Below the pieces are notes generated by a model. It was not told the origin of the DNA and made no database searches. It saw only the letters and a list, made by a program, of their open reading frames with translations. A DNA stretch of 64,000 nucleotides. Origin: Henckelia pumila (lineage: Eukaryota > Streptophyta > Magnoliopsida > Lamiales > Gesneriaceae). Within the stretch, counting starts at the first letter, position 1. Each line of letters begins with the position of its first letter. Location of the stretch: assembly GCF_033568475.1 (NCBI RefSeq), contig NW_027331840.1, forward strand, positions 1 to 64,000, written 5' to 3'. A program made the translations under genes and the position numbers. This document shows, one piece after another, positions 1-64,000 of this stretch.

Positions 1-1
1 C

Positions 2-127
2 GAGAAAAGCATGATCTTAATTGAGTTTGTTGGAACTAATAACCAATTAGCTGATATATTCACAAAAGCTTTGGATTTTGAGAGATTTTCCAGTCTAAGG
101 AAGTCTCTCAGTATGTGTGCATTATAG
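2..127 (+). CDS. Ty1/copia pol, C-terminal end of RNase H (partial)
   Basis: The frame starting at base 2 is open for 41 codons and ends with TAG at 125-127. It contains NNQLADIFTKAL, the diagnostic C-terminal block of plant copia RNase H domains, followed by a short tail. Only the end of the polyprotein is in the window, so no catalytic residues can be judged. It fixes the orientation of the element as plus. Confidence 0.88.
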   Translation, partial: EKSMILIEFVGTNNQLADIFTKALDFERFSSLRKSLSMCAL

Positions 128-1882
128 ACAGAACCGAGATGTTATCAGGAGTGTTGCCAACACCCTGTGACAACACCTTTTCATGCATGTGCATTTTTAG
201 GATCTTAGGCATATTGCATTCATGCATTCATTCAGTTTTGTGATGTGGTTGATACTTTGTAACCATTGACTAGTTTTTCACTCAGGATTATCATCAAAAT
301 TTTTTACAGCTTAATGTGATTAATCAAAGAAGAGTTCTGACTTTGTCACGAAGTAGTGGAGGGACGTTCGTGTATTCCATGATCTTGTCCCAAGTGAAAA
401 GTGACTTTGTATATTCAGAATAAAAAAGAAAAAAAATGATGAAGCTTAAATTGAATCAATCATCAAATTTGATTGATAATGAGAAGCAAATGAAAAATCT
501 ACCTAAAGGGGTCCATTTGAAGATCGTTCCTTTAGTGTGCAGGCTACCACTTCTGCAAAAATAATGAATTGGATAAACTAATTTTTTTGAATCCTGAAGT
601 GTTGCTGGGAGATGTTGCCAACATCCCTGGATAACACCTCACTTGTCCAACCTTTATTTGTGCATAAAAATTGCCTTTATTTTTATATGTCACACTCTGT
701 TTTTAAGACATAATTAGGGCATGCATATTTGTGAATATACTAAGCCAAAAGGTTAAAAATTCCGATCGAACAAAATTTGTGATTTTTGCCTCTATCCTTC
801 TGAATTTTTTGAATTTGAAATGTGATTGGATTTTGTTTCAGTGGCGTTATATTCTTGATGAGGATTGAAATTGTGGTTTTATTTGGTGAAAATATTTGGG
901 CCGTAAATTTATCGGAGAAAATCGAAGAGATTGGAGGTGGGGGGGGGGGGGGGTGGGGGGATAAAGGGGATAGAGGGGGGGGGGGGGAGCGCTAACATTG
1001 CAAAACCCACCTTTCAAATAACGGATTTGTTACACTTTCTCCTCATAGTTAACCTTGGAGATGTTGCTCAAAATTAACCCGTTAGGGCCATTCTCACCCC
1101 CATCCGAGTTATGTCAATAGGAACACGATTTGGTTCCTTATATGTTTAAAGAAGTGTTGCATTAATCTGTTTAATGGAAAGATATTTTATCCTATTCTGC
1201 TTTGTTTCGCCACCATTGTATCCTCTGTACTTCCAGTTTTATCCATATGCCTCAAAATTTCTATCTCTGTTCACGTCTTTCACATTCTAATAGGCAGGTA
1301 AAACGGTTACTTTGATTTACATGATATTCGTTCTGAGATACAGAGGATTCTCCGACCAGATGCTGCGGAAGGTGTCATTGGCACCTACCATCACACCACA
1401 CCCTGTCGGTTGAGCGATGCCTAATCATTCCGTTTTTGCCGGTGGAGGAACCTGGGCCTCATGGAACTCCATCGCAACCAGATTAACCCGATGAGAGCCT
1501 GAACACTATGCCATCGATGTAGAGCAATTTACTAGACATGAGAGTGGTGAATATTAGGTGTTGCCCACGAAACCCTTAACTCCCACCCACCCACGCCGAT
1601 CCATAGAGACAAACTGGATACAAACCCAGTGTACACTGCCTCCAAAAGATTACCGTGGAAAAGGATCAACCATCAAGACCATCTCTGGTGGACACTGAAT
1701 TCACCTCTGGGATGAGAACTCTCTGATGCAGACTTCAAGCATTGTTAACGCCGAAAAAGGGGAAGATTCAAGTACCCAAGAACCCGGTATTGGAATGAAG
1801 CTATTCTGGTTCCTTTTGCCGCTGAAAGTAAATCATCAAGTGATTCCTCTGAGAGTGAGTCCACTGAAATCAGGAACTCCAC

Positions 1883-3070
1883 TTGTTGCTTACTACTGTT
1901 GTTGAGACAGATTGCACCTGTATTCTGTACCTATTCTACTGTTTACCTCCTGTTCTGTCTGATGAAGAAGAAATGTCAATAGCCCAATTCATGGCTAAAA
2001 TGAAGAAGTCTAAAGGCAAGAAGCCTACATCCACTGGTACTGCTCCTGTCCCAGAATCTGAAGATGAACCAGACGAGGGAGATGCACTCGACAGAATTTG
2101 CTGACACCGCCCTCAATCCCTATCTGATAGTTCCAGCTCTGATTATCGAGTGTAGATTCAGATGCAGAGAAGGAGTTGGAAGAAGAGTCCAATTTCTGAT
2201 GACTCTGAACAAGAAGAGGAAGGTGCTGAGGAAGGTGTTGCCGACACCCTGGACGACACCTTAGTGCGAAGAATACTAGGTAAACTCGTCCTATTCATGC
2301 TGTTTTTTACTCCAAGGAGATTGCTGATTTGCTGGGAGCACTATGTTGAACGAGAGTTTCTTAGAAGGAGGCATTAACATTGGATTTTGAGAGCTATGGA
2401 GCTCAAGAAACATGGTGAAGATTTTTTGAGGTGGTAAAGATACATATTTGTCTACTGTTACAAATGCTGGTCCTTATTACAGAGAAACTGGGTGCGTGAG
2501 TTCTACTGCAATCTCACTGAAGCTGTGAAGGATCCTAGATACATGGAAGGTAAGGGAAAGTCTATGTGCATGGGGTGATCTTCGCTTTCAGCCCTGCCAT
2601 TCTAATAGAAATGGATTTTTTCAAACTCCTGCCATATGATGTTGCCAGCTCTGCCTACCACTGATGAGTTGACATCTGTCATCACTGGATGACATGTCAC
2701 TGTTTACCCAGCTCAATCCTAAGAAATTGTCAGCAACCAAGCTCACTTCTTTATTAACATCTGTCCTCCAATAAAACTGCAGTGTGAAGACTTGGACTCC
2801 ATCCGAAATTCCAGTGTGGTTACCAAGCATCAAGCCCCTGTCTTGTATTCTATTGGCACTGGAATTGCATTCAACTACGGCCGACTCGTGTTTGACACAG
2901 TCATGGCTTTTGCAGATGGTGCTCAACCTAAATTGAAGCTGTCTTATCCATCACTCATCTATTCTATGTTGCTATCTCAAGAGATTGAGAAGGATGATGA
3001 TGAAGCACTTATTGCTTCAGGAGAGTTGCTAAAGATCGCACCTGCTTTCTCAAAGGAAATCGGAAGATAG
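1883..3070 (+). pseudogene. Decayed extra (env-like) ORF of the Sirevirus element
   Basis: Three short open stretches in different frames (about 1883-2104, 2162-2377, 2792-3070) read as pieces of one protein broken by frameshifts and stops. The first piece is acidic with a Lys-rich patch (SDEEEMSIAQFMAKMKKSKG). The last piece contains VLYSIGTGIAFNYGRLVFD followed by a PSLIYSMLL segment, which resembles the 'putative plant transposon protein' domain seen in extra ORFs of plant retroelements. That match is by memory of the family pattern. The piece sits between pol and the polypurine tracts, the usual place for the extra ORF of Sireviruses. No intact protein can be made. Confidence 0.5.
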
Positions 3071-3587
3071 ACCTTTCTTGGTCTGAGTTTGCTGATGCCG
3101 TAGGTGTTGTGGCAGGTACGCCAACACCTCCTCTGCCACTGCTGTTTTGTACCCCCCTCTACTGCTCATGATGCTGATCCTGCATTCGTACAAGCTCAAT
3201 TGGTGCATGCTGAGCAGAAGATTGCAGAAGCAAAGGCTTGACCTAGCCTATTATGAAGGGTTTAAAGGCTCACTATGAATCACTACTAAGCGGAGCTAGC
3301 CCTTCTGAACAAAAAAGGGGAGAAGAAAGTGAAGCAGGAGAAGCTGGAATCTGAGAGCAATCAATTTTAATCTTCGTTTTTATTTTTTTTTGTTGGTTTT
3401 GCTAGTTTAGATTTTTGTTTATTATTTGTTTAGTTTTTTCCTGATCATAATCAAAACTGTCTTTTATGTGGTTTTAACTCTGATATGATTTCTTGATTGT
3501 GTTTCTCCTTGCTCTTATGGTTTCTGATTTAAGGTGTCATAAGCTAGATGTTGTCAACATCTTGCGACAACACCTCTGGATATACTT

Positions 3588-3688
3588 AGGGGGAGAATCT
3601 ATTCAGGGGGAGTTTTGATTAAGGGGAAGTTTAGTTGATATGTTTGTTAATTAAATATGTTTTGTCCAGAAAGGCAAAAAGGGGGAGA
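3588..3688 (+). other. Multiple polypurine tracts before the Sirevirus 3' LTR
   Basis: Four tracts of the form AGGGGGAG or AGGGGAAG lie at about 3588-3595, 3605-3612, 3621-3629 and 3676-3688. The last one, AAAAAGGGGGAGA, directly precedes the LTR start TGAAATGAAT and is the likely plus-strand primer. Repeated polypurine tracts are typical of Sireviruses. Confidence 0.8.
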
Positions 3689-3689
3689 T

Positions 3690-4500
3690 TGAAATGAATA
3701 TTTTATTTCTTAAAATCATCCTATTTTGAAAAAAGAGTTTATTAAATATTTTTTGCCTTTTTTGGACATGAAGTAATCTTTATTTATGTGTATTTATTTC
3801 CTGTTTGCGATATTGATAAGCTGATTAGAATATTTAACATATCATATCTAATATTTATCTTTCTTTATTTGTGTAGATTTGATATGATCAAATCATATGA
3901 ATCCTACGCCTACAAGGAAATATATTGAAGAAGGATTCTTTGTCTATTTATTTGAGATAGACGTTCACAAGAAAGGAGAGATAGAGAGAGACCGTGAGAT
4001 TTTCCAAGAGCTTCATACACATACATTGACAGAAGGATTGAAGATCTTTGAAAGCTCAAATCGGTCAAGGTTACTTGATGCTTGAAGAACACTTGAAGAT
4101 CATTGATTGAAGAGTGTTTCGACTATACAAGTTTTTGACATCAAGATTTTTTAACTCCTTACTCTATTTTATTTATTCTATTTTGAATAAAATTTTTAGG
4201 AGTTATTTTTATGATTTATTTTCTCAATTGTTTTGAAAAATTGAATTTTACAATAATCACTAGTGTTAGGGTTTGTAAAACTCTTTGATTTGTTTTCTAG
4301 TAATGTTTTGCCCTGAGACGCTGCAAGAGTATTTTATACTCTTGCTTAAATCATATTGAGTCTATTTATTTGGTTGCTTGTTTATTTTATTTACGTTTTA
4401 ATTTTATTCCGCTGCAAGTTATTCAAGGTGTTATTGTAGGTGTGGTCAACATCTTGTGACAACACCTCAAACAGTTTATGTGCAACCCCTATTCCCTTAC
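3690..4500 (+). repeat. 3' LTR of the Sirevirus element (right end approximate)
   Basis: The LTR starts with TG two bases after the last polypurine tract. It is AT-rich and carries one palindromic motif near its end (4438-4467). A CA end near 4494 is possible, but no second LTR or target duplication is available to confirm it. Two short antiparallel ORFs at 3897-4092 look fortuitous. Confidence 0.55.
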
Positions 4501-4960
4501 AAAAGTTTTAGATACAAGTTTTATTTTCTTAAAATACATTTTCAATCGTAACAAATTTGTTATGGTTTGCGTTTTGGATTCGGAGGAACGGGGGGTTTTA
4601 GCCTTTTAGGGAGTATTTGAAAGAAGTTGAAATATCTCGGATTTGTTTTGGAAAAATATTTTATATAACGTTTTTATGAAAGTATATTTTAAAAAATATA
4701 AACAAAATTTTAAATTTGTTTTATAATAAATATGCGATTACAAAACTATTCTATATAAACCGTTTTTATATTTAAAAATAATATAAAAAATGTTTGGACA
4801 ATTATTTTATAAAAAATTTTAATTTTCATTTTTTTTCTTGGTTATGATTTATTATTCATATGACCTATTTTTTTTTAATTATAAAACATAAAAAAATCCT
4901 CACAGTTATTTTTTGAAAAATATGATTGAAGAACAACTTTAAAAAAAATCATAAAATTTT

Positions 4961-5282
4961 GAAAAAACTGCAATTTTGGTCATGTATGTTAGACATTTTG
5001 CGATTTTGGTCATTTATGTTTTCATATTTCAGTTTTAGTCCTGTATGTTTTCGATTTTTGGCAATTTTAGTCTTTTTTCATCGAAAATTTTTACGTGACA
5101 CTATACATGTCAGCTCCACATCAGCACTGCATTGGTGTCACATCAATGCTACATCAGAAAAAAGGACTACAATTGCAAAAAAATCAAAGATAGCGGACTA
5201 AAACTGAAATCTGAAAATATAAAGGATCGAAATCGCAAAATAACAAATATAAAAGACCAAAAAAACAATTTTTCATAAATTG
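4961..5282. mobile_element. MITE-like foldback element, copy 1
   Basis: About 130 bases of the left part (motifs TTTTGCGATTTTGGTC and TTTCAGTTTTAGTCC) are closely matched by the reverse complement of the right part. The centre contains GTGACACTATACATGTCAGC and GCACTGCATTGGTGTCAC. Related copies lie at about 9497-9775 and 62797-63068. No coding capacity. The target duplication was not resolved. Confidence 0.7.
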
Positions 5283-5632
5283 TTTACAAAAATCTTTTTC
5301 AAAAATATATTTTGAGTTTTTTCACTTATAAAAAATTTAAAACTTTTTTAAAGTACTTATCTAATACATTGGGATGGATTTGATTGAAATCCACCACAAT
5401 GATTAAAAAACTAACCACTTGGAACTTGAACCCCTTGTCGAGTGGTTTACTCAAACAAATTAATAGTTGTGATATTATGGATTTGAAAATATTGACTCTA
5501 AATTCATTCATCCAATTGTAACCTATGATGATATAATAGTCTTGCGGTGGTTAAAAATAGTAATTCCCCCATATATATATATAGATATATATAGATAGTA
5601 CTGATCCCCTGCACACTACTGATCCCTTGTAT

Positions 5633-5768
5633 ACTGGTGTGCAGGAATTTTGTGTACACCACGTAATGTTCGCGCGAACATCTAAAAATAAAAATCAGAT
5701 GTTTGCGTGAACATCTCAGATGTTCACGCGAACATCACGAGATGCACACAAAACTCCTGCACACTAGT
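5633..5768. mobile_element. Foldback (MITE-like) element of a second family
   Basis: A left arm of 50 bases (5633-5682), containing GTGTGCAGGAATTTTGTGTA and TGTTCGCGCGAACATCT, is mirrored by a right arm (5718-5768) with AGATGTTCACGCGAACATC and CCTGCACACTAGT. Each arm also holds its own small palindrome around CGCG. The flanks are TA-rich. No ORF. Confidence 0.7.
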
Positions 5769-7160
5769 GTGCAGGGAAACAAAATTATATATATATACCC
5801 CAAGAGTGTATCTGGTGAATATTGCTAAAATATTCTAGGCCGGAGACCAGGATTCAAGATTGTGTGATTATTAAAACCCCCACGAGCATATAGTTTCACT
5901 TTTATATTAAAAAATAATAAATCTTGCACGAACTTTCGATTAGTTTTTTTTAAAACATTATTGGGGTCTAAACATAAAATATTTAGTGCCCAATTGTCAG
6001 TATATGTAACCCATATGCCCAATTTATACATATAAACAGGCTGTTCATGTGTGAAATTAATAATGGATACCTTAGGCCTACAAGCTCCCTTCCAACCGAG
6101 CTTTGATAGTTATATGATACTTCATATTTCACCTTTATTTTTCTTGAAGATTCTCAATAAAAACTATAATTGCGATTCCAAATCTCTAATGCACTAGTAC
6201 TGTATATGCTCATCCAATCCCCCACTATTTTATATCTTTTTTGGCTCTTCAAGATATGTGGTTAGCAAATTAAGTATATGCATGTTAACTATTAACATTC
6301 AAACAGTCTGCCCCCAATTGGGTCGATTTCTTTCAATTCTTCTAGCTAACTAACTTTATTGGCCATAACTATGTGTTGCATGTTCCAAGATATATACTGT
6401 CAATCGATGTTATTACCATATCAAAATCAAGTAAATTTATGTCACACCCAAAACCCTGCACTAATTCTAACCCTCCTAATTAGTAACATCGTACAAGTTG
6501 AAATCCACTGCAATTACAAAGTGTCGACGATTGATTGATTTATGAAAAAAAAAAAAAATTCACATAAGTTAATACATGCTGTATTTGATATGGTAATTTT
6601 AATTTACAAGGGAAATAACGAAGTTAATGACTTTTGATTATGTGATAATAGATAAACTATATATATGTATATATGCTGCTAATTTAATATTTCATGTATT
6701 GCCACAGTCCCATTTTGCCTTTTATTTCTATAAAAAATGAAATGGATACCATGACTTTGAGATATAGATTTGAGATTTGAGACCAAATGACCTCAAATTC
6801 AGTCATCCAAATTATCCTTATTTTATTAATAAAGAATAAAATATGAGAAATATTGAAAAAATCAACCATAATAATTGATGAAAAAATAAAGTCCAAACAT
6901 GGTTATAAAAGTTTTTTTAAACTTATATTTTATTAATTGTTGTGGGTCATGATATGTATGTTTGTGTTTCCAATAAACTATTTTTATAGATATATTTGAA
7001 TGCATCGGATGCTCTTAAACACATACCAAATGCCTTACTGTTCAAGTCAATTAGGTTTATAACTATGCAAGACAATGGACAAATTAAGACCAATTTTGTA
7101 CGGCCAAAGATTCCAATGCACATAATAAACTCTCAGTTCTAATTAATCTCCAATTATTAT

Positions 7161-7171
7161 TTATAAATATA
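7161..7171 (+). promoter_or_regulatory. TATA box of the SPIRAL1-like gene
   Basis: TTATAAATATA lies about 100 bases upstream of the start codon, a normal distance for a plant gene with a 5' leader of about 70 bases. Confidence 0.6.
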
Positions 7172-7268
7172 GGCTCAATTCCCCAGTTCTCCTCCTCCTT
7201 TGCTTAATCACACACACATATATATATTCCAAGAAGATTAATTTAATTCACTAAATAAATATAAAATC

Positions 7269-7722
7269 ATGAAAAGAGGTGGAAGCTATGGAGGTGGGCA
7301 GAGTTCTCTGGGCTATCTCTTTGGTACCGATGACAAGAAGAAAAAGGAGGCGGCGCCGCCGTCCCCGGGGGCTGTTTTGCCGCCTTATGGGATTGATATA
7401 GAGATCGAAAAGCCTCAAGAAAATCTTGTTGGATCCCCATCTTCTCAGAACAAAGCTAATGCATCCAACAACTATCCTAGGGTTCAGGGCCAAAATTCAG
7501 GAAACTTCGTCACTGTAAGTACTATAGTAGTTTTAAAGATTAAATATTATCAATCATATATATTTGTACTTTTTTTAAAAATAAATCCCTTTTGCTTTTT
7601 TTTTGTTATTATCTGTGCAATTATATATATAGGGTCGTCCATCAACAAAAGTCAAGTCTGCTCCCGGTGGAGATTCATCTTTGGGGTACCTGTTTGGAGA
7701 TAAGTCTGGAAATATGGTTTAA
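7269..7722 (+). CDS. SP1L: SPIRAL1-like microtubule-associated protein
   Basis: Two exons, 7269-7514 and 7633-7722, joined by a GTAAGT...TATATAG intron in phase 0, give a 111-residue protein. Residues 8-19 read GGGQSSLGYLFG and residues 94-105 read GGDSSLGYLFGD. This pair of near-identical terminal repeats is diagnostic of the SPIRAL1 family. These small plant proteins bind cortical microtubules and control anisotropic cell expansion. The middle is low-complexity, with a KKKK stretch and many Pro, Ser and Asn. Length matches the family. The start ATG is the first in a clean leader and begins the conserved N-terminus. Reading through the intron gives a false 144-residue ORF. Which SP1L paralogue this is cannot be told. 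Confidence 0.93.
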
Positions 7723-10700
7723 AGGTTGTTATATCCCTTGTTTTATCCAAGATGATCAAACAAGGCTTTATTGACTGTATGTGTTCCTTTGATGATCAAA
7801 CAAGGGTTAATATGAGACTCGATTTCTTACAGCTGTGAAATTTAGGTTAGGGTTTGGCTTGTGTTGGTGGTTCATTGTTGAATGGAAGTGTGTTTTTTTA
7901 CCCTTTTTGTTTTTTTGGTATTCAAACGTGGTAAAATCAATGTTTTCAAAGGTTATTATAGTATGTTCCACATTTGACAGTTTAAATTACTAGCTATATT
8001 ACTATACATGTGGTTTGGAGGTTGCTTGTTTTGGTGGGCTACAATAAACTAAAGTGTACGTATGTAAAAATCTGTCATTAAGTGAGAGTTGTGTTGATTG
8101 TGTTTACACATATATATAAAGGTTGTTATGATATATATTTAATTAGACTTGTTTTCTTTAATGAATTTTCTTGTATTTGAATGTTTTTCTAATGGAAAAT
8201 GGTATGAAAACAAGATTGCGTATGTAATTAATCCTTCACATATATTGGAGTTTCACCTTGAATAGATAATGAATGCAACATAATATATATGCAGCACCAA
8301 GTATTGCACAAGATATATATGAAATGGCTGTACTTCATTTCTATGAATGAACTGCTAACAATGCAGCACCAATGATATATATGATATATCCGAATCGGGT
8401 GCTAATACTTAATTATTACCAAAGGAGCTAGCCATCTGCTAATTCCTGGCTTGGTGCTTTCTCGAGTAGCCGTGAAATATAGTCCGAAAAATGACTTGGA
8501 GAGCATCGGTTTATGAATTGATGCAGTTGTTGTCGAATCAAGAATGAATAACTTGGAAGGAATTAATGGCAAATATAAGAAATATTACAAAGAACATATA
8601 TAGAGTATCTTGTAGAAATGCATGTTGTGATCGATTTATATCACTATGCATGTTACACACACACACACATTTATATATATAGTTTAAGATCAATTGAGGT
8701 GCATGGCAAAGTGATTCACATGGATAAAAAGTGGAACCATCTTGGCTATTGAGTTTTGAGGAAATTAGAGCCCATTGTGATCAGGAAAGAAATGAGACGA
8801 AAGAGGTAAGACTTTGCAAAATAATATTTACATATATATTGAGTCCAGTCCAGCAATACATGTTTAAACAATTAATAGAAGATCGAATTTTATAACATCT
8901 CATTTGTTCCTAGTAAAATCTATACTTGCTTATTTTTAGAGACGATAAACACTCCATTAGAATGCTTCAACAACGGACATTTTCATGATTCATTACTCAA
9001 AGAACCCGCATGAGGGGGCGAGACCGCCACCCCGCGGCCCCTCATTCAGGAGTTTTGTACCGGGCATGAGTCTAACTTTGTGTTTCGGTGCTCGAGAGAC
9101 CACTGGGATATTTCGAGCAAAGATGGATGTAAATTAAGCAAAGGCAAACCATAAGAGGCGAGTAGGGGTGATCCCCTCTCAAGTAGAAATGAGACAGAAT
9201 TTAATGTATAATTTTTATTATTATATATATTTTCCTTCCTAGCTAAGTCCATGGTTAATATATTACATACGTATATGCTAGTTACATATTGTGTGCATGT
9301 GTAGGCTTCTTGAAGATGTAGTGCGTGCCATATAATTGTGTGTAGCATATAGGGAAAATGTGGCACATCCCTCAGCTCCTACATGTTTGCTCTTTTCTAT
9401 GCATCGTGTGAGTACCGTGTATACGCACTACAACCGATCGAATATATATGTGACACCAACTTAAATTAACTATATATTTTACATATTTATATATATAGAA
9501 AATTGTTCAATTTTGATTTTCAAGGTTGTCAAAATTGAGTTTTAGTTATTTATTTTTTATTTTTGGCGATTTTGGTAATTTGTGTTCTATTTTTTTTTTT
9601 TTTGCATGACAGTACTTACGTGACATATTAATGATGTTTTAGTGATATATTATTGACATGTGTACAAATCACTGAACTTGTAAGATTAGATAAAAAAAAA
9701 ACAACATATTAAAACTAAAATTTGAAAACACATAGACTCAAAAATCTGACCTAAAATTGAAGTGACATGTATCATTATTATATGAGTTTCTTTATATGGA
9801 CCAAACACATACATATCATTGAGTTATTAAATAAATAGAAATAGTATGCTTGTCGGGCCGCTAATTATTGTAAGTATGTAATCATGAAGCGGTTACGTGT
9901 CAATTTTTGAAAAACTTTTTTTGATTTTGGTACCAGTAAATTAATGCACTTTGACATCCAAAGGAGGAATCTCTTTAATTACTTTATTTCCCTTTTTCGT
10001 TTCGTACAGTGCAGCAAAATGTAATTATGCACTTCTTTTATTTTATTTTTAGTTTTTTAAAATTACTTTTAAAAGTGCTCACTTGTTAAAGTTTGGATAG
10101 GGCTCACCTTGACACACACGTGTTAATTTATGCTATATTTGGAGTATTTATTTTTTTATTCTAATATTATTAGATCACGTAGGTGTTTTATATTTTTATT
10201 AAAGTTGACATATATGTTAATGATTCAAGGGCAACATTTGACCATAAAGGATAAATACTTCAGGTATAACATAAAATATCTCTTAGATGAAGAGAACAAT
10301 AATAAAATTATTTTTTTAAAAAAATAGTTATATCTCAGCACAAGCTTGAATTTATATTTTTATTAAAATGGCTCGGAGATTGGCTTGAAACTTTAATTCG
10401 GATATGAATAGAATTAACTTTTAAATTTAAGTTTGAATATTCTAATAATTATGTCAGAAAAATTCATGTTAATATTTCATATTATTTATTATTTATTTTT
10501 ACCATTTCATAGTATAAGCTACGCATCTTAAAAATTAAGTTATTTCATATTTTTGAAAAATTTTAAATTAAAAATCCCTACGCACCACAAAAATATGTTA
10601 TAATTGAGAAAAGGCTTTTAGTTACTAATTAAACGGTGGTTTTTCGGTGTGATAACTAATTAACTATGATTTTCATTGGTGCTTCCAACAAGAGGCCCAA

Positions 10701-13225
10701 ATAGGGCAGTATCGGACCCAATCTATCAATCGAAGAGTCTCAATATGGGCTAATTAGATTAAACCCCGGCCCAAGTAACACCCTCGTATATTTGCCAGAG
10801 CCAAGGGCTATAGTAAGAATGGCTTTGTATTAAAAATTCAAGGGCAATTAACCACCAACATCGCAATGTGGGTTGGTGAGATGTATGTTAATATACATAT
10901 AGTGTTATCATATTATATCCAATGATTCAATACTAATTTGGCTTCTTGGGTTCTATAAAAATATGTAAATAAATTTTTGACTATTAGATTCATGAGTGTT
11001 AGGATACTATACTTGTGCTAGCATGAACTCAATCCAATATTTTTTTGTTTCTCTGTATGGAAATAAAATAAAGAAGAATAATTAAACACTAGCCGTTTGT
11101 GTTGGTGTTTATAATTATTGCATATATATATATATATTGCATGGTCCCCATCCCTCGTGATGACCAATATCCACTAGTGCACAAATCCACCCGTGAATGC
11201 TTTGATTGGTGGAAGTTGGAAATTGTAAATTGTGGCGTGTGACCAAGAATGAGTCACGGGACATGTATTTTACATAATTGGAACCAATAAAACAATTATA
11301 TACATTTGCATGTCCCACCAAGCCCTCTTTCCATCACTTCACAATTCTATATGGAGCTGGTTTCACGGGCGAGATTATATTCATGACATGAGTCGGAATT
11401 AATTTACATTGATAATAAAAATTAAACTAATAGTTTTGACATAAAAATAATATTTTTTTATTGATCAAGTTGAATAAAATATATATCTCACAAAATTAAC
11501 GACATATAAGATCATATATGTGAATATGTGACAATTAATTCTATTATTATAATGAAAAAACCAAGTATCATATATATACAATAGAACTTAAAAGGATTTC
11601 ATTAATGATATACCTTAGATATTCTAACATAATAAATAACTAACGAACGCACAAACATTGCGTATGTAATATAATGTATTGTGTGTATATAATATAACAT
11701 TTATTTTTTAAAAATGTTTGATTTTAATAAGATATGCATTTTTCGTAATTTGACACTTTTATGGAGGTTTTTTTTTTTTTTTTTTGCAATTTGAGTTTGA
11801 GTACACCAAGAGACCAGTTAAAGTGCTCTTTCTTAATATAGAGTATAGATATCTATTTAGAGATAGAATTAATTTATATTTTGAATTAATTATTTTGTGA
11901 TATGAAATGTAATGTTCGGTCATTGGGATCTAAACAATTCCTAGCGAAACTTGCACCTGCTTAGAATAAAAATAATAAAAATGCAGATTGTAATTATCAT
12001 CTCTACTTTCTAGTGGCGAGAGTAATACATAAACAATAACAACAGTCCGAAATGGTATAGAACCTAACTCATTTTTGTGCCGACCCTCGAAACTCCACCG
12101 AGAATATTTTTAAGGATTTTAATTAGTTTAAATTTTTTAAGGTCCTTAGAAACTAAAAAAAAAAAAAAAAAAGAAAAAAAAAAGAAGAGATAATTAAGAG
12201 ATATTAATTCGTGGGTTATGTTTTGTTTTGTAAAAAAAGAAGTAATCATTGATTTGTTAGGTTTCCTCGTTAATAAAAAAAATTGACACTTGATTAATCA
12301 ATTTTGGAGTCTAATGCACATTTTCTTCAACTCTCTTATTTTCTTAAAGATTGACAACAATGAATTGGTGTTGAATTTACTTGTATAGATAGCATTCTGA
12401 TACGCAACCAATCATTATTAGATCATAAAAACAATATATTTTTATAGGAAGGTTACTTACTTGGCTTTTGCAATTGTTGTGGGAAGTTGATTAGAAAGGT
12501 TGAAACTGTTTCTTGCACTTCTCTTACATTTACCCATATCTTTTCGTTACATCACATGTATGTATTGCCGTCCAAGAATTGTTTAATTTTTGGAATTTTA
12601 AAAAGGATTTGTTCATATAACGTAGTCTTGACAATATTATATTCTAGGGTAAGAAAAACATAAAAAAAAACTTAAGATTTTAATTTCTAGTAACTTTTAC
12701 ATTTCCTTTCTCATATTATTACGCTTTATTAACTTTGGTACCTATAGATTATAATTTAATGTATTTGTAAGTTTAGATGAATATACTGCTTTTAATCACA
12801 AAATATTTGCTATTTTAATTATTATTATATTATTAAAGTAGAAACAAGCAAAACATATTTCCTTCCTTCCAATTATATATTTTTATTTTTTTCACACAAA
12901 TTAAAAAAAAATAATTGGAAAATAAATTTTGTATAAACTTTCTTTTTTGTCCCTAGCTATTTAACGGATTTAAAAATGATTGTACAATTTTTAAAATATA
13001 GTTAATAGATGTATATTGACAAAAAAATATAAAAAATATTATTAAATATGATATATGACTATATATTTGAATTAAATAAAAAAAAATAAATTATATAATT
13101 AAAACAAACGGAGTATTTTGAAATTGAATATTATGAAACAGTGTTCAAATTAACGAAAGTAAATGAAATAGTAACCTTTCCAAGCAAACCATAAAGCAAA
13201 TGGCCTGCGACGTTCACGGCGGGCT
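7723..13225. other. Long intergenic region, no gene recognised
   Basis: About 5.5 kb of mostly AT-rich DNA. The first 300 bases include the 3' untranslated region of the SPIRAL1-like gene. One MITE-like element is listed separately (9497-9775). A GC-rich patch at 9008-9050 (TGAGGGGGC ... GCGGCCCCTCA) can pair with itself, and a 106-codon ORF on the minus strand (9046-9366) beside it shows no family motif. Simple A/T runs occur at 11760-11785 and 12140-12185. Confidence 0.6.
9497..9775. mobile_element. MITE-like foldback element, copy 2 (degraded)
   Basis: Its layout matches copy 1 at 4961: a left arm with GCGATTTTGGTAATTTGTG, a centre with ACGTGACATATTAATG, and a right arm with AAACTAAAATTTGAAAAC. 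The arms are less alike than in copy 1, so it is probably an older insertion. Confidence 0.5.
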
Positions 13226-13232
13226 TATATAA
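13225..13232 (+). promoter_or_regulatory. TATA box of the polygalacturonase gene
   Basis: TTATATAA lies 50 bases upstream of the proposed start codon, in a short GC-richer patch (GGCGGGC just before). Confidence 0.55.
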
Positions 13233-13281
13233 TGCTGCTTTCCCTCCCTCAACAATACTCTGCCACTACTTTTCATCGATC

Positions 13282-15965
13282 ATGGAGTTTCCAAAAACAT
13301 TCAAGGTGAATTCCTTTTCTTCCTCTTTTTTTTTCATGGAATCGAATTGAATTGAATTTCCTCTAACGAACGAATGAATTCCCATTTCAAAGTTGCGATT
13401 TTTGCCGGCTTCTCAGGTAATTCAAGCAATCCTCGTTGTTGCCGCCATTGTTGTGGTGAGATCAAACTTGGTGAAGGGTCGAGATCTTTGGGATGACTTG
13501 GAGTACTGCGCTCTGAGTTGCAGGGGTCACGGTGCTTCGTTGGCGGATTTCGGAGGCGTGGGAGATGGAACGACGTCGAATACCAAGGCTTTTCAGGCTG
13601 CCGTCGATTATCTCAGCCAGTTTGAATCCGACGGCGGGTCGACGCTGTTCGTTCCGCCGGGGAAATGGTTGACCGGAAGTTTCAACATCACCAGCCATTT
13701 CACCCTTTTTCTGCACAATGAAGCTGTTCTTCTTGCTTCCCAGGTTTTATTTTTATACCTTCCATTTTATTATTAATCTTTTTTATTTGTTTGAATTTGA
13801 ATTTAATTAAATGTCTTCTTCCTATCTTTTTTTTTTGTTTTTTATTTATTCAAAAATAATAATGATAATAAAAACTGAATTATATTTTAAATTATTTTCA
13901 AAATGATCGTGTCCATCCCCTGCCATACCTACTAGTGACTAGTGAGTGAGTGAATCTTCCGAGGATCTGATGTAACTTTGTTTGTTTAGTTGTGGATGCC
14001 CATTTAAAATTTTTAAATATAAATATAAATGAACGTTTTTTTTGTTTATTATTTAGAATAATGTGGTTAGTTGAGTTAATGTCAGCAAAAATAGTTTATA
14101 TAGTTTGAAAATGTATGGTTCATAAAATATATATGATTTACAATTAGACCGTGGGATATAATACAAAGATACTATTCTTATGCTAATATTTTGTAGTAAC
14201 GGGTCATGAAAGGCGTATTAGTGCTCCCGAGAAAACAGAGAAAAGTGGAATGCTAGAAGCTGGTCAATGAAATGATTTGATTTACTAAGTTAAATATTAA
14301 GATCAAGATGGTCAAAAAAATTGATTAATTAGTGATGTTAAAGGTTATAACAAGAAAAATTAATGTCAAAGTTTGGGTGTTAATAATTGATAAGTGACAA
14401 TATGTAAAATTGCTTTGTGTTTTTTAAACTGTATCTCAAAGGTCAAAGCATGGGTAGCAAAACCAAGCGAAGCAAAAGGAAAGGAAATTTTACTGTATGA
14501 TAAGGAATAGTGTTTTTAATATTTGATCAGTATACTCAATTTCATCCTATGAATTAAACGTAGGATGAAAGTGAATGGACTGTAATAGAACCCCTCCCAT
14601 CCTACGGTCGAGGACGCGACACCGAGGGGGGAAGATACATCAGTCTCATCTTTGGTACCAACCTAACCGATGTGGTAATAACAGGCAAGAATCTGAATCC
14701 AAGACAGTCTTATGAAATAAACTGAGTATATAGAGATGATCGCCTAATGTTTGAACTGTGACACAAGCTTTTCGATTCCGTTTGCAGGCGATAATGGCAC
14801 CATTGATGGGCAAGGTCAATCCTGGTGGGACAAGTTCCACAAGGGAGAGCTGCAATACACAAGGCCCTATCTGATTGAGATCATGTATTCGGATGCTATT
14901 CTGATATCGAATCTGACCTTGGTTAACTCGCCTTCGTGGAATGTTCATCCTGTATATAGCAGGTATGGAAGAAAAGGCTTTTTGATTTTCTTGAATATGA
15001 TACCCTGCTCTTAACAAACATGAACTGATGAAGCAAAAATGATTTCTTGTTTTCAAAATGCAGCAATATTATAGTCCAAGGCATCACAATTCTCGCGCCT
15101 GTCAATTCTCCAAATACTGATGGTATCAATCCAGGTTAGTGATTAAAGCGTACTCAAAGTGTGTCCCTTGCAATGAAGTAGACTAATAAATGAGTTTTGA
15201 TGTATAACTTTTGTATTGAATTCTTCAGATTCTTGCACAAATACTCGGATCGAGGACTGTTACATCGTGTCTGGGGACGACTGTGTCGCGGTAAAGAGCG
15301 GTTGGGATGAGTACGGGATAGCTTTTGGCATGCCAACAAAACAACTAGTCATTCGAAGACTCACCTGCATTTCTCCAACCAGTGCTGTGATTGCATTAGG
15401 CAGTGAAATGTCTGGTGGAATTCAGGATGTTCGGGCAGAAGACATTCTTGCCATAAATTCCGAATCAGGAATCAGGATCAAGACAGCAATCGGTAGAGGT
15501 GGTTATGTTAAGGACATATACGTACGAGGAATGACGATGAAAACCATGAAATGGGCGTTCTGGATGACTGGTAACTACGGCTCCCATGCAGACAATAACT
15601 ATGACCCGAATGCATTTCCTGTTATTCAGAACATCAATTACCGGGACGTGGTGGCCGAAAACGTGACCATGGCTGGAAGGTTAGAGGGTATCCCAGGCGA
15701 TCCATTCACAGGAATCTGTATATCTAATGTCACGATCCAGTTGGCGACAAAAGCCAAAAAAGTTCAATGGAACTGCACGGATGTTGAAGGGATTTCGAGT
15801 GGTGTCGTTCCCCGGCCTTGTGATAAGCTAGCAGATCAAGGGAACGAGTACGTTTCATCCTGTGATTTTCCGACGGACGACTTGCCTGTCAATAATCTTG
15901 AAGTTCAAACATGTTATTACAGACGTAAGAAAACTTTAGATGGTCATGTATTTAGACATGTGTGA
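13282..15965 (+). CDS. Polygalacturonase-like glycoside hydrolase family 28
   Basis: Exons 13282-13305, 13417-13743, 14564-14684, 14788-14962, 15064-15134 and 15229-15965 give 484 residues. The protein is a GH28 right-handed beta-helix enzyme that would act on pectin in the wall. The N-terminus has a hydrophobic signal or anchor (VIQAILVVAAIVVV). Then follow LTDFG-type sequence (SLADFGGVGDGTTSNTKAF), PPGKWLTGSFN, NTDGINPD (233-240), GDDCVAVKSG (255-264) and RIKT (322-325), the conserved GH28 blocks. The third intron starts with GC (14685), not GT. The position of the canonical catalytic His motif reads ALGSEMSGG, as in the plant clade annotated 'probable polygalacturonase', so exact activity is uncertain. 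A second in-frame acceptor at 13392 would add eight residues. Exon 1 is tiny (eight codons) and is chosen because the long ORF has no ATG of its own near its start. Confidence 0.92.
13306..13416 (+). other. Intron 1 of the polygalacturonase gene with two possible acceptors
   Basis: The donor is AAG|GTGAATTC. Acceptors at 13391-13392 (TTTCAAAG) and 13415-13416 (GCTTCTCAG) are both in phase. The second has the better pyrimidine context and is used in the model. Confidence 0.6.
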
Positions 15966-16398
15966 TTGGAATGGTTAAGATTTCAGAATATTGATCCAAA
16001 TGTACTATATTGAATATATCCCGTTACAACAGATATTCGATTTTACTATGACAATCCAACCTGTAATGGCAGCAGAGCAACACCAGCTTCCCACCACACA
16101 CCCTTCACTCTCACTCAGCCAATCGCCGCCATAATCGACTCTTCAGCCTAACCAATGCTACAGCATCATTCCAAACCCAATAACCAATTCCATTGTCATC
16201 ATAATTCCAGTATTCCGGTGACCGAAGATCCTTTTTCTCTTCTTTATTTCAAGTGCTGGCATTTCTAGAGTATTCAATTGCTCGCTTGATGGAATGAATT
16301 TACAATATTCCATATCCTATGCGATGATAGTGACAAGTAAATAATAACGTAGCAAACTAAATTTGTCATTGATGAAATATACATTTTACTTGCAGCCA

Positions 16399-16689
16399 TG
16401 AATTCAAGCCAGAAATTCCGAGTGTTCGGATGCAGTTCTTCGGGGATAATGGTAAGAGTAACGTCTTGCACGCTGCATCGCTCTTTCGATACAAGACGGT
16501 TCTTTTACGAATCATATAAATTTAGTGAGACTAATCCTTTGCTCCATAATAACAGTGGATGATACTGTTGGGACATTTGACGACAAAGTTGCAACATTTT
16601 GGATAGGCTCTGATATTCGTGTCTATGTACATGGTCTGATCCGCGTCGAGTTGGGAGAAGGTGTGGATGAGTTTATAAAAGCTAGATAA
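16399..16689 (+). pseudogene. Two-exon gene relic, family not recognised
   Basis: An open frame ending at 16451 (reading EFKPEIPSVRMQFFGDN) stops at a good donor, GGTAAGAG, and joins in frame to 16555-16689 after TAACAG. The second piece reads VDDTVGTFDDKVATFWIGSD and ends with TAG-free sequence up to TAA at 16687. The clean splice and protein-like composition suggest the last two exons of a gene. Upstream (16031-16270) a Pro/Ser/His-rich stretch with an in-frame stop could be its broken first exon. It may be a truncated copy or a real small gene whose start I cannot find. Confidence 0.4.
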
Positions 16690-16699
16690 TGGATTTCTC

Positions 16700-18064
16700 A
16701 GTAAAATAGTGTGAATTATTTACTAGTAAAATTGATCAAACAGTAGAGAAGTTAACTGAAGAAAAAATAATTTCTTTTGTTGGAAAACGGAAAGGGGTGT
16801 TTCTTGAAGTGGAAGTATTGAGGTGTGATTTCTTTGATATAATATATAATATAAATAACAAGAATTTGTCATTCTTTAAAATCATTAGCCGACTTTTTTT
16901 GACCGTAGACATGGATATTATTTGGTTCAGAAATTTTAACGACCATATGTTTTTTTCCCTTTAAAAAAAAACTTTATGTTTTTGGAAAAGTTAAAAGAGA
17001 AGTGGTTGTCGTCACACATTCATCAACATTTTTTTAATCAATAATATATTATATATTCCTGAATTTTATATTACTATTTACAAGTGCAACACGAAAGTCG
17101 AAAACACTCGAAGAAACAATAAACAACATTTATTGCTTCAATATTCTGATAGGACATATGAACTATTTGAATCATTAAGCAAACTTCTTTGTTAAGAATA
17201 ATATTACTTATTTAAGTGTGCCCAGTGTGAACATTATGCGATGCTTTTCGGTCAAAGTAAATAACATTTTTCCATTTGGTTTTATCGATGCACGTGTTAC
17301 GTGTTTGTATAATTCTTTTTAATTAATTTGATTTGTATTTAAGTAAGAAAAATGACATAGCTGTAAAAATTATCGAGAGATTAAATTACAATTTGAAAAG
17401 TAGATTTTTTTATATTAAAAAAAAAAACAAAAGTGTAATATCTATATCATATAAGGACAATTTTGGAAAAACAAAAAAGATGGGTTTCATTTTATCTAAT
17501 AAACATATTCTTTATATATAGTAAGTATAGATAAGAATAAGCATATTGTGAAATGATTTTATGAATCTATACTCGTGATATGATTATATCTACAGTAAAA
17601 ACTAAAAAGTAATGCTTTGACATAATTATTAATATTTTTACACGAGCTATAAAACTGATCTACATATGGCATGCATCATCTCATAAGAAATTTTTGTGTT
17701 TAATTTATCTTAATATTTCAATAAATCTGCAGACTCATTCCAAGTTACTTCCCACTCTCCGTTAATCATTCCTTCCTTGCTTAACCCAAAACAAAACTCA
17801 AATAAAAAATATCCCACAAAATCCCAAAAGTTTATAAAGTCAAAGTCAATGAAGACTCAGTCCAAAACTCCTTGTTCCATACGCTGTTTGTGTGGGTAAG
17901 AGAATTTTTGACAAATTTAAATAGCAGCAGCTCCCACATCAGTTTAGTTTAATTTATGTGTGGCAAGAAATTTCTCGTAAACTACTCTCCACTTTGCTAC
18001 ATAATTTACTCATCATTTCCCTTCAACGTACGTACGATCGAGGCCATCCATATACATAATTAAC
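16700..18064. other. AT-rich intergenic DNA
   Basis: No gene recognised. The part from 17700 to 18064 is the likely promoter and leader of the HIPP gene. Confidence 0.55.
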
Positions 18065-18852
18065 ATGTCTAAGGTGATGATTTCTTACATATTTTATTCG
18101 ATCTTGGAAATATAATTACTTGATGAACTTTCATTTAAAGTCCCTTAGTTCATACATATAACTTTTATTTTACTAGCTAGGAATGATTTCTTAAGAAGAA
18201 ATGCAGTAGTCGATTAATCTTGGTTGCTTCAACTATTTTTGATATGAAAGATATGATCTTGATGGCAATTAATTAGAAATATTATTTTTAATTATTTTTC
18301 TGTTTGATCGATATATAACCGGAGATTTCTAGCTAGCTTGGTTTTTAACATTGGTTATAATATTTTGTCGGCAGAAAGTGGTGTTGAAGTTAGAACTTCG
18401 TGATGACAAAGATAAACAGAAGGCGATGAAGGCAGTTTCTGGCCTCCCTGGTAAGTGTGTATGTGTTCGCGCGCGCGTGTGCATGTTTTAGAGATATTTT
18501 AGAAAAGAAATTAATATAATTTTAATTATTAAATAATTTTTTTTTTTTGAGAGGATTATTGAATAAAATTTGTATTGTAGGAGTTGAATCTCTAGCCATG
18601 AACATGAAGGACAAGAAATTAACGGTAATCGGAGACGTGGATCCAGTTCAAGTGGTGGCCAAATTGAGAAAGTTTTGGCACACTGAATTGGTGACGGTGG
18701 GGCCATCCAAAGAACCAGAGAAGAAGAAAGACGACCAAGCTGATAGCGCCAAAAATAATAATAATAATTTTACTCATCCTTATTATATAGCACCCCAACA
18801 TGGATACTACATAACTGCAGAAGAAAACCCCAATTCCTGTGTTATTGCTTAG
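18065..18852 (+). CDS. HIPP-type HMA-domain protein with CaaX farnesylation box
   Basis: Exons 18065-18073, 18375-18450 and 18581-18852 (GT-AG introns) give 118 residues. Residues 4-70 form a heavy-metal-associated ferredoxin-like domain: [20 protein letters not shown], then [20 protein letters not shown], then a VAKLRKFW helix. A charged linker, an Asn run and a Tyr-rich stretch follow. The protein ends in CVIA, a CaaX box for farnesylation. This matches the heavy-metal-associated isoprenylated plant protein family. The CxxC metal-binding pair expected at the first loop is replaced by LRDD, so metal binding by the usual mode is unlikely. A first exon of only three codons is typical of this family. 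Role inferred: membrane-anchored adaptor in stress responses. Confidence 0.92.
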
Positions 18853-19200
18853 TTTCTATAATATTATATTTTCGCTTTAAAATCAAAATATATAATTAAT
18901 GACACAATAATGCATTAGTTTTTCATCTTTCTTTCTTTTTTGTCCCAAAAATTAATCAGAGAACATGTATTGTATAAATTTGATTTTTATTGGACATGTT
19001 TGTGTGGTGTCAATGTCACGATCATCGATATTACGTTTTAACCTTTAGTTTGGTCGTGTTGTGATAATTTATCGAAAAAGTCTTATCCAATTGTGGTGGA
19101 ATGGAATATAAATACCCAACTTGCATTTAATTAGTTTCAATTAATTTAATGATTTTGAGAGATAAAAAAAAATGCCAGTCTTCGTACGTTGCATTACTAC
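18853..19200. other. 3' region of the HIPP gene and intergenic DNA
   Basis: AT-rich. It ends at ACTAC (19196-19200), the target duplication of element 1. Confidence 0.6.
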
Positions 19201-19635
19201 TGATAGTTTACACCTAAAAATTCAACTGGGCCTGAGCCCAATCATGAAGGTCCACTCCAAATATTTTTGAGGCCCAAGCTTATTTAAATATTATATATAT
19301 TTAAATCAAGCAGACTTTGAATTCTAAAAAAGCCCATACAAGGCTCAAGCCCGTGAAACTCTCCGAATATCTATAAATAGCTCAAGTCACCTCATTATTA
19401 CGGTACACACTTTCTTTAGCACTATATCGTTCTACTCTCGATTATTATTCCTTGAGTAATAACTGACTTGAGCGTCGGAGTGCCTTCACCGGGAACCCTC
19501 CCGGCTCCTCTGACTTTGTTTTGTGACGTAGGAACAACCCACTGAAGATCTTCCAAGGGAACGTACAAGGATTTATTCATACTCCGGACTTTGCGGAAGC
19601 AACGTGTTGAGTACAAGTGATTTTTGGCTACATCA
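19201..19635 (+). repeat. 5' LTR of element 1
   Basis: 435 bp, TGATAGTTTACACC to TTGGCTACATCA. Pairs with 29268-29702. Differences by eye: base 7, one A/G in an A run, GTCGG/GTTGG, TCACC/TCGCC and GCTCC/GCTTC. Confidence 0.95.
19371..19380 (+). promoter_or_regulatory. LTR TATA box, element 1
   Basis: CTATAAATAG in the middle of the LTR, the only good TATA box there. Transcription probably starts about 30 bases downstream. The 3' LTR carries the same box. Confidence 0.7.
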
Positions 19636-19638
19636 GCT

Positions 19639-19657
19639 TGGCGCCGTCTGTGAGAAA
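19639..19657 (+). other. Primer binding site, element 1
   Basis: TGGCGCCGTCTGTGAGAAA starts three bases after the LTR. TGGCGCCGT is the usual opening of Tat and Athila primer sites. Confidence 0.75.
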
Positions 19658-19696
19658 CCGTTCACTACGTCATTGAGAACACATATTACTTCAAAA

Positions 19697-22600
19697 ATGT
19701 CTCAAGGAAATATTAACAATGGAAACGCACCGCCGAGTATTACTCTCACCCGTGAAGACTTGACTGCGCTAATGGAAAACACAGCAGCACTCGCAGCAAA
19801 AGATGCAGTTGCTCAGTACCTAGAAACCCGCAAGCGCAAAAGCAGCAAGAAAAAGGCTCAGACTGAAGGCTCATCATCTCTTGACCCTAATAACGGAGAC
19901 CCAAATAAAGATAAATCTAAAGTGAATGATAAAGATCAAGGGGGGACCAAGAAAAATACTACTCAGAAAGACGGTGAAGCAAGTGTTCACACAGTTCATG
20001 ACATTTCTGGCGAAAACAAGATCACTAATCCAGCTCGGAAGGATGGATCTCGCACACATGTAACTGGAGAGAATATGTCCGCAATTTTGCCGTCACGCCG
20101 AAGCCCCTTCACTGATGACATATTATCTGAAGCATTACCAAAGGGAGTCAAAATCCCCAGCTTACCTGAGTTCGATGGAACGAGTGACCCCCAAGACCAT
20201 ATTGACAAATTCTACGCGAAAGCGGATTTGTATGATATCACAGATGCTGTATACTGTAAAATTTTCCGAACAACATTATCAGGAAGAGCACTCACATGGT
20301 TCAACAAGTTACCCTCTGGATCTATTGCCAATTTGGAGCAACTTACTGACTGCTTCATCCAGCAATTCTCAATTAACAAAAAATACCCAAAAACAGCAGC
20401 ATATTTGTTCACAGTCATTCAAAAAGAAGGAGAATGTTTGAGGGACTATGTTCGGCGATTTACTCATGCGGTGCACGAAGTCTTACACGTGAACCATGAT
20501 TTGTTAGCTAGAATAATGCAACAAAACTTGCGCCATCGGAAGTTCAAAGAATCAATAGCGGGAAGGCCGCCCAAAAACTTAGAAGAATTATTGGAAAGAG
20601 CTGAGAAATACATACGGGTTGAAGAATCTGTAGAGCCACACTACTTGAATAAAATAAAGAGAGAAGAAGATAAATCAGATATTAGAAAGCGAGACGAGAA
20701 GCGAACAACACAGAGCCCCAGCCTCCAAAATACACCCCTCAATGCACGTCTGACCGATATACTGGTAGTGGCTAAAAAACAAGGGTTGTTGCGTCCCCCT
20801 CGCCCAATGCAAAATAACCCAAAGCGCCAGCGTTCGGACAAGTACTGCCATTTTCATAAAGATAAAGGTCATACTACAGAAGATTGCTTCAGTTTGCGAG
20901 CAGAAATTGAAAAACTCATAAAACGCGGGCATTTGGGAAATTTTGTGGACAAGTCCCGCGGTGAGAAGAGAGATGACAGGCGTCGGGACGAACAACCAAA
21001 ACGTGACTATCAAAAGCGACATGATGAAACTGGGAAACAACATGAACGAGCTGATGAAAATTTGCCCTCAGGAGGGGTAATCGTCGTAATCACTGGGGGG
21101 CCTGCTTGTGGCGACTCGAACAATGCAAGAAAAGCTCTTCTGCGGGCAGCAAAAGGAACCAACAATTTATCTAGCCCCACATCCTTGTCGATATATGAAA
21201 TTGGAACCATCCAAGAGGGATTATCATTCAGTGACAAAGATCTGGAGAACCCTCGGGGCACCCATAATGATGCTTTAATTATCTCAGCCACAATCTCCAA
21301 TTTTTGGGTAAAGAAAATTTTAGTGAATTCAGGAAGTTCAGCCGACATAATTTTTCATGATGCATTCGTGAAGTTGGGTATTAGTAATGCACAGTTATCT
21401 CCAGTCAACACTCCACTAGTTGGATTTTCCGGAGAAATAGTTGAAGCTTTGGGAGAAGTAACGCTTCCTCTTTCCTTGGGTTCTTACCCCAAAAGGTTTA
21501 CTAAAATGATGAAATTCCTTGTAGTAAAGGCTTCATCTGCATACAATGTGATATTGGGACGACCAAGTCTCAATATATTCCAAGCCATCGGATCGACATA
21601 TCACATGAAGCTGAAGTTTCCGACTCCAGGAGGAGTAGGAGAAGCCATTGGTGACCATCGTCTAGCCAAAGAATGTCATGCGGTGACATTGCGGGGTTCA
21701 TCAAGAAATCGTAAAAGACAAGTTTCTAGTGAGGAAAGAGCACCGAAACCTGGAAAAATTTTACGTGAAAACGGAATACATTTGGTGGATGAAGAAGCCC
21801 AGAGCAAAGAGAGAATAACAGCAACCGAAACTCTGAAACATGTGGCAATCATTCCAACTGATCCCAAGAAAACCCTAAAGATCGGGACCGAATTACCTCC
21901 TGAGTTGGAAGAGAAGTTGAAAAATTTTCTTGGTCGCAATTTGGACGTGTTTGCTTGGGGTGATGAGCATCTGCCAGGAATACCTCATGAATATGCGCTT
22001 CATCACCTCCGTGTTGATCCGAAAATGAGACCGGTGAAGCAAAAGAAAAGAGCATTTGGTCCAGAGAAAAATCGGCATATAGCCACGGAAGTGGAGAAAC
22101 TCTTAGCGGCAAAGTACATCAGGCCAGTTTCATACCCAGATTGGCTTGCAAATGTGGTTTTAGTACCGAAACCTGGAGGAAAGTGGCGTTTGTGTATAAA
22201 TTTCACTGATCTCAACAAAGCATGCCCCAAAGATCCGTTTCCACTCCCTCGAATTGACTTGTTTGTCGATTCAACAGCAGGATGCGAGCTGCTCACTTTT
22301 TTTGATGCATATCAAGGATACAATCAGATCGGCCTAGCGCCAGAAGACCAGGAAAAAGAAAGTTTCATCACTGATCGAGGAATTTATTGTTATGATGTAA
22401 TGCCGTTTGGGTTGAAAAATACTGGAGCTACCTATCAGCGTCTGGTAAATACCATGTTCGAACAATTGATCGGGCGTAACATGGAAGTTTATATAGATGA
22501 CATGCTCGTCAAAAGTATTCAAGCATCTAATCATTTGGAAGATCTTGAGGAATGTTTCAGTATACTCAGAAAATACAAGATGAAACTTAATCCGGATAAA

Positions 22601-25024
22601 TGCACTTTTGGTGTACGAGGAGGCAAATTTCTCGGTTATATGGTGTCAGAACGAGGAATAGAGGCCAACCCTGAAAAAATCAAAGCAATTTTAAACATGA
22701 ATCCTCCGAAGAGTGTAAAAGGCATCCAAGAGTTGACAGGACGTTTGGCCGCCCTCAACCGATTTATCTCAAGATCTGCAGACAAGGGTTTACCATTTTT
22801 CAAAATGTTGAGGAGTGGGAAAGGTTTTCAATGGACAGAAGAGTGTCAGCAAGCATTTGACGAGTTGAAAGTACATCTGACCTCTCCGCCGTTGTTGGTA
22901 AAACCAAACGAAGGTGACACCCTGTTAATTTATCTGGCAATAGCTGCGGAGGCGGTAAGTGCAGTATTGGTCTCTGAAGTAGGACGTGAGCACAAACCAG
23001 TTTATTATATCAGTCGAACTTTACACGGAGCAGAATTAAGATATACAAAGATCGAGAAACTGGCACTGGCTTTGGTAATTGCAGCGAGAAAATTACGTCC
23101 TTACTTTCACTCTCATCCAATAATTGTACTCACCAATCATCCTCTCAAACAAATTATCTCGAGTCCTGAAGCATCAGGAAGAATGGTTAAGTGGGCTGTT
23201 GAACTGAGCCAATATGGAATTGAATATCGCCCGCGTCCAGCGATTAAAGCACAAATTCTGGCTGATTTTCTAGTAGAAATGACAGTAACTCAAGAAGAAA
23301 GCTCCACCCAAACATGGATGGTTTATGTCGACGGGTCATCAACCTCTACAGGAAGCGGTGCAGGTATAGTTGTGGAGAGCCCACAGGGAGATAAATTTCA
23401 ATATGCCGTCAAATTTCTATTCCCTGCAACGAATAATGAGGCAGAATATGAAGCTTTCATCATGGGAATTAAATTGGCCCTGTCGGTCGGAGCAAAAAGA
23501 CTGACGATACACAGTGACTCCCAACTTATCGTCAGTCAGGTTAATGGAAATTATGAAGCGAAGGAAGATAAAATGTTTGAATACCTCACTCAAGTGAACG
23601 AGCTTCTCTCGCGTTTAGACAGCTATGATATAAAGCAGATACCTAGAGGGGAAAATTAGTCAGCAGACCGCCTTGCCAAGTTAGCAAGCTCCTTGGCCAA
23701 CATTGATAATAGAAAAAATACATTCCTAACTTATGGCAAGGAAGAAACTGATAGAAGTGATGTTACAATCTTCTGTGCTGACAGCAAAGAGCCTAGTTGG
23801 AAAGATGAAATAATCGACTATTTGAAGCAAGAGAAACTACCTGCTAACCAAGTCGAAGCTCGAAAACTTAGAGTGAGAGCTGCTCGGTTCACGATCATTG
23901 ACAGAGAACTGTACAAAAGAGGTTTCTCTTCACCTTACCTAAAGAGTCTAACGCCGGCTAAGGGAAACTATGTGCTCCGTGAAATTCATGAAGGAATATG
24001 TGGAAATCACTTAGCTGGCAGAGCTCTCGCGGGGAAAGCATTTCGCCAAGGGTACTTTTGGCCAACGATGAAGCAAGACGCTATTGAGTTAGCAAAACAT
24101 TGTCACGCATGTCAAGAGCATGCTAACTTCCATCACCAGCCGGCTACAATCTTACAGCCCCTGGAAAGTCCTCTACCTTTTGCTCAATGGGGAATGGATT
24201 TGGTAGGTCCTTTTCCTCCTGTTACCGGACAAAGAAAATTTCTGATAGTAGCTGTGGATTATTTCACCAAATGGGTCAAAGCTGAACCATTGGCCAAAAT
24301 ATCCGAGAGAGATGTAATCAATTTCTTATGGAAGAATATAATATGCAGATTTGGCATTCCTCAAACCTTGGTTTCAGACAATGGAACTCAATTCTCTGGA
24401 GCGAAAATAAAAGACTGGTGCAAAGGACTCTCTATCAGGCAGTTCTTCACTTCTGTAGGGAATCCTCAAGCAAATGGGCAAACCGAGGTCACCAACTGGA
24501 CCATTCTACAGCACCTCAAAACACGCCTAGGCAATGCCAAAGGAAAATGGGTGGATGAGTTACCAAGTGTTCTATGGGCATATCGAACCACTCCACGCTC
24601 TTCAACTGGAGAATCTCCTTTCAACCTGGCCTACGGAGCGGAAGCCGTGGCTCCTGCCGAAATCGGAGAGCAATCATGGCGAGTGAAACAGTACACTTCA
24701 TCTGGGAATGACCAAGCCCTCCGAATTTCATTGGACTTGTTGGATGAACTGAGAGATGAAGCTTTGACACGAGCCGAGAGATATCGAGCTTGTATGACTA
24801 AAGCATACAATGACAGAGTCAAACCAAGATCTTTCCAAGTAGGAGACCTGGTCTTGAGAAAATCCGACATCTTGAAGTCTGTGGGTAAATTAGACCCAAA
24901 ATGGGAAGGCCCGTACAAAGTAATTGAGATTGTGAAGATGGGAACATATCGCCTCCAACATTCAGATGGAAGAATACTTCCCAGACCTTGGAACGTGGCC
25001 AACCTGAAGAAGTTTTATGCATAA
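19697..25024 (+). pseudogene. Element 1 gag-pol, one frame broken by a nonsense codon
   Basis: The frame runs 1776 codons from ATG 19697 (first Met after the PBS) to TAA 25024, with one internal TAG at 23657-23659 where element 2 reads Glu. Order: gag capsid (about 185-311); Cys/His block YCHFHKDKGHTTEDC (about 382); protease (about 530-630); RT with YIDD at 22490-22501; RNase H (about 1075-1190); plant-type second RNase H from WMVYVDGSS (about 1207); integrase with His/Cys zinc finger (1432-1472) and catalytic D1501, D1561, E1597 (D-35-E spacing). The protease active site reads VNSGSS, Asn for the catalytic Asp. The stop falls just before the last Asp of the second RNase H and cuts off integrase. 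Both lesions make the element dependent on others. Confidence 0.95.
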
Positions 25025-25726
25025 ACTGCAACTCTCGCCAATAATAGGCTAAATTTACCTTTGTTGCTATTAGCATATTTTCCTTATGTTTTCATATTAC
25101 AAGTTTGTGATACATTTTTCAACTAATATGATTATTTTGTTATACAAGCAGATTACTTTGTCGAAAGCTTATCATATCTCCTCTCCTATACCAACGCTTA
25201 CTTACGATGTAAACGTCATAGACCCTAGCAATCATAAAAAAAAATTCCCAATAATAAAAGGCTTGGCCAGCCCCATGGGACATTTGAACTTATGACGCTG
25301 TAAGAGGTCAGGACGACATAATAATATTATATGTCCCGGGATACCTCACCACGTACTAAGTGGGTTTAGGACTTCCCCATGAGACAAAATCTTGGGAGAC
25401 TGATCCCCTCCCAAGTACTCCAATATTAAACGTTAGTATTTTATTCATCAAACAAGTATGCAATAGCAACTTCAGAAAACAAAGAGATATGATAACTGAC
25501 AAAATTGAATATATATAAAAAAGGGGGAAATAATTGTCTTTTCTTTGCTCCTCCACCAACTGCTTACGCACTCAAAAAGAGCAAACAAAATATAAGACTT
25601 CAAAGTCTTTATTACAAATAAAAAATATTTCCCAAAAGTGGCAAAAAATAATAAACTAAACTGCTCCACGGCTCCTAAGAGTACTATCCATGTAGATTCG
25701 ACATGCACCCGTCGTCGTTATTCAAG
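25025..25726. other. Region between pol and the antisense gene, element 1
   Basis: No ORF of note. It contains a short stretch around 25315-25400 (GTCCCGGGATACCTCACC) that recurs in reverse in element 2 near 36950, so it is part of the family's internal DNA. Confidence 0.6.
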
Positions 25727-27826
25727 CTAGAAGTTCGAACGCAAAGCTTCAATCATCTCCTCGTCACCCAGACCTCCCAATAAATTTCCTAAGGGAGGAT
25801 CCGAGTCATCCTCAACTCTTGCAGTTCTAGGCTCCGGAATTTTAGGGTGAATCATCATAATAATTTCCTCCGGAACTAGTTGAGTATCCCGTAGTTCTTT
25901 GCGACAATCCACGACAACTTCGTCATGAATAACAATCGCCCGCTGAATCACTTCATCTCTAAAAGCTGTGGATGCTCGATAGCCTTCAATTGCTTTTTCT
26001 CCGGTACTTCGCAAGAGATTCTTGCCTATTGACGAATTGAGAAAAGTCTCACCGGTCTCCGATTCATGGGAATATTTTCCCCTAAGTAGCTCCATATCCT
26101 TGCACATTGCATCATACTTTTTGGATTTCTCTTCAAGCTCCTTTTGCGACTTGAGAAAATCATCTCGGGCCTTAGCACCTTCCTCGCTGAGTCTTTTGCA
26201 CTCACCCCTTAATGACGCCAGCTCGTCATCAAATTTTTTCCCGGAATTTTGAGACTTCTCTTCTCGAAATTGAAAAGTTTGGGCAAGCGATAAAATCTGC
26301 AAAGACCCATAGATAAAGAGTATTGTTTACTACATAAAAATCATAACAAGTAACAAACATATAATAATATACCTGGAAGGCAGACGAGGCAAGAGACCGA
26401 GTTAATACTTCGGTAGGCTGAGGCAGTAGATGCAACCTGTCATGATCTCCAATGAGATTAGCTCCGGTTCTCCAACCAATCTCTGGATCCTTCAAATCCC
26501 AAAAAGAGCCAGCATTATTCTTATGATTCACACCCTCCAAGAACAAGTGGCGACCCTCACGAGTGTCGGGAGGAACTGTTCGTTCATCATCACGTCTTTT
26601 TTTTTGGATTTATTCTACCATTATCATTCTCCCTAATACGGGTATCACGGTCAGCATAATTTCTTCTACCACCATTCCTTCGGTCACGAGTGTCAGTATT
26701 TTTAGATGGAGGACCAGAACGATTGACACGGTCGGATGGCCCGGGAGAATTCCTCCTCCTTGGAATCCCTTGGGGATTGTGATTACCTCGATCCATTGGT
26801 GACTCTTTTCTCGACATCTTTGATGGAGTCTTCTCGTTTTTCTCTATGCAAGCGCGAACCTCCGTCAAACTTATTTTGTCACCTACAAACAAACACAAGG
26901 AGAAAAGAGACAATGATTAGTAAATAAATTTAATAAATTTTAAATTAACACGAGTAGAAGAATCCCAAGAAGACGCAAAATACAGTTATCAAAATTCAAC
27001 TTGGACAAAGCATTACCAGTAGGAACCAAACTCCTAGGATCGACTATTTCGTCAAAAAGACCTAAGGATCGATAGTCAAGCTGCAAAGTGCGATGAGTTT
27101 TGCCAAGTATGATTTTTCTAGGCCCTGGACTCCAACTCGTGGGAACCCCCCCACTATAATCCCAAACGTAAAAAAATTCTGATCTCCACGCACTCTTTGG
27201 AGACGAAAAACGGGATAAAAATTTACAGTCCACACGAGGTTGAAAATAAATATAAGAGTCGGGCATGGAACGACGCACCATGAAAAGCGAGAAAAATAGC
27301 TCCGCGGTCGGAATCAATTGAATTTTGCTTATTCTACAAAGAAAACACGAAAAAACAAGGATAGCCCCCGGGGTCAACTGACTAAAACTCACACCAAGCC
27401 TACAAACAATTTCTATTAAAATGGCATTAGGAGGAAGCGAAAGCCCATAATTAAAATACTTCAAGTAAGCGGTGAAATAACCCGCAGGAGGGCATTGGCA
27501 AGAATCATCTTTTTTCGGAATTTTCATAATATGTTTTGTCAATAATTCAAGTTTCTCGCATGAGGTTGAAATTTTCGAATTTTCCAATACACACTCCTCA
27601 ACCCCCTCCGATAAACCTTCGGGTCTACTCCTCTCATAATAGTCAGGTTTACTAAAAGTTTTTAAGGGGGTCGGACTCTCCGGATCACGTGGCAAAGGAA
27701 CGTCTAAATCACTCAAAGGCGAAAAACAGCCGTCAGAATCACTATGGTCACTGAACTCCGAATAAGGAGGTATATCGCTCCGATTTGCCTTTAATAAGGA
27801 CAGTATCTTACCCCGAGGTGGACACC
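25727..27826 (-). CDS. Antisense spliced gene of the Tat element, copy A (PF04195-like plus coiled coil)
   Basis: Read on the minus strand: exon 27826-27017, exon 26882-26373, exon 26296-25727, with consensus GT-AG introns at the same places as in copies B and C. The first listed exon carries PPAGYFTAYLKYFNYGLSLP and SFSQLTPGAILVFSCFL, the pattern of the 'putative gypsy type transposon' domain (PF04195). The second is basic and Arg/Pro-rich (RRRNSPGPSDRVNRSGPPS). The third is a coiled coil (SLRGECKRLSEEGAKARDDF) with an acidic tail. About 630 residues are covered. The exon with the start codon is not identified. One extra A in a nine-A run (26597-26605) shifts the frame in exon 2 relative to copy B. 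Function unknown. Confidence 0.75.
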
Positions 27827-27830
27827 CTGC

Positions 27831-27885
<55 letters not shown>

Positions 27886-29267
27886 AACAAAATATTTATA
27901 TCATATGCTGCTACCAATCAATGCGATTAGTCAAGTCGTAATATTTTTAATATTTTGGCAAAAGGAATCGGAATGGGAAACACAAGGTTATCACGATTTT
28001 ATGTTAACATTGAATAATACATTCAAACAAAAACATGCATAATTATTGTTCACAGATCACGTAAGAATTATATGGCAGAATAAGAAATATATATGCGTAT
28101 ATATGTATGCGGGTATCCGTATATCCATCTATCTTTCGCACGGCCCACAGAGTTCGTCACCGCCCGCCATCTAGCCACCTTGCGCTGACTCGCCGACATC
28201 TCACCGCCAGAAACAATCGCGGGCCGCCACTCTTCCTTCTTTGTAGATCTCGACCCGCTGTTCGTCGTCGTCATCTCACAACGGATGGATCTGCTGCTGC
28301 TGTTTCGTTCTTCCTTAAGATAGGCCGCTGCTGCTTCTCCTCCTCTTCTGGAATTGTTCATCGCAGCTGCATCTCAGCAGGTCCAAAGCCACCGCCTCTG
28401 TTCCCGATCTGGAGTTGCAGCGTATTGTTTCTTCTTCGCAGAGCATCGACCACGTGCGTTTTTATCCTCCTTCACATCACATCACCGTCTCCTACCCTCT
28501 GGAACAGTTGCGCGTCGCCTCTTCTCTCTCGATCTGCTGCTGCCATTGTTGTTGGTTCCTTTTTTCACCATCGTCGCCGCCTCTCAGATAGTGGGCCGAC
28601 GATCCATGGAGATGGTGGATTGATAGATCGATAGGGATTTACTCGTATACACACATATATTCGACATATTCATACGCACATAATCTCACATATAAGGGAC
28701 GAAGCGTACGAAACAAAACAAGAAAGAAACTTGGGAATAATACATTTCAATGAATAAAGGTAGGGAAAGGAGAACAACAAAGAATAAACTAAAATAATAA
28801 GCATATGTCTGGTCAATTTTAAGGCCAACACGTGAAGGCACATTGATGGGTACCTGCCATGTGGATTTTTTCCTTTGCTTATTTTCAATTGAACGTGACG
28901 AAACGTGCTGCAATCACAAATCAGAAAAATTGAATTGCGTTACTAATTGTGGTGAAACCATATTGCGGTGCTGAATTTATAATGATAGTAGTTGATAGAG
29001 TTTTACTGGAAGTCTACAATTAATATTCTAGTAGGATTTTGATTCCTATCAATTACGCTCTAATTATTATTCTGCTGGGATTTTAATTCTATTGCATCAC
29101 AGTCCTACTACGATTTCTCCATCATGGTATATCCAGGTCGATCCCCGTAATTTTTGCAGTGGCAAACAATATTCGTTCTCGGCAATTAAATTTCTGACAA
29201 TACTCCGATAAAAATTCTACTCTCGGACCTCTCCACACACGCGACATGCCCGAGAGTGGGGGGCCTA
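27827..29267. other. Element 1 DNA between antisense gene and 3' LTR
   Basis: It starts with a TA run (27835-27883). A GC-rich segment at 28107-28640 follows; on the minus strand this can encode EEWRPAIVSGGE, similar to EMWRPLMVSDGE upstream of copy B. It may be the first exon or leader of the antisense gene. The rest is AT-rich and ends in a polypurine tract. Confidence 0.5.
29250..29264 (+). other. Polypurine tract of element 1
   Basis: CCGAGAGTGGGGGGCC just left of the 3' LTR; it primes plus-strand synthesis. The same tract, reversed, follows the 3' LTR of element 2. Confidence 0.75.
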
Positions 29268-29702
29268 TGATAGGTTACACCTAAAAATTCAACTGGGCCT
29301 GAGCCCAATCATGAAGGTCCACTCCAAATATTTTTGAGGCCCAAGCTTATTTAAATATTATATATATTTAAATCAAGCAGACTTTGAATTCTAAAAAAAC
29401 CCATACAAGGCTCAAGCCCGTGAAACTCTCCGAATATCTATAAATAGCTCAAGTCACCTCATTATTACGGTACACACTTTCTTTAGCACTATATCGTTCT
29501 ACTCTCGATTATTATTCCTTGAGTAATAACTGACTTGAGCGTTGGAGTGCCTTCGCCGGGAACCCTCCCGGCTTCTCTGACTTTGTTTTGTGACGTAGGA
29601 ACAACCCACTGAAGATCTTCCAAGGGAACGTACAAGGATTTATTCATACTCCGGACTTTGCGGAAGCAACGTGTTGAGTACAAGTGATTTTTGGCTACAT
29701 CA
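29268..29702 (+). repeat. 3' LTR of element 1
   Basis: 435 bp, TGATAGGTTACACC to TTGGCTACATCA, followed directly by ACTAC. Confidence 0.95.
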
Positions 29703-29707
29703 ACTAC

Positions 29708-29884
29708 TATATGATTAAAATTCATTTAATCTTATCGCGACGACTATCAATATTCTCCAAATTTGATTTGTTTAATGCATACGATCGATATCTATTTATT
29801 GCATTATTAAAAAGTTTTTACATATACGGTCGATCATTTTGTGTCCGATTAATTAATTTCAATAACTGTTTTAAGAGCTGGAAC
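29708..29884. other. Short spacer between elements 1 and 2
   Basis: Host DNA that continued into 61981 before element 2 inserted. AGAGT (29885-29889) is the target duplication. Confidence 0.7.
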
Positions 29885-29889
29885 AGAGT

Positions 29890-30597
29890 TGATGTAGCCA
29901 AAAATCGGGCTAATTGCATCTACACCCCCTGTGAAAAGTCTAAAAGACATAAAACACCATGTGTAAAATTAATAGCATGTTAGACCCTATGTTTTAAAAA
30001 AATTAGCATAAAAACCCCTATGATAGGGTATAAATGTGCCCGAGTTTATAAAACATAGGGGTGAAATGTGCTATATTTTAAAAAACAGAGGGATGCATTA
30101 GTCTATTAATATTTTTTAGGGGGTTTTATGATTTTTAGACTTTTCACAGGGGAGATTAATGCAATTAGCCCCCAAAAATCACTTGTACTCGATACGTTGC
30201 TTCCGCAAAGTCCGGAGTATGAATAAATCCTTGCACGTTCCCTTGGGAGATCTTCAGTGGGTTGTTCCTACGTCACAAAATAAAGTCAGAGGAGCCGGGA
30301 GGGTTCCCGGCGAAGACACTCCGACGCTCAAGTCAGTTATTACTCAAGGAATAATAATCCAGAGTAAGCGTTATAGTGCTAAAAAAAGTGTGTACCTTAA
30401 TAATGAGGTGACTTGAGCTATTTACAGATATTCGAAGAGTTTCACGGGCTTGAGCCTCTTATGGGCTTTTGTAGAATTCAGGGTCTGCTTGAATTAAATA
30501 TATATAATATTTAAATAAGCTTGGGCCTCAAAAATATTTGAAGTGGACCTTCATGATTGGGCTCAGGCCCAGTTGAATTTTCAGGTGTAACCTATCA
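29890..30597 (-). repeat. 3' LTR of element 2, interrupted by a MITE
   Basis: Starts TGATGTAGCC and ends AACCTATCA (plus-strand view). Removing 29907-30180 leaves 434 bp, the same length as the other LTR. Its TATA box is mutated (TGTAAATAG on the minus strand). Confidence 0.93.
29907..30171. mobile_element. MULE-type MITE inside the element 2 LTR
   Basis: 265 bp with terminal inverted repeats GGGCTAATTGCAT...CTGTGAAAAGTCTAAAA and a perfect 9-bp target duplication CCAAAAATC (29898-29906, 30172-30180). The 9-bp duplication points to mobilisation by a Mutator-like transposase. No coding capacity. Confidence 0.93.
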
Positions 30598-30616
30598 TAG
30601 GCCCCCCACTCTCGGG
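30598..30616 (-). other. Polypurine tract of element 2
   Basis: On the minus strand CCGAGAGTGGGGGGCCTA, the same as in element 1, directly before the 3' LTR. Confidence 0.75.
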
Positions 30617-31963
30617 AATGTCGCGTGTGTGGAGATGTCCGAGAGTAAAATTTTTACCGGAGTATTGCCAAAAATTTAGTTGTCGAGAACGAATATTGTT
30701 TGCCCCCGAAAGCTCTTCAGATATGAAGAAACCATAATGGAGAAAACGTAGTAGGACTGTGATACAGTGGAATTAAAATCCTGGTAGAATAATAATAATC
30801 ACCATGTAATTGGATAGAATTAAAATCCTACTAGAATATTAATTGTAGAATCTCAGTAGAACTCTATCAGCTACGGCTATTATAAATTCAATACCGCGGT
30901 ATAGTTTTCATCACAATTTACTAACGTGAAATTATTTCTGAATTTTTCTTGCAGTATTTGCTAGGTCGCGTGCCAAAAATCGTTAAAGGAGATATACTTT
31001 ATCGAATGCATATGACAGGTACAAATCACTTTTATGCATCACATGTGTCTAATTGTGAAAATTGTCTCTCTCCCTCTCTTCTCCCCTCCGTTTGTCAACG
31101 TGATTTTGAATATATGGTATATCTATGTACGTGTGTATCCCTATCTATCTATCCTACCACCTTCTCCGTGGATCATCGGTTGGCGGCGTCGGCGGCAGGG
31201 GAGACGGTGACGGCGATGGCGCGGCGAAGAGATGCAGGCGGCATCACGCACCCCTAGAAAATCTGTAGATGCGGCGGATCGACGGTGGAAAGAGATGCAG
31301 GAGGCATCACACAACCCCTGGCGAAACAACATAATCAATCGGCAATTTAGATCCAGAGGGAGGGAGAAAGCGGCGCAATCATCGAAGGAGGAGAGAACAG
31401 AGAAACGGCGAGACTTGGAAGTGGAAAAAGAACGGCGACGGTTCTGCAGATCTGGACGTGAGCGGTGAGATGGAGAAGGTGTGGCGGTGCGCTGCGAACA
31501 AGAAAGAGTCCCTGCAGCTTCAGAACGGTCGTGGTGTCCGAGATGCAACGACGATGATGGATGACGGCTCCAGTTTTGCGAAGAAGGAAATGTGGCGGCC
31601 ACTAATGGTTTCCGACGGCGAGTTGGCGGCGATATGGCGACGAATCAGAGGCGAGATGGAGGCGATGAATTCTTTAGGCTGTGCGAAAGGGAGATAGATA
31701 CATGTATACACACATGCGTATATACACATATCTATTCTCGATTTTGCCATATAAATATTGTGTGAATAGTTAACAATAATTATCTTCTCGTTTGTTTTTA
31801 TTCATGACGCACCTTAGTATAAAATCGTGAATACTCTTATTTTATCTATTTTATTTGTTTTCCCTAATGCTAAAAATATTATCACTTGATAATATTGTAT
31901 TGTGTGGTAGTTTTAAGAGAATGGAGTATATATATATTTTTTAAAATATATATATTTTTGCAG
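30617..31963. other. Element 2 DNA upstream of antisense gene copy B
   Basis: A GC-rich segment at about 31180-31700 has open frames on both strands. The plus-strand frame 31458-31697 ends in SLGCAKGR and resembles the matching segment of element 1, so it may hold the first exon of the antisense gene. It is followed by 250 bases of AT-rich DNA ending in a splice acceptor. Confidence 0.5.
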
Positions 31964-33941
31964 GGTGTCCATCTCGGGGTAAGATATTATCCTTGTTGAT
32001 GGCGAATCGGAGTAACGATCTATCTTCGCACACGGAGTCTATTGACAATATTGATTTTGATGACTGTATTTCGCCTTTGAGTGATTTAGACACCCCCTTG
32101 CCGCGTGATCCGAAGAGTCCGAACCCCTTAAAAATTGTTAGTAAACTTGACTATTGCGAAAGGAGTAGATCCGGAGGTTTATCGGAGGGGGTTGAGGAGT
32201 GTGTATTGGAAAATTCAAAAATTTCAACCTCATGCGAAAAACTTGACTTATTGACAAATCATATTATGAAAATTCCGAAAAAAGAAGATTCTTGTCACTG
32301 CCCTCCCGCGGGATATTTCGCCGTTTACTTGGAGTATTTTAATTATGGGTTTTCGCTTCCTCCAAATGCCATTTTGATAGAAATTGTTTGTAGGCTTGGT
32401 GTGAGTTTTAGTCAATTGACCCTGGGGGCTATCCTTGTATTTTCATGTTTTCTCCGTAGAATGAGCGAAATTCAATTGATTCCGACTGCGAAGCTATTTT
32501 TATCGCTCTTCGTGGTGCGTTGTTCCATGCCCGACTCTTATATCTATTTTCAACCTCGTGTGGACTGTAAATTTTTATCCCGCTTTTCGTCTCCAAAGAG
32601 TTCGTGGAGATCGGAATTTTTTTTCGTTTGGGATTATAGTGGGTGGGGGGGGGGGGGGGTTCCCACAAGTTGGAGTCCGGGGCCTAAAAAAATCATACTT
32701 GGTAAGACTCACCGCACTTTGCAGCTTGACTGTCGATCCTTGGGTCTTTTTTATGAAATAGTCGATCCTAGGAGTTTGGTTCCTACTGGTAATGCTTTGT
32801 TCAAGTTGAATTTTGATAACTGTATTTTGCGTCTTCTTGGGATTCTTCTACCTGTGTTAATTTAAAATTTATTAAATTTATTTATTGATCATTCTCTATT
32901 TTCTCTTTGTGCTTGTTTGTAGGTGACAAAATAAGTTTGGCCGAGGTTCGCGCTTGCATAGAGAAAAACGATAAGACTTCGTCAAAGATGTCGAGAAAAG
33001 AGTCACCAATGGATCGAGGTAATCATAATTCCCTAGGGATTCCAAGGAGGAGGAATTCTCTCGGGCCATCCGACCGTGTCAATCGTTCTGGTCCTCCATC
33101 TAGAAATATTGATGCTCGTGACCGAAGGAATGGTTGTAGAAGAAATGATGCTGACCGTGATATCCGTATTAGGGCGAGTGATAATGGTAAAATAAATCCA
33201 AAAAGAAGACGTGATGATGAACGAACAGTTCCTCCCGACACCCGTGAAGGTCGCCACTTGTTCTTGGAGGGAGTGAACCAAAATAATAATGCTGGATCTT
33301 TTTGGGATTTGAAAGATTCGGAGATTGGTTGGAGAACGGGAGCGGACCTGATTGGAGATCATGATAGGTTGCATTTACTCCCTCAACCTACCGAGGTGTT
33401 AACTCGGTCTCTTGCTTCGTCCGCCTTCCAGGTATATTATTACTTGTTTTTTGTTATTTATTATGATTTTTACATAATAAATAAATTTTTTTTTATTTAT
33501 GGGTGTTTACAGATTTTATCGCTTGCTCACACTTTTCAATTTCGAGAAGAGAGGTCTCGAAATTCCGGGAAAAAATTTGATGACGAGCTGACGTCCTTAA
33601 GGGGTGAGTGCCAAAGACTTGGCGAGGAAAACACTAAGGCTCAAGATGATTTTCTCAAGTCGCAAAAGGAACTTGAAGAAAAATCCAAAAAGTACGATGC
33701 CTTGTGCAAGGAGATGGAGCAACTTAAGGGGAAATATTCCCATGAATCGGAGACCGGAGAGAACTTTTTCAACTCGACAGTAGGCAAGAGTCTTTTGCGA
33801 AGTACCGGAGAAAAAGCGATTGAAGGCTATCGAGCATCCAAATCTTTTAGAGATGAAGTGATTCAGCGGGCGATTGTTATTCATGATGAAGTTGTAGTGG
33901 ATTGTCGCAAAGAACTACGGAAAACACAATTAGGTCCGGAG
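31964..33941 (+). pseudogene. Antisense spliced gene of element 2, copy B (3' truncated)
   Basis: Exons 31964-32788, 32923-33431 and 33513 to about 33941, with intact GT-AG sites matching copy A. The phases are conserved (825 and 509 nt). The PF04195-like block (GYFAVYLEYFNYGFSLPP), the Arg-rich middle and the coiled coil are all present and in frame. A run of 14 G at 32646 adds glycines. The match to copy A ends at GPE (about 33941), where the acidic C-terminal tail is replaced by unrelated GC-rich sequence read through to 34136. Copies A and B are much closer to each other than to copy C in the first exon. Confidence 0.75.
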
Positions 33942-34380
33942 GTCAACTTCCAGCCTTGGATTAGCTTCCAAGCTCTCCTAATCTGGCTCGACGGAGGCGG
34001 CGCCGTCATGGAGTTTCCGTGCCAAGATGGTGGCTGGGCGAGGAAGCTGCTACGCAAGAAAGGTTTTCGGCCGAGGAGGTTGCTGCGTGAAGAAAGGACG
34101 GCGATGGGCTTCTGTCGACTTCCGGCATTGGAGTAGCTTCCAAGCTCTCCTAATCTGGCTCGACAAAGGCTGCGCCGTCCTGGCATTTCCGTGCGAAGAT
34201 GGTGGCTAGGCGAGGAAGATGTTCCTCCATCGACCATGATACTCGTCGGAGATGGCTGCCAGCGGCTGTGGGGCGGCGACAACATCATCTGTGACGAGGT
34301 TTGTGGGTGCGTTTGAGGATGATGTTGACGGTGATGAATCCGGTCTAGATGGAGATAGAGACATATACCTACGTATATAC
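33942..34380 (+). repeat. GC-rich spacer with a 172-bp tandem repeat between copies B and C
   Basis: AGCTTCCAAGCTCTCCTAAT occurs at 33963 and again at 34135, with about 90 bases of further similarity (CGTGCCAAGATGGTGGCT versus CGTGCGAAGATGGTGGCT). The segment takes the place of the GC-rich leader seen before copies A and B. Confidence 0.7.
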
Positions 34381-34511
34381 ACATATATGATACATGTCAG
34401 GAAATAAAAAATTAATTTTTATTTCCAAGTATTTGATGCTATTACTTATTATTTTTGTTTGATTTATGTGGTATTACTTTTTGGTAAAATTTATTTTAAA
34501 AATTATTGCAG

Positions 34512-36549
34512 GGCATCCTCCACGAGGTAAGGTACTTTCGGTGTTGGTTGCTAACCGAGATACTTATCCCTCCTTGCCCGCGGGGTCTGGCGATGACAGT
34601 GAAATTGACGAGTGTCTATCTCCCTTGAGTTATTTGAATTCTTGCCCTAATAGTGGTTCCCACGGGTCTTCGGTGAGATTGAGCGAGCGTATTTTGGATA
34701 AGTCGGAGATTTTAAATCCATGTCAAGAACTTGAATTATCATCCAGACATATTCTTAAGATTCCAAAAAATAGAGATTCTTGCCATGAACCGCCTCCGGG
34801 TTATTTTACTGTATATTTGGAGTACTTTAATTTTGGTTTTTCGCTTCCTCCTCATGCCCTTTTGATAGAAATTTTAGACAGTCTCGGGGTGAGTTTAAGT
34901 CAATTAACACCAAGTGCGATTCTCCTCTTTACGTGTTTCCTATGTAGAGTGAGCAAAATTAAAATGTCCCCGACTATAGACTTATTTTATGCGCTCTTCT
35001 CGTTGCGTCGTTCCATGCCGGGTTCCTATATTTATTTTCTAATTCGGGGAGATTGTAAGTTTTTATCTCGTTGTCCATCTCCGAAAAGCGATTGGAGAAA
35101 AAAATTTGTTTATGTCTGGGATTATGGTTGGGAGGTTCCCATAGTATGGAGTCCGGGCCACCGGAGAATTATTTTTAGCAAAACTCATCGTGAGTTGCAA
35201 CTTGAATGTCGCTCCTTAGGCCTTTTCAAAAACTTGGTTGATCCACAAACTTTGCTTCCTGCTGGTATTTGCTTTTTCACTCTCTTGCATGCTATTGTAT
35301 TTTTTTTTAAATAAATGTACCTTGCTCGGTGTAATTTGAGAATTTCTTGTATTTATTTATGTATTATTCTCATTGTTTTTTTATAGGAAAAAAAATAAGT
35401 TTGGCGGAGGTCCGGGCGTGCATAGAGAAAAATGAGAAGGATGCGCCAAAAATGCTAAGAAAAGACTTCACAAAGGAGCGAGCTATCGTTGGTTCTCAAG
35501 AGCTTCCTCGGAGGAGGAAGTCTCCTCGGCCTTCAAATCATGCTCAGCGTTCTGGCCCACCATCCAAACGATCCGATGCGCATGACAGAAAGACTAGCGG
35601 CAAAAGGAAAGATGTTGCAGCTGGACCCGACATCGATGCACGTAGTAAAAAGGTTGAAGATCCAAGAGATCCGAAGAAAAAACGTGACGACGAACGAGTA
35701 GTTAATCTGGGAGCTCTCGAGGGTCGCCACTTGTTCGTGGAATGAGTGAACCATAAAAATAATGCTAGATCTTTTTGGGATTTGAAAGATCCAGAAATTG
35801 GTTGGAGAACGGGAGCGGACCTGATTGGAGATCATGATAGGCTACATTTACTGCCACAACCTACCGAAGTATTGACTCGGTCTCTTGCTTCGTCTGCCTT
35901 CCAGTTATATCATTACTTGCTTCTTGTTATTTATTACGATTTTTACGTAACAAATAATTTTTTTTATCTATGGATTTTTATAGATTTTATCGCTTGCTCA
36001 CACTTTTTAATTTCGAGAAGAGAGGTCTCGAAATTCCGGAAAAAAATTTGATGACGAGCTTACGTCCTTAAGGGGTGAGTGCAAAAGACTTAGCGAGGAA
36101 AACACTAAGGCTAGAGATGATTTTCTCAAGTCGCAAAAGGAGCTTGAAGAAAAAACCAAAAGGTATGATGTCTTGTGCTGGGAGATGGAGGAACTTAGAG
36201 GGAAATATTTCCGTGAATCGGAGACCGGTGAGATTTTCTCAGTTCGTCAATAGGCAAGAATCTCTTGCGAAGCACCGGAAAAGCAATTGAAGGCTATCGA
36301 GAATCCACAGCTTTTAGAGATGAAGTGATTCAGCGGGCAATTTTTATTCATGATGAAGTTGTCGTGGATTGTCGCCAAGAACTACGGGATACTAAACTAG
36401 TTCCGAAGGAAATTATTATGATGATTTACCCTAAAATTCCAGAGCCTAGAACTGCAAGAGTTGAGGATGACTCGGATCCTCCCTTAGGGAATTTATTGGG
36501 AGGACTGGGTGATGAGGAGATGATCGAAGCTTTGCGTTCGAATTTTTAG
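34512..36549 (+). pseudogene. Antisense spliced gene of element 2, copy C (divergent and broken)
   Basis: Exons 34512-35264, 35387-35904 and 35984-36549. The first exon is a divergent version of the PF04195-like domain (GYFTVYLEYFNFGFSLPP). The later exons resemble copy A and keep the acidic tail ending LRSNF. Breaks: TGA in exon 2 (GGA in the others, near 35743); the donor after CTTCCAG reads TTATAT in place of GTATAT (35905), so intron 2 cannot be spliced normally; CAA to TAA early in exon 3; and a frameshift near 36240. Confidence 0.72.
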
Positions 36550-36746
36550 CTTATGCAATCAATAATGACGGTGTGTGTCGAAGCTACATGGAGACTACTC
36601 TTTGGAGCCGTGGAGCAGTTTAGCTTTATTATTTCTTGCCACTTTTGGGCAAAATTTTTTTGTAACAAAGTCAAAGTCATAGACTTTGTCTGTTCTTTTT
36701 GAGTAAGTAAGTAGTTGGTGGAGGAGCAAAGGAAAAACAATAATTC

Positions 36747-36793
<47 letters not shown>

Positions 36794-37287
36794 TGTCGAT
36801 TATCATATCTCTTTTGCATTTTGAATTTGCTATTGCATACTTGTTTGATTAATAAAATACTATCTCTTTAATATTGGAGTACTTGGGAGGGGATCAGTCT
36901 CCCAAGATTTTGTCTCATGGGGAAGTCCTAAACCCACTTAGTACGTGGTGAGGTATCCCGGGACTTATAATATTATTATTTCGTCTTGACCTCTTACAGC
37001 GTCATAATTTCAAATGTCCCATGGGACTGGCCAAGCCTCTTATTGTTATGAATTTTTTTTATGATTGCTAGGGTCTATGACGTTTACATCGTAAGTAAGC
37101 GTTAGTATAGGAGAGGAGATATGATAAGTTTCGACAAAGTGATCTGCTTGTATAACAAAATAATCATATTAGTTGAAAACTACATAACAAAATTGTTGTA
37201 TCAAAACATAAAGAAAATATGCTAGTAACAAAAAAGGTAGATTTAGCCTATTATTGGCGAGAGTTGCAGTTTATGCATAAAACTTCT
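36550..37287. other. Element 2 DNA between copy C and pol
   Basis: No gene. Contains a TA run (36751-36785) and sequence shared in reverse with element 1 at 25025-25726. Confidence 0.6.
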
Positions 37288-40200
37288 TCAGGTTGGCCAA
37301 GGTCTAGGAAGTATTCTTCCATCTGAATGTTGGAGGCGATATGTTCCCATCTTCACAATCTCAATTACTTTGTACGGGCCTTCCCATTTTGGGTATAATT
37401 TACCCACAGATTTCAAGATGTCGGATTTTCTCAAGACCAGGTCTCCTACTTGAAAAGATCTTGGTTTGACTCTGTCATTGTATGCTTTAGTCATACAAGC
37501 TCGATATCTCTCGGCTCGTGTCGAAGCTTCATCTCTCAGTTCATCCACCAAGTCCAATGAAATTCGGAGGGCTTGGTCATTCCCAGATGAAGTGTACTGT
37601 TTCACTCGTCATGATTGCTCTCCAATTTCGGCAGGAGCCACAGCTTCCGCTCCGTTGGCCAGGTTGAAAGGAGATTCTTCAGTTGAAGAGCGTGGAGTGG
37701 TTCGATATGCCCATAGAACACTTGGCAACTCATCCACCCATTTTCCTTTGGCATTGCCTAGGCGTGTTTTGAGGTGCTGTAGAATGGTCCAGTTGGTGAC
37801 CTCGGTTTGCCCATTTGCTTGAGGATTCCCTACAGAAGTGAAGAACTGCTTGATAGAGAGTCCTTTGCACCAGTATTTTATCTTCGCTCCAGAGAATTGA
37901 GTTTCATTGTCTGAAACCAAGGTTTGAGGAATGCCAAATCTGCATACTATATTCTTCCATAAGAAATTGATTACATCTCTCTCGGATATTTTGGCCAATG
38001 GTTCATTTTCGACCCATTTGGTGAAATAATCCACAGCAACTATCAGAAATTTTCTTTGTCCCGTAGCAGGAGGAAAAGGACCTACCGATTGTAGCCGGCT
38101 GGTGATGGAAGTTAGCATGCTCTTGACATGCGTGACAATGTTTCGCTAACTCAATAGCGTCTTGCTTCATCGTTGGCCAAAAGTACCCTTGCGCAATGCT
38201 TTCCCCGCGAGAGCTCTGCCAGCTAAGTGATTTCCACATATTCCTTCATGAATTTCACGGAGCACATAGTTTCCCTTAGCTGGCGTTAGACACTTTAGGT
38301 AAGGTGAAGAGAAACCTCTTTTGTACAGTTCTCCGTCAATGATCGTGAACCGAGCAGCTCTCACTCTAAGTTTTCGAGCTTCGACTTGGTTAGCAGGTAG
38401 TTTCTCCTGCTTCAAATAGTCGATTATTTCATCTTTCCAACTAGGTTCTTTGTTGTCAGCACAGAAGATTGTAACATCACTTCCATCAGTTTCTTCCTTG
38501 CCATATGTTAGGAATGTAATTTTCCTATTATCAACGTTGGCCAAGGAGCTTGCTAACTTGGCGAGACGGTCCGCTGACTCATTCTCCATTCTAGGTATCT
38601 GCTTCACATCGTAGCTGTCCAAACGTGAGAGAAGCTCATTCACTTGAGTGAGGTACCCAAGCATTTTATCTTCCTTCGCTTCATAATTTCCATTAACTTG
38701 ACTGACTATAAGTTGGGAGTCGCTGTGTATCGTCAGTCTCTTTGCTCCTACCGACAGGGCCAATTTAATTCTCATGATGAAATCTTCATATTCTGCCTCA
38801 TTATTCGTTGCAGGGAATAGAAATTTGATGGCATATTGAAATTTATCTTCCTGTGGGCTCTCCACAACTATACCTGCACCGCTTTCTGTAGAGGTTGACG
38901 ACCCGTCGACATAAACCATCCATGTCTGGGTGGAGCTTTCCTCTTGAGTTACTGTCATCTCTACTAGAAAATCAGCCAGAATTTGTGTTTTAATTGCTGG
39001 ACGCGGGCGATATTCAATTTCATATTGGCTCAATTCGACAGCCCACTTAACCATTCTTCCCGATGCTAAAGGACTCGAGATAATTTGTTTGAGAGGATGA
39101 TTGGTGAGTACAATTATTGGATGAGACTGAAAGTAAGGACGTAGTTTTCTTGCTGCAGTTACCAAAGCCAGTGTCAGTTTCTCGATCTCTGTATATCTTA
39201 ATTCTGCTCCGTGTAAAGTTTGGCTGATATAGTACACTGGTTTGTGCTCACGTCCTACTTCAGATACCAATATTGCACTTACCGCCTCCGCAAATATTGC
39301 TAGATAAACCAGCAGGGTGTCACCCTCCTTTGGTTTTACCAACAACGGCGGAGAGGTCAGATGTCTTTTTAACTCGTCAAATGCTTGCTGACATTGTTCT
39401 GTCCATCGAAAACCTTTTCCACTCCTCAACAGTTTTAAGAATGGTAACCCCTTGTCTGCAGATCTTGAAATAAACCGGTTGAGGGCGGCCAAACGTCCTG
39501 TTAATTCCTGGATGCCTTTCACACTTTTCGGAGGATTCATGTTCAAAATTGCTTTAATTTTTTCAGGGTTGGCTTCTATTCCTCGTTCTGACACCATGTA
39601 ACCAAGGAATTTTCCTCCTCGTACGCCAAAAGTGCATTTGTCCAGATTGAGCTTCATCCTGTATATTCTGAGTATACTGAAGCATTCCCCAAGATCTTTC
39701 AAGTGATTAGATGCTTGGGTACTTTTGACGAGCATGTAGTCTATATAAACTTCCATGTTATGTCCGATCAAGCGTTCGAACATGGTATTTACCAGACGTT
39801 GATATGTAGCTCCAGCATTCTTTAGCCCAAACGGCATAAAATCATAGCAATAAATCCCCCTATCAGTGATGAAACTTGCTTTTTCTTGGTCTTCTGGTGC
39901 TAGACCAATCTGATTGTATCCTTGACACGCATCAAGAAAAGTGAGCAGCTCGCATCCTGCTTTCGAATCAACTAACAAGTCAATTCGAGGGAGTGAAAAC
40001 GGATCTTTCGCGCATGCTTTATTGAGATCAGTGAAATCTATACACAAACGCAATTTTCCTCCAGGTTTTGGTACTAAGACAACATTTTCAAGTCAATCTG
40101 GGTATGTAACTGGCCTGATGTATCTTGCTGCTAAGAGTTTTTCCATTTCAGCGGCTATATGTCAATTTTTCTCTGGGCCAAATGCTCTTTTCTTTTGTTT

Positions 40201-41076
40201 CACCGGTCTCATTTTCGGATCAATACGGAGGTGATGGAGCGCATATTCATTCGGTATTCCGGGCAAAGGCTCATCACCCCAAGCAAACACGTCCAAATTG
40301 CGACCAAGGAAATTTTTCAACTTCTCTTCCAGCTCAGGAGGTAATTCGGTCCCGATCTTTAGGGTTTTCTTGGGATCAGTTGGAATGATTGCCACATGTT
40401 TCAGAGTTTCGGTTGCTGTTATTCTCTCTTTGCTCTGGGCTTCTTCATCTACCAAATGTATTTCATTTTCACGTAAAAATTTTCCAGGTTTCGGTGCTTT
40501 TTCCTCATTAGAAACTTGTCTTTTACGATTTCCTGATTAACCCCGCAATGTCACCATATGACATTCTCTGGCTAGACGATGGTCACCAATGGCTTCTCCT
40601 ACTCCTCCTGGAGTCGAAAACTTCAGCTTCATATGATATGTCGATCCGATGGCTTGGAATATATTGAGACTTGGTCGTCTCAATATCACATTGTACGCAG
40701 ATGAAGTCTTTACTACAAGGAATTTCACCATCTTAGTAGACCGTTTGGGGTAAGAACCTAAGGAAAGAGGAAGCGTTACTTCTCCCAAAGCTTCAACTAT
40801 TTCTCCAGAAAATCCGACTAGTGGAGTGTTGACTGGAGTTAATTGTGCATTACTAATACCCAACTTCACGAATGTATCATGAAAAATTATGTCGGCCGAA
40901 CTTCCTAAATCCACTAGAATTTTCTTTACCCAAAAATTGAAGATTGTGGCTGAGATGATTAAAGCATCATTATGTGTGCCCCGAGGGTTCTCCAGATCTT
41001 TGTCACTGAATGCTAATCCATCTTGGATGGTTCCAATTTCATATATCGACAAGGATGTGGGGCTAGATAAATTGTT
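37288..41076 (-). pseudogene. Element 2 pol, decayed
   Basis: Minus-strand fragments 41121-40537 (protease), 40455-40162, 40053-38167 (RT and both RNase H), 38118-37609 and 37605-37288 (integrase) are collinear with element 1. The 41121 end of the first fragment runs into foreign DNA. The protease site reads VDLGSS (Ser to Leu, Asp kept). The RT motif reads YIDY in place of YIDD (Tyr codon at 39736-39738). The second RNase H passes through the site of element 1's stop with Glu. A deletion of about 51 bases near 38089 removes the first catalytic Asp region of integrase and shifts the frame. Confidence 0.92.
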
Positions 41077-41235
41077 GGGATAAAACCCAAAAACGTCCTT
41101 AAAGTTTCCTAACTTTCCCAAAAATATACTAACACTTTATTCGTTCCTAATTATGTCCCTTATTTAACAAATAGTTTCCTTAATATGTCCCTCAAAATAA
41201 AAATTGCCTATAATACCCTTATTCTAACAATTATA
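41077..41235 (+). repeat. Left terminal inverted repeat of the framed insertion
   Basis: About 150 bases, T/C-rich with repeated TCCTTA, TATGTCCCT and similar. Its partner is 59668-59827. Similarity is about three quarters in the best 60 bases by eye, so the frame is old. Confidence 0.7.
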
Positions 41236-41262
41236 ATTAATATTTCCTCTAGGCTAACAAAA

Positions 41263-41275
41263 TGGTATCAGAGCC
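41263..41275 (+). other. tRNA-Met primer binding site of the pararetrovirus
   Basis: TGGTATCAGAGCC, complementary to the 3' end of initiator tRNA-Met, as used by all Caulimoviridae. It lies about 90 bases before the first small ORF. Confidence 0.85.
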
Positions 41276-41352
41276 TAGGTAATTTTATTCAGACTTTATA
41301 TTATTCATTAAATCATACTTTTCTTTGTTGAGAAAGAGATTTTCAACAAATC

Positions 41353-41505
41353 ATGGATTCAAACGAGAGTTTGAACCAGAAGGATTTCATTTATATGAAA
41401 TCCCATAAACAAGTGAATCTATTTAAAATAGATTCTTTACAACAGAACTTAAAGAGACTTAGGTCTTTTATACTCTCTGAAGAGATTAAGAAATATGATT
41501 TCTAA
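41353..41505 (+). CDS. Small ORF (50 codons) of the pararetrovirus
   Basis: Starts ATG 41353 and ends TAA 41505, overlapping the start of the next ORF (41495). Lys- and Leu-rich, no recognised domain. The compact overlap fits viral gene spacing, but the ORF could be the decayed N-terminal part of a larger protein. Confidence 0.4.
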   Translation: MDSNESLNQKDFIYMKSHKQVNLFKIDSLQQNLKRLRSFILSEEIKKYDF

Positions 41506-41866
41506 TTCTCAATTTCTAGAGATCGCACCAGATTCCTCTAAACTCTCCGGAGATCTTAGAGAAATTCAAAAGACGATACAATATTACAGTAATCAGCTGT
41601 ATGAAATACCTCGACATATTGGAGAAATCCTTAAAAAACAAGAAGAAATTCTCGTAACTCTAAAGGATCTTCAAACTAAAATTATAAATCTAGAACATAC
41701 TTCTGGTTCTAGAAAGGGAAATACAGGAGGAAGGTTACCACTCTCGTTTGGTACCGAACCTCTGTTACATCAGAAAGGTAAAACCAAAAAGGTTCAAACA
41801 CCTTTAACTGATGATGAATTGATGATTAATCTTATAAAGACAGTATCAGAGAAAAACACTATCTGA
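41495..41866 (+). CDS. Coiled-coil ORF of the pararetrovirus (virion-associated-like)
   Basis: 123 codons. Its middle has heptad-like spacing of Leu/Ile (EILVTLKDLQTKIINLE) followed by a basic, Gly/Ser-rich tail. Small coiled-coil, nucleic-acid-binding virion-associated proteins precede the large polyprotein in several genera. The stop overlaps the next start as ATGA (41865-41868), the viral coupling signal. The assignment rests on size, coiled coil and place. Confidence 0.5.
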   Translation: MISNSQFLEIAPDSSKLSGDLREIQKTIQYYSNQLYEIPRHIGEILKKQEEILVTLKDLQTKIINLEHTSGSRKGNTGGRLPLSFGTEPLLHQKGKTKKVQTPLTDDELMINLIKTVSEKNTI

Positions 41867-42790
41867 TGACTACTTTAGAAAGATTAAATCTCGAGGATCT
41901 ACAAGATCTTGCGGATTCTTTTTCGAATCTTAAAGTAGTAGATCTAAAAATGAATTCTCCTGAGGGTGAACAACCCATAGGGAATCCCCCGAGATATGTG
42001 GTTAAAATAGAAGAACCACATAGTGAGTTCCATGTTGGAGAAAATTCACATCCAGCAGCAACCAGATCAAGAAGGAGTAATATACCAATACATCAAACTC
42101 CTTATGGAAAAACCGTTTTAGACCCGATACATCCTTATGGGGTTATGTTAAACCTGAATGTTTTGGACTTCAAAAATAGAGAAGATCTCATATATGATTG
42201 GACATCAGTCATGAGAATAGCAGCAGGAACTTTAGATCTCAATAAAGAAGGATTTATCAAACTTCTGAAAATGAGTCTAATGGGATCTGTCAAGATAGCT
42301 TGGGAAATGACCATGCCAGAAACCAAGGAATCAATCTTTAGCAGGAGAATCACTTAGCGAGATTGGAGGAAGAATGGCCACTCTTTTTAAAGCACAATTC
42401 ATAGGAGTAGACTATTTCAATAATCAAGATACAGAGAAAAAGAGAAGATATACTCAAGCTCTGTATAGCCTCGAATTACATGATATCTATTTAGTTGATG
42501 AATATATTATGTTATTCACCAAATACAGATGGAATTCGGGAGTTGAAGAAGTGGACCTACAAGAACATTTTGGTCCAAACAAAAGGCCAGAACCTATAGA
42601 TCGGGTAGAAGAAGTGGACCTACAAGAACATCCCCAGCAACAAACTCATCACAAGGAAGGGGAAGAACACCATCTAGAAGAACTTTCAGAAGAACTCATA
42701 CGAGAGCAAGTGAAAGTTTCAAGGATTGCAACTGCTGGACATATGGAGCAAAAGAACATATATCTACAAATTGTCTAGAAAACAAAAAAA
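41866..42790 (+). pseudogene. Coat-protein-like region of the pararetrovirus
   Basis: It opens in frame after the ATGA overlap, then shifts frame near 42350 and again before 42727. A capsid-like stretch (about 42090-42540) is followed by repeated Glu/His-rich sequence and a zinc-knuckle-like block at 42727-42771 in which the expected second Cys is Tyr. An acidic stretch (to about 42970) follows. The knuckle after a capsid domain is the family signature of the coat protein. The frameshifts and lost Cys show it is dead. Confidence 0.65.
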
Positions 42791-42823
42791 AAGGGAGTTA
42801 AACTCTTTGAAGCAACACCAGAT

Positions 42824-43804
42824 ATGGATGATGCGGTATTCTTTCAAGATCTAGTCCAAGTATATCAATTTGAAGATATCCCCTCAGATGAAAGTATATC
42901 GAAGAAGAGATATTGTTTAGTCAAGATGAATCTGAATATGAATCAGAATCAGAATCAGAATAAAGAAGAAGTATTTCGACACGAAACACAAGAGAGTTTG
43001 GCTGGATTTTTTAGTCAAACCACGATATCTCATAATATGGTCCAAAGGATTATGAGAGAAAATCCAATATTACAGAAGTACCAAGGATTTTCGGTAGGAC
43101 AATTAGAGAGGGTCTTAGGCAACCTAGGGCTAAGACAAAGAAGACATCATTTGATTTACAAAGTATCCAGAAGGGAAATGGCAATCCCGATGGAGTTAAC
43201 AAGTAATCAAATAGAGATGCAGTTAATTCCTTTTGAAGAAGTAAGAGAGGAATTGCAAAAGCTGAAAAGTGAGGTAGCAAGAACAATGTCTTGGATTCAT
43301 ATTGGAGCAATCCAAATAATGATCAAGGCAAATTTTAAAGAAGGAATAGATTCACCCATAGATATCATAGTATGTGATAAAAGAATGGGGAATATCCAAG
43401 ATGCTGTTCTGGGTACGATTTCAGGAAATCTATGTGCAGGAAAAATTGTAGGAGTTATTTATCCAAGAATAGCCTACAATTTAGCTGACAGAGACTTTAG
43501 TCGAGCCTTGAAGTTGCATCAAAACTTCAAGGAAAAAAGATTAATGAAGGAAGGTAATAGACCATATTCTATTACTTATCAAATTTCATATACTCTTTCT
43601 AATACGCACCATTCTGAATTATTTATTAGAAATGAGTTTATTGAAATTCCAGAAATCTTTGGAAAAGTTGCTCAAGCAATATACCCGGAAAGAATCGAGT
43701 TTCCTTTAATTCAGGAAATAGACATTCAAATACAAGATAAATCGGTTCTATACAGAGATCTAAAAATAGACCCCGAAGGTTATCTTTCCAAGGTGACCGA
43801 ATGA
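42824..43804 (+). CDS. Movement protein region of the pararetrovirus
   Basis: 326 codons open, ending TGA 43804. The part from about residue 150 shows the caulimovirus movement-protein pattern: WIHIGAIQIMIKANF, then DAVLGTISGNL, then a Lys-rich segment and YSITYQISYTLSN. The 30K-type protein moves virus through plasmodesmata. The N-terminal part is acidic and continues from the coat region. There is no proper viral start, so it was probably part of a polyprotein. This is the best-preserved viral domain here. Confidence 0.75.
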   Translation: MDDAVFFQDLVQVYQFEDIPSDESISKKRYCLVKMNLNMNQNQNQNKEEVFRHETQESLAGFFSQTTISHNMVQRIMRENPILQKYQGFSVGQLERVLGNLGLRQRRHHLIYKVSRREMAIPMELTSNQIEMQLIPFEEVREELQKLKSEVARTMSWIHIGAIQIMIKANFKEGIDSPIDIIVCDKRMGNIQDAVLGTISGNLCAGKIVGVIYPRIAYNLADRDFSRALKLHQNFKEKRLMKEGNRPYSITYQISYTLSNTHHSELFIRNEFIEIPEIFGKVAQAIYPERIEFPLIQEIDIQIQDKSVLYRDLKIDPEGYLSKVTE

Positions 43805-45242
43805 CAAGTCGAAGGTGGGAAAAATCTCCTATTTAGGAAATTCCACCATAAGAAAAGGAGTTTTCAATAATAGGAAAACTTAGATCTCCAGAATGATGGA
43901 AAGAAGTCAAGATAGTAATTGAAATTACAAGTCACAGTAACCAATTTTCTTGTAACTCGATTTACTATTTAGAGCAGCAGGTAACAGGAACTTACCAAAT
44001 AAATATTGGAGAATTGGAAGTTCAAATCTGTGGAATTCCAGGAAAATAAGTGGATCAGCTCATTCTTGGCCTAGAGTTTCTGGAGGACCATAAACCATGG
44101 AAACGCCTTGAAAAAGGAATAGAGTTTATGGCAAAAGAAAAGACTTGGAGGATTCAATAAGAATTCTACGAGATGAAAAATCAAGAGAATTGGATAAGGA
44201 ACAATCCCTTAATCAGATTTGAAAACTCTGTTTACAAACAGAGGAAGAAGAAATTATTGAAATTAGTAAGTCATGAACATGATTTACTAGAACGCATTGA
44301 AGAATTAGAAATGAGTAACCATACTCTACCTTCTGAGGCCTTAGGAAAACTAAAGGCAAATAGTCTTAATCGGATTACTGAGTTACAACACAGTCTGTTA
44401 AAAATGGCGGGGCCATTTAGTAATCCCTTTAAAAAAGGACAACAAGTCCTTTCTCCATATACATTCCAATAGGGATGTTGTATGAACAATATAAGGCTAA
44501 ATATTTTGCAGTTTATATTGACTCGGGAGCAGGAATTTGTACAGCAAAAAGAGGAGTCTTCCCTGAAGAATGTGAAGAAGAATTGCCAAAAATTGCTGGA
44601 CGAGATTTCTCTTTAAGAATTTTAATTCTTTGCAAAGGAATAAAACAAGCAGATATCCTTATAGGAAGAGCAGGTCAAACACCTTGGTACAAGGTAAAGA
44701 TGCCACCAATCTATTTCCATGATACAAGAGCTGATATCTTGTTAGAAAATAACTTCTTACAAATGTTTAAGAAGTACACACAAGACAATGAGTCAAGAAG
44801 GCTTATGTTCACTACAATTTGTGATCATAAAATTATCGTTCAACGACTCAAGGTTGCTTTTTATCGACAAATACCGATAATATTTCGCAGCCAGCGTGGT
44901 GATAAAGGACAACTTTTTCACCCAAAAATGAAAGATCCAAGAAGGTTTGGAGAAACCATGTTGAAAATAACAACAGAACGAGAACTCCAAACAGAGGATA
45001 TGGAGCTTCTCAAAGTAACTCTAAATCACAGAGATATAGAGTTAGAAAATAAAGTATCCCTTGAAGATGTCAAAAAGAGGCTCAAAGAAAGTTACAACGA
45101 GCATTCTTTGGCATGGTGGGATAGAAATCAACTCAAAGCCAGTCTTACTCTAAAGGAAGGCAAAGAGTATGAATTCGTCAGATATAAGCCTATCCCAATG
45201 AACATAATAGATCAAAGGGATATGAGAATGATTATCAAGTAA
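43805..45242 (+). pseudogene. Aspartic protease and start of RT, pararetrovirus
   Basis: The frame is broken by stops at 43804, 44048, 44160 and 44472. A coiled-coil-rich linker (44173-44472) precedes an aspartic-protease domain in 44475-45242 with VYIDSGAGICTA, the DSG active site. RT begins near 45180 (EFVRYKPIPMNII) and is stopped by TAA at 45240. The viral protease would cut the polyprotein. Confidence 0.7.
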
Positions 45243-45388
45243 TATTTGGACCTTGGTCTCATCAAAAAATGAGTTTCACCATATAGCAGCCCAGGTTTTA
45301 TGGTCAGAAATCATGGTGAAATAAAAAGAGGAAAACCCAGGTTAGTTATTAACTACCAAGGTATTAATAAAATCCTGGAATTTGATGG
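45243..45388 (+). pseudogene. Pararetrovirus RT, fragment 1
   Basis: Contains KPRLVINYQGIN, an RT motif typical of the family, with in-frame stops just before it. Ends at GATGG where solo LTR A entered. Continues at 47254. Confidence 0.8.
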
Positions 45389-47248
45389 TGAAAGAGTGGG
45401 TGCCCGGTTAGCCAACTTGTGGCTAAGGGACAATCTTTTGTTTAATATAATTTACACTTTTATAATGGCATTGACTTTATCTTTCTTCATATTGTTATAT
45501 TATGATATACTATTGTTGTTTTGATAAAGACCTTGAATATACTATAGTGTATGTAAGATGTGGTAGCACATGGGGATGGCTATCATGAAACACATCTTAT
45601 AGTCACTGTATATTCTAAACTGTTCCTAGTCAATTGAGCCGTCCGCAAATAACGATAAGGATCGCTCGAGATTGAGACTAGCATTTGCGATGCCGAGTAC
45701 CACGTTTCATTGGTATGAAACATAGAGATGTTCAAAGCATGCAAATGGATATTCATATGATGAATGATCGAACTACCCTATTCGGACTTTCCAAGTGGTT
45801 ATCACTTATCGAGTGGATAAAGTCCGCGGTTTTGGTTGTACACCATTCGTCCTTATTACTTGAAACATCATTGAGACTCTATATGCTAGTACTGTACTTT
45901 GACTCGTTTACCGACTCTATTGGGGTCATCAGGTGTCAGGATTGGGTACAGTTACGACACATATAGGAGTCGATGCTTTGTTGTCAAGGATTCACCACAT
46001 ACTTGCGAGTGTGGATATCCTATGCGATCTGAGGAGATATTAGTGTGACGAATCTCTGGCCAGAGTACATGATGTGTTTTAGGTTACTTGGTGTTCCTAG
46101 TAACACATGCGATGTCACTAATAGATCTCCAAGATGTTATGCATAGTTATCGAATCTCGAACGACTCTCGATGCACCAATGGTTGTTGATTCGATCGGGA
46201 TATTTGGTTGAAGGGACCGTACTGTACGCTAACCAAAATCTACTGGTTCTTGCAGGCACTATCAGTAATACCTAGGGAATCATGGGGCGATGTTGCTAGA
46301 CGCTCTTACCATGATTCGTTGGGCAAGTCAGAAATTGTTGTTCCGAGTCACAAGGAGTTGTGAGCCCACGGCTAGCTGTATTCCTGAACCATTGAGGGTT
46401 ACACAAGTAATGGATTACTAAAACCCCGTAGAGATAGTTAAATTTAAAGAGTTAAATTTAATGAAAGAGGAGTTGGACTTCTTAACTAAAGGGAGTGGGA
46501 TTTCCTAAAATAACATAGGGATTGACATTTTTGAAAATCACTGAATTCGGATTCAGAAAAATTATCTTGACTCTAAAAGATGCAGAAATGGTTTCTGTGC
46601 ACATTGGTGAAATCAGTTTATCAATCAGAGTCACGATGAATTTTATATTAATTTCTATAACAACAGGCTTGGCTTGTTGGGCTTAAGTTATGGATTGTGG
46701 GCTTTAAGGAGTTAGAGTCCTGATACAATTATAACTAGAAATTATCTATAAAAAAGGTTTTGGGTTCGAAAATTAGAGACATTGTATATTGCAATTTTAG
46801 AAAATACACTCTAGAATTTTCAAGGGGATTTTCGAAATCCTCTATCCCTTTTTGGAGAAAATTCGACTTGTGATTTTTGTGAAAAATTACAATTCGAATT
46901 AACAGATCAATTCTGTTTATTCTCTACGTAAAACTTCTGATTGATTTCTAGTGCAGTCAATCAGAGGGTTTCTGTTTTTCATTCGTGGACCTAATTCCGG
47001 AGTTAGATCGTGACTGTCATCGATTCCTGGGATTTACAAGAAGAGCAGATTAAATTCTGTTGGAGTCCACGATCAAGCCTTTGCTTGACGAGGTAAAAAT
47101 TTAACTGTGTTTTATTTTTACTTGAACAAATTTAATCGTAAAAGTTTTGATACCCATATATGGAATCGTTCCATATAATAAAATAAAATTTTAAACTTCC
47201 ACTGCACCGGGTATCAATTCTTAATTGATCTGAACACCGTTTTCAACA
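45389..47248 (+). mobile_element. Solo LTR A, inserted in the viral RT
   Basis: 1860 bp beginning TGAAAGAGTGGGTGCCCGG and ending TTTTCAACA, flanked by GATGG (45384-45388 and 47249-47253). TG...CA ends, a 5-bp duplication and no gag, pol or second LTR indicate a solo LTR. Lineage not recognised; the strand is arbitrary. ORFs inside (for example 45685-45966) look fortuitous. Confidence 0.8.
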
Positions 47249-47253
47249 GATGG

Positions 47254-47488
47254 GTACTTCATACCCAGTAGAGAACATCTAATTAGCTGTGTACGAAATG
47301 CTAGAGTATTCTCAAAATTTGATTGTAGGTCTGGATTTTACCAGATTCGAATGGAAGAAGGCAGTAAGAAATTCACAGCCTTCTCTACACCACAAGGACA
47401 TTATATCTGGGAAGTTATGCCTATGGGATTGGCTAATGCACCTCAAATATTTCAAAGAAAGATGGATAATCTTTTTAAAGATTATTTC
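47254..47488 (+). pseudogene. Pararetrovirus RT, fragment 2
   Basis: Collinear middle part of RT with the MPMGLANAPQIFQ motif, in changing frames. Ends at ATTTC where solo LTR B entered. Continues at 56859. Confidence 0.8.
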
Positions 47489-47616
47489 TGTGGGGACCCG
47501 GGTTGCTAATCTTATCTTAGGGCAATTTATAATACAACACAATGAATCAAGTACACAACGGATATAAAGATCTAAGAGCTAAAAAAAAAAATTTTTTTAA
47601 AACATTACAGTGTCTT

Positions 47617-47797
47617 GCTCAATCGGCGAAAGTTGCCCGATCGAGCGAGCTCAAACTAGAACTCTCGGGTCCATGGAATTCTTGGCCTCGCTCGATTGGT
47701 GAACTTCTACCGATCGAGCGGCCAAGAAAACTCAAACCCCCTGTTTTGCAAAATAAGGCCCTCGCTCGATCGGTGAACTTCTACCGATCGAGCGAGC
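47617..47797. repeat. Three copies of a near-palindromic CGCTCGATCGGT...ACCGATCGAGCG motif
   Basis: Copies at about 47617-47651, 47688-47720 and 47761-47797 have arms GCTCGATCGGT and ACCGATCGAGC around a centre GAACTTCT. The first copy is diverged. They lie in solo LTR B. Confidence 0.8.
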
Positions 47798-48786
47798 TAC
47801 AATTCCAGAAAAATGCAGGAAAGATTTTTGCTGTACAAACTTGAAACATACAAACATATACTCTGATACAAGCTTCAAAATAATATACATGCAATCTAAT
47901 AACATCTGATAAGCTTTCATACACAAGCTAAGACATATTCAACTACTTATACAACATTCTTGTATCCTTTCTCACATGTTTATCCACTCAAAGTACATGT
48001 TTTGCTGCTAAAACCCGTGTCCTCACATGCTAAGACTCTATCTCGAGCTATCCCTGTCTTTTCTGACCAGCTCCTGCCCCACTTATTGCCATGCACACAT
48101 ACAAAACAAAGCAATAGCCGGATACCTCCGGTGAGAATAAAATCCCAGTATAAACAACATAAAGCGCGAGATAATAAATGTGAATGCAATGCATATGGCA
48201 AAAGAGGCTATCAAGCTGATATCAATAGGATATAAGTTCTTTGGGATCCCGAGGAAATAAAATCTTTAACGAACACCAACTCACCAATCGAGGTGAAGTC
48301 AAATACTTTATTTCCTCTGACTTTGGTGCAACTATAGTGAGTCTTCTGGCTCTGGAAGTAAATCTACATTCCGTGCCATTCAACTACAGCCCTCCAAACG
48401 TAATATGCACTCTAGGCTTTTAACCCTCTGTGCTTATTAGGCTGGACTTCAAGATGAATGCAACATATTCTGTATGCATTAAATGCTATAAAACATCTTG
48501 AACAATTAATAACATAAGCAAGTAAAGCAACACAACCATGTAATCACATAAGGTACATAAGCAAATAAGTATGTGATTGACAAGGGAATACTCGAAACAA
48601 TAACTATTTCGAGTGTTCTATCCCATCTGGATTAGCTGTCATTTATACCTTTCGATGTCGAGTCTGAAAGTACTTCAAATCTGTAAATACAATCAACAAC
48701 AACATGTCAAAATCTGTTCAGCTTCTCAACTTCATTTCAAATACAATGCTAGCAAACCTTGCTTCAACTCCTTCTCGGTTCGACTC

Positions 48787-51728
48787 TGTAACGCCCAGAA
48801 ATTCGTCACGTAAATTCGCATGCATAACTAGGGGATTTTATAATTTTATAATAATGTGAAAATGTGTTAAATTGTTTTTAAGAGTGATTATTTAAATTAA
48901 TTGATTTATTTGCATGTTTTAAATATTATTTCGGCATTTAAATCTGTATGATGTGATTTATGAATTTATTTGAGAAAGTTTATTTTATGATCGCGTAGGC
49001 GGGACCGTGGACGGACGAGATGTTAGTTTTCACCCAAAATATTTTATGAGATTTTTAGGAGCCTTAAAATATTATTTTAAGGTAAGATTTAAAGAAAATT
49101 ATGGTATTTATATATATGTATATTTATATGTCCGTTTTTACCCAAAATAAGTCATTTTAATGACTTTTATTAAGCTTTAAAAATCCAATTATTTATAATT
49201 TCGGGATTTACTTAGTTTTAGCAAATTAAAATTTATTTTTTTTTAAAAGTTTAAAATTTGAGTATTTAATTATCCTGATTATCTATTTATTTTTAAACCT
49301 AGATTATCTTAAAAATCTACCCTAATCCTCCTACCTCCATTCACGTTTTCTTGCTAGCCGCCTCCTCAATCTTCTCCCACTCCCTTCATCGTTCCTTCAA
49401 CAGAAAACCCACCCCATAGCCGATCGTTAAAAGTTTTTGGAGTTTTTGGAAGATCCGTTCGTCCCGGCGAGCCCGATACGTGTCGTTTACGTCGTTTCGT
49501 CTAAATAATTCTCAAGGCATGTTTGATTTCCATTCTTGAACACCATTTAGATCATATACACTGATTTTAACATGAATGATTGTTGAATGCATGTGTTCTT
49601 CAGATTTGAATGAATTTTATCATAGTTCATGCATGTTCACGGTTTTGAGTATGTGACCCATTTTGTTTTGGCATCATGTCCAACCATGTTTGTTCGGGTC
49701 TGCTGCTCCGCTGTCAGGGGTCTGAGTCGAGGTCCTTAGGGTTGATTTAGCAAGGTGGTTCAGACCTATAGGTGGCCGGGTAAGCTACTGGGCGTGGGGT
49801 GCGTACAAGGGAGACGCATGGTGATGATGCGTTTGGGTCTTCGTTCTGGTTCATGGTCGGACCAGGGATGGACTGAGGGCTAAGGGTTCAAGTTAGAGTC
49901 CTTAGGGGCTGGTCTAGAGGGTGGCTCGGTCTTGGAGAAGGCAAGAGAAGGGGCTGGGCGTGAGTCAAGCAGTAGGTGGTTAAGGGTTGATAGTAGCAAA
50001 TCGCGGCAGCTTCGGGATTCCCGAATCGTGTGTCGCTAGGGCGGTGTAGGGATCGGTTCAAGGCGAGGCTTGGTTCGTTGGAACCGCCCAGACGTGGGCT
50101 ACGTCTGGGCGGTGGAGCTCCGGCCATTCGGCGGCCGGAGCTGGCCGGCAGCAGGCCTCAAAGCCTGCTGCTACACGGCCGTGACCTGCACAATTTTTGT
50201 GCAGGTCACGTTGGGTATTGGGGAAGTGGGCCGTGGGTTTGGGGTGTTCTTGGGCCGGGCTTGGGTCCTTGGATCCGGGTCCGGTTCGGGTCTAAATTTA
50301 TGGGTCAAATTATTTTTAGTCCGGGTCTAGATTTTTTTTAATAATTAGGCTTGGATATTTTATTTTAATTAATTAAGTGTTTAAGTTAGTAATTTATGGG
50401 TTGGAATTGATTAAATTAATTAATCGGACTAATTTAATGGGCTTAAAGTATGTTTTAAGTGAGCCCATTAGTTTTTCATGGGCTTGGGGGCCCATAAAAC
50501 TTAATGGGCCAGGTCAGGTTGGGCTTTTTGGTTTTTGAGTCAGTCTAGGAATTTTTGAGTTAAGTCTAGTGGTCAGCAGCTCGAACAAGTCCTTGGAAAA
50601 ATAAATGTTCGTAAATATATATTTAATTCATGCATGCATTTTTATTAGATATATAAGTATTATTTTTAAGAAAATAAATTAAATATATATTTACGGACAA
50701 ATTTTCATGAAAATAAAGAAATAATGAGAATTTTTATGTTCATGCATCATGTAACAATTTTTATGATAATTTTAAATGCATGTTAAGAAAAATATATTTT
50801 TATGGAAGTTGAAGTGAAGGTGGAAAGTGATGTGGTTGGAGGTCGGGATACCTGGGCCCGGTGACCTTCCTAATGATGTATAAGTATGATGAGCTTATGG
50901 ATCCAGCTGAGAGGGCTGGTGAAGTGGCAGCACAGAGGTGGAAACCCCACCGCCGCGTACGTTGGTTTAAGATTGATCAATCGCTCAGTATGATGCCACC
51001 GACATGGATACGACCTGTTGAGAACTAAGAAATCATGATATGTTATTTTTTACGAAAATTATAAAGTATGATGAATTATATTATAGCATGATGATTTAGC
51101 AGTATGATTATTTATTTATGTTTATATGCATATAATTTTAAGATCATGCACATATAATTATTATTCACGTATTTTATATGATGTGTGCTTGTGTGTGGTT
51201 TCATTTTGTTATGTAAGAATAGAACGTGCTGAGCCTCTAGGCTCACTAGATTTAAATGGTGCAGGTGAGCAGAATGTTAATGAAGTTAATGTGTTTCCGA
51301 CTGGCGGCGAGGGCGTATGAGTATCCAGGCGGCTAGAACCCGTGACCATTGCTCTAAGATGAATTTTATGTTGAGATTAGAACATTTATTTCCGCATATG
51401 TTTTATTATTATAGATTTTTCAGTATATGCATGAATTTTAGATTTAAGTATTTATTTTCTAAGTTTTCCTGAATTTTTTGTGAAAGAAATATTATTTAGA
51501 AATTTTATTATGGCATTCTTATAAATTATTATTTAGTAATTAATTTTAAGTATTTGATTGCATGCGTGTACTTTTATTGTATCCTTTGTGTATTTGTATT
51601 TTAAATTAATTAAAGTTATTTTTATGTATGATATATATATGTATGGGCATATATATATTTATATTCATTATTTTATAATTAGAGATTTTTTAAAAAAAAA
51701 AATTCAGTAGGAGTTTTAGGATGTTTCA
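48787..51728 (+). repeat. 5' LTR of the gag-only element
   Basis: 2942 bp, TGTAACGCCCAG to GATGTTTCA. AT-rich except for a GC-rich block (about 49690-50300) that contains four hairpins. Almost identical to 53103-56046, with scattered differences. Confidence 0.95.
50084..50209 (+). repeat. Row of four perfect hairpins in the 5' LTR
   Basis: Stems: CCGCCCAGACGT/ACGTCTGGGCGG (50084-50112), AGCTCCGGCC/GGCCGGAGCT (50116-50142), GCAGCAGGC/GCCTGCTGC (50148-50171) and GTGACCTGCACAA/TTGTGCAGGTCAC (50181-50209). Loops are 3 to 7 bases. The same row is in the 3' LTR at 54403-54528. Confidence 0.95.
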
Positions 51729-51730
51729 TT

Positions 51731-51747
51731 TGGTATCAGAGCCATGG
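51731..51747 (+). other. Primer binding site of the gag-only element
   Basis: TGGTATCAGAGCCATGG, tRNA-Met type, two bases after the LTR. Confidence 0.85.
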
Positions 51748-51928
51748 TCCTTGGAGGGTGACTAGTCTGCTTCTCGGAGCTCAGAAGCCGCACTGCCAGT
51801 CTGTAAGTTTTAAATGTTTTAAATTATGATTTATGCATGGGACACAGGATTTATATTTTCAATGATTTATGAAAATGAGAATTTAAAGTTATGACAGTCT
51901 TAAAGTCAAAAAAAAATATTAGTTATGC

Positions 51929-52986
51929 ATGGCGATTTACGTAAGAAATATGTGGTGGTGCAGAATGCCTCCGAGACCTATGAACCGACGTGGGGAATCT
52001 CCACCTCCACCTCCACCTCCGCAGAACCCTCTTGCAGCATTGGAGCAGGCCAATGCTAATATGATGACAGGGATTACTGCTGTGTTGGAGCAGCAGGCTG
52101 CACGTCCTAGACTGTCCCACGAGAAGGACGTTGCTGAGAGGTTCCAGAAGAAGGGGCCGAAGGAGTTCACTGGTACCACCGATCCATTGGTGGCTGACGG
52201 GTGGATTCGTTCTTTGGAGTCCATCTTTGCATACATGGGGATTACTGACGCCGACAGGGTGAACTGTGCGACTTATATGATGAGGGGAGATGCAGCTATT
52301 TGGTGGGAGGGTGCTGCCAGGGGAGTACATCTTCCTACATTGACTTGGGCGGAGTTTAGGCGTATCTTCTACGCCAAGTATTTCACGGAGGATGTGCGCA
52401 GTCGCATGATCCGGGAGTTTATGGTCTCCGACAGGGGGACAAGACAGTGGTTGAGTACATCAAGCAGTTCGAGAGGGGGTGTCATTTTGTGCCCCTGATT
52501 GCTGATAGTGCGCAGGAGAAGATGAGACAGTTTGTCGATGGGCTTAGGGCGGACATCAAGCATGATGTACGCATGTTGGACGTCACTACTTATGAGGCTG
52601 CGGTTAGTAGGGCATTGAGATCCGAGGATGGTAGGAAGGAAATCTTGAGGGAGCAACAGAGGAAGAGACAGTTCCAACCATCGTACCACGAGTCGCATCC
52701 ACAGCAGGATGCAAAGAAGCAGTCCACTGGGCCGTCGAAGGTACCAAATCCACTGAGACAGCAAGGAGCTATCGTTCCTCGTGCAGAAACACTACCTCTT
52801 TGCCAGAAATGCCAGAAGCCCCATCCAGGGCCGTGCATGAAGGAATCAGGCATGTGCTATCATTGCAAGGAACCAGGACACATCATGCTGCACTGTCCCA
52901 AGAAGAATGCTGTCGAACGTGTTTATGTGATGCAGGCGGAGGAAGCAGTGCCGGATACTTTGCGCATCACGGGTAATTTTTCTTAA
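51929..52986 (+). pseudogene. Gag of the gag-only element, one frameshift
   Basis: Two overlapping frames, 51929-52498 and 52447-52986, form one gag. It has a Pro run, the capsid domain (MMRGDAAIWWEGAARG, TWAEFRRIFYAKYF), then VEYIKQFERGCHFVPLI, a basic Gln-rich linker and a CCHC knuckle CYHCKEPGHIMLHC. The shift lies at a G run (about 52434-52438) that is one base short. The natural start is probably the Met at 51968. Translation stops at 52986, exactly where protease would begin in full-length relatives. Confidence 0.88.
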
Positions 52987-53088
52987 CGCATTAAAATTTG
53001 TCGTTTTGGGATTGCTCTATTCGGGACTACGCGAAGAAACTTGTTATTGCCTGGAGTTCGTTTCAATTTCGAGAACGAAATTCCATTT

Positions 53089-53102
53089 AAGGGGGAGAGA
53101 AT
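53089..53102 (+). other. Polypurine tract of the gag-only element
   Basis: AAGGGGGAGAGAAT directly before the 3' LTR. Confidence 0.85.
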
Positions 53103-56046
53103 TGTAACGCCCAGAAATTCGTCACGTAAATCCGCATGCATAACTAGGGGATTTTATAATTTTATAATAATGTGAAAATGTGTTAAATTGTTTTTAAGAG
53201 TGATTATTTAAATTAATTGATTTATTTGCATGTTTTAAATATTATTTCGGCATTTAAATCTGTATGATGTGATTTATGAATTTATTTGAGAAAGTTTATT
53301 TTATGATCGCGTAGGCGGGACCATGAACGGACGAGATGTTAGTTTTCACCCAAAATATTTTATGAGATTTTTAGGAGCCTTAAAATATTATTTTAAGGTA
53401 ATATTTTAAGAAAATTATGGTATTTATATATATGTATATTTATATGTCCGTTTTTACCCAAAATAAGTCATTTTAATGACTTTTATTAAGCTTTAAAAAT
53501 CCAATTATTTATAATTTCGGGATTTACTTAGTTTTAGCAAATTAGAATTTATTTTTTAAAAAAAAAGTTTAAAATTTGAGTATTTAATTATCCTAATTAT
53601 CTATTTATTTATTAAACCTAGATTATCTTAAAAATCTACCCTAATCCTCCTACCTCCATTCACGTTTTCTTGCTAGCCGCCTCCTCAATCTTCTCCCACT
53701 CCCTTCATCGTTCCTTCAACAGAAAACCCACCCCATAGCCGATCGTTAAAAGTTTTTGGAGTTTTTGGAAGATCCGTTCGTCCCGGCGAGCCCGATACGT
53801 GTCGTTTACGTCGTTTCGTCTAAATAATTCTCAAGGCACGTTTGATTTCCATTCTTGAACACCATTTAGATCATATACACTGATTTTAACATGAATGATT
53901 GTTGAATGCATGTGTTCTTCAGATTTGAATGAATTTTATCATAGTTCATGCATGTTCACGGTTTTGAGTATGTGACCCATTTTGTTTTGGCATCATGTCC
54001 AACCATGGTTGTTCGGGTCTGCTGCTCCGTTGTCAGGGGTCTGAGTCGAGGTCCTTAGGGTTGATTTAGCAAGGTGGTTCAGACCTATAGGTGGCCGGGT
54101 AAGCTACTGGGCGTGGGGTGCGTACAAGGGAGACGCATGGTGATGATGCGTTTGGGTCTTCGTTCTGGTTCATGGTCGGACCAGGGATGGACTGAGGGCT
54201 AAGGGTTCAAGTTAGAGTCCTTAGGGGCTGGTCTAGAGGGTGGCTCGGTCTTGGAGAAGGCAAGAGAAGGGGCTGGGCGTGAGTCAAGCAGTAGGTGGTT
54301 AAGGGTTGATAGTAGCAAATCGCGGCAGCTTCGGGATTCCCGAATCGTGTGTCGCTAGGGCGGTGTAGGGATCGGTTCAAGGCGAGGCTTGGTTCGTTGG
54401 AACCGCCCAGACGTGGGCTACGTCTGGGCGGTGGAGCTCCGGCCATTCGGCGGCCGGAGCTGGCCGGCAGCAGGCCTCAAAGCCTGCTGCTACACGGCCG
54501 TGACCTGCACAATTTTTGTGCAGGTCACGTTGGGTATTGGGGAAGTGGGCCGTGGGTTTGGGGTTTTCTTGGGCCGGGCTTGGGTCCTTGGATCCGGGTC
54601 CGGTTCGGGTCTAAATTTATGGGTCAAATTATTTTTAGTCCGGGTCTAGATTTTTTTTAATAATTAGGCTTGGATATTTTATTTTAATTAATTAAGTGTT
54701 TAAGTTAGTAATTTATGGGTTGGACTTGATTAAATTAATTAATCGGACTAATTTAATGGGCTTAAAGTATGTTTTAAGTGAGCCCATTAGTTTTCCATGG
54801 GCCTGGGGGCCCATAAAACTTAATGGGCCAGGTCAGGTTGGGCTTTTTGGTTTTTGAGTCAGTCTAGGAATTTTTGAGCTAAGTCTAGTGGTCAGCAGCT
54901 CGAACAAGTCCTTGAAAAAATAAATGTTCGTAAATATATATTTAATTCATGCATGAATTTTTATTAGATATATAAGTATTATTTTTAAGAAAATAAATTA
55001 AATATATATTTACGGACAAATTTTCATGAAAATAAAGAAATAATGAGAATTTTTATGTTCATGCATCATGTAACAATTTTTATGATAATTTTAAATGCAT
55101 GTTAAGAAAAATATATTTTTATGGAAGTTGAAGTGAAGGTGGAAAGTGATGTGGTTGGAGGCCGGGATACCTGGGCCCGGTGACCTTCCTAATGATGTAT
55201 AAGTATGATGAGCTTATGGATCCAGCTGAGAGGGCTGGTGAAGTGGCAGCACAGAGGTGGAAACCCCACCGCCGCGTACGTTGGTTTAAGATTGATCAAT
55301 CGCTCAGTATGATGCCACCGACATGGATACGACCTGTTGAGAACTAAGAAATCATGATATGTTATTTTTTACGAAAATTATAAAGTATGATGAATTATGT
55401 TATAGCATGATGATTTAGCAGTATGATTATTTATTTATGTTTATATGCATATAATTTTAAGATCATGCACGTATAATTATTATTCACGTATTTTATATGA
55501 TGTGTGCTTGTGTGTGGTTTCATTTTGTTATGTAAGGATAGAACGTGCTGAGCCTCTAGGCTCACTAGATTTAAATGGTGCAGGTGAGCAGAATGTTAAT
55601 GAAGTTAATGTGTTCCCGACTGGCGGCGAGGGCGTATGAGTATCCAAGCGGCTAGAACCCGTGACCATTGCTCTAAGATGAATTTTATGTTGAGATTAGA
55701 ACATTTATTTCCGCATATGTTTTATTATTATAGATTTTTCAGTATATGCATGAATTTTAGATTTAAGTATTTATTTTCTAATTTTTCCTAAATTTTTTGT
55801 GAAAGAAATATTATTTAGAAATTTTATTATGGCATTCTTATAAATTATTATTTAGTAATTAATTTTAAGTATTTGATTGCATGCGTGTACTTTTATTGTA
55901 TCCTTTGTGTATTTGTATTTTAAATTAAGTAAAATTATTTTTATGTATGATATATATATGTATGGGCATATATATATTTATATTCATTATTTTATAATAA
56001 AAGATTTTTAAAAAAAAAAATTCAGTAGGAGTTTTAGGATGTTTCA
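53103..56046 (+). repeat. 3' LTR of the gag-only element
   Basis: 2944 bp, the pair of 48787-51728; the hairpin row is at 54403-54528. The GC-rich block gives identical spurious ORFs in both LTRs. Confidence 0.95.
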
Positions 56047-56858
56047 GACTCGAAGATCACGAGTTCGGAAATCTTTTGACAAAATCTGAAATGAGATGTA
56101 TACAAGCTAACAAAATCAGATTCAATTCCAACCCTGCTTTATTCGGTCATCTATATCAAAGTCTTGACACTTTGCAAATCGACGGCGTAACGACTACAAA
56201 CTGGCAACCGAATCAATAACATAAGCAATCTACTTATATCAACTGACTCTTCAACATAGCATCAATAGAGAGACATGTTCAGCAACATATCAGACATGCT
56301 AATGTCGACTATAGCTTCAGAAATTCATATAAAATTGGAACAACAGCCTTTGTCCGAACCGTCTGCGAATACATAACCAGTACTAGCTGAAGCACATATA
56401 GAATCAAAAAGAATAACAACCCATCTACCACTTAAAAATAAAGTATAAGAAAGCTCAATAAAAATTATACCAAAATGAAGGTCTCAGAGCGGTGATCGCA
56501 GATATATATTTATCTGGAATTTCTGATGACCGGAACACGCAAAATCGAAGCTTTAAAAGACCGAAAATCTGAAAATGGCGTTTTGAAGGGTTGGACTTTG
56601 TTCTTCTCCTTCTCTTTCTGATGTTTACACGTTGAATTCAGATATTACAAGTGGGAATTAAGATAAATATAGCCAAATTGCAGTTTAGTCCCTGAACTTT
56701 TGGCTATTTGCAATTCAGTCCCCGGAAAAACGATTTAATTCAATTTCAATCCTTATTCATTTAAGAATATTAGAATTTAATTCTAAACTCTAAATATTCC
56801 CAAATTAAATATTCTCGGATTAAAATTAAATACTCCCGGGCCTTACAATTTCAATTTC

Positions 56859-57690
56859 ATGTTTGTTTATATTGATGATATTCTTATAGCATCAAAAAAC
56901 ATAGATAAACATATTAAACATTTAGAGATTTTCTCTAAAATTTGTACACAAGAAGGACTGGTTTTATCTGAAAAAAAAAGCAGTCATAGCAAAAAGGAAA
57001 ATTGTATTCCTTGGAATTGAGATTGATGAAACTGGAATAATTCTACAACCTCATATTGTGGAAAAGGTAAAGAATTTTCCAGATAAACTCAAAGATGTAA
57101 AACAACTCCAAAGTTTTCTAGGAGTAGTTAATTTTGCAAGGATGTTCATAAACAATCTGGCAATCTATAGAAAGGTGTTTAGTCCTTTGTTAAAAAAGGA
57201 TGCAAGGTTTATATGGACCGATGAACATACTAAAGGGGTGAACCAATTAAAGGAGATATGTAATAATCTCCCAAAAATGGCTATACCCGTGGATGAAGAT
57301 GATTTGGTGTTATTTACAGACGCCAGTGACGAATGGTGGGCAGCAGTTCTTACTAAGATCACTCCGGATGGAGAAATACCTTGCAGATACTGTAGCGATT
57401 TTTTTTCAGAATCTGAGGCTATCAGATGGCATATCAACGAAAAGAAATTTTATGCAGTTAAAAGGGCTTTCGAAAAATGGCCATTATTTTTACTTGCTAA
57501 AAAATTCACTTTGAAGGTTGATAACACTCAGGTAAAAGTCTTCCTAAGGAATATGATTGAATCTAAACCTGAGAAGGCTAGGTTATTAAGATGACAAGCT
57601 TTATGTCAAAATTATATTTTTGATATTGTTATTATTAAATCTCATGAAAATATTCTTGCAGATTTCTTAACAAGAGATGGAAGGCAGTGA
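56859..57690 (+). pseudogene. Pararetrovirus RT end and RNase H
   Basis: Starts at once with the RT catalytic block, YIDD at 56868-56879. A run of A near 56971 shifts the frame. The part 57058-57594 covers the RT thumb (LQSFLGVVNFARMF) and RNase H, with LFTDASD, NEKKFYAVKRAFE and LKVDN in order. A stop (TGA 57592) precedes the last RNase H block (ENILADFLT). These domains would convert pregenomic RNA to DNA. Confidence 0.85.
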
Positions 57691-57739
57691 CGTTGATTCC
57701 ATCATGAAAATGTAGAGGCATCTCAGGGAACACCTTGGG

Positions 57740-58885
57740 TTGCTTCAAACCGAGTTCAACCAGCTTGTCATAAGTGCCGATATGGCGGGCAGGTTACAAC
57801 AAGCTGATCGGATCAAAGTATCCAATCGAATCACAGGATGTATGCAAGCTCAAACTCAACTATGGGCTGCTATTCAAGGGCCTATTATGCGTGCCATAGA
57901 AAAACCACAGGTTTCTCAAAAACAAAAAATACAGCCACCGGTTGTAAAACAATATGTTGAGGATTCTAATACTCAAGAAACAAGCGCTAATCTATCATCA
58001 GCTTTTGATGATCTAGATAAAGCAACAATTGATGAGGATAACTCATCAAGTCAACTCTCCGCCTCTGGGGTAAAAGAGGAAGAGATCAATCATAGGCCCC
58101 ACACTGACAAGGGCAAATCTAAGATTGATACTAACCCAGCTGTAATTTCTCCATTTCAGGTTTATCAACAAAGATGGGAGAAATTAAGTACAAGAAGTGA
58201 AATCAACCTGATCACTTGCAGGGTTGATGTTGCAGGAATATATCCAAGGGTTTGGCTAAAAAACAATGTCAATCCTAAGGATGTAAAGCTATGGTATGAA
58301 TTTGGGGATCTAGCCTCAGTTTATACAATTTCACCAGGCTTTCAAGAAATATCACAACTACCAAAATGGATTCAGGAAGCAGTCCAAGAAAAATGGGCAA
58401 ATAATGATCATTTGTCCAAAGGAGATGGGCTCGAGTTATACTTCTTTAGTGCTGCTCCAGAACCAACAGGGAAAGGATCACACGAGCCCTTTCATTTCAT
58501 CAAGCTAAGGAGACCTGACATGAATAATCAAAGATTTATCAAGGATCCTATATCTGAAGAAATACCATTGGTGTCCACCTTTGGAGAAAATGAAATTTCA
58601 ACCAGAAGGGCATGGGGTATTTGGGTTTGTCTCACCGAGATGGATAAGGTCAAATTTCCATTCAAATTTTATCAAAATTCTGTGAACGGATCATTCCTGT
58701 TAAACACAATGACAGGAAAAACTACGGCTTTTGCGGAAGAACTCTTCGAAAAGAAGAGGAACTTTTTGTGGAACAACAAGCTGCCAGGGAGTAAAGAAAC
58801 TCGCCGAAAATTTTGTAACATGGCTCATATCGGAAAATGGTCAAAGAATATCTGCCCAGAATGTCCAAACCAGAAGGAGCCATAA
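57740..58885 (+). CDS. Last ORF of the pararetrovirus, transactivator-like
   Basis: 381 open codons (first ATG at 57782) ending TAG-free at TAA 58885. An N-terminal Gln-rich part and a Ser/Asp-rich linker precede a folded-looking core with VWLKNNVNPKDVKLWYEFGD and a C-terminal Cys pair (CPECP). A separate ORF after RNase H is where cavemo-, solendo- and caulimoviruses encode the translation transactivator and inclusion-body protein, and the WYEFG-SVYT pattern is reminiscent of it. I am not certain. It is the longest intact viral ORF here, which may only reflect chance. Confidence 0.5.
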   Translation: MLQTEFNQLVISADMAGRLQQADRIKVSNRITGCMQAQTQLWAAIQGPIMRAIEKPQVSQKQKIQPPVVKQYVEDSNTQETSANLSSAFDDLDKATIDEDNSSSQLSASGVKEEEINHRPHTDKGKSKIDTNPAVISPFQVYQQRWEKLSTRSEINLITCRVDVAGIYPRVWLKNNVNPKDVKLWYEFGDLASVYTISPGFQEISQLPKWIQEAVQEKWANNDHLSKGDGLELYFFSAAPEPTGKGSHEPFHFIKLRRPDMNNQRFIKDPISEEIPLVSTFGENEISTRRAWGIWVCLTEMDKVKFPFKFYQNSVNGSFLLNTMTGKTTAFAEELFEKKRNFLWNNKLPGSKETRRKFCNMAHIGKWSKNICPECPNQKEP

Positions 58886-59058
58886 TTCGGAAAAACCTTC
58901 AAACCCCGAACGGATCGAAAAGATTTTTTCGAGACAAGCAAAGGTGGACAGGGACCACCAAAACCACGTTTTCCCAGGGGCCCACTGCAAAAGCAAAAGA
59001 TGCCCCGACAACAATAAAGAAGGCATGTGAGGAGAATAAATCCAAAAGAAAAAGTCAA

Positions 59059-59126
59059 GCATGTGACTCCTCCACTAGTAAAAGATGTCATCGGGCATGT
59101 GACTCCCACTAGCAAAAGATGTCATC
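59059..59126 (+). promoter_or_regulatory. Direct repeat upstream of the viral TATA box
   Basis: GCATGTGACTCC...CACTAGTAAAAGATGTCATC at 59059-59092 and a close copy at 59095-59126, ending 74 bases before the TATA box. The position fits an enhancer pair of the pregenomic promoter. Confidence 0.6.
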
Positions 59127-59200
59127 AATAATGGCATAAAAAATTCAAAACAACTGTAAGATTTCCTGAAGTTTCTCGGTGAAACGAGTGGAACTTCGGC

Positions 59201-59208
59201 TATAAATA
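59201..59208 (+). promoter_or_regulatory. TATA box of the pararetrovirus pregenomic promoter
   Basis: TATAAATA follows the last ORF, where Caulimoviridae place their 35S-like promoter. An AATAAA signal at 59261-59266 lies about 60 bases downstream, as expected for the terminally redundant transcript. Confidence 0.7.
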
Positions 59209-59229
59209 CAGGATTTTAAGGAAGCTGAA

Positions 59230-59660
59230 AATATCGATCATTTCTTTCAGTTTTCTTACAAATAAAACATTGTAATATTTCTCTTTCTATTGTATTAAGT
59301 TTTACTTTTATGTATTTCAAGAACAAGGCTACTATGAGTAGCTAAACAAGTTATCTCCTCCTCTTCAAAGGAGGTTGATTTATGTAATAATATGTTGTCT
59401 GAATAAATTTCCAAAGCTCTTCTCTATCATGTTATTTTATTTAAAAAAATTAAGCTTTTACTATACGCCCTAAGGTAGGAAACGAAATAGGGTTGTGCTA
59501 GCTGCTGCTGAAGGATTCTGTGTCAGGAACCATCGGTTGCGATCGCGTGGTTTGGTTGTGAGGAACAACCTGTAAAACCCGGTGGACATAACCCGGCAAC
59601 AGTGTGGTCAAAGAGGTATTCTGCTTTAATTTACTGACAAAAGCATGATGGGATTAAGCC
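59230..59660 (+). other. Leader region of the pararetrovirus
   Basis: No long ORF. In the circular viral genome this leader would lead to the primer site that is now at 41263. The GC content rises at 59500-59620. Confidence 0.55.
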
Positions 59661-59667
59661 TTTAAAT

Positions 59668-59827
59668 TTTAAATAGGGAAATAAAGGGTAGAATGGGAAT
59701 TATTTAGTTTTAAGGACAAATTCAAGAAACTATTTAATGAATCAGGGATATATTTGGAACATGAAAAGTGAAAGGGATATAATACGGAAAATGGAAAAGA
59801 TACAGGGATATATTTAGGAATTGTCCC
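59668..59827 (-). repeat. Right terminal inverted repeat of the framed insertion
   Basis: Inverted partner of 41077-41235; ends ...GGAATTGTCCC before TAAATTGTT. Confidence 0.7.
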
Positions 59828-59836
59828 TAAATTGTT

Positions 59837-61301
59837 GGTTCCTTTTGCTGCCCGTAGAAGGGCTTTTCTTGCATTATTTGAGTCGCCACAAGCAGGCCCA
59901 CCCAGTGATTACGGCGATTACCCCTCCCGAGGGCAAATTTTCATCAACTCGTTCATGCTGTTTCCCAGTTTCATCATGGCGCTTTTGATAGTCACGTTTT
60001 GGTTGTTCGTCCCGACGTCTGTCATCTCGCTTTTCACCGCGGGATTTGTCCACAAAATTTTCCAAACGCCCGCGTTTTATGAGTTTTTCAATTTCTGCTC
60101 GCAAACTGAAGCAATCTTCTGTAGTATGACCTTTATCTTTATGAAAATGGCAGTACTTGTCCGAACGCTGGCGCTTTGGGTTATTTTGCATTGGGCGAGG
60201 GGGACGCAACAACCCTTGTTTTTCAGCCACTACCAGTATATCGGTCAGACGTGCATTGAGGGGTGTATTTTGGAGGCGGGGGCTCTGTGCTGTTCGCTTC
60301 TCGTATCGCTTTCTAATATCTGATTTATCTTCTTCTCTCTTTCTTTTATTCAAGTAGTGTGGCTCTATAGATTCTTCAACCCGTATGTATTTCTCAGCTC
60401 TTTCCAATAATTCCTCTAAGTTTTTGGGCGGCCTTCCCGCTATTGATTCTTTGAACTTCCGATGGCGCAAGTTTTGTTGCATTATTCCAGCTAACAAATC
60501 ATGGTTCACGTGTAAGACTTCGTGCACCGCATGAGTAAATCGCCGAACATAGTTCCTCAAACATTCTCCTTCTTTTTGAATGACTGTGAACAAATATGCT
60601 GCTGTTTTTGGGTATTTTTTGTTAATTGAGAATTGCTGGATGAAGCAGTCAGTAAGTTGCTCCAAATTGGCAATAGATCCAGAGGGTAACTTATTGAACC
60701 ATGTGAGTGCTCTTCCTAATAATGTTGTTCGGAAAATTTTACAGTATGCAGCATCTGTGATATCATACAAATCCGCTTTCGCGTAGAATTTGTCAATATG
60801 GTCTTGGGGGTCACTCGTTCCATCGAACTCAGGTAAGCTGGGGATTTTGACTTCCTTTTGTAATGCTTCAGATAATATGTCATCAGTGAAGGGGCTTCGA
60901 CGTGACGGCAAAATTGCGGACATATTCTCTCCAGTTACATGTGTGCGAGATCCATCCTTTCGAGCTGGATTAGTGATCTTATTTTCGCCAGAAGTGTCAT
61001 GAACTGTGTGAACACTTGCTTCACCGTCTTTCTGAGTAGTATTTTTCTTGGTCCCCCCTTGAACTTTATCATTCACTTTAGACTTATCTTTATTTGGGTC
61101 TCCGTTATTAGGGTCAAGAGATGACGAGCCTTCAGTCTGAGCCTTATTCTTGCTGCTTTTGCGCTTGCGGGTTTCTAGGTACTGAGCAACTGCATCTTTT
61201 GCTGCGAGTGCTGCTGTGTTTTCCATTAGCGCAGTCAAGTCTTCACGGGTGAGAGTAATACTCGGCGGTGCGTTTCCATTGTTATTATTTCCTTGAGACA
61301 T
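59837..61301 (-). pseudogene. Element 2 gag, cut by the virus-bearing insertion
   Basis: Read leftward from ATG at 61299-61301 (MSQGN as in element 1) through the capsid domain and the YCHFHKDKGHTTEDC block. The frame shifts near 59905, where GGGTGGGCC replaces GGGGGGCC, and the sequence then meets the insertion at 59836. The remainder of gag-pol is at 41076-37288. The protein is close to element 1 gag over its whole length. Confidence 0.92.
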
Positions 61302-61340
61302 TTTTGAAGTAATATGTGTTCTCAATGACGTAGTGAACGG

Positions 61341-61359
61341 GTTCCCATGGACGGCGCCA
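61341..61359 (-). other. Primer binding site of element 2
   Basis: Minus strand TGGCGCCGTCCATGGGAAC, four bases inside the partial LTR copy. It differs from element 1 after the first ten bases. Confidence 0.7.
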
Positions 61360-61362
61360 AGC

Positions 61363-61541
61363 TGATGTAGCCAAAAATCACTTGTACTCGATACGTTGCT
61401 TTCGCAAAGTCCGGAGTATGAATAAATCCTTGCACGTTCCCTTGGGAGATCTTCAGTGGGTCGTTCCTACGTCACAAAATAAAGTTAGAGGAGCCGGGAG
61501 GGTTCCCGGATAAGACACTCCGACGCTCAAGTCAGTTAAGC
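61363..61541 (-). repeat. Partial tandem copy of the 5' LTR of element 2
   Basis: 179 bases equal to the 3' third of the LTR plus the four bases AGCT-side junction, placed between the full LTR and the PBS. It ends inside the LTR at AACTGACTTGAG (minus strand). Confidence 0.88.
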
Positions 61542-61975
61542 TGATGTAGCCAAAAATCACTTGTACTCGATACGTTGCTTCCGCAAAGTCCGGAGTATGA
61601 ATAAATCCTTGCACGTTCCCTTGGAAGATCTTCAATGGGTTGTTCCTACGTCACAAAATAAAGTCAGAGGAGCCGGGAGGGTTCTCGGCGAAGACAATCC
61701 GACGCTCAAGTCAGTTATTACTCAAGGAATAATAATCGAGAGTCAGCGTTATAGTGCTAAAGAAAGTGTGTACCTTAATAATGAGGTGACTTGAGCTATT
61801 TATAGATATTCGGAGAGTTTCACGGGCTTGAGCCTCTTATGGGCTTTTGTAGAATTCAGGGTCTGCTTGAATTAAATATATATAATATTTAAATAAGCTT
61901 GGGCCTCAAAAATATTTGGAGTGGACCTTCATGATTGGGCTCAGACCCAATTGAATTTTCAAGTGTAACCTATCA
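61542..61975 (-). repeat. 5' LTR of element 2
   Basis: 434 bp, pairs with 29890-30597. TATA box (minus CTATAAATAG) at 61796-61805. Followed by the target duplication AGAGT. Confidence 0.94.
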
Positions 61976-61980
61976 AGAGT

Positions 61981-63489
61981 AAAACTAAATTGTGTAATTT
62001 GTGTATATAAGGAATTATAATCGGATCGAAGCTTGTAATCCAATTGATCTCACCTGTCCGCCACTAATTAGTGGAGATTCGATTGAGTCCTCGTTCTCTT
62101 GTTGTAATTTGAAAAAAAAATAGAATGCAATAATTTATTAGGCTACGTACGTTTATGTTGTCTAATGATTTGTCTATTTCAATTTTTTTTCCAAAAAGTA
62201 ATTAATTAATTTGGTTTCAAATGTGGATTTAAAAACGAAAATAATTCGTGTTCATAAAAAAAAAAATTACACGTCATGGTCCTAGTGACGTGTGACATGC
62301 ACGTAAATATTATATATATTTATATATATAATATATATAATAAATACAAGTTGCATCATTTATTATTCTTACTTATTAATTTTATAAAATCAATTATTAT
62401 TAATAGATTTTCAATTCAGCAGCCGGTTTGGTTGCTGCTTTATTTACTTATGTAGTTGGTTTTTGATTTTTGATTTTTGATTCCATCCATTATTAGTTTA
62501 TATTCTCAGTATGAGGGCGGTTGAGCAAGTTAGCCTCTCTTGCTCCAGGATGTTTTACCTAGCCAACGCTTGGATCCGGAGCAGTAGTATGTTTCAAGGG
62601 CGAACTGAACTTATATTCAACAAAGAATCTAGCTCAGGCTAGTCTTAAGTTGTGGGTTACTCTAAATTATTTTTATTATATATATATATATATATATAAA
62701 TTATTTTATTTAATCCATAAAACTTACATTTAACACCGGAAGCCTAGCTCATCTTCTTAATTTTAGCGCACAACTTCATTTTTGGAAGGAAAATTGCATT
62801 TTGGTCCTATAAATTTGTCATTTTATAATTTTGATTCTCTATGTAATCAAATTTCAGTTTTATTCATGCAATTTTTTTGATAATTCTATTCTTTTTTTAT
62901 TGGAAGTGCTAATGTGACACTATACACCCCAGTGTTATACAAGTACTGCATTGTTTCCATGTCAGAGCCAAGTTGGAGGAAAGATTAAAGTTGTCAAAAA
63001 AAAAAACAAAGATAGCAAACTAAAATTGAAATTTAACATAGAGAATCAAAATCCTAAAGAAAATATATAATTTATTGATTAAATTCAAGCGCACCCCAAC
63101 TTTAATTAATGGATCCGTCCATGCTTATATTAATATATAACTTTGATTTATCTTACCTTTGATTTATTTGGATTCGTATAATGAATTAACATTGATCATT
63201 TTCATGTGTCAAATACTGAATCAGTTAACTTCTCCATTCGAAAGAAATCAAAATGTTAGATAAAAGGAAATTTGCTGCTAAAAAACTCTGCAATCATAAT
63301 ATTACATTAATACAACTATAGTAATTCGTGTCCAGCACAGAGCTGAATCCCATTTTCTAAGTTACCGAGCCATATTATTTCTGCTCTTTTTTTACACTTT
63401 GAGTTGCAATATTATCAACTGAACTAAGTCTAATTAGATATCGATTCGCCATGTTTTATTCACAAGACAGAAAAAATTCAAGCTGCTGA
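61981..63489. other. Intergenic DNA and 3' flank of the ACC synthase gene
   Basis: No gene seen. Contains TA runs (62300-62335, 62675-62697) and a MITE-like copy at 62797-63068. The last 400 bases are the likely 3' untranslated and terminator region of ACC synthase. Confidence 0.6.
62797..63068. mobile_element. MITE-like foldback element, copy 3
   Basis: Left arm GCATTTTGGTCCTATAAATT, centre GTGACACTATACACC and GTACTGCATTG, right arm AACTAAAATTGAAATTTAAC. Same layout and centre as copy 1 (4961-5282). Confidence 0.65.
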
Positions 63490-64000
63490 TCATGTCCTGG
63501 CGCGAACGAGGGGCGAAGGCATAGGCGAGTGAGGAGACATCTTGTGTGGCGCCATGAAAAATTCATCCAATCTCTTTGAAGATAAGCTGATTTCAAGCTT
63601 ACTTCCCCAACATTGTTTCCTTGTATTCTTCGCCTCCATACCCTTTGTTTGCATCACAAACTTGAGTATTCTATTCATAGCAACCATCATGGTTTCATCA
63701 TCCATGTTTGCATAACAAACTCGAAACCATCCCGGCTCAGAGCAATGGAACGATGCACCGGGCGAAACGTTGATCTTAACTTCATTGATTATCACTCTCC
63801 ACAGCTCCATCTCTGCCTCGAACGTCTCTTCTTTCAGCAGCCTTCTCAAGTCCATCCAGCAAAAAAGCCCCGAATTCCCTTTCAAGCTTCTGATCCCAAC
63901 TTTAGCTAGTTTCCCGCATAGCAAACCGTGCCTCGTGCCTAATCTTTTCGAGCTTTCTTCGAGGAATCTGTCCACGAAAGCGTCATCCGACAGCATGGAA
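63490..64000 (-). CDS. ACS: 1-aminocyclopropane-1-carboxylate synthase, type I, 3' end
   Basis: The last 169 codons on the minus strand, running off the window (the frame is open before the Met at 63996-63994). ACC synthase is the PLP enzyme that makes ACC from S-adenosylmethionine, the limiting step of ethylene synthesis in the cytosol. Visible family blocks are NSGLFCWMDLRRLLKE, INVSPGASFHCSEPGWFRVC (with the substrate-carboxylate Arg) and YANMDDETM. The tail is long and ends MSPHSPMPSPLVRART. Three Ser-Pro sites there are the MAP-kinase targets, and LSLSSKRLDE upstream is a possible CDPK site. Together these mark a type I isoform whose stability is raised by phosphorylation. The PLP lysine lies outside the window. 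Confidence 0.95.
   Translation of the reverse strand, partial: SMLSDDAFVDRFLEESSKRLGTRHGLLCGKLAKVGIRSLKGNSGLFCWMDLRRLLKEETFEAEMELWRVIINEVKINVSPGASFHCSEPGWFRVCYANMDDETMMVAMNRILKFVMQTKGMEAKNTRKQCWGSKLEISLSSKRLDEFFMAPHKMSPHSPMPSPLVRART

Follow-up and report, generated by a model that had tools for sequence, protein, structure and literature searches.

A caulimovirid genome between Mutator-like terminal inverted repeats, present as a framed unit at many places in a plant genome

Positions 41077 to 59827 of the window, by which we mean the whole 64,000-nucleotide stretch of Henckelia pumila DNA that was analysed, are one precise insertion within a retrotransposon. The 9-bp sequence TAAATTGTT stands on both sides (plus strand), directly outside the left arm at 41068 to 41076 and directly outside the right arm at 59828 to 59836. 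The window contains the host retrotransposon a second time, on the minus strand, and this other copy holds the TAAATTGTT site once (at about 21161 to 21169) and aligns gap-free there through both joined flanks, showing that the repeat is a true target duplication. By Pfam, the host retrotransposon contains gag and a gypsy-type domain only; the name Tat is that of an earlier, sequence-only reading of this DNA. An ACC-synthase-like exon was also seen in the DNA flanking the insertion.

The left arm (41077 to 41262, plus strand; outer end GGGATAAAACCC) and the right arm (59645 to 59827, minus strand, inner limit approximate; outer end GGGACAATTCCT on that strand) are terminal inverted repeats of about 165-186 bp, long as in Mutator elements. 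The block AAATAGTTTC begins 92 bases inward of both ends, at 41169-41178 and, as its complement, at 59726-59735. The sequence-only reading had described the duplication, the inverted ends and this block; all were found where it placed them, and the empty site agrees. The self-alignment that it proposed as a check also bears it out: in the window copy about 165 bp of the arms align at 66% identity, with scores of 65 and 54 under two schemes, higher than in any of 1000 dinucleotide shuffles, whose maxima were 37 and 28. Across the copies compared, the left arm is 67-78% like the right, which is low for a TIR MULE. Each arm is well conserved from copy to copy (left, 94.6-98.4% alike among 8 copies; right, 91.8-98.9% among 13, the window included in both). 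Taken by itself, the predicted fold of the leader did not stand out from shuffled sequence, since 44 of 100 shuffles did at least as well. Two other readings of the ends were rejected: the left end as a copia LTR (TGTTGGG...CTAACA beside the primer-binding site), since the empty site shows TGTT to belong to the target, and a 9-base near-repeat at both virus edges as an integration scar, since it is absent from the 12 other right ends read.

Between the arms lies a caulimovirid genome, all of it on the plus strand, and in this the claim of an endogenous pararetrovirus stands. A sequence match places the primer-binding-site-like TGGTATCAGAGCC at 41263 to 41275, which we take to be the Met-tRNA primer-binding site of Caulimoviridae, and the genes follow in the order of that family. 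The end of the coat-protein region, with a zinc knuckle, was located by tblastn to P0076 (42562 to 42774), and this region is about 310 bp longer in 7/7 other copies read there than in the window copy. The viral movement protein (MP; 42824 to 43804; PF01107, E 3.8e-31; relatives found) is followed by an aspartic protease of the Cauliflower mosaic virus type (44475 to 45242; PF02160, E 5.2e-9) and by a reverse transcriptase in pieces: the lead-in with the first piece (45033 to 45388) and the second piece (47249 to 47488, its first 5 bases being a GATGG duplication), both from tblastn, and the last piece (56850 to 57020; RVT_1, E 5.3e-9 on 56787-57020). RNase H lies at 57058 to 57594 (PF17919, E 4.5e-17; PF17917, E 1.4e-14), and a TATA box, TATAAAT, recognized by motif only, at 59201 to 59207, with the leader following toward the right end.

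The ORF at 57740 to 58885 has no Pfam match and 89 relatives. In a fold search against BFVD, 12 of its top 14 matches bear the names of caulimovirid transactivators, ORF VI products or inclusion-body proteins (E 7.3e-6 for the strongest named match; E<=0.001 for 12 matches), the query model having a pLDDT of only 55. The low-confidence model points to a putative transactivator/viroplasmin (TAV)-like protein of Caulimoviridae. Neither MP nor the TAV-like gene has a defect common to all copies read, and the copies stem from a source in which both frames were open.

The reverse transcriptase is split by later arrivals. A solo-LTR-like insertion (45389 to 47248, no strand assigned; 5-bp duplication GATGG) and a retrotransposon-like insertion (47489 to 56847, no strand assigned; 5-bp duplication ATTTC) are nested in the unit, and the second contains a plus-strand LTR element (48787 to 56046; duplication GACTC) whose 2.94-kb LTRs are 98.8% alike and which gave weak gag matches and no others. 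The sequence-only reading had taken the whole of 41077-59827 as the framed virus; the frame holds, and the scale does not, the 18.75 kb including the nested 1,860 bp and 9,359 bp, without which the window unit measures about 7.5 kb.

The framed unit recurs across the 885-Mb host genome. A search allowing <=2 mismatches returned 130 left ends, in part of which the virus was checked, and 0 with the reversed control. Among these left ends is a subfamily ending CCTCAA, with at least 14 places that differ by this change alone. The first-look candidate numbers from genome searches (1071, 371 and 1238) are not copy counts. Arm and virus were observed together at 57 places (40, then 5 more, then 12 more). 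All 40 best-ranked matches to left arm plus virus (96-100% identity) end <=2 bases from the outer end, as do all 41 best-ranked matches to right arm plus virus, the window being included in each set. When copies were picked by a coat-region piece of the virus alone, the left arm was at the expected place in 36/40, partial in 1/40 and absent in 3/40. Unit length was 7.74-8.10 kb in 17 of the 18 copies measured, and six further arm pairs comprise four of 7.78-7.93 kb and two that span 9.7 and 12.7 kb by coordinates. The partner arm was missing at the expected distance in 7/20 left-first and 15/20 right-first copies; one of the seven, copy 14, has its partner at 9.7 kb, and wherever a right arm had no left arm 7.3-8.3 kb away, the virus adjoins that right arm (15/15).

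Target duplications accompany most of these insertions. Among 25 copies with both flanks, 18 are perfect (15 with 9-mers and 3 with 10-mers), within the 9-11 bp of Mutator elements, and 5 match at 8/9, copies 21 and 24 having one flank pair in common. No duplication in register was seen in the other two, copies 8 and 11, although copy 11 shows a 9-mer one base out of register. A null of 552 mismatched flank pairs gave 0 perfect matches and one of 8/9. The outer GGG ends of the arms point to host DNA and their inner ends to the virus, which places the virus inside the transposon and not the reverse.

The best explanation, to which we assign a probability of about 0.8, is that the unit is a non-autonomous Mutator (MULE) DNA transposon that carries a single endogenous caulimovirid genome of unit length and whose transposase would be supplied in trans. 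Arms that are long and inverted, together with duplications of 9-10 bp, form the Mutator signature, and the insertion of the unit at many places suggests that a virus without an integrase was spread by transposon machinery. No transposase, of mudrA type or other, was found within the insert by Pfam searches of 17 ORFs and reading frames; a non-autonomous MULE member is not required to carry one. Also weighing against this explanation are the low likeness of left and right arms, the two copies with no duplication in register and the copies whose partner arm was missing. The sequence of events could have begun with viral DNA opened beside its primer-binding site and joined once, probably by end joining, to the arms of a MULE or a MULE-derived MITE so as to lie between them. 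A MULE transposase from elsewhere in the genome would then have recognized the arms of this composite, about 7.8 kb long, and placed it at many new sites, with 9-10 bp duplicated each time, copies presumably being gained by replication-linked transposition or otherwise. The window copy landed in the gypsy-type element, and other retrotransposons hit it later.

The sequence-only reading had left two options, a MULE-type frame carrying the virus or entry of the virus into a MITE. The arm-virus-arm copies, with their differing flanks and mostly perfect 9- or 10-bp duplications, decide for the MULE-type frame over a single MITE integration. We consider it highly improbable that a single repair event put the virus into a palindromic MITE already resident there and that the frame is a positional coincidence. 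Such a MITE would have a hairpin-forming centre, and hairpin-forming repeats have been proposed as sites of breaks that caulimovirid DNA fills (PMC10377300, PMC4241990); against this stand the 57 places with arm and virus together, the precise ends and duplications at different sites, and the 0 virus-free fused arms in the host genome when one exact pattern was searched. Repeated framed copies rule it out as the whole story and leave it a role as founding event at most.

Two other readings make the arms viral. In one, which we regard as unlikely, the two arms meet in the leader of a circle, after the transcription start and ahead of the primer-binding site, and together make the leader hairpin; circles multiplied by reverse transcription would be inserted by a host MULE transposase that acts on the joined arms and replaces the missing integrase, and the same DNA would alternate between viral circle and transposon. 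The complementary arms do sit exactly between the TATA box and leader (59201 onward) and the primer-binding site (41263), a variable triplet directly precedes that site (28 copies), and the open source frames of MP and the TAV-like gene would fit. Selection in MP gives a mixed result, confounded by C-to-T changes. Changes common to two copies show a synonymous excess (ratio 0.48, p 0.0015), which favors this reading and is not predicted by pure DNA transposition, and neither singletons (ratio 0.93, p 0.35) nor changes in three or more copies (ratio 0.76, p 0.28) show one. However, repair-type integration of circles should leave some arm-to-arm junctions, and the genome has 0 (23 exact bases, spacer 0-30); nor did any of 8 copies, that of the window among them, show a right arm within 1.5 kb upstream of the left one. 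In the other reading the arms are viral sequence unrelated to transposons, and an end-specific integration of some unknown kind makes the 9-bp duplication. The presence of the left arm in nearly all copies picked by virus, and of an arm without virus nowhere in the copies examined, agrees with this, but the Mutator signature of the ends makes it very improbable, as does the statement that pararetroviruses rely on host repair and not on active integration (PMC8256270).

For the non-autonomous MULE with viral cargo, the nearest precedent is Teratorn, a piggyBac-herpesvirus fusion of teleost fish (PMC10175614). There too transposon ends were fused to a complete viral genome, which multiplied in the manner of a DNA transposon, and the fusion is proposed to have made a virus an intragenomic element. 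Teratorn, however, is about 180 kb with its own transposase, whereas the unit here is about 7.8 kb with none found, and it combines a herpesvirus with piggyBac where we see a plant pararetrovirus with Mutator-type ends. Its proposed first step, a transposon jumping into a virus (PMC10175614), also differs from the arrangement here, where arm orientation puts the virus within.

Plant Pack-MULEs likewise enclose captured foreign DNA in a Mutator-type frame, with the target duplication length of such elements. Their cargo consists of functional genes or gene fragments (PMC10741241), whereas captured host gene fragments are replaced here by a unit-length viral genome with a promoter motif and the main genes.

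In gene content, reverse-transcriptase-based relationship and many degraded genomic copies, the cargo resembles florendoviruses, petuviruses and other endogenous caulimovirids. Ordinary members are described as having integrated passively through repair, frequently at (TA)n and frequently in rearranged form (PMC10377300, PMC4241990); here the ends are fixed and a target duplication is mostly present. The main explanation of endogenous pararetroviruses has been the passive filling of DNA breaks; fixed ends with target duplications, the mark of a transposase, would offer another route to high copy number. The CAULIFINDER paper gives, for one of its runs, no TE-caulimovirid chimeras (PMC9719215), and no Mutator-framed pararetrovirus appears among the titles and abstracts listed from openly accessible journal papers. 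Within that literature, no earlier fusion of a cut-and-paste transposon with a virus genome was met that involves a reverse-transcribing virus or a plant. Viral-contig scans, and one query each in plasmid and phage collections, returned no relatives of the virus; many were found in Sesamum and Phlomoides, related viral copies occur in Salvia and Perilla too, and the named hosts among the matches listed are Lamiales plants.

The insertion at 41077-59827, a caulimovirid genome framed by Mutator-like inverted arms, is flanked on both sides by TAAATTGTT. The window holds another copy of the host retrotransposon, on the opposite strand, in which this sequence is present once; when the two flanks are connected through one TAAATTGTT, they align to that copy gap-free at this point. 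The two gypsy-type elements (Tat in the sequence-only reading) are related and lie in opposite orientations, with the one at 30172-61982 (LTR divergence K 0.038) holding the framed virus and the one at 19194-29702 (K 0.019) providing the empty site. Positions 61359-61717, at one edge of the LTR of the retrotransposon, are a tandem duplication of 179-180 bp units, 95% alike. The arms (left, 41077-41262; right, 59645-59827 on the minus strand, inner limit approximate) are alike over ~165 bp with 66% identity, far above 1000 dinucleotide shuffles, and the block AAATAGTTTC indeed starts 92 bases inward from either end, as had been claimed from the sequence alone.

Between the arms, the primer-binding site TGGTATCAGAGCC (41263) is followed by a coat-type zinc knuckle, a movement protein (MP; PF01107), a CaMV-type protease (PF02160), a three-part reverse transcriptase, RNase H, an ORF of 381 residues, and a TATA box (59201) with a leader that runs to the right arm. 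The 381-residue ORF has no match in Pfam; a fold search with a predicted model of pLDDT only 55 gave 12 matches among the top 14 named as caulimovirid transactivator, ORF VI or inclusion-body proteins. Two insertions interrupt the reverse transcriptase: a solo-LTR-like one of 1,860 bp (duplication GATGG) and one of 9,359 bp (duplication ATTTC). The latter contains an LTR element (48787-56046; 2.94-kb LTRs, duplication GACTC, primer site TGGTATCAGAGC at 51731) for which gag matches were weak and nothing else matched, and which probably represents a non-autonomous family. Without the nested insertions the window element is ~7.5 kb long; the coat region is ~310 bp longer in all seven other copies read there, which accounts for the 7.8 kb of copies elsewhere. 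The triplet shortly before the primer-binding site (41256-41258) varies among 28 copies, the window included (AAC 12, CAA 7, CAG 5, CAC 2, TAG 2), within nearly constant surroundings.

The framed virus belongs to a family in the host genome (884,658,702 bases, 133 contigs). Since our similarity searches score the best 40 candidates each, the sampled copies are biased to well-preserved ones. The left arm with the virus start gave 40 scored matches (96-100%, window included), 38 beginning at base 1 and two at base 3, and all 41 scored matches to the right arm with the virus end, again including the window, lie within two bases of the outer end. Arm and virus occur together at at least 57 places (40 + 5 + 12 from three comparisons). 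Allowing at most two mismatches, the left-end pattern has 130 occurrences, virus content being read for part of them, and its reversed form, used as a control, has none in the genome. Starting from 20 left ends, the right arm was found for 13 within the 2.5 kb read at the distance where it was expected; from 20 right ends, the left arm lay 7.3-8.3 kb away in five. Virus adjoins the right arm in all 15 others, 11 of which match nearly all of the compared 2.8-kb virus piece. Two right ends face each other 45 bp apart at C3:59611548-59612047, and two left ends lie 47 bp apart at C2:33550455-33550527; these are clustered or nested family insertions. Left ends with a CCTCAA ending form a subfamily with one shared change (at least 14 places with that change alone). 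None of these places is among the best 40 of the left-arm or coat-region searches, and they could be another viral subfamily or a virus-free parent transposon.

Both flanks were available for 25 copies (pairs from left-first and right-first reading, six listed pairs and the window). Perfect 9-mers duplicate the target in 15 and perfect 10-mers in three, five match at 8/9 and two have no duplication, as against no perfect match and one 8/9 match in 552 mismatched flank pairs. Copies #21 and #24 have identical flanks and all others differ, so that 24 of the 25 pairs are independent. Among right ends, L158 and L161 (C79:21741, C3:143098353) have a common flank, and C3:102784253 (L132/L152/L168) and C4:107175519 (#29) have identical first 14 bases past the end on different contigs; the C3:102784253 copy is without a left arm, its virus match beginning 35 bases after the arm.

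The arm goes with the virus copies: when a coat-region query without arm sequence was used, the left arm was at the expected place in 36 of the 40 best-scored copies, partial in one and absent by position in three, in one of which (L182) left ends are listed ~0.9 kb further out. A genome search for arms fused with no virus between them, using 24 exact bases and the expected spacing, found none; this pattern misses mutated copies, and rare MITEs may exist. The arms are long and inverted, the duplications measure 9-10 bp, the ends are precise, the sites are many and no transposase was found in the element, which together points to a non-autonomous MULE mobilised in trans. The virus is placed inside the transposon because the arms have their outer ends towards the host and their inner ends towards the virus. 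Alternatively, the arms could be part of a viral circle for which a host transposase acts as integrase. A circle with joined arms is plausible as a virus because the arms sit exactly between the viral TATA/leader and primer-binding site, where caulimovirids carry a leader hairpin; however, the arm-to-arm junction gave no matches in the genome (with a pattern that misses mutated junctions), and this alternative thus has no support yet. For a MULE carrying a virus, the viral genome would have been opened just upstream of the primer-binding site, as would suit a reverse-transcription product that is linear or gapped; CaMV has such a gap. Virus and arms were probably first united by end joining in the middle of a MULE or MITE. 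This virus-inside-transposon arrangement is unlike the first step that has been proposed for Teratorn.

MP was found in 32 of 38 stretches read, and in 31 other copies it matches a relative's protein, in a single frame in 22. Counting the window together with 30 copies, no MP stop codon is common to more than six of the 31 sequences. For the transactivator-like ORF, 11 of 15 copies keep a single frame and three of the 15 have no stop. We saw no defect common to the copies read in either gene, and the source therefore had open genes. In MP, pairs of copies differ by 3.8% on average, and singletons make up 228 of the 349 changes, a pattern like that of a burst. Relative to neutral, N/S is mixed across frequency classes: singletons have 0.93 (p 0.35), doubletons 0.48 (p 0.0015) and changes in at least three copies 0.76 (p 0.28). 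The window copy was inserted later than its host retrotransposon (K 0.038) and earlier than the gag element nested in it (K 0.011). Related proteins (P0001-P0209) show this viral lineage to be abundant in Sesamum and Phlomoides rotata; it also occurs in Salvia, Perilla, Phtheirospermum and Dorcoceras.
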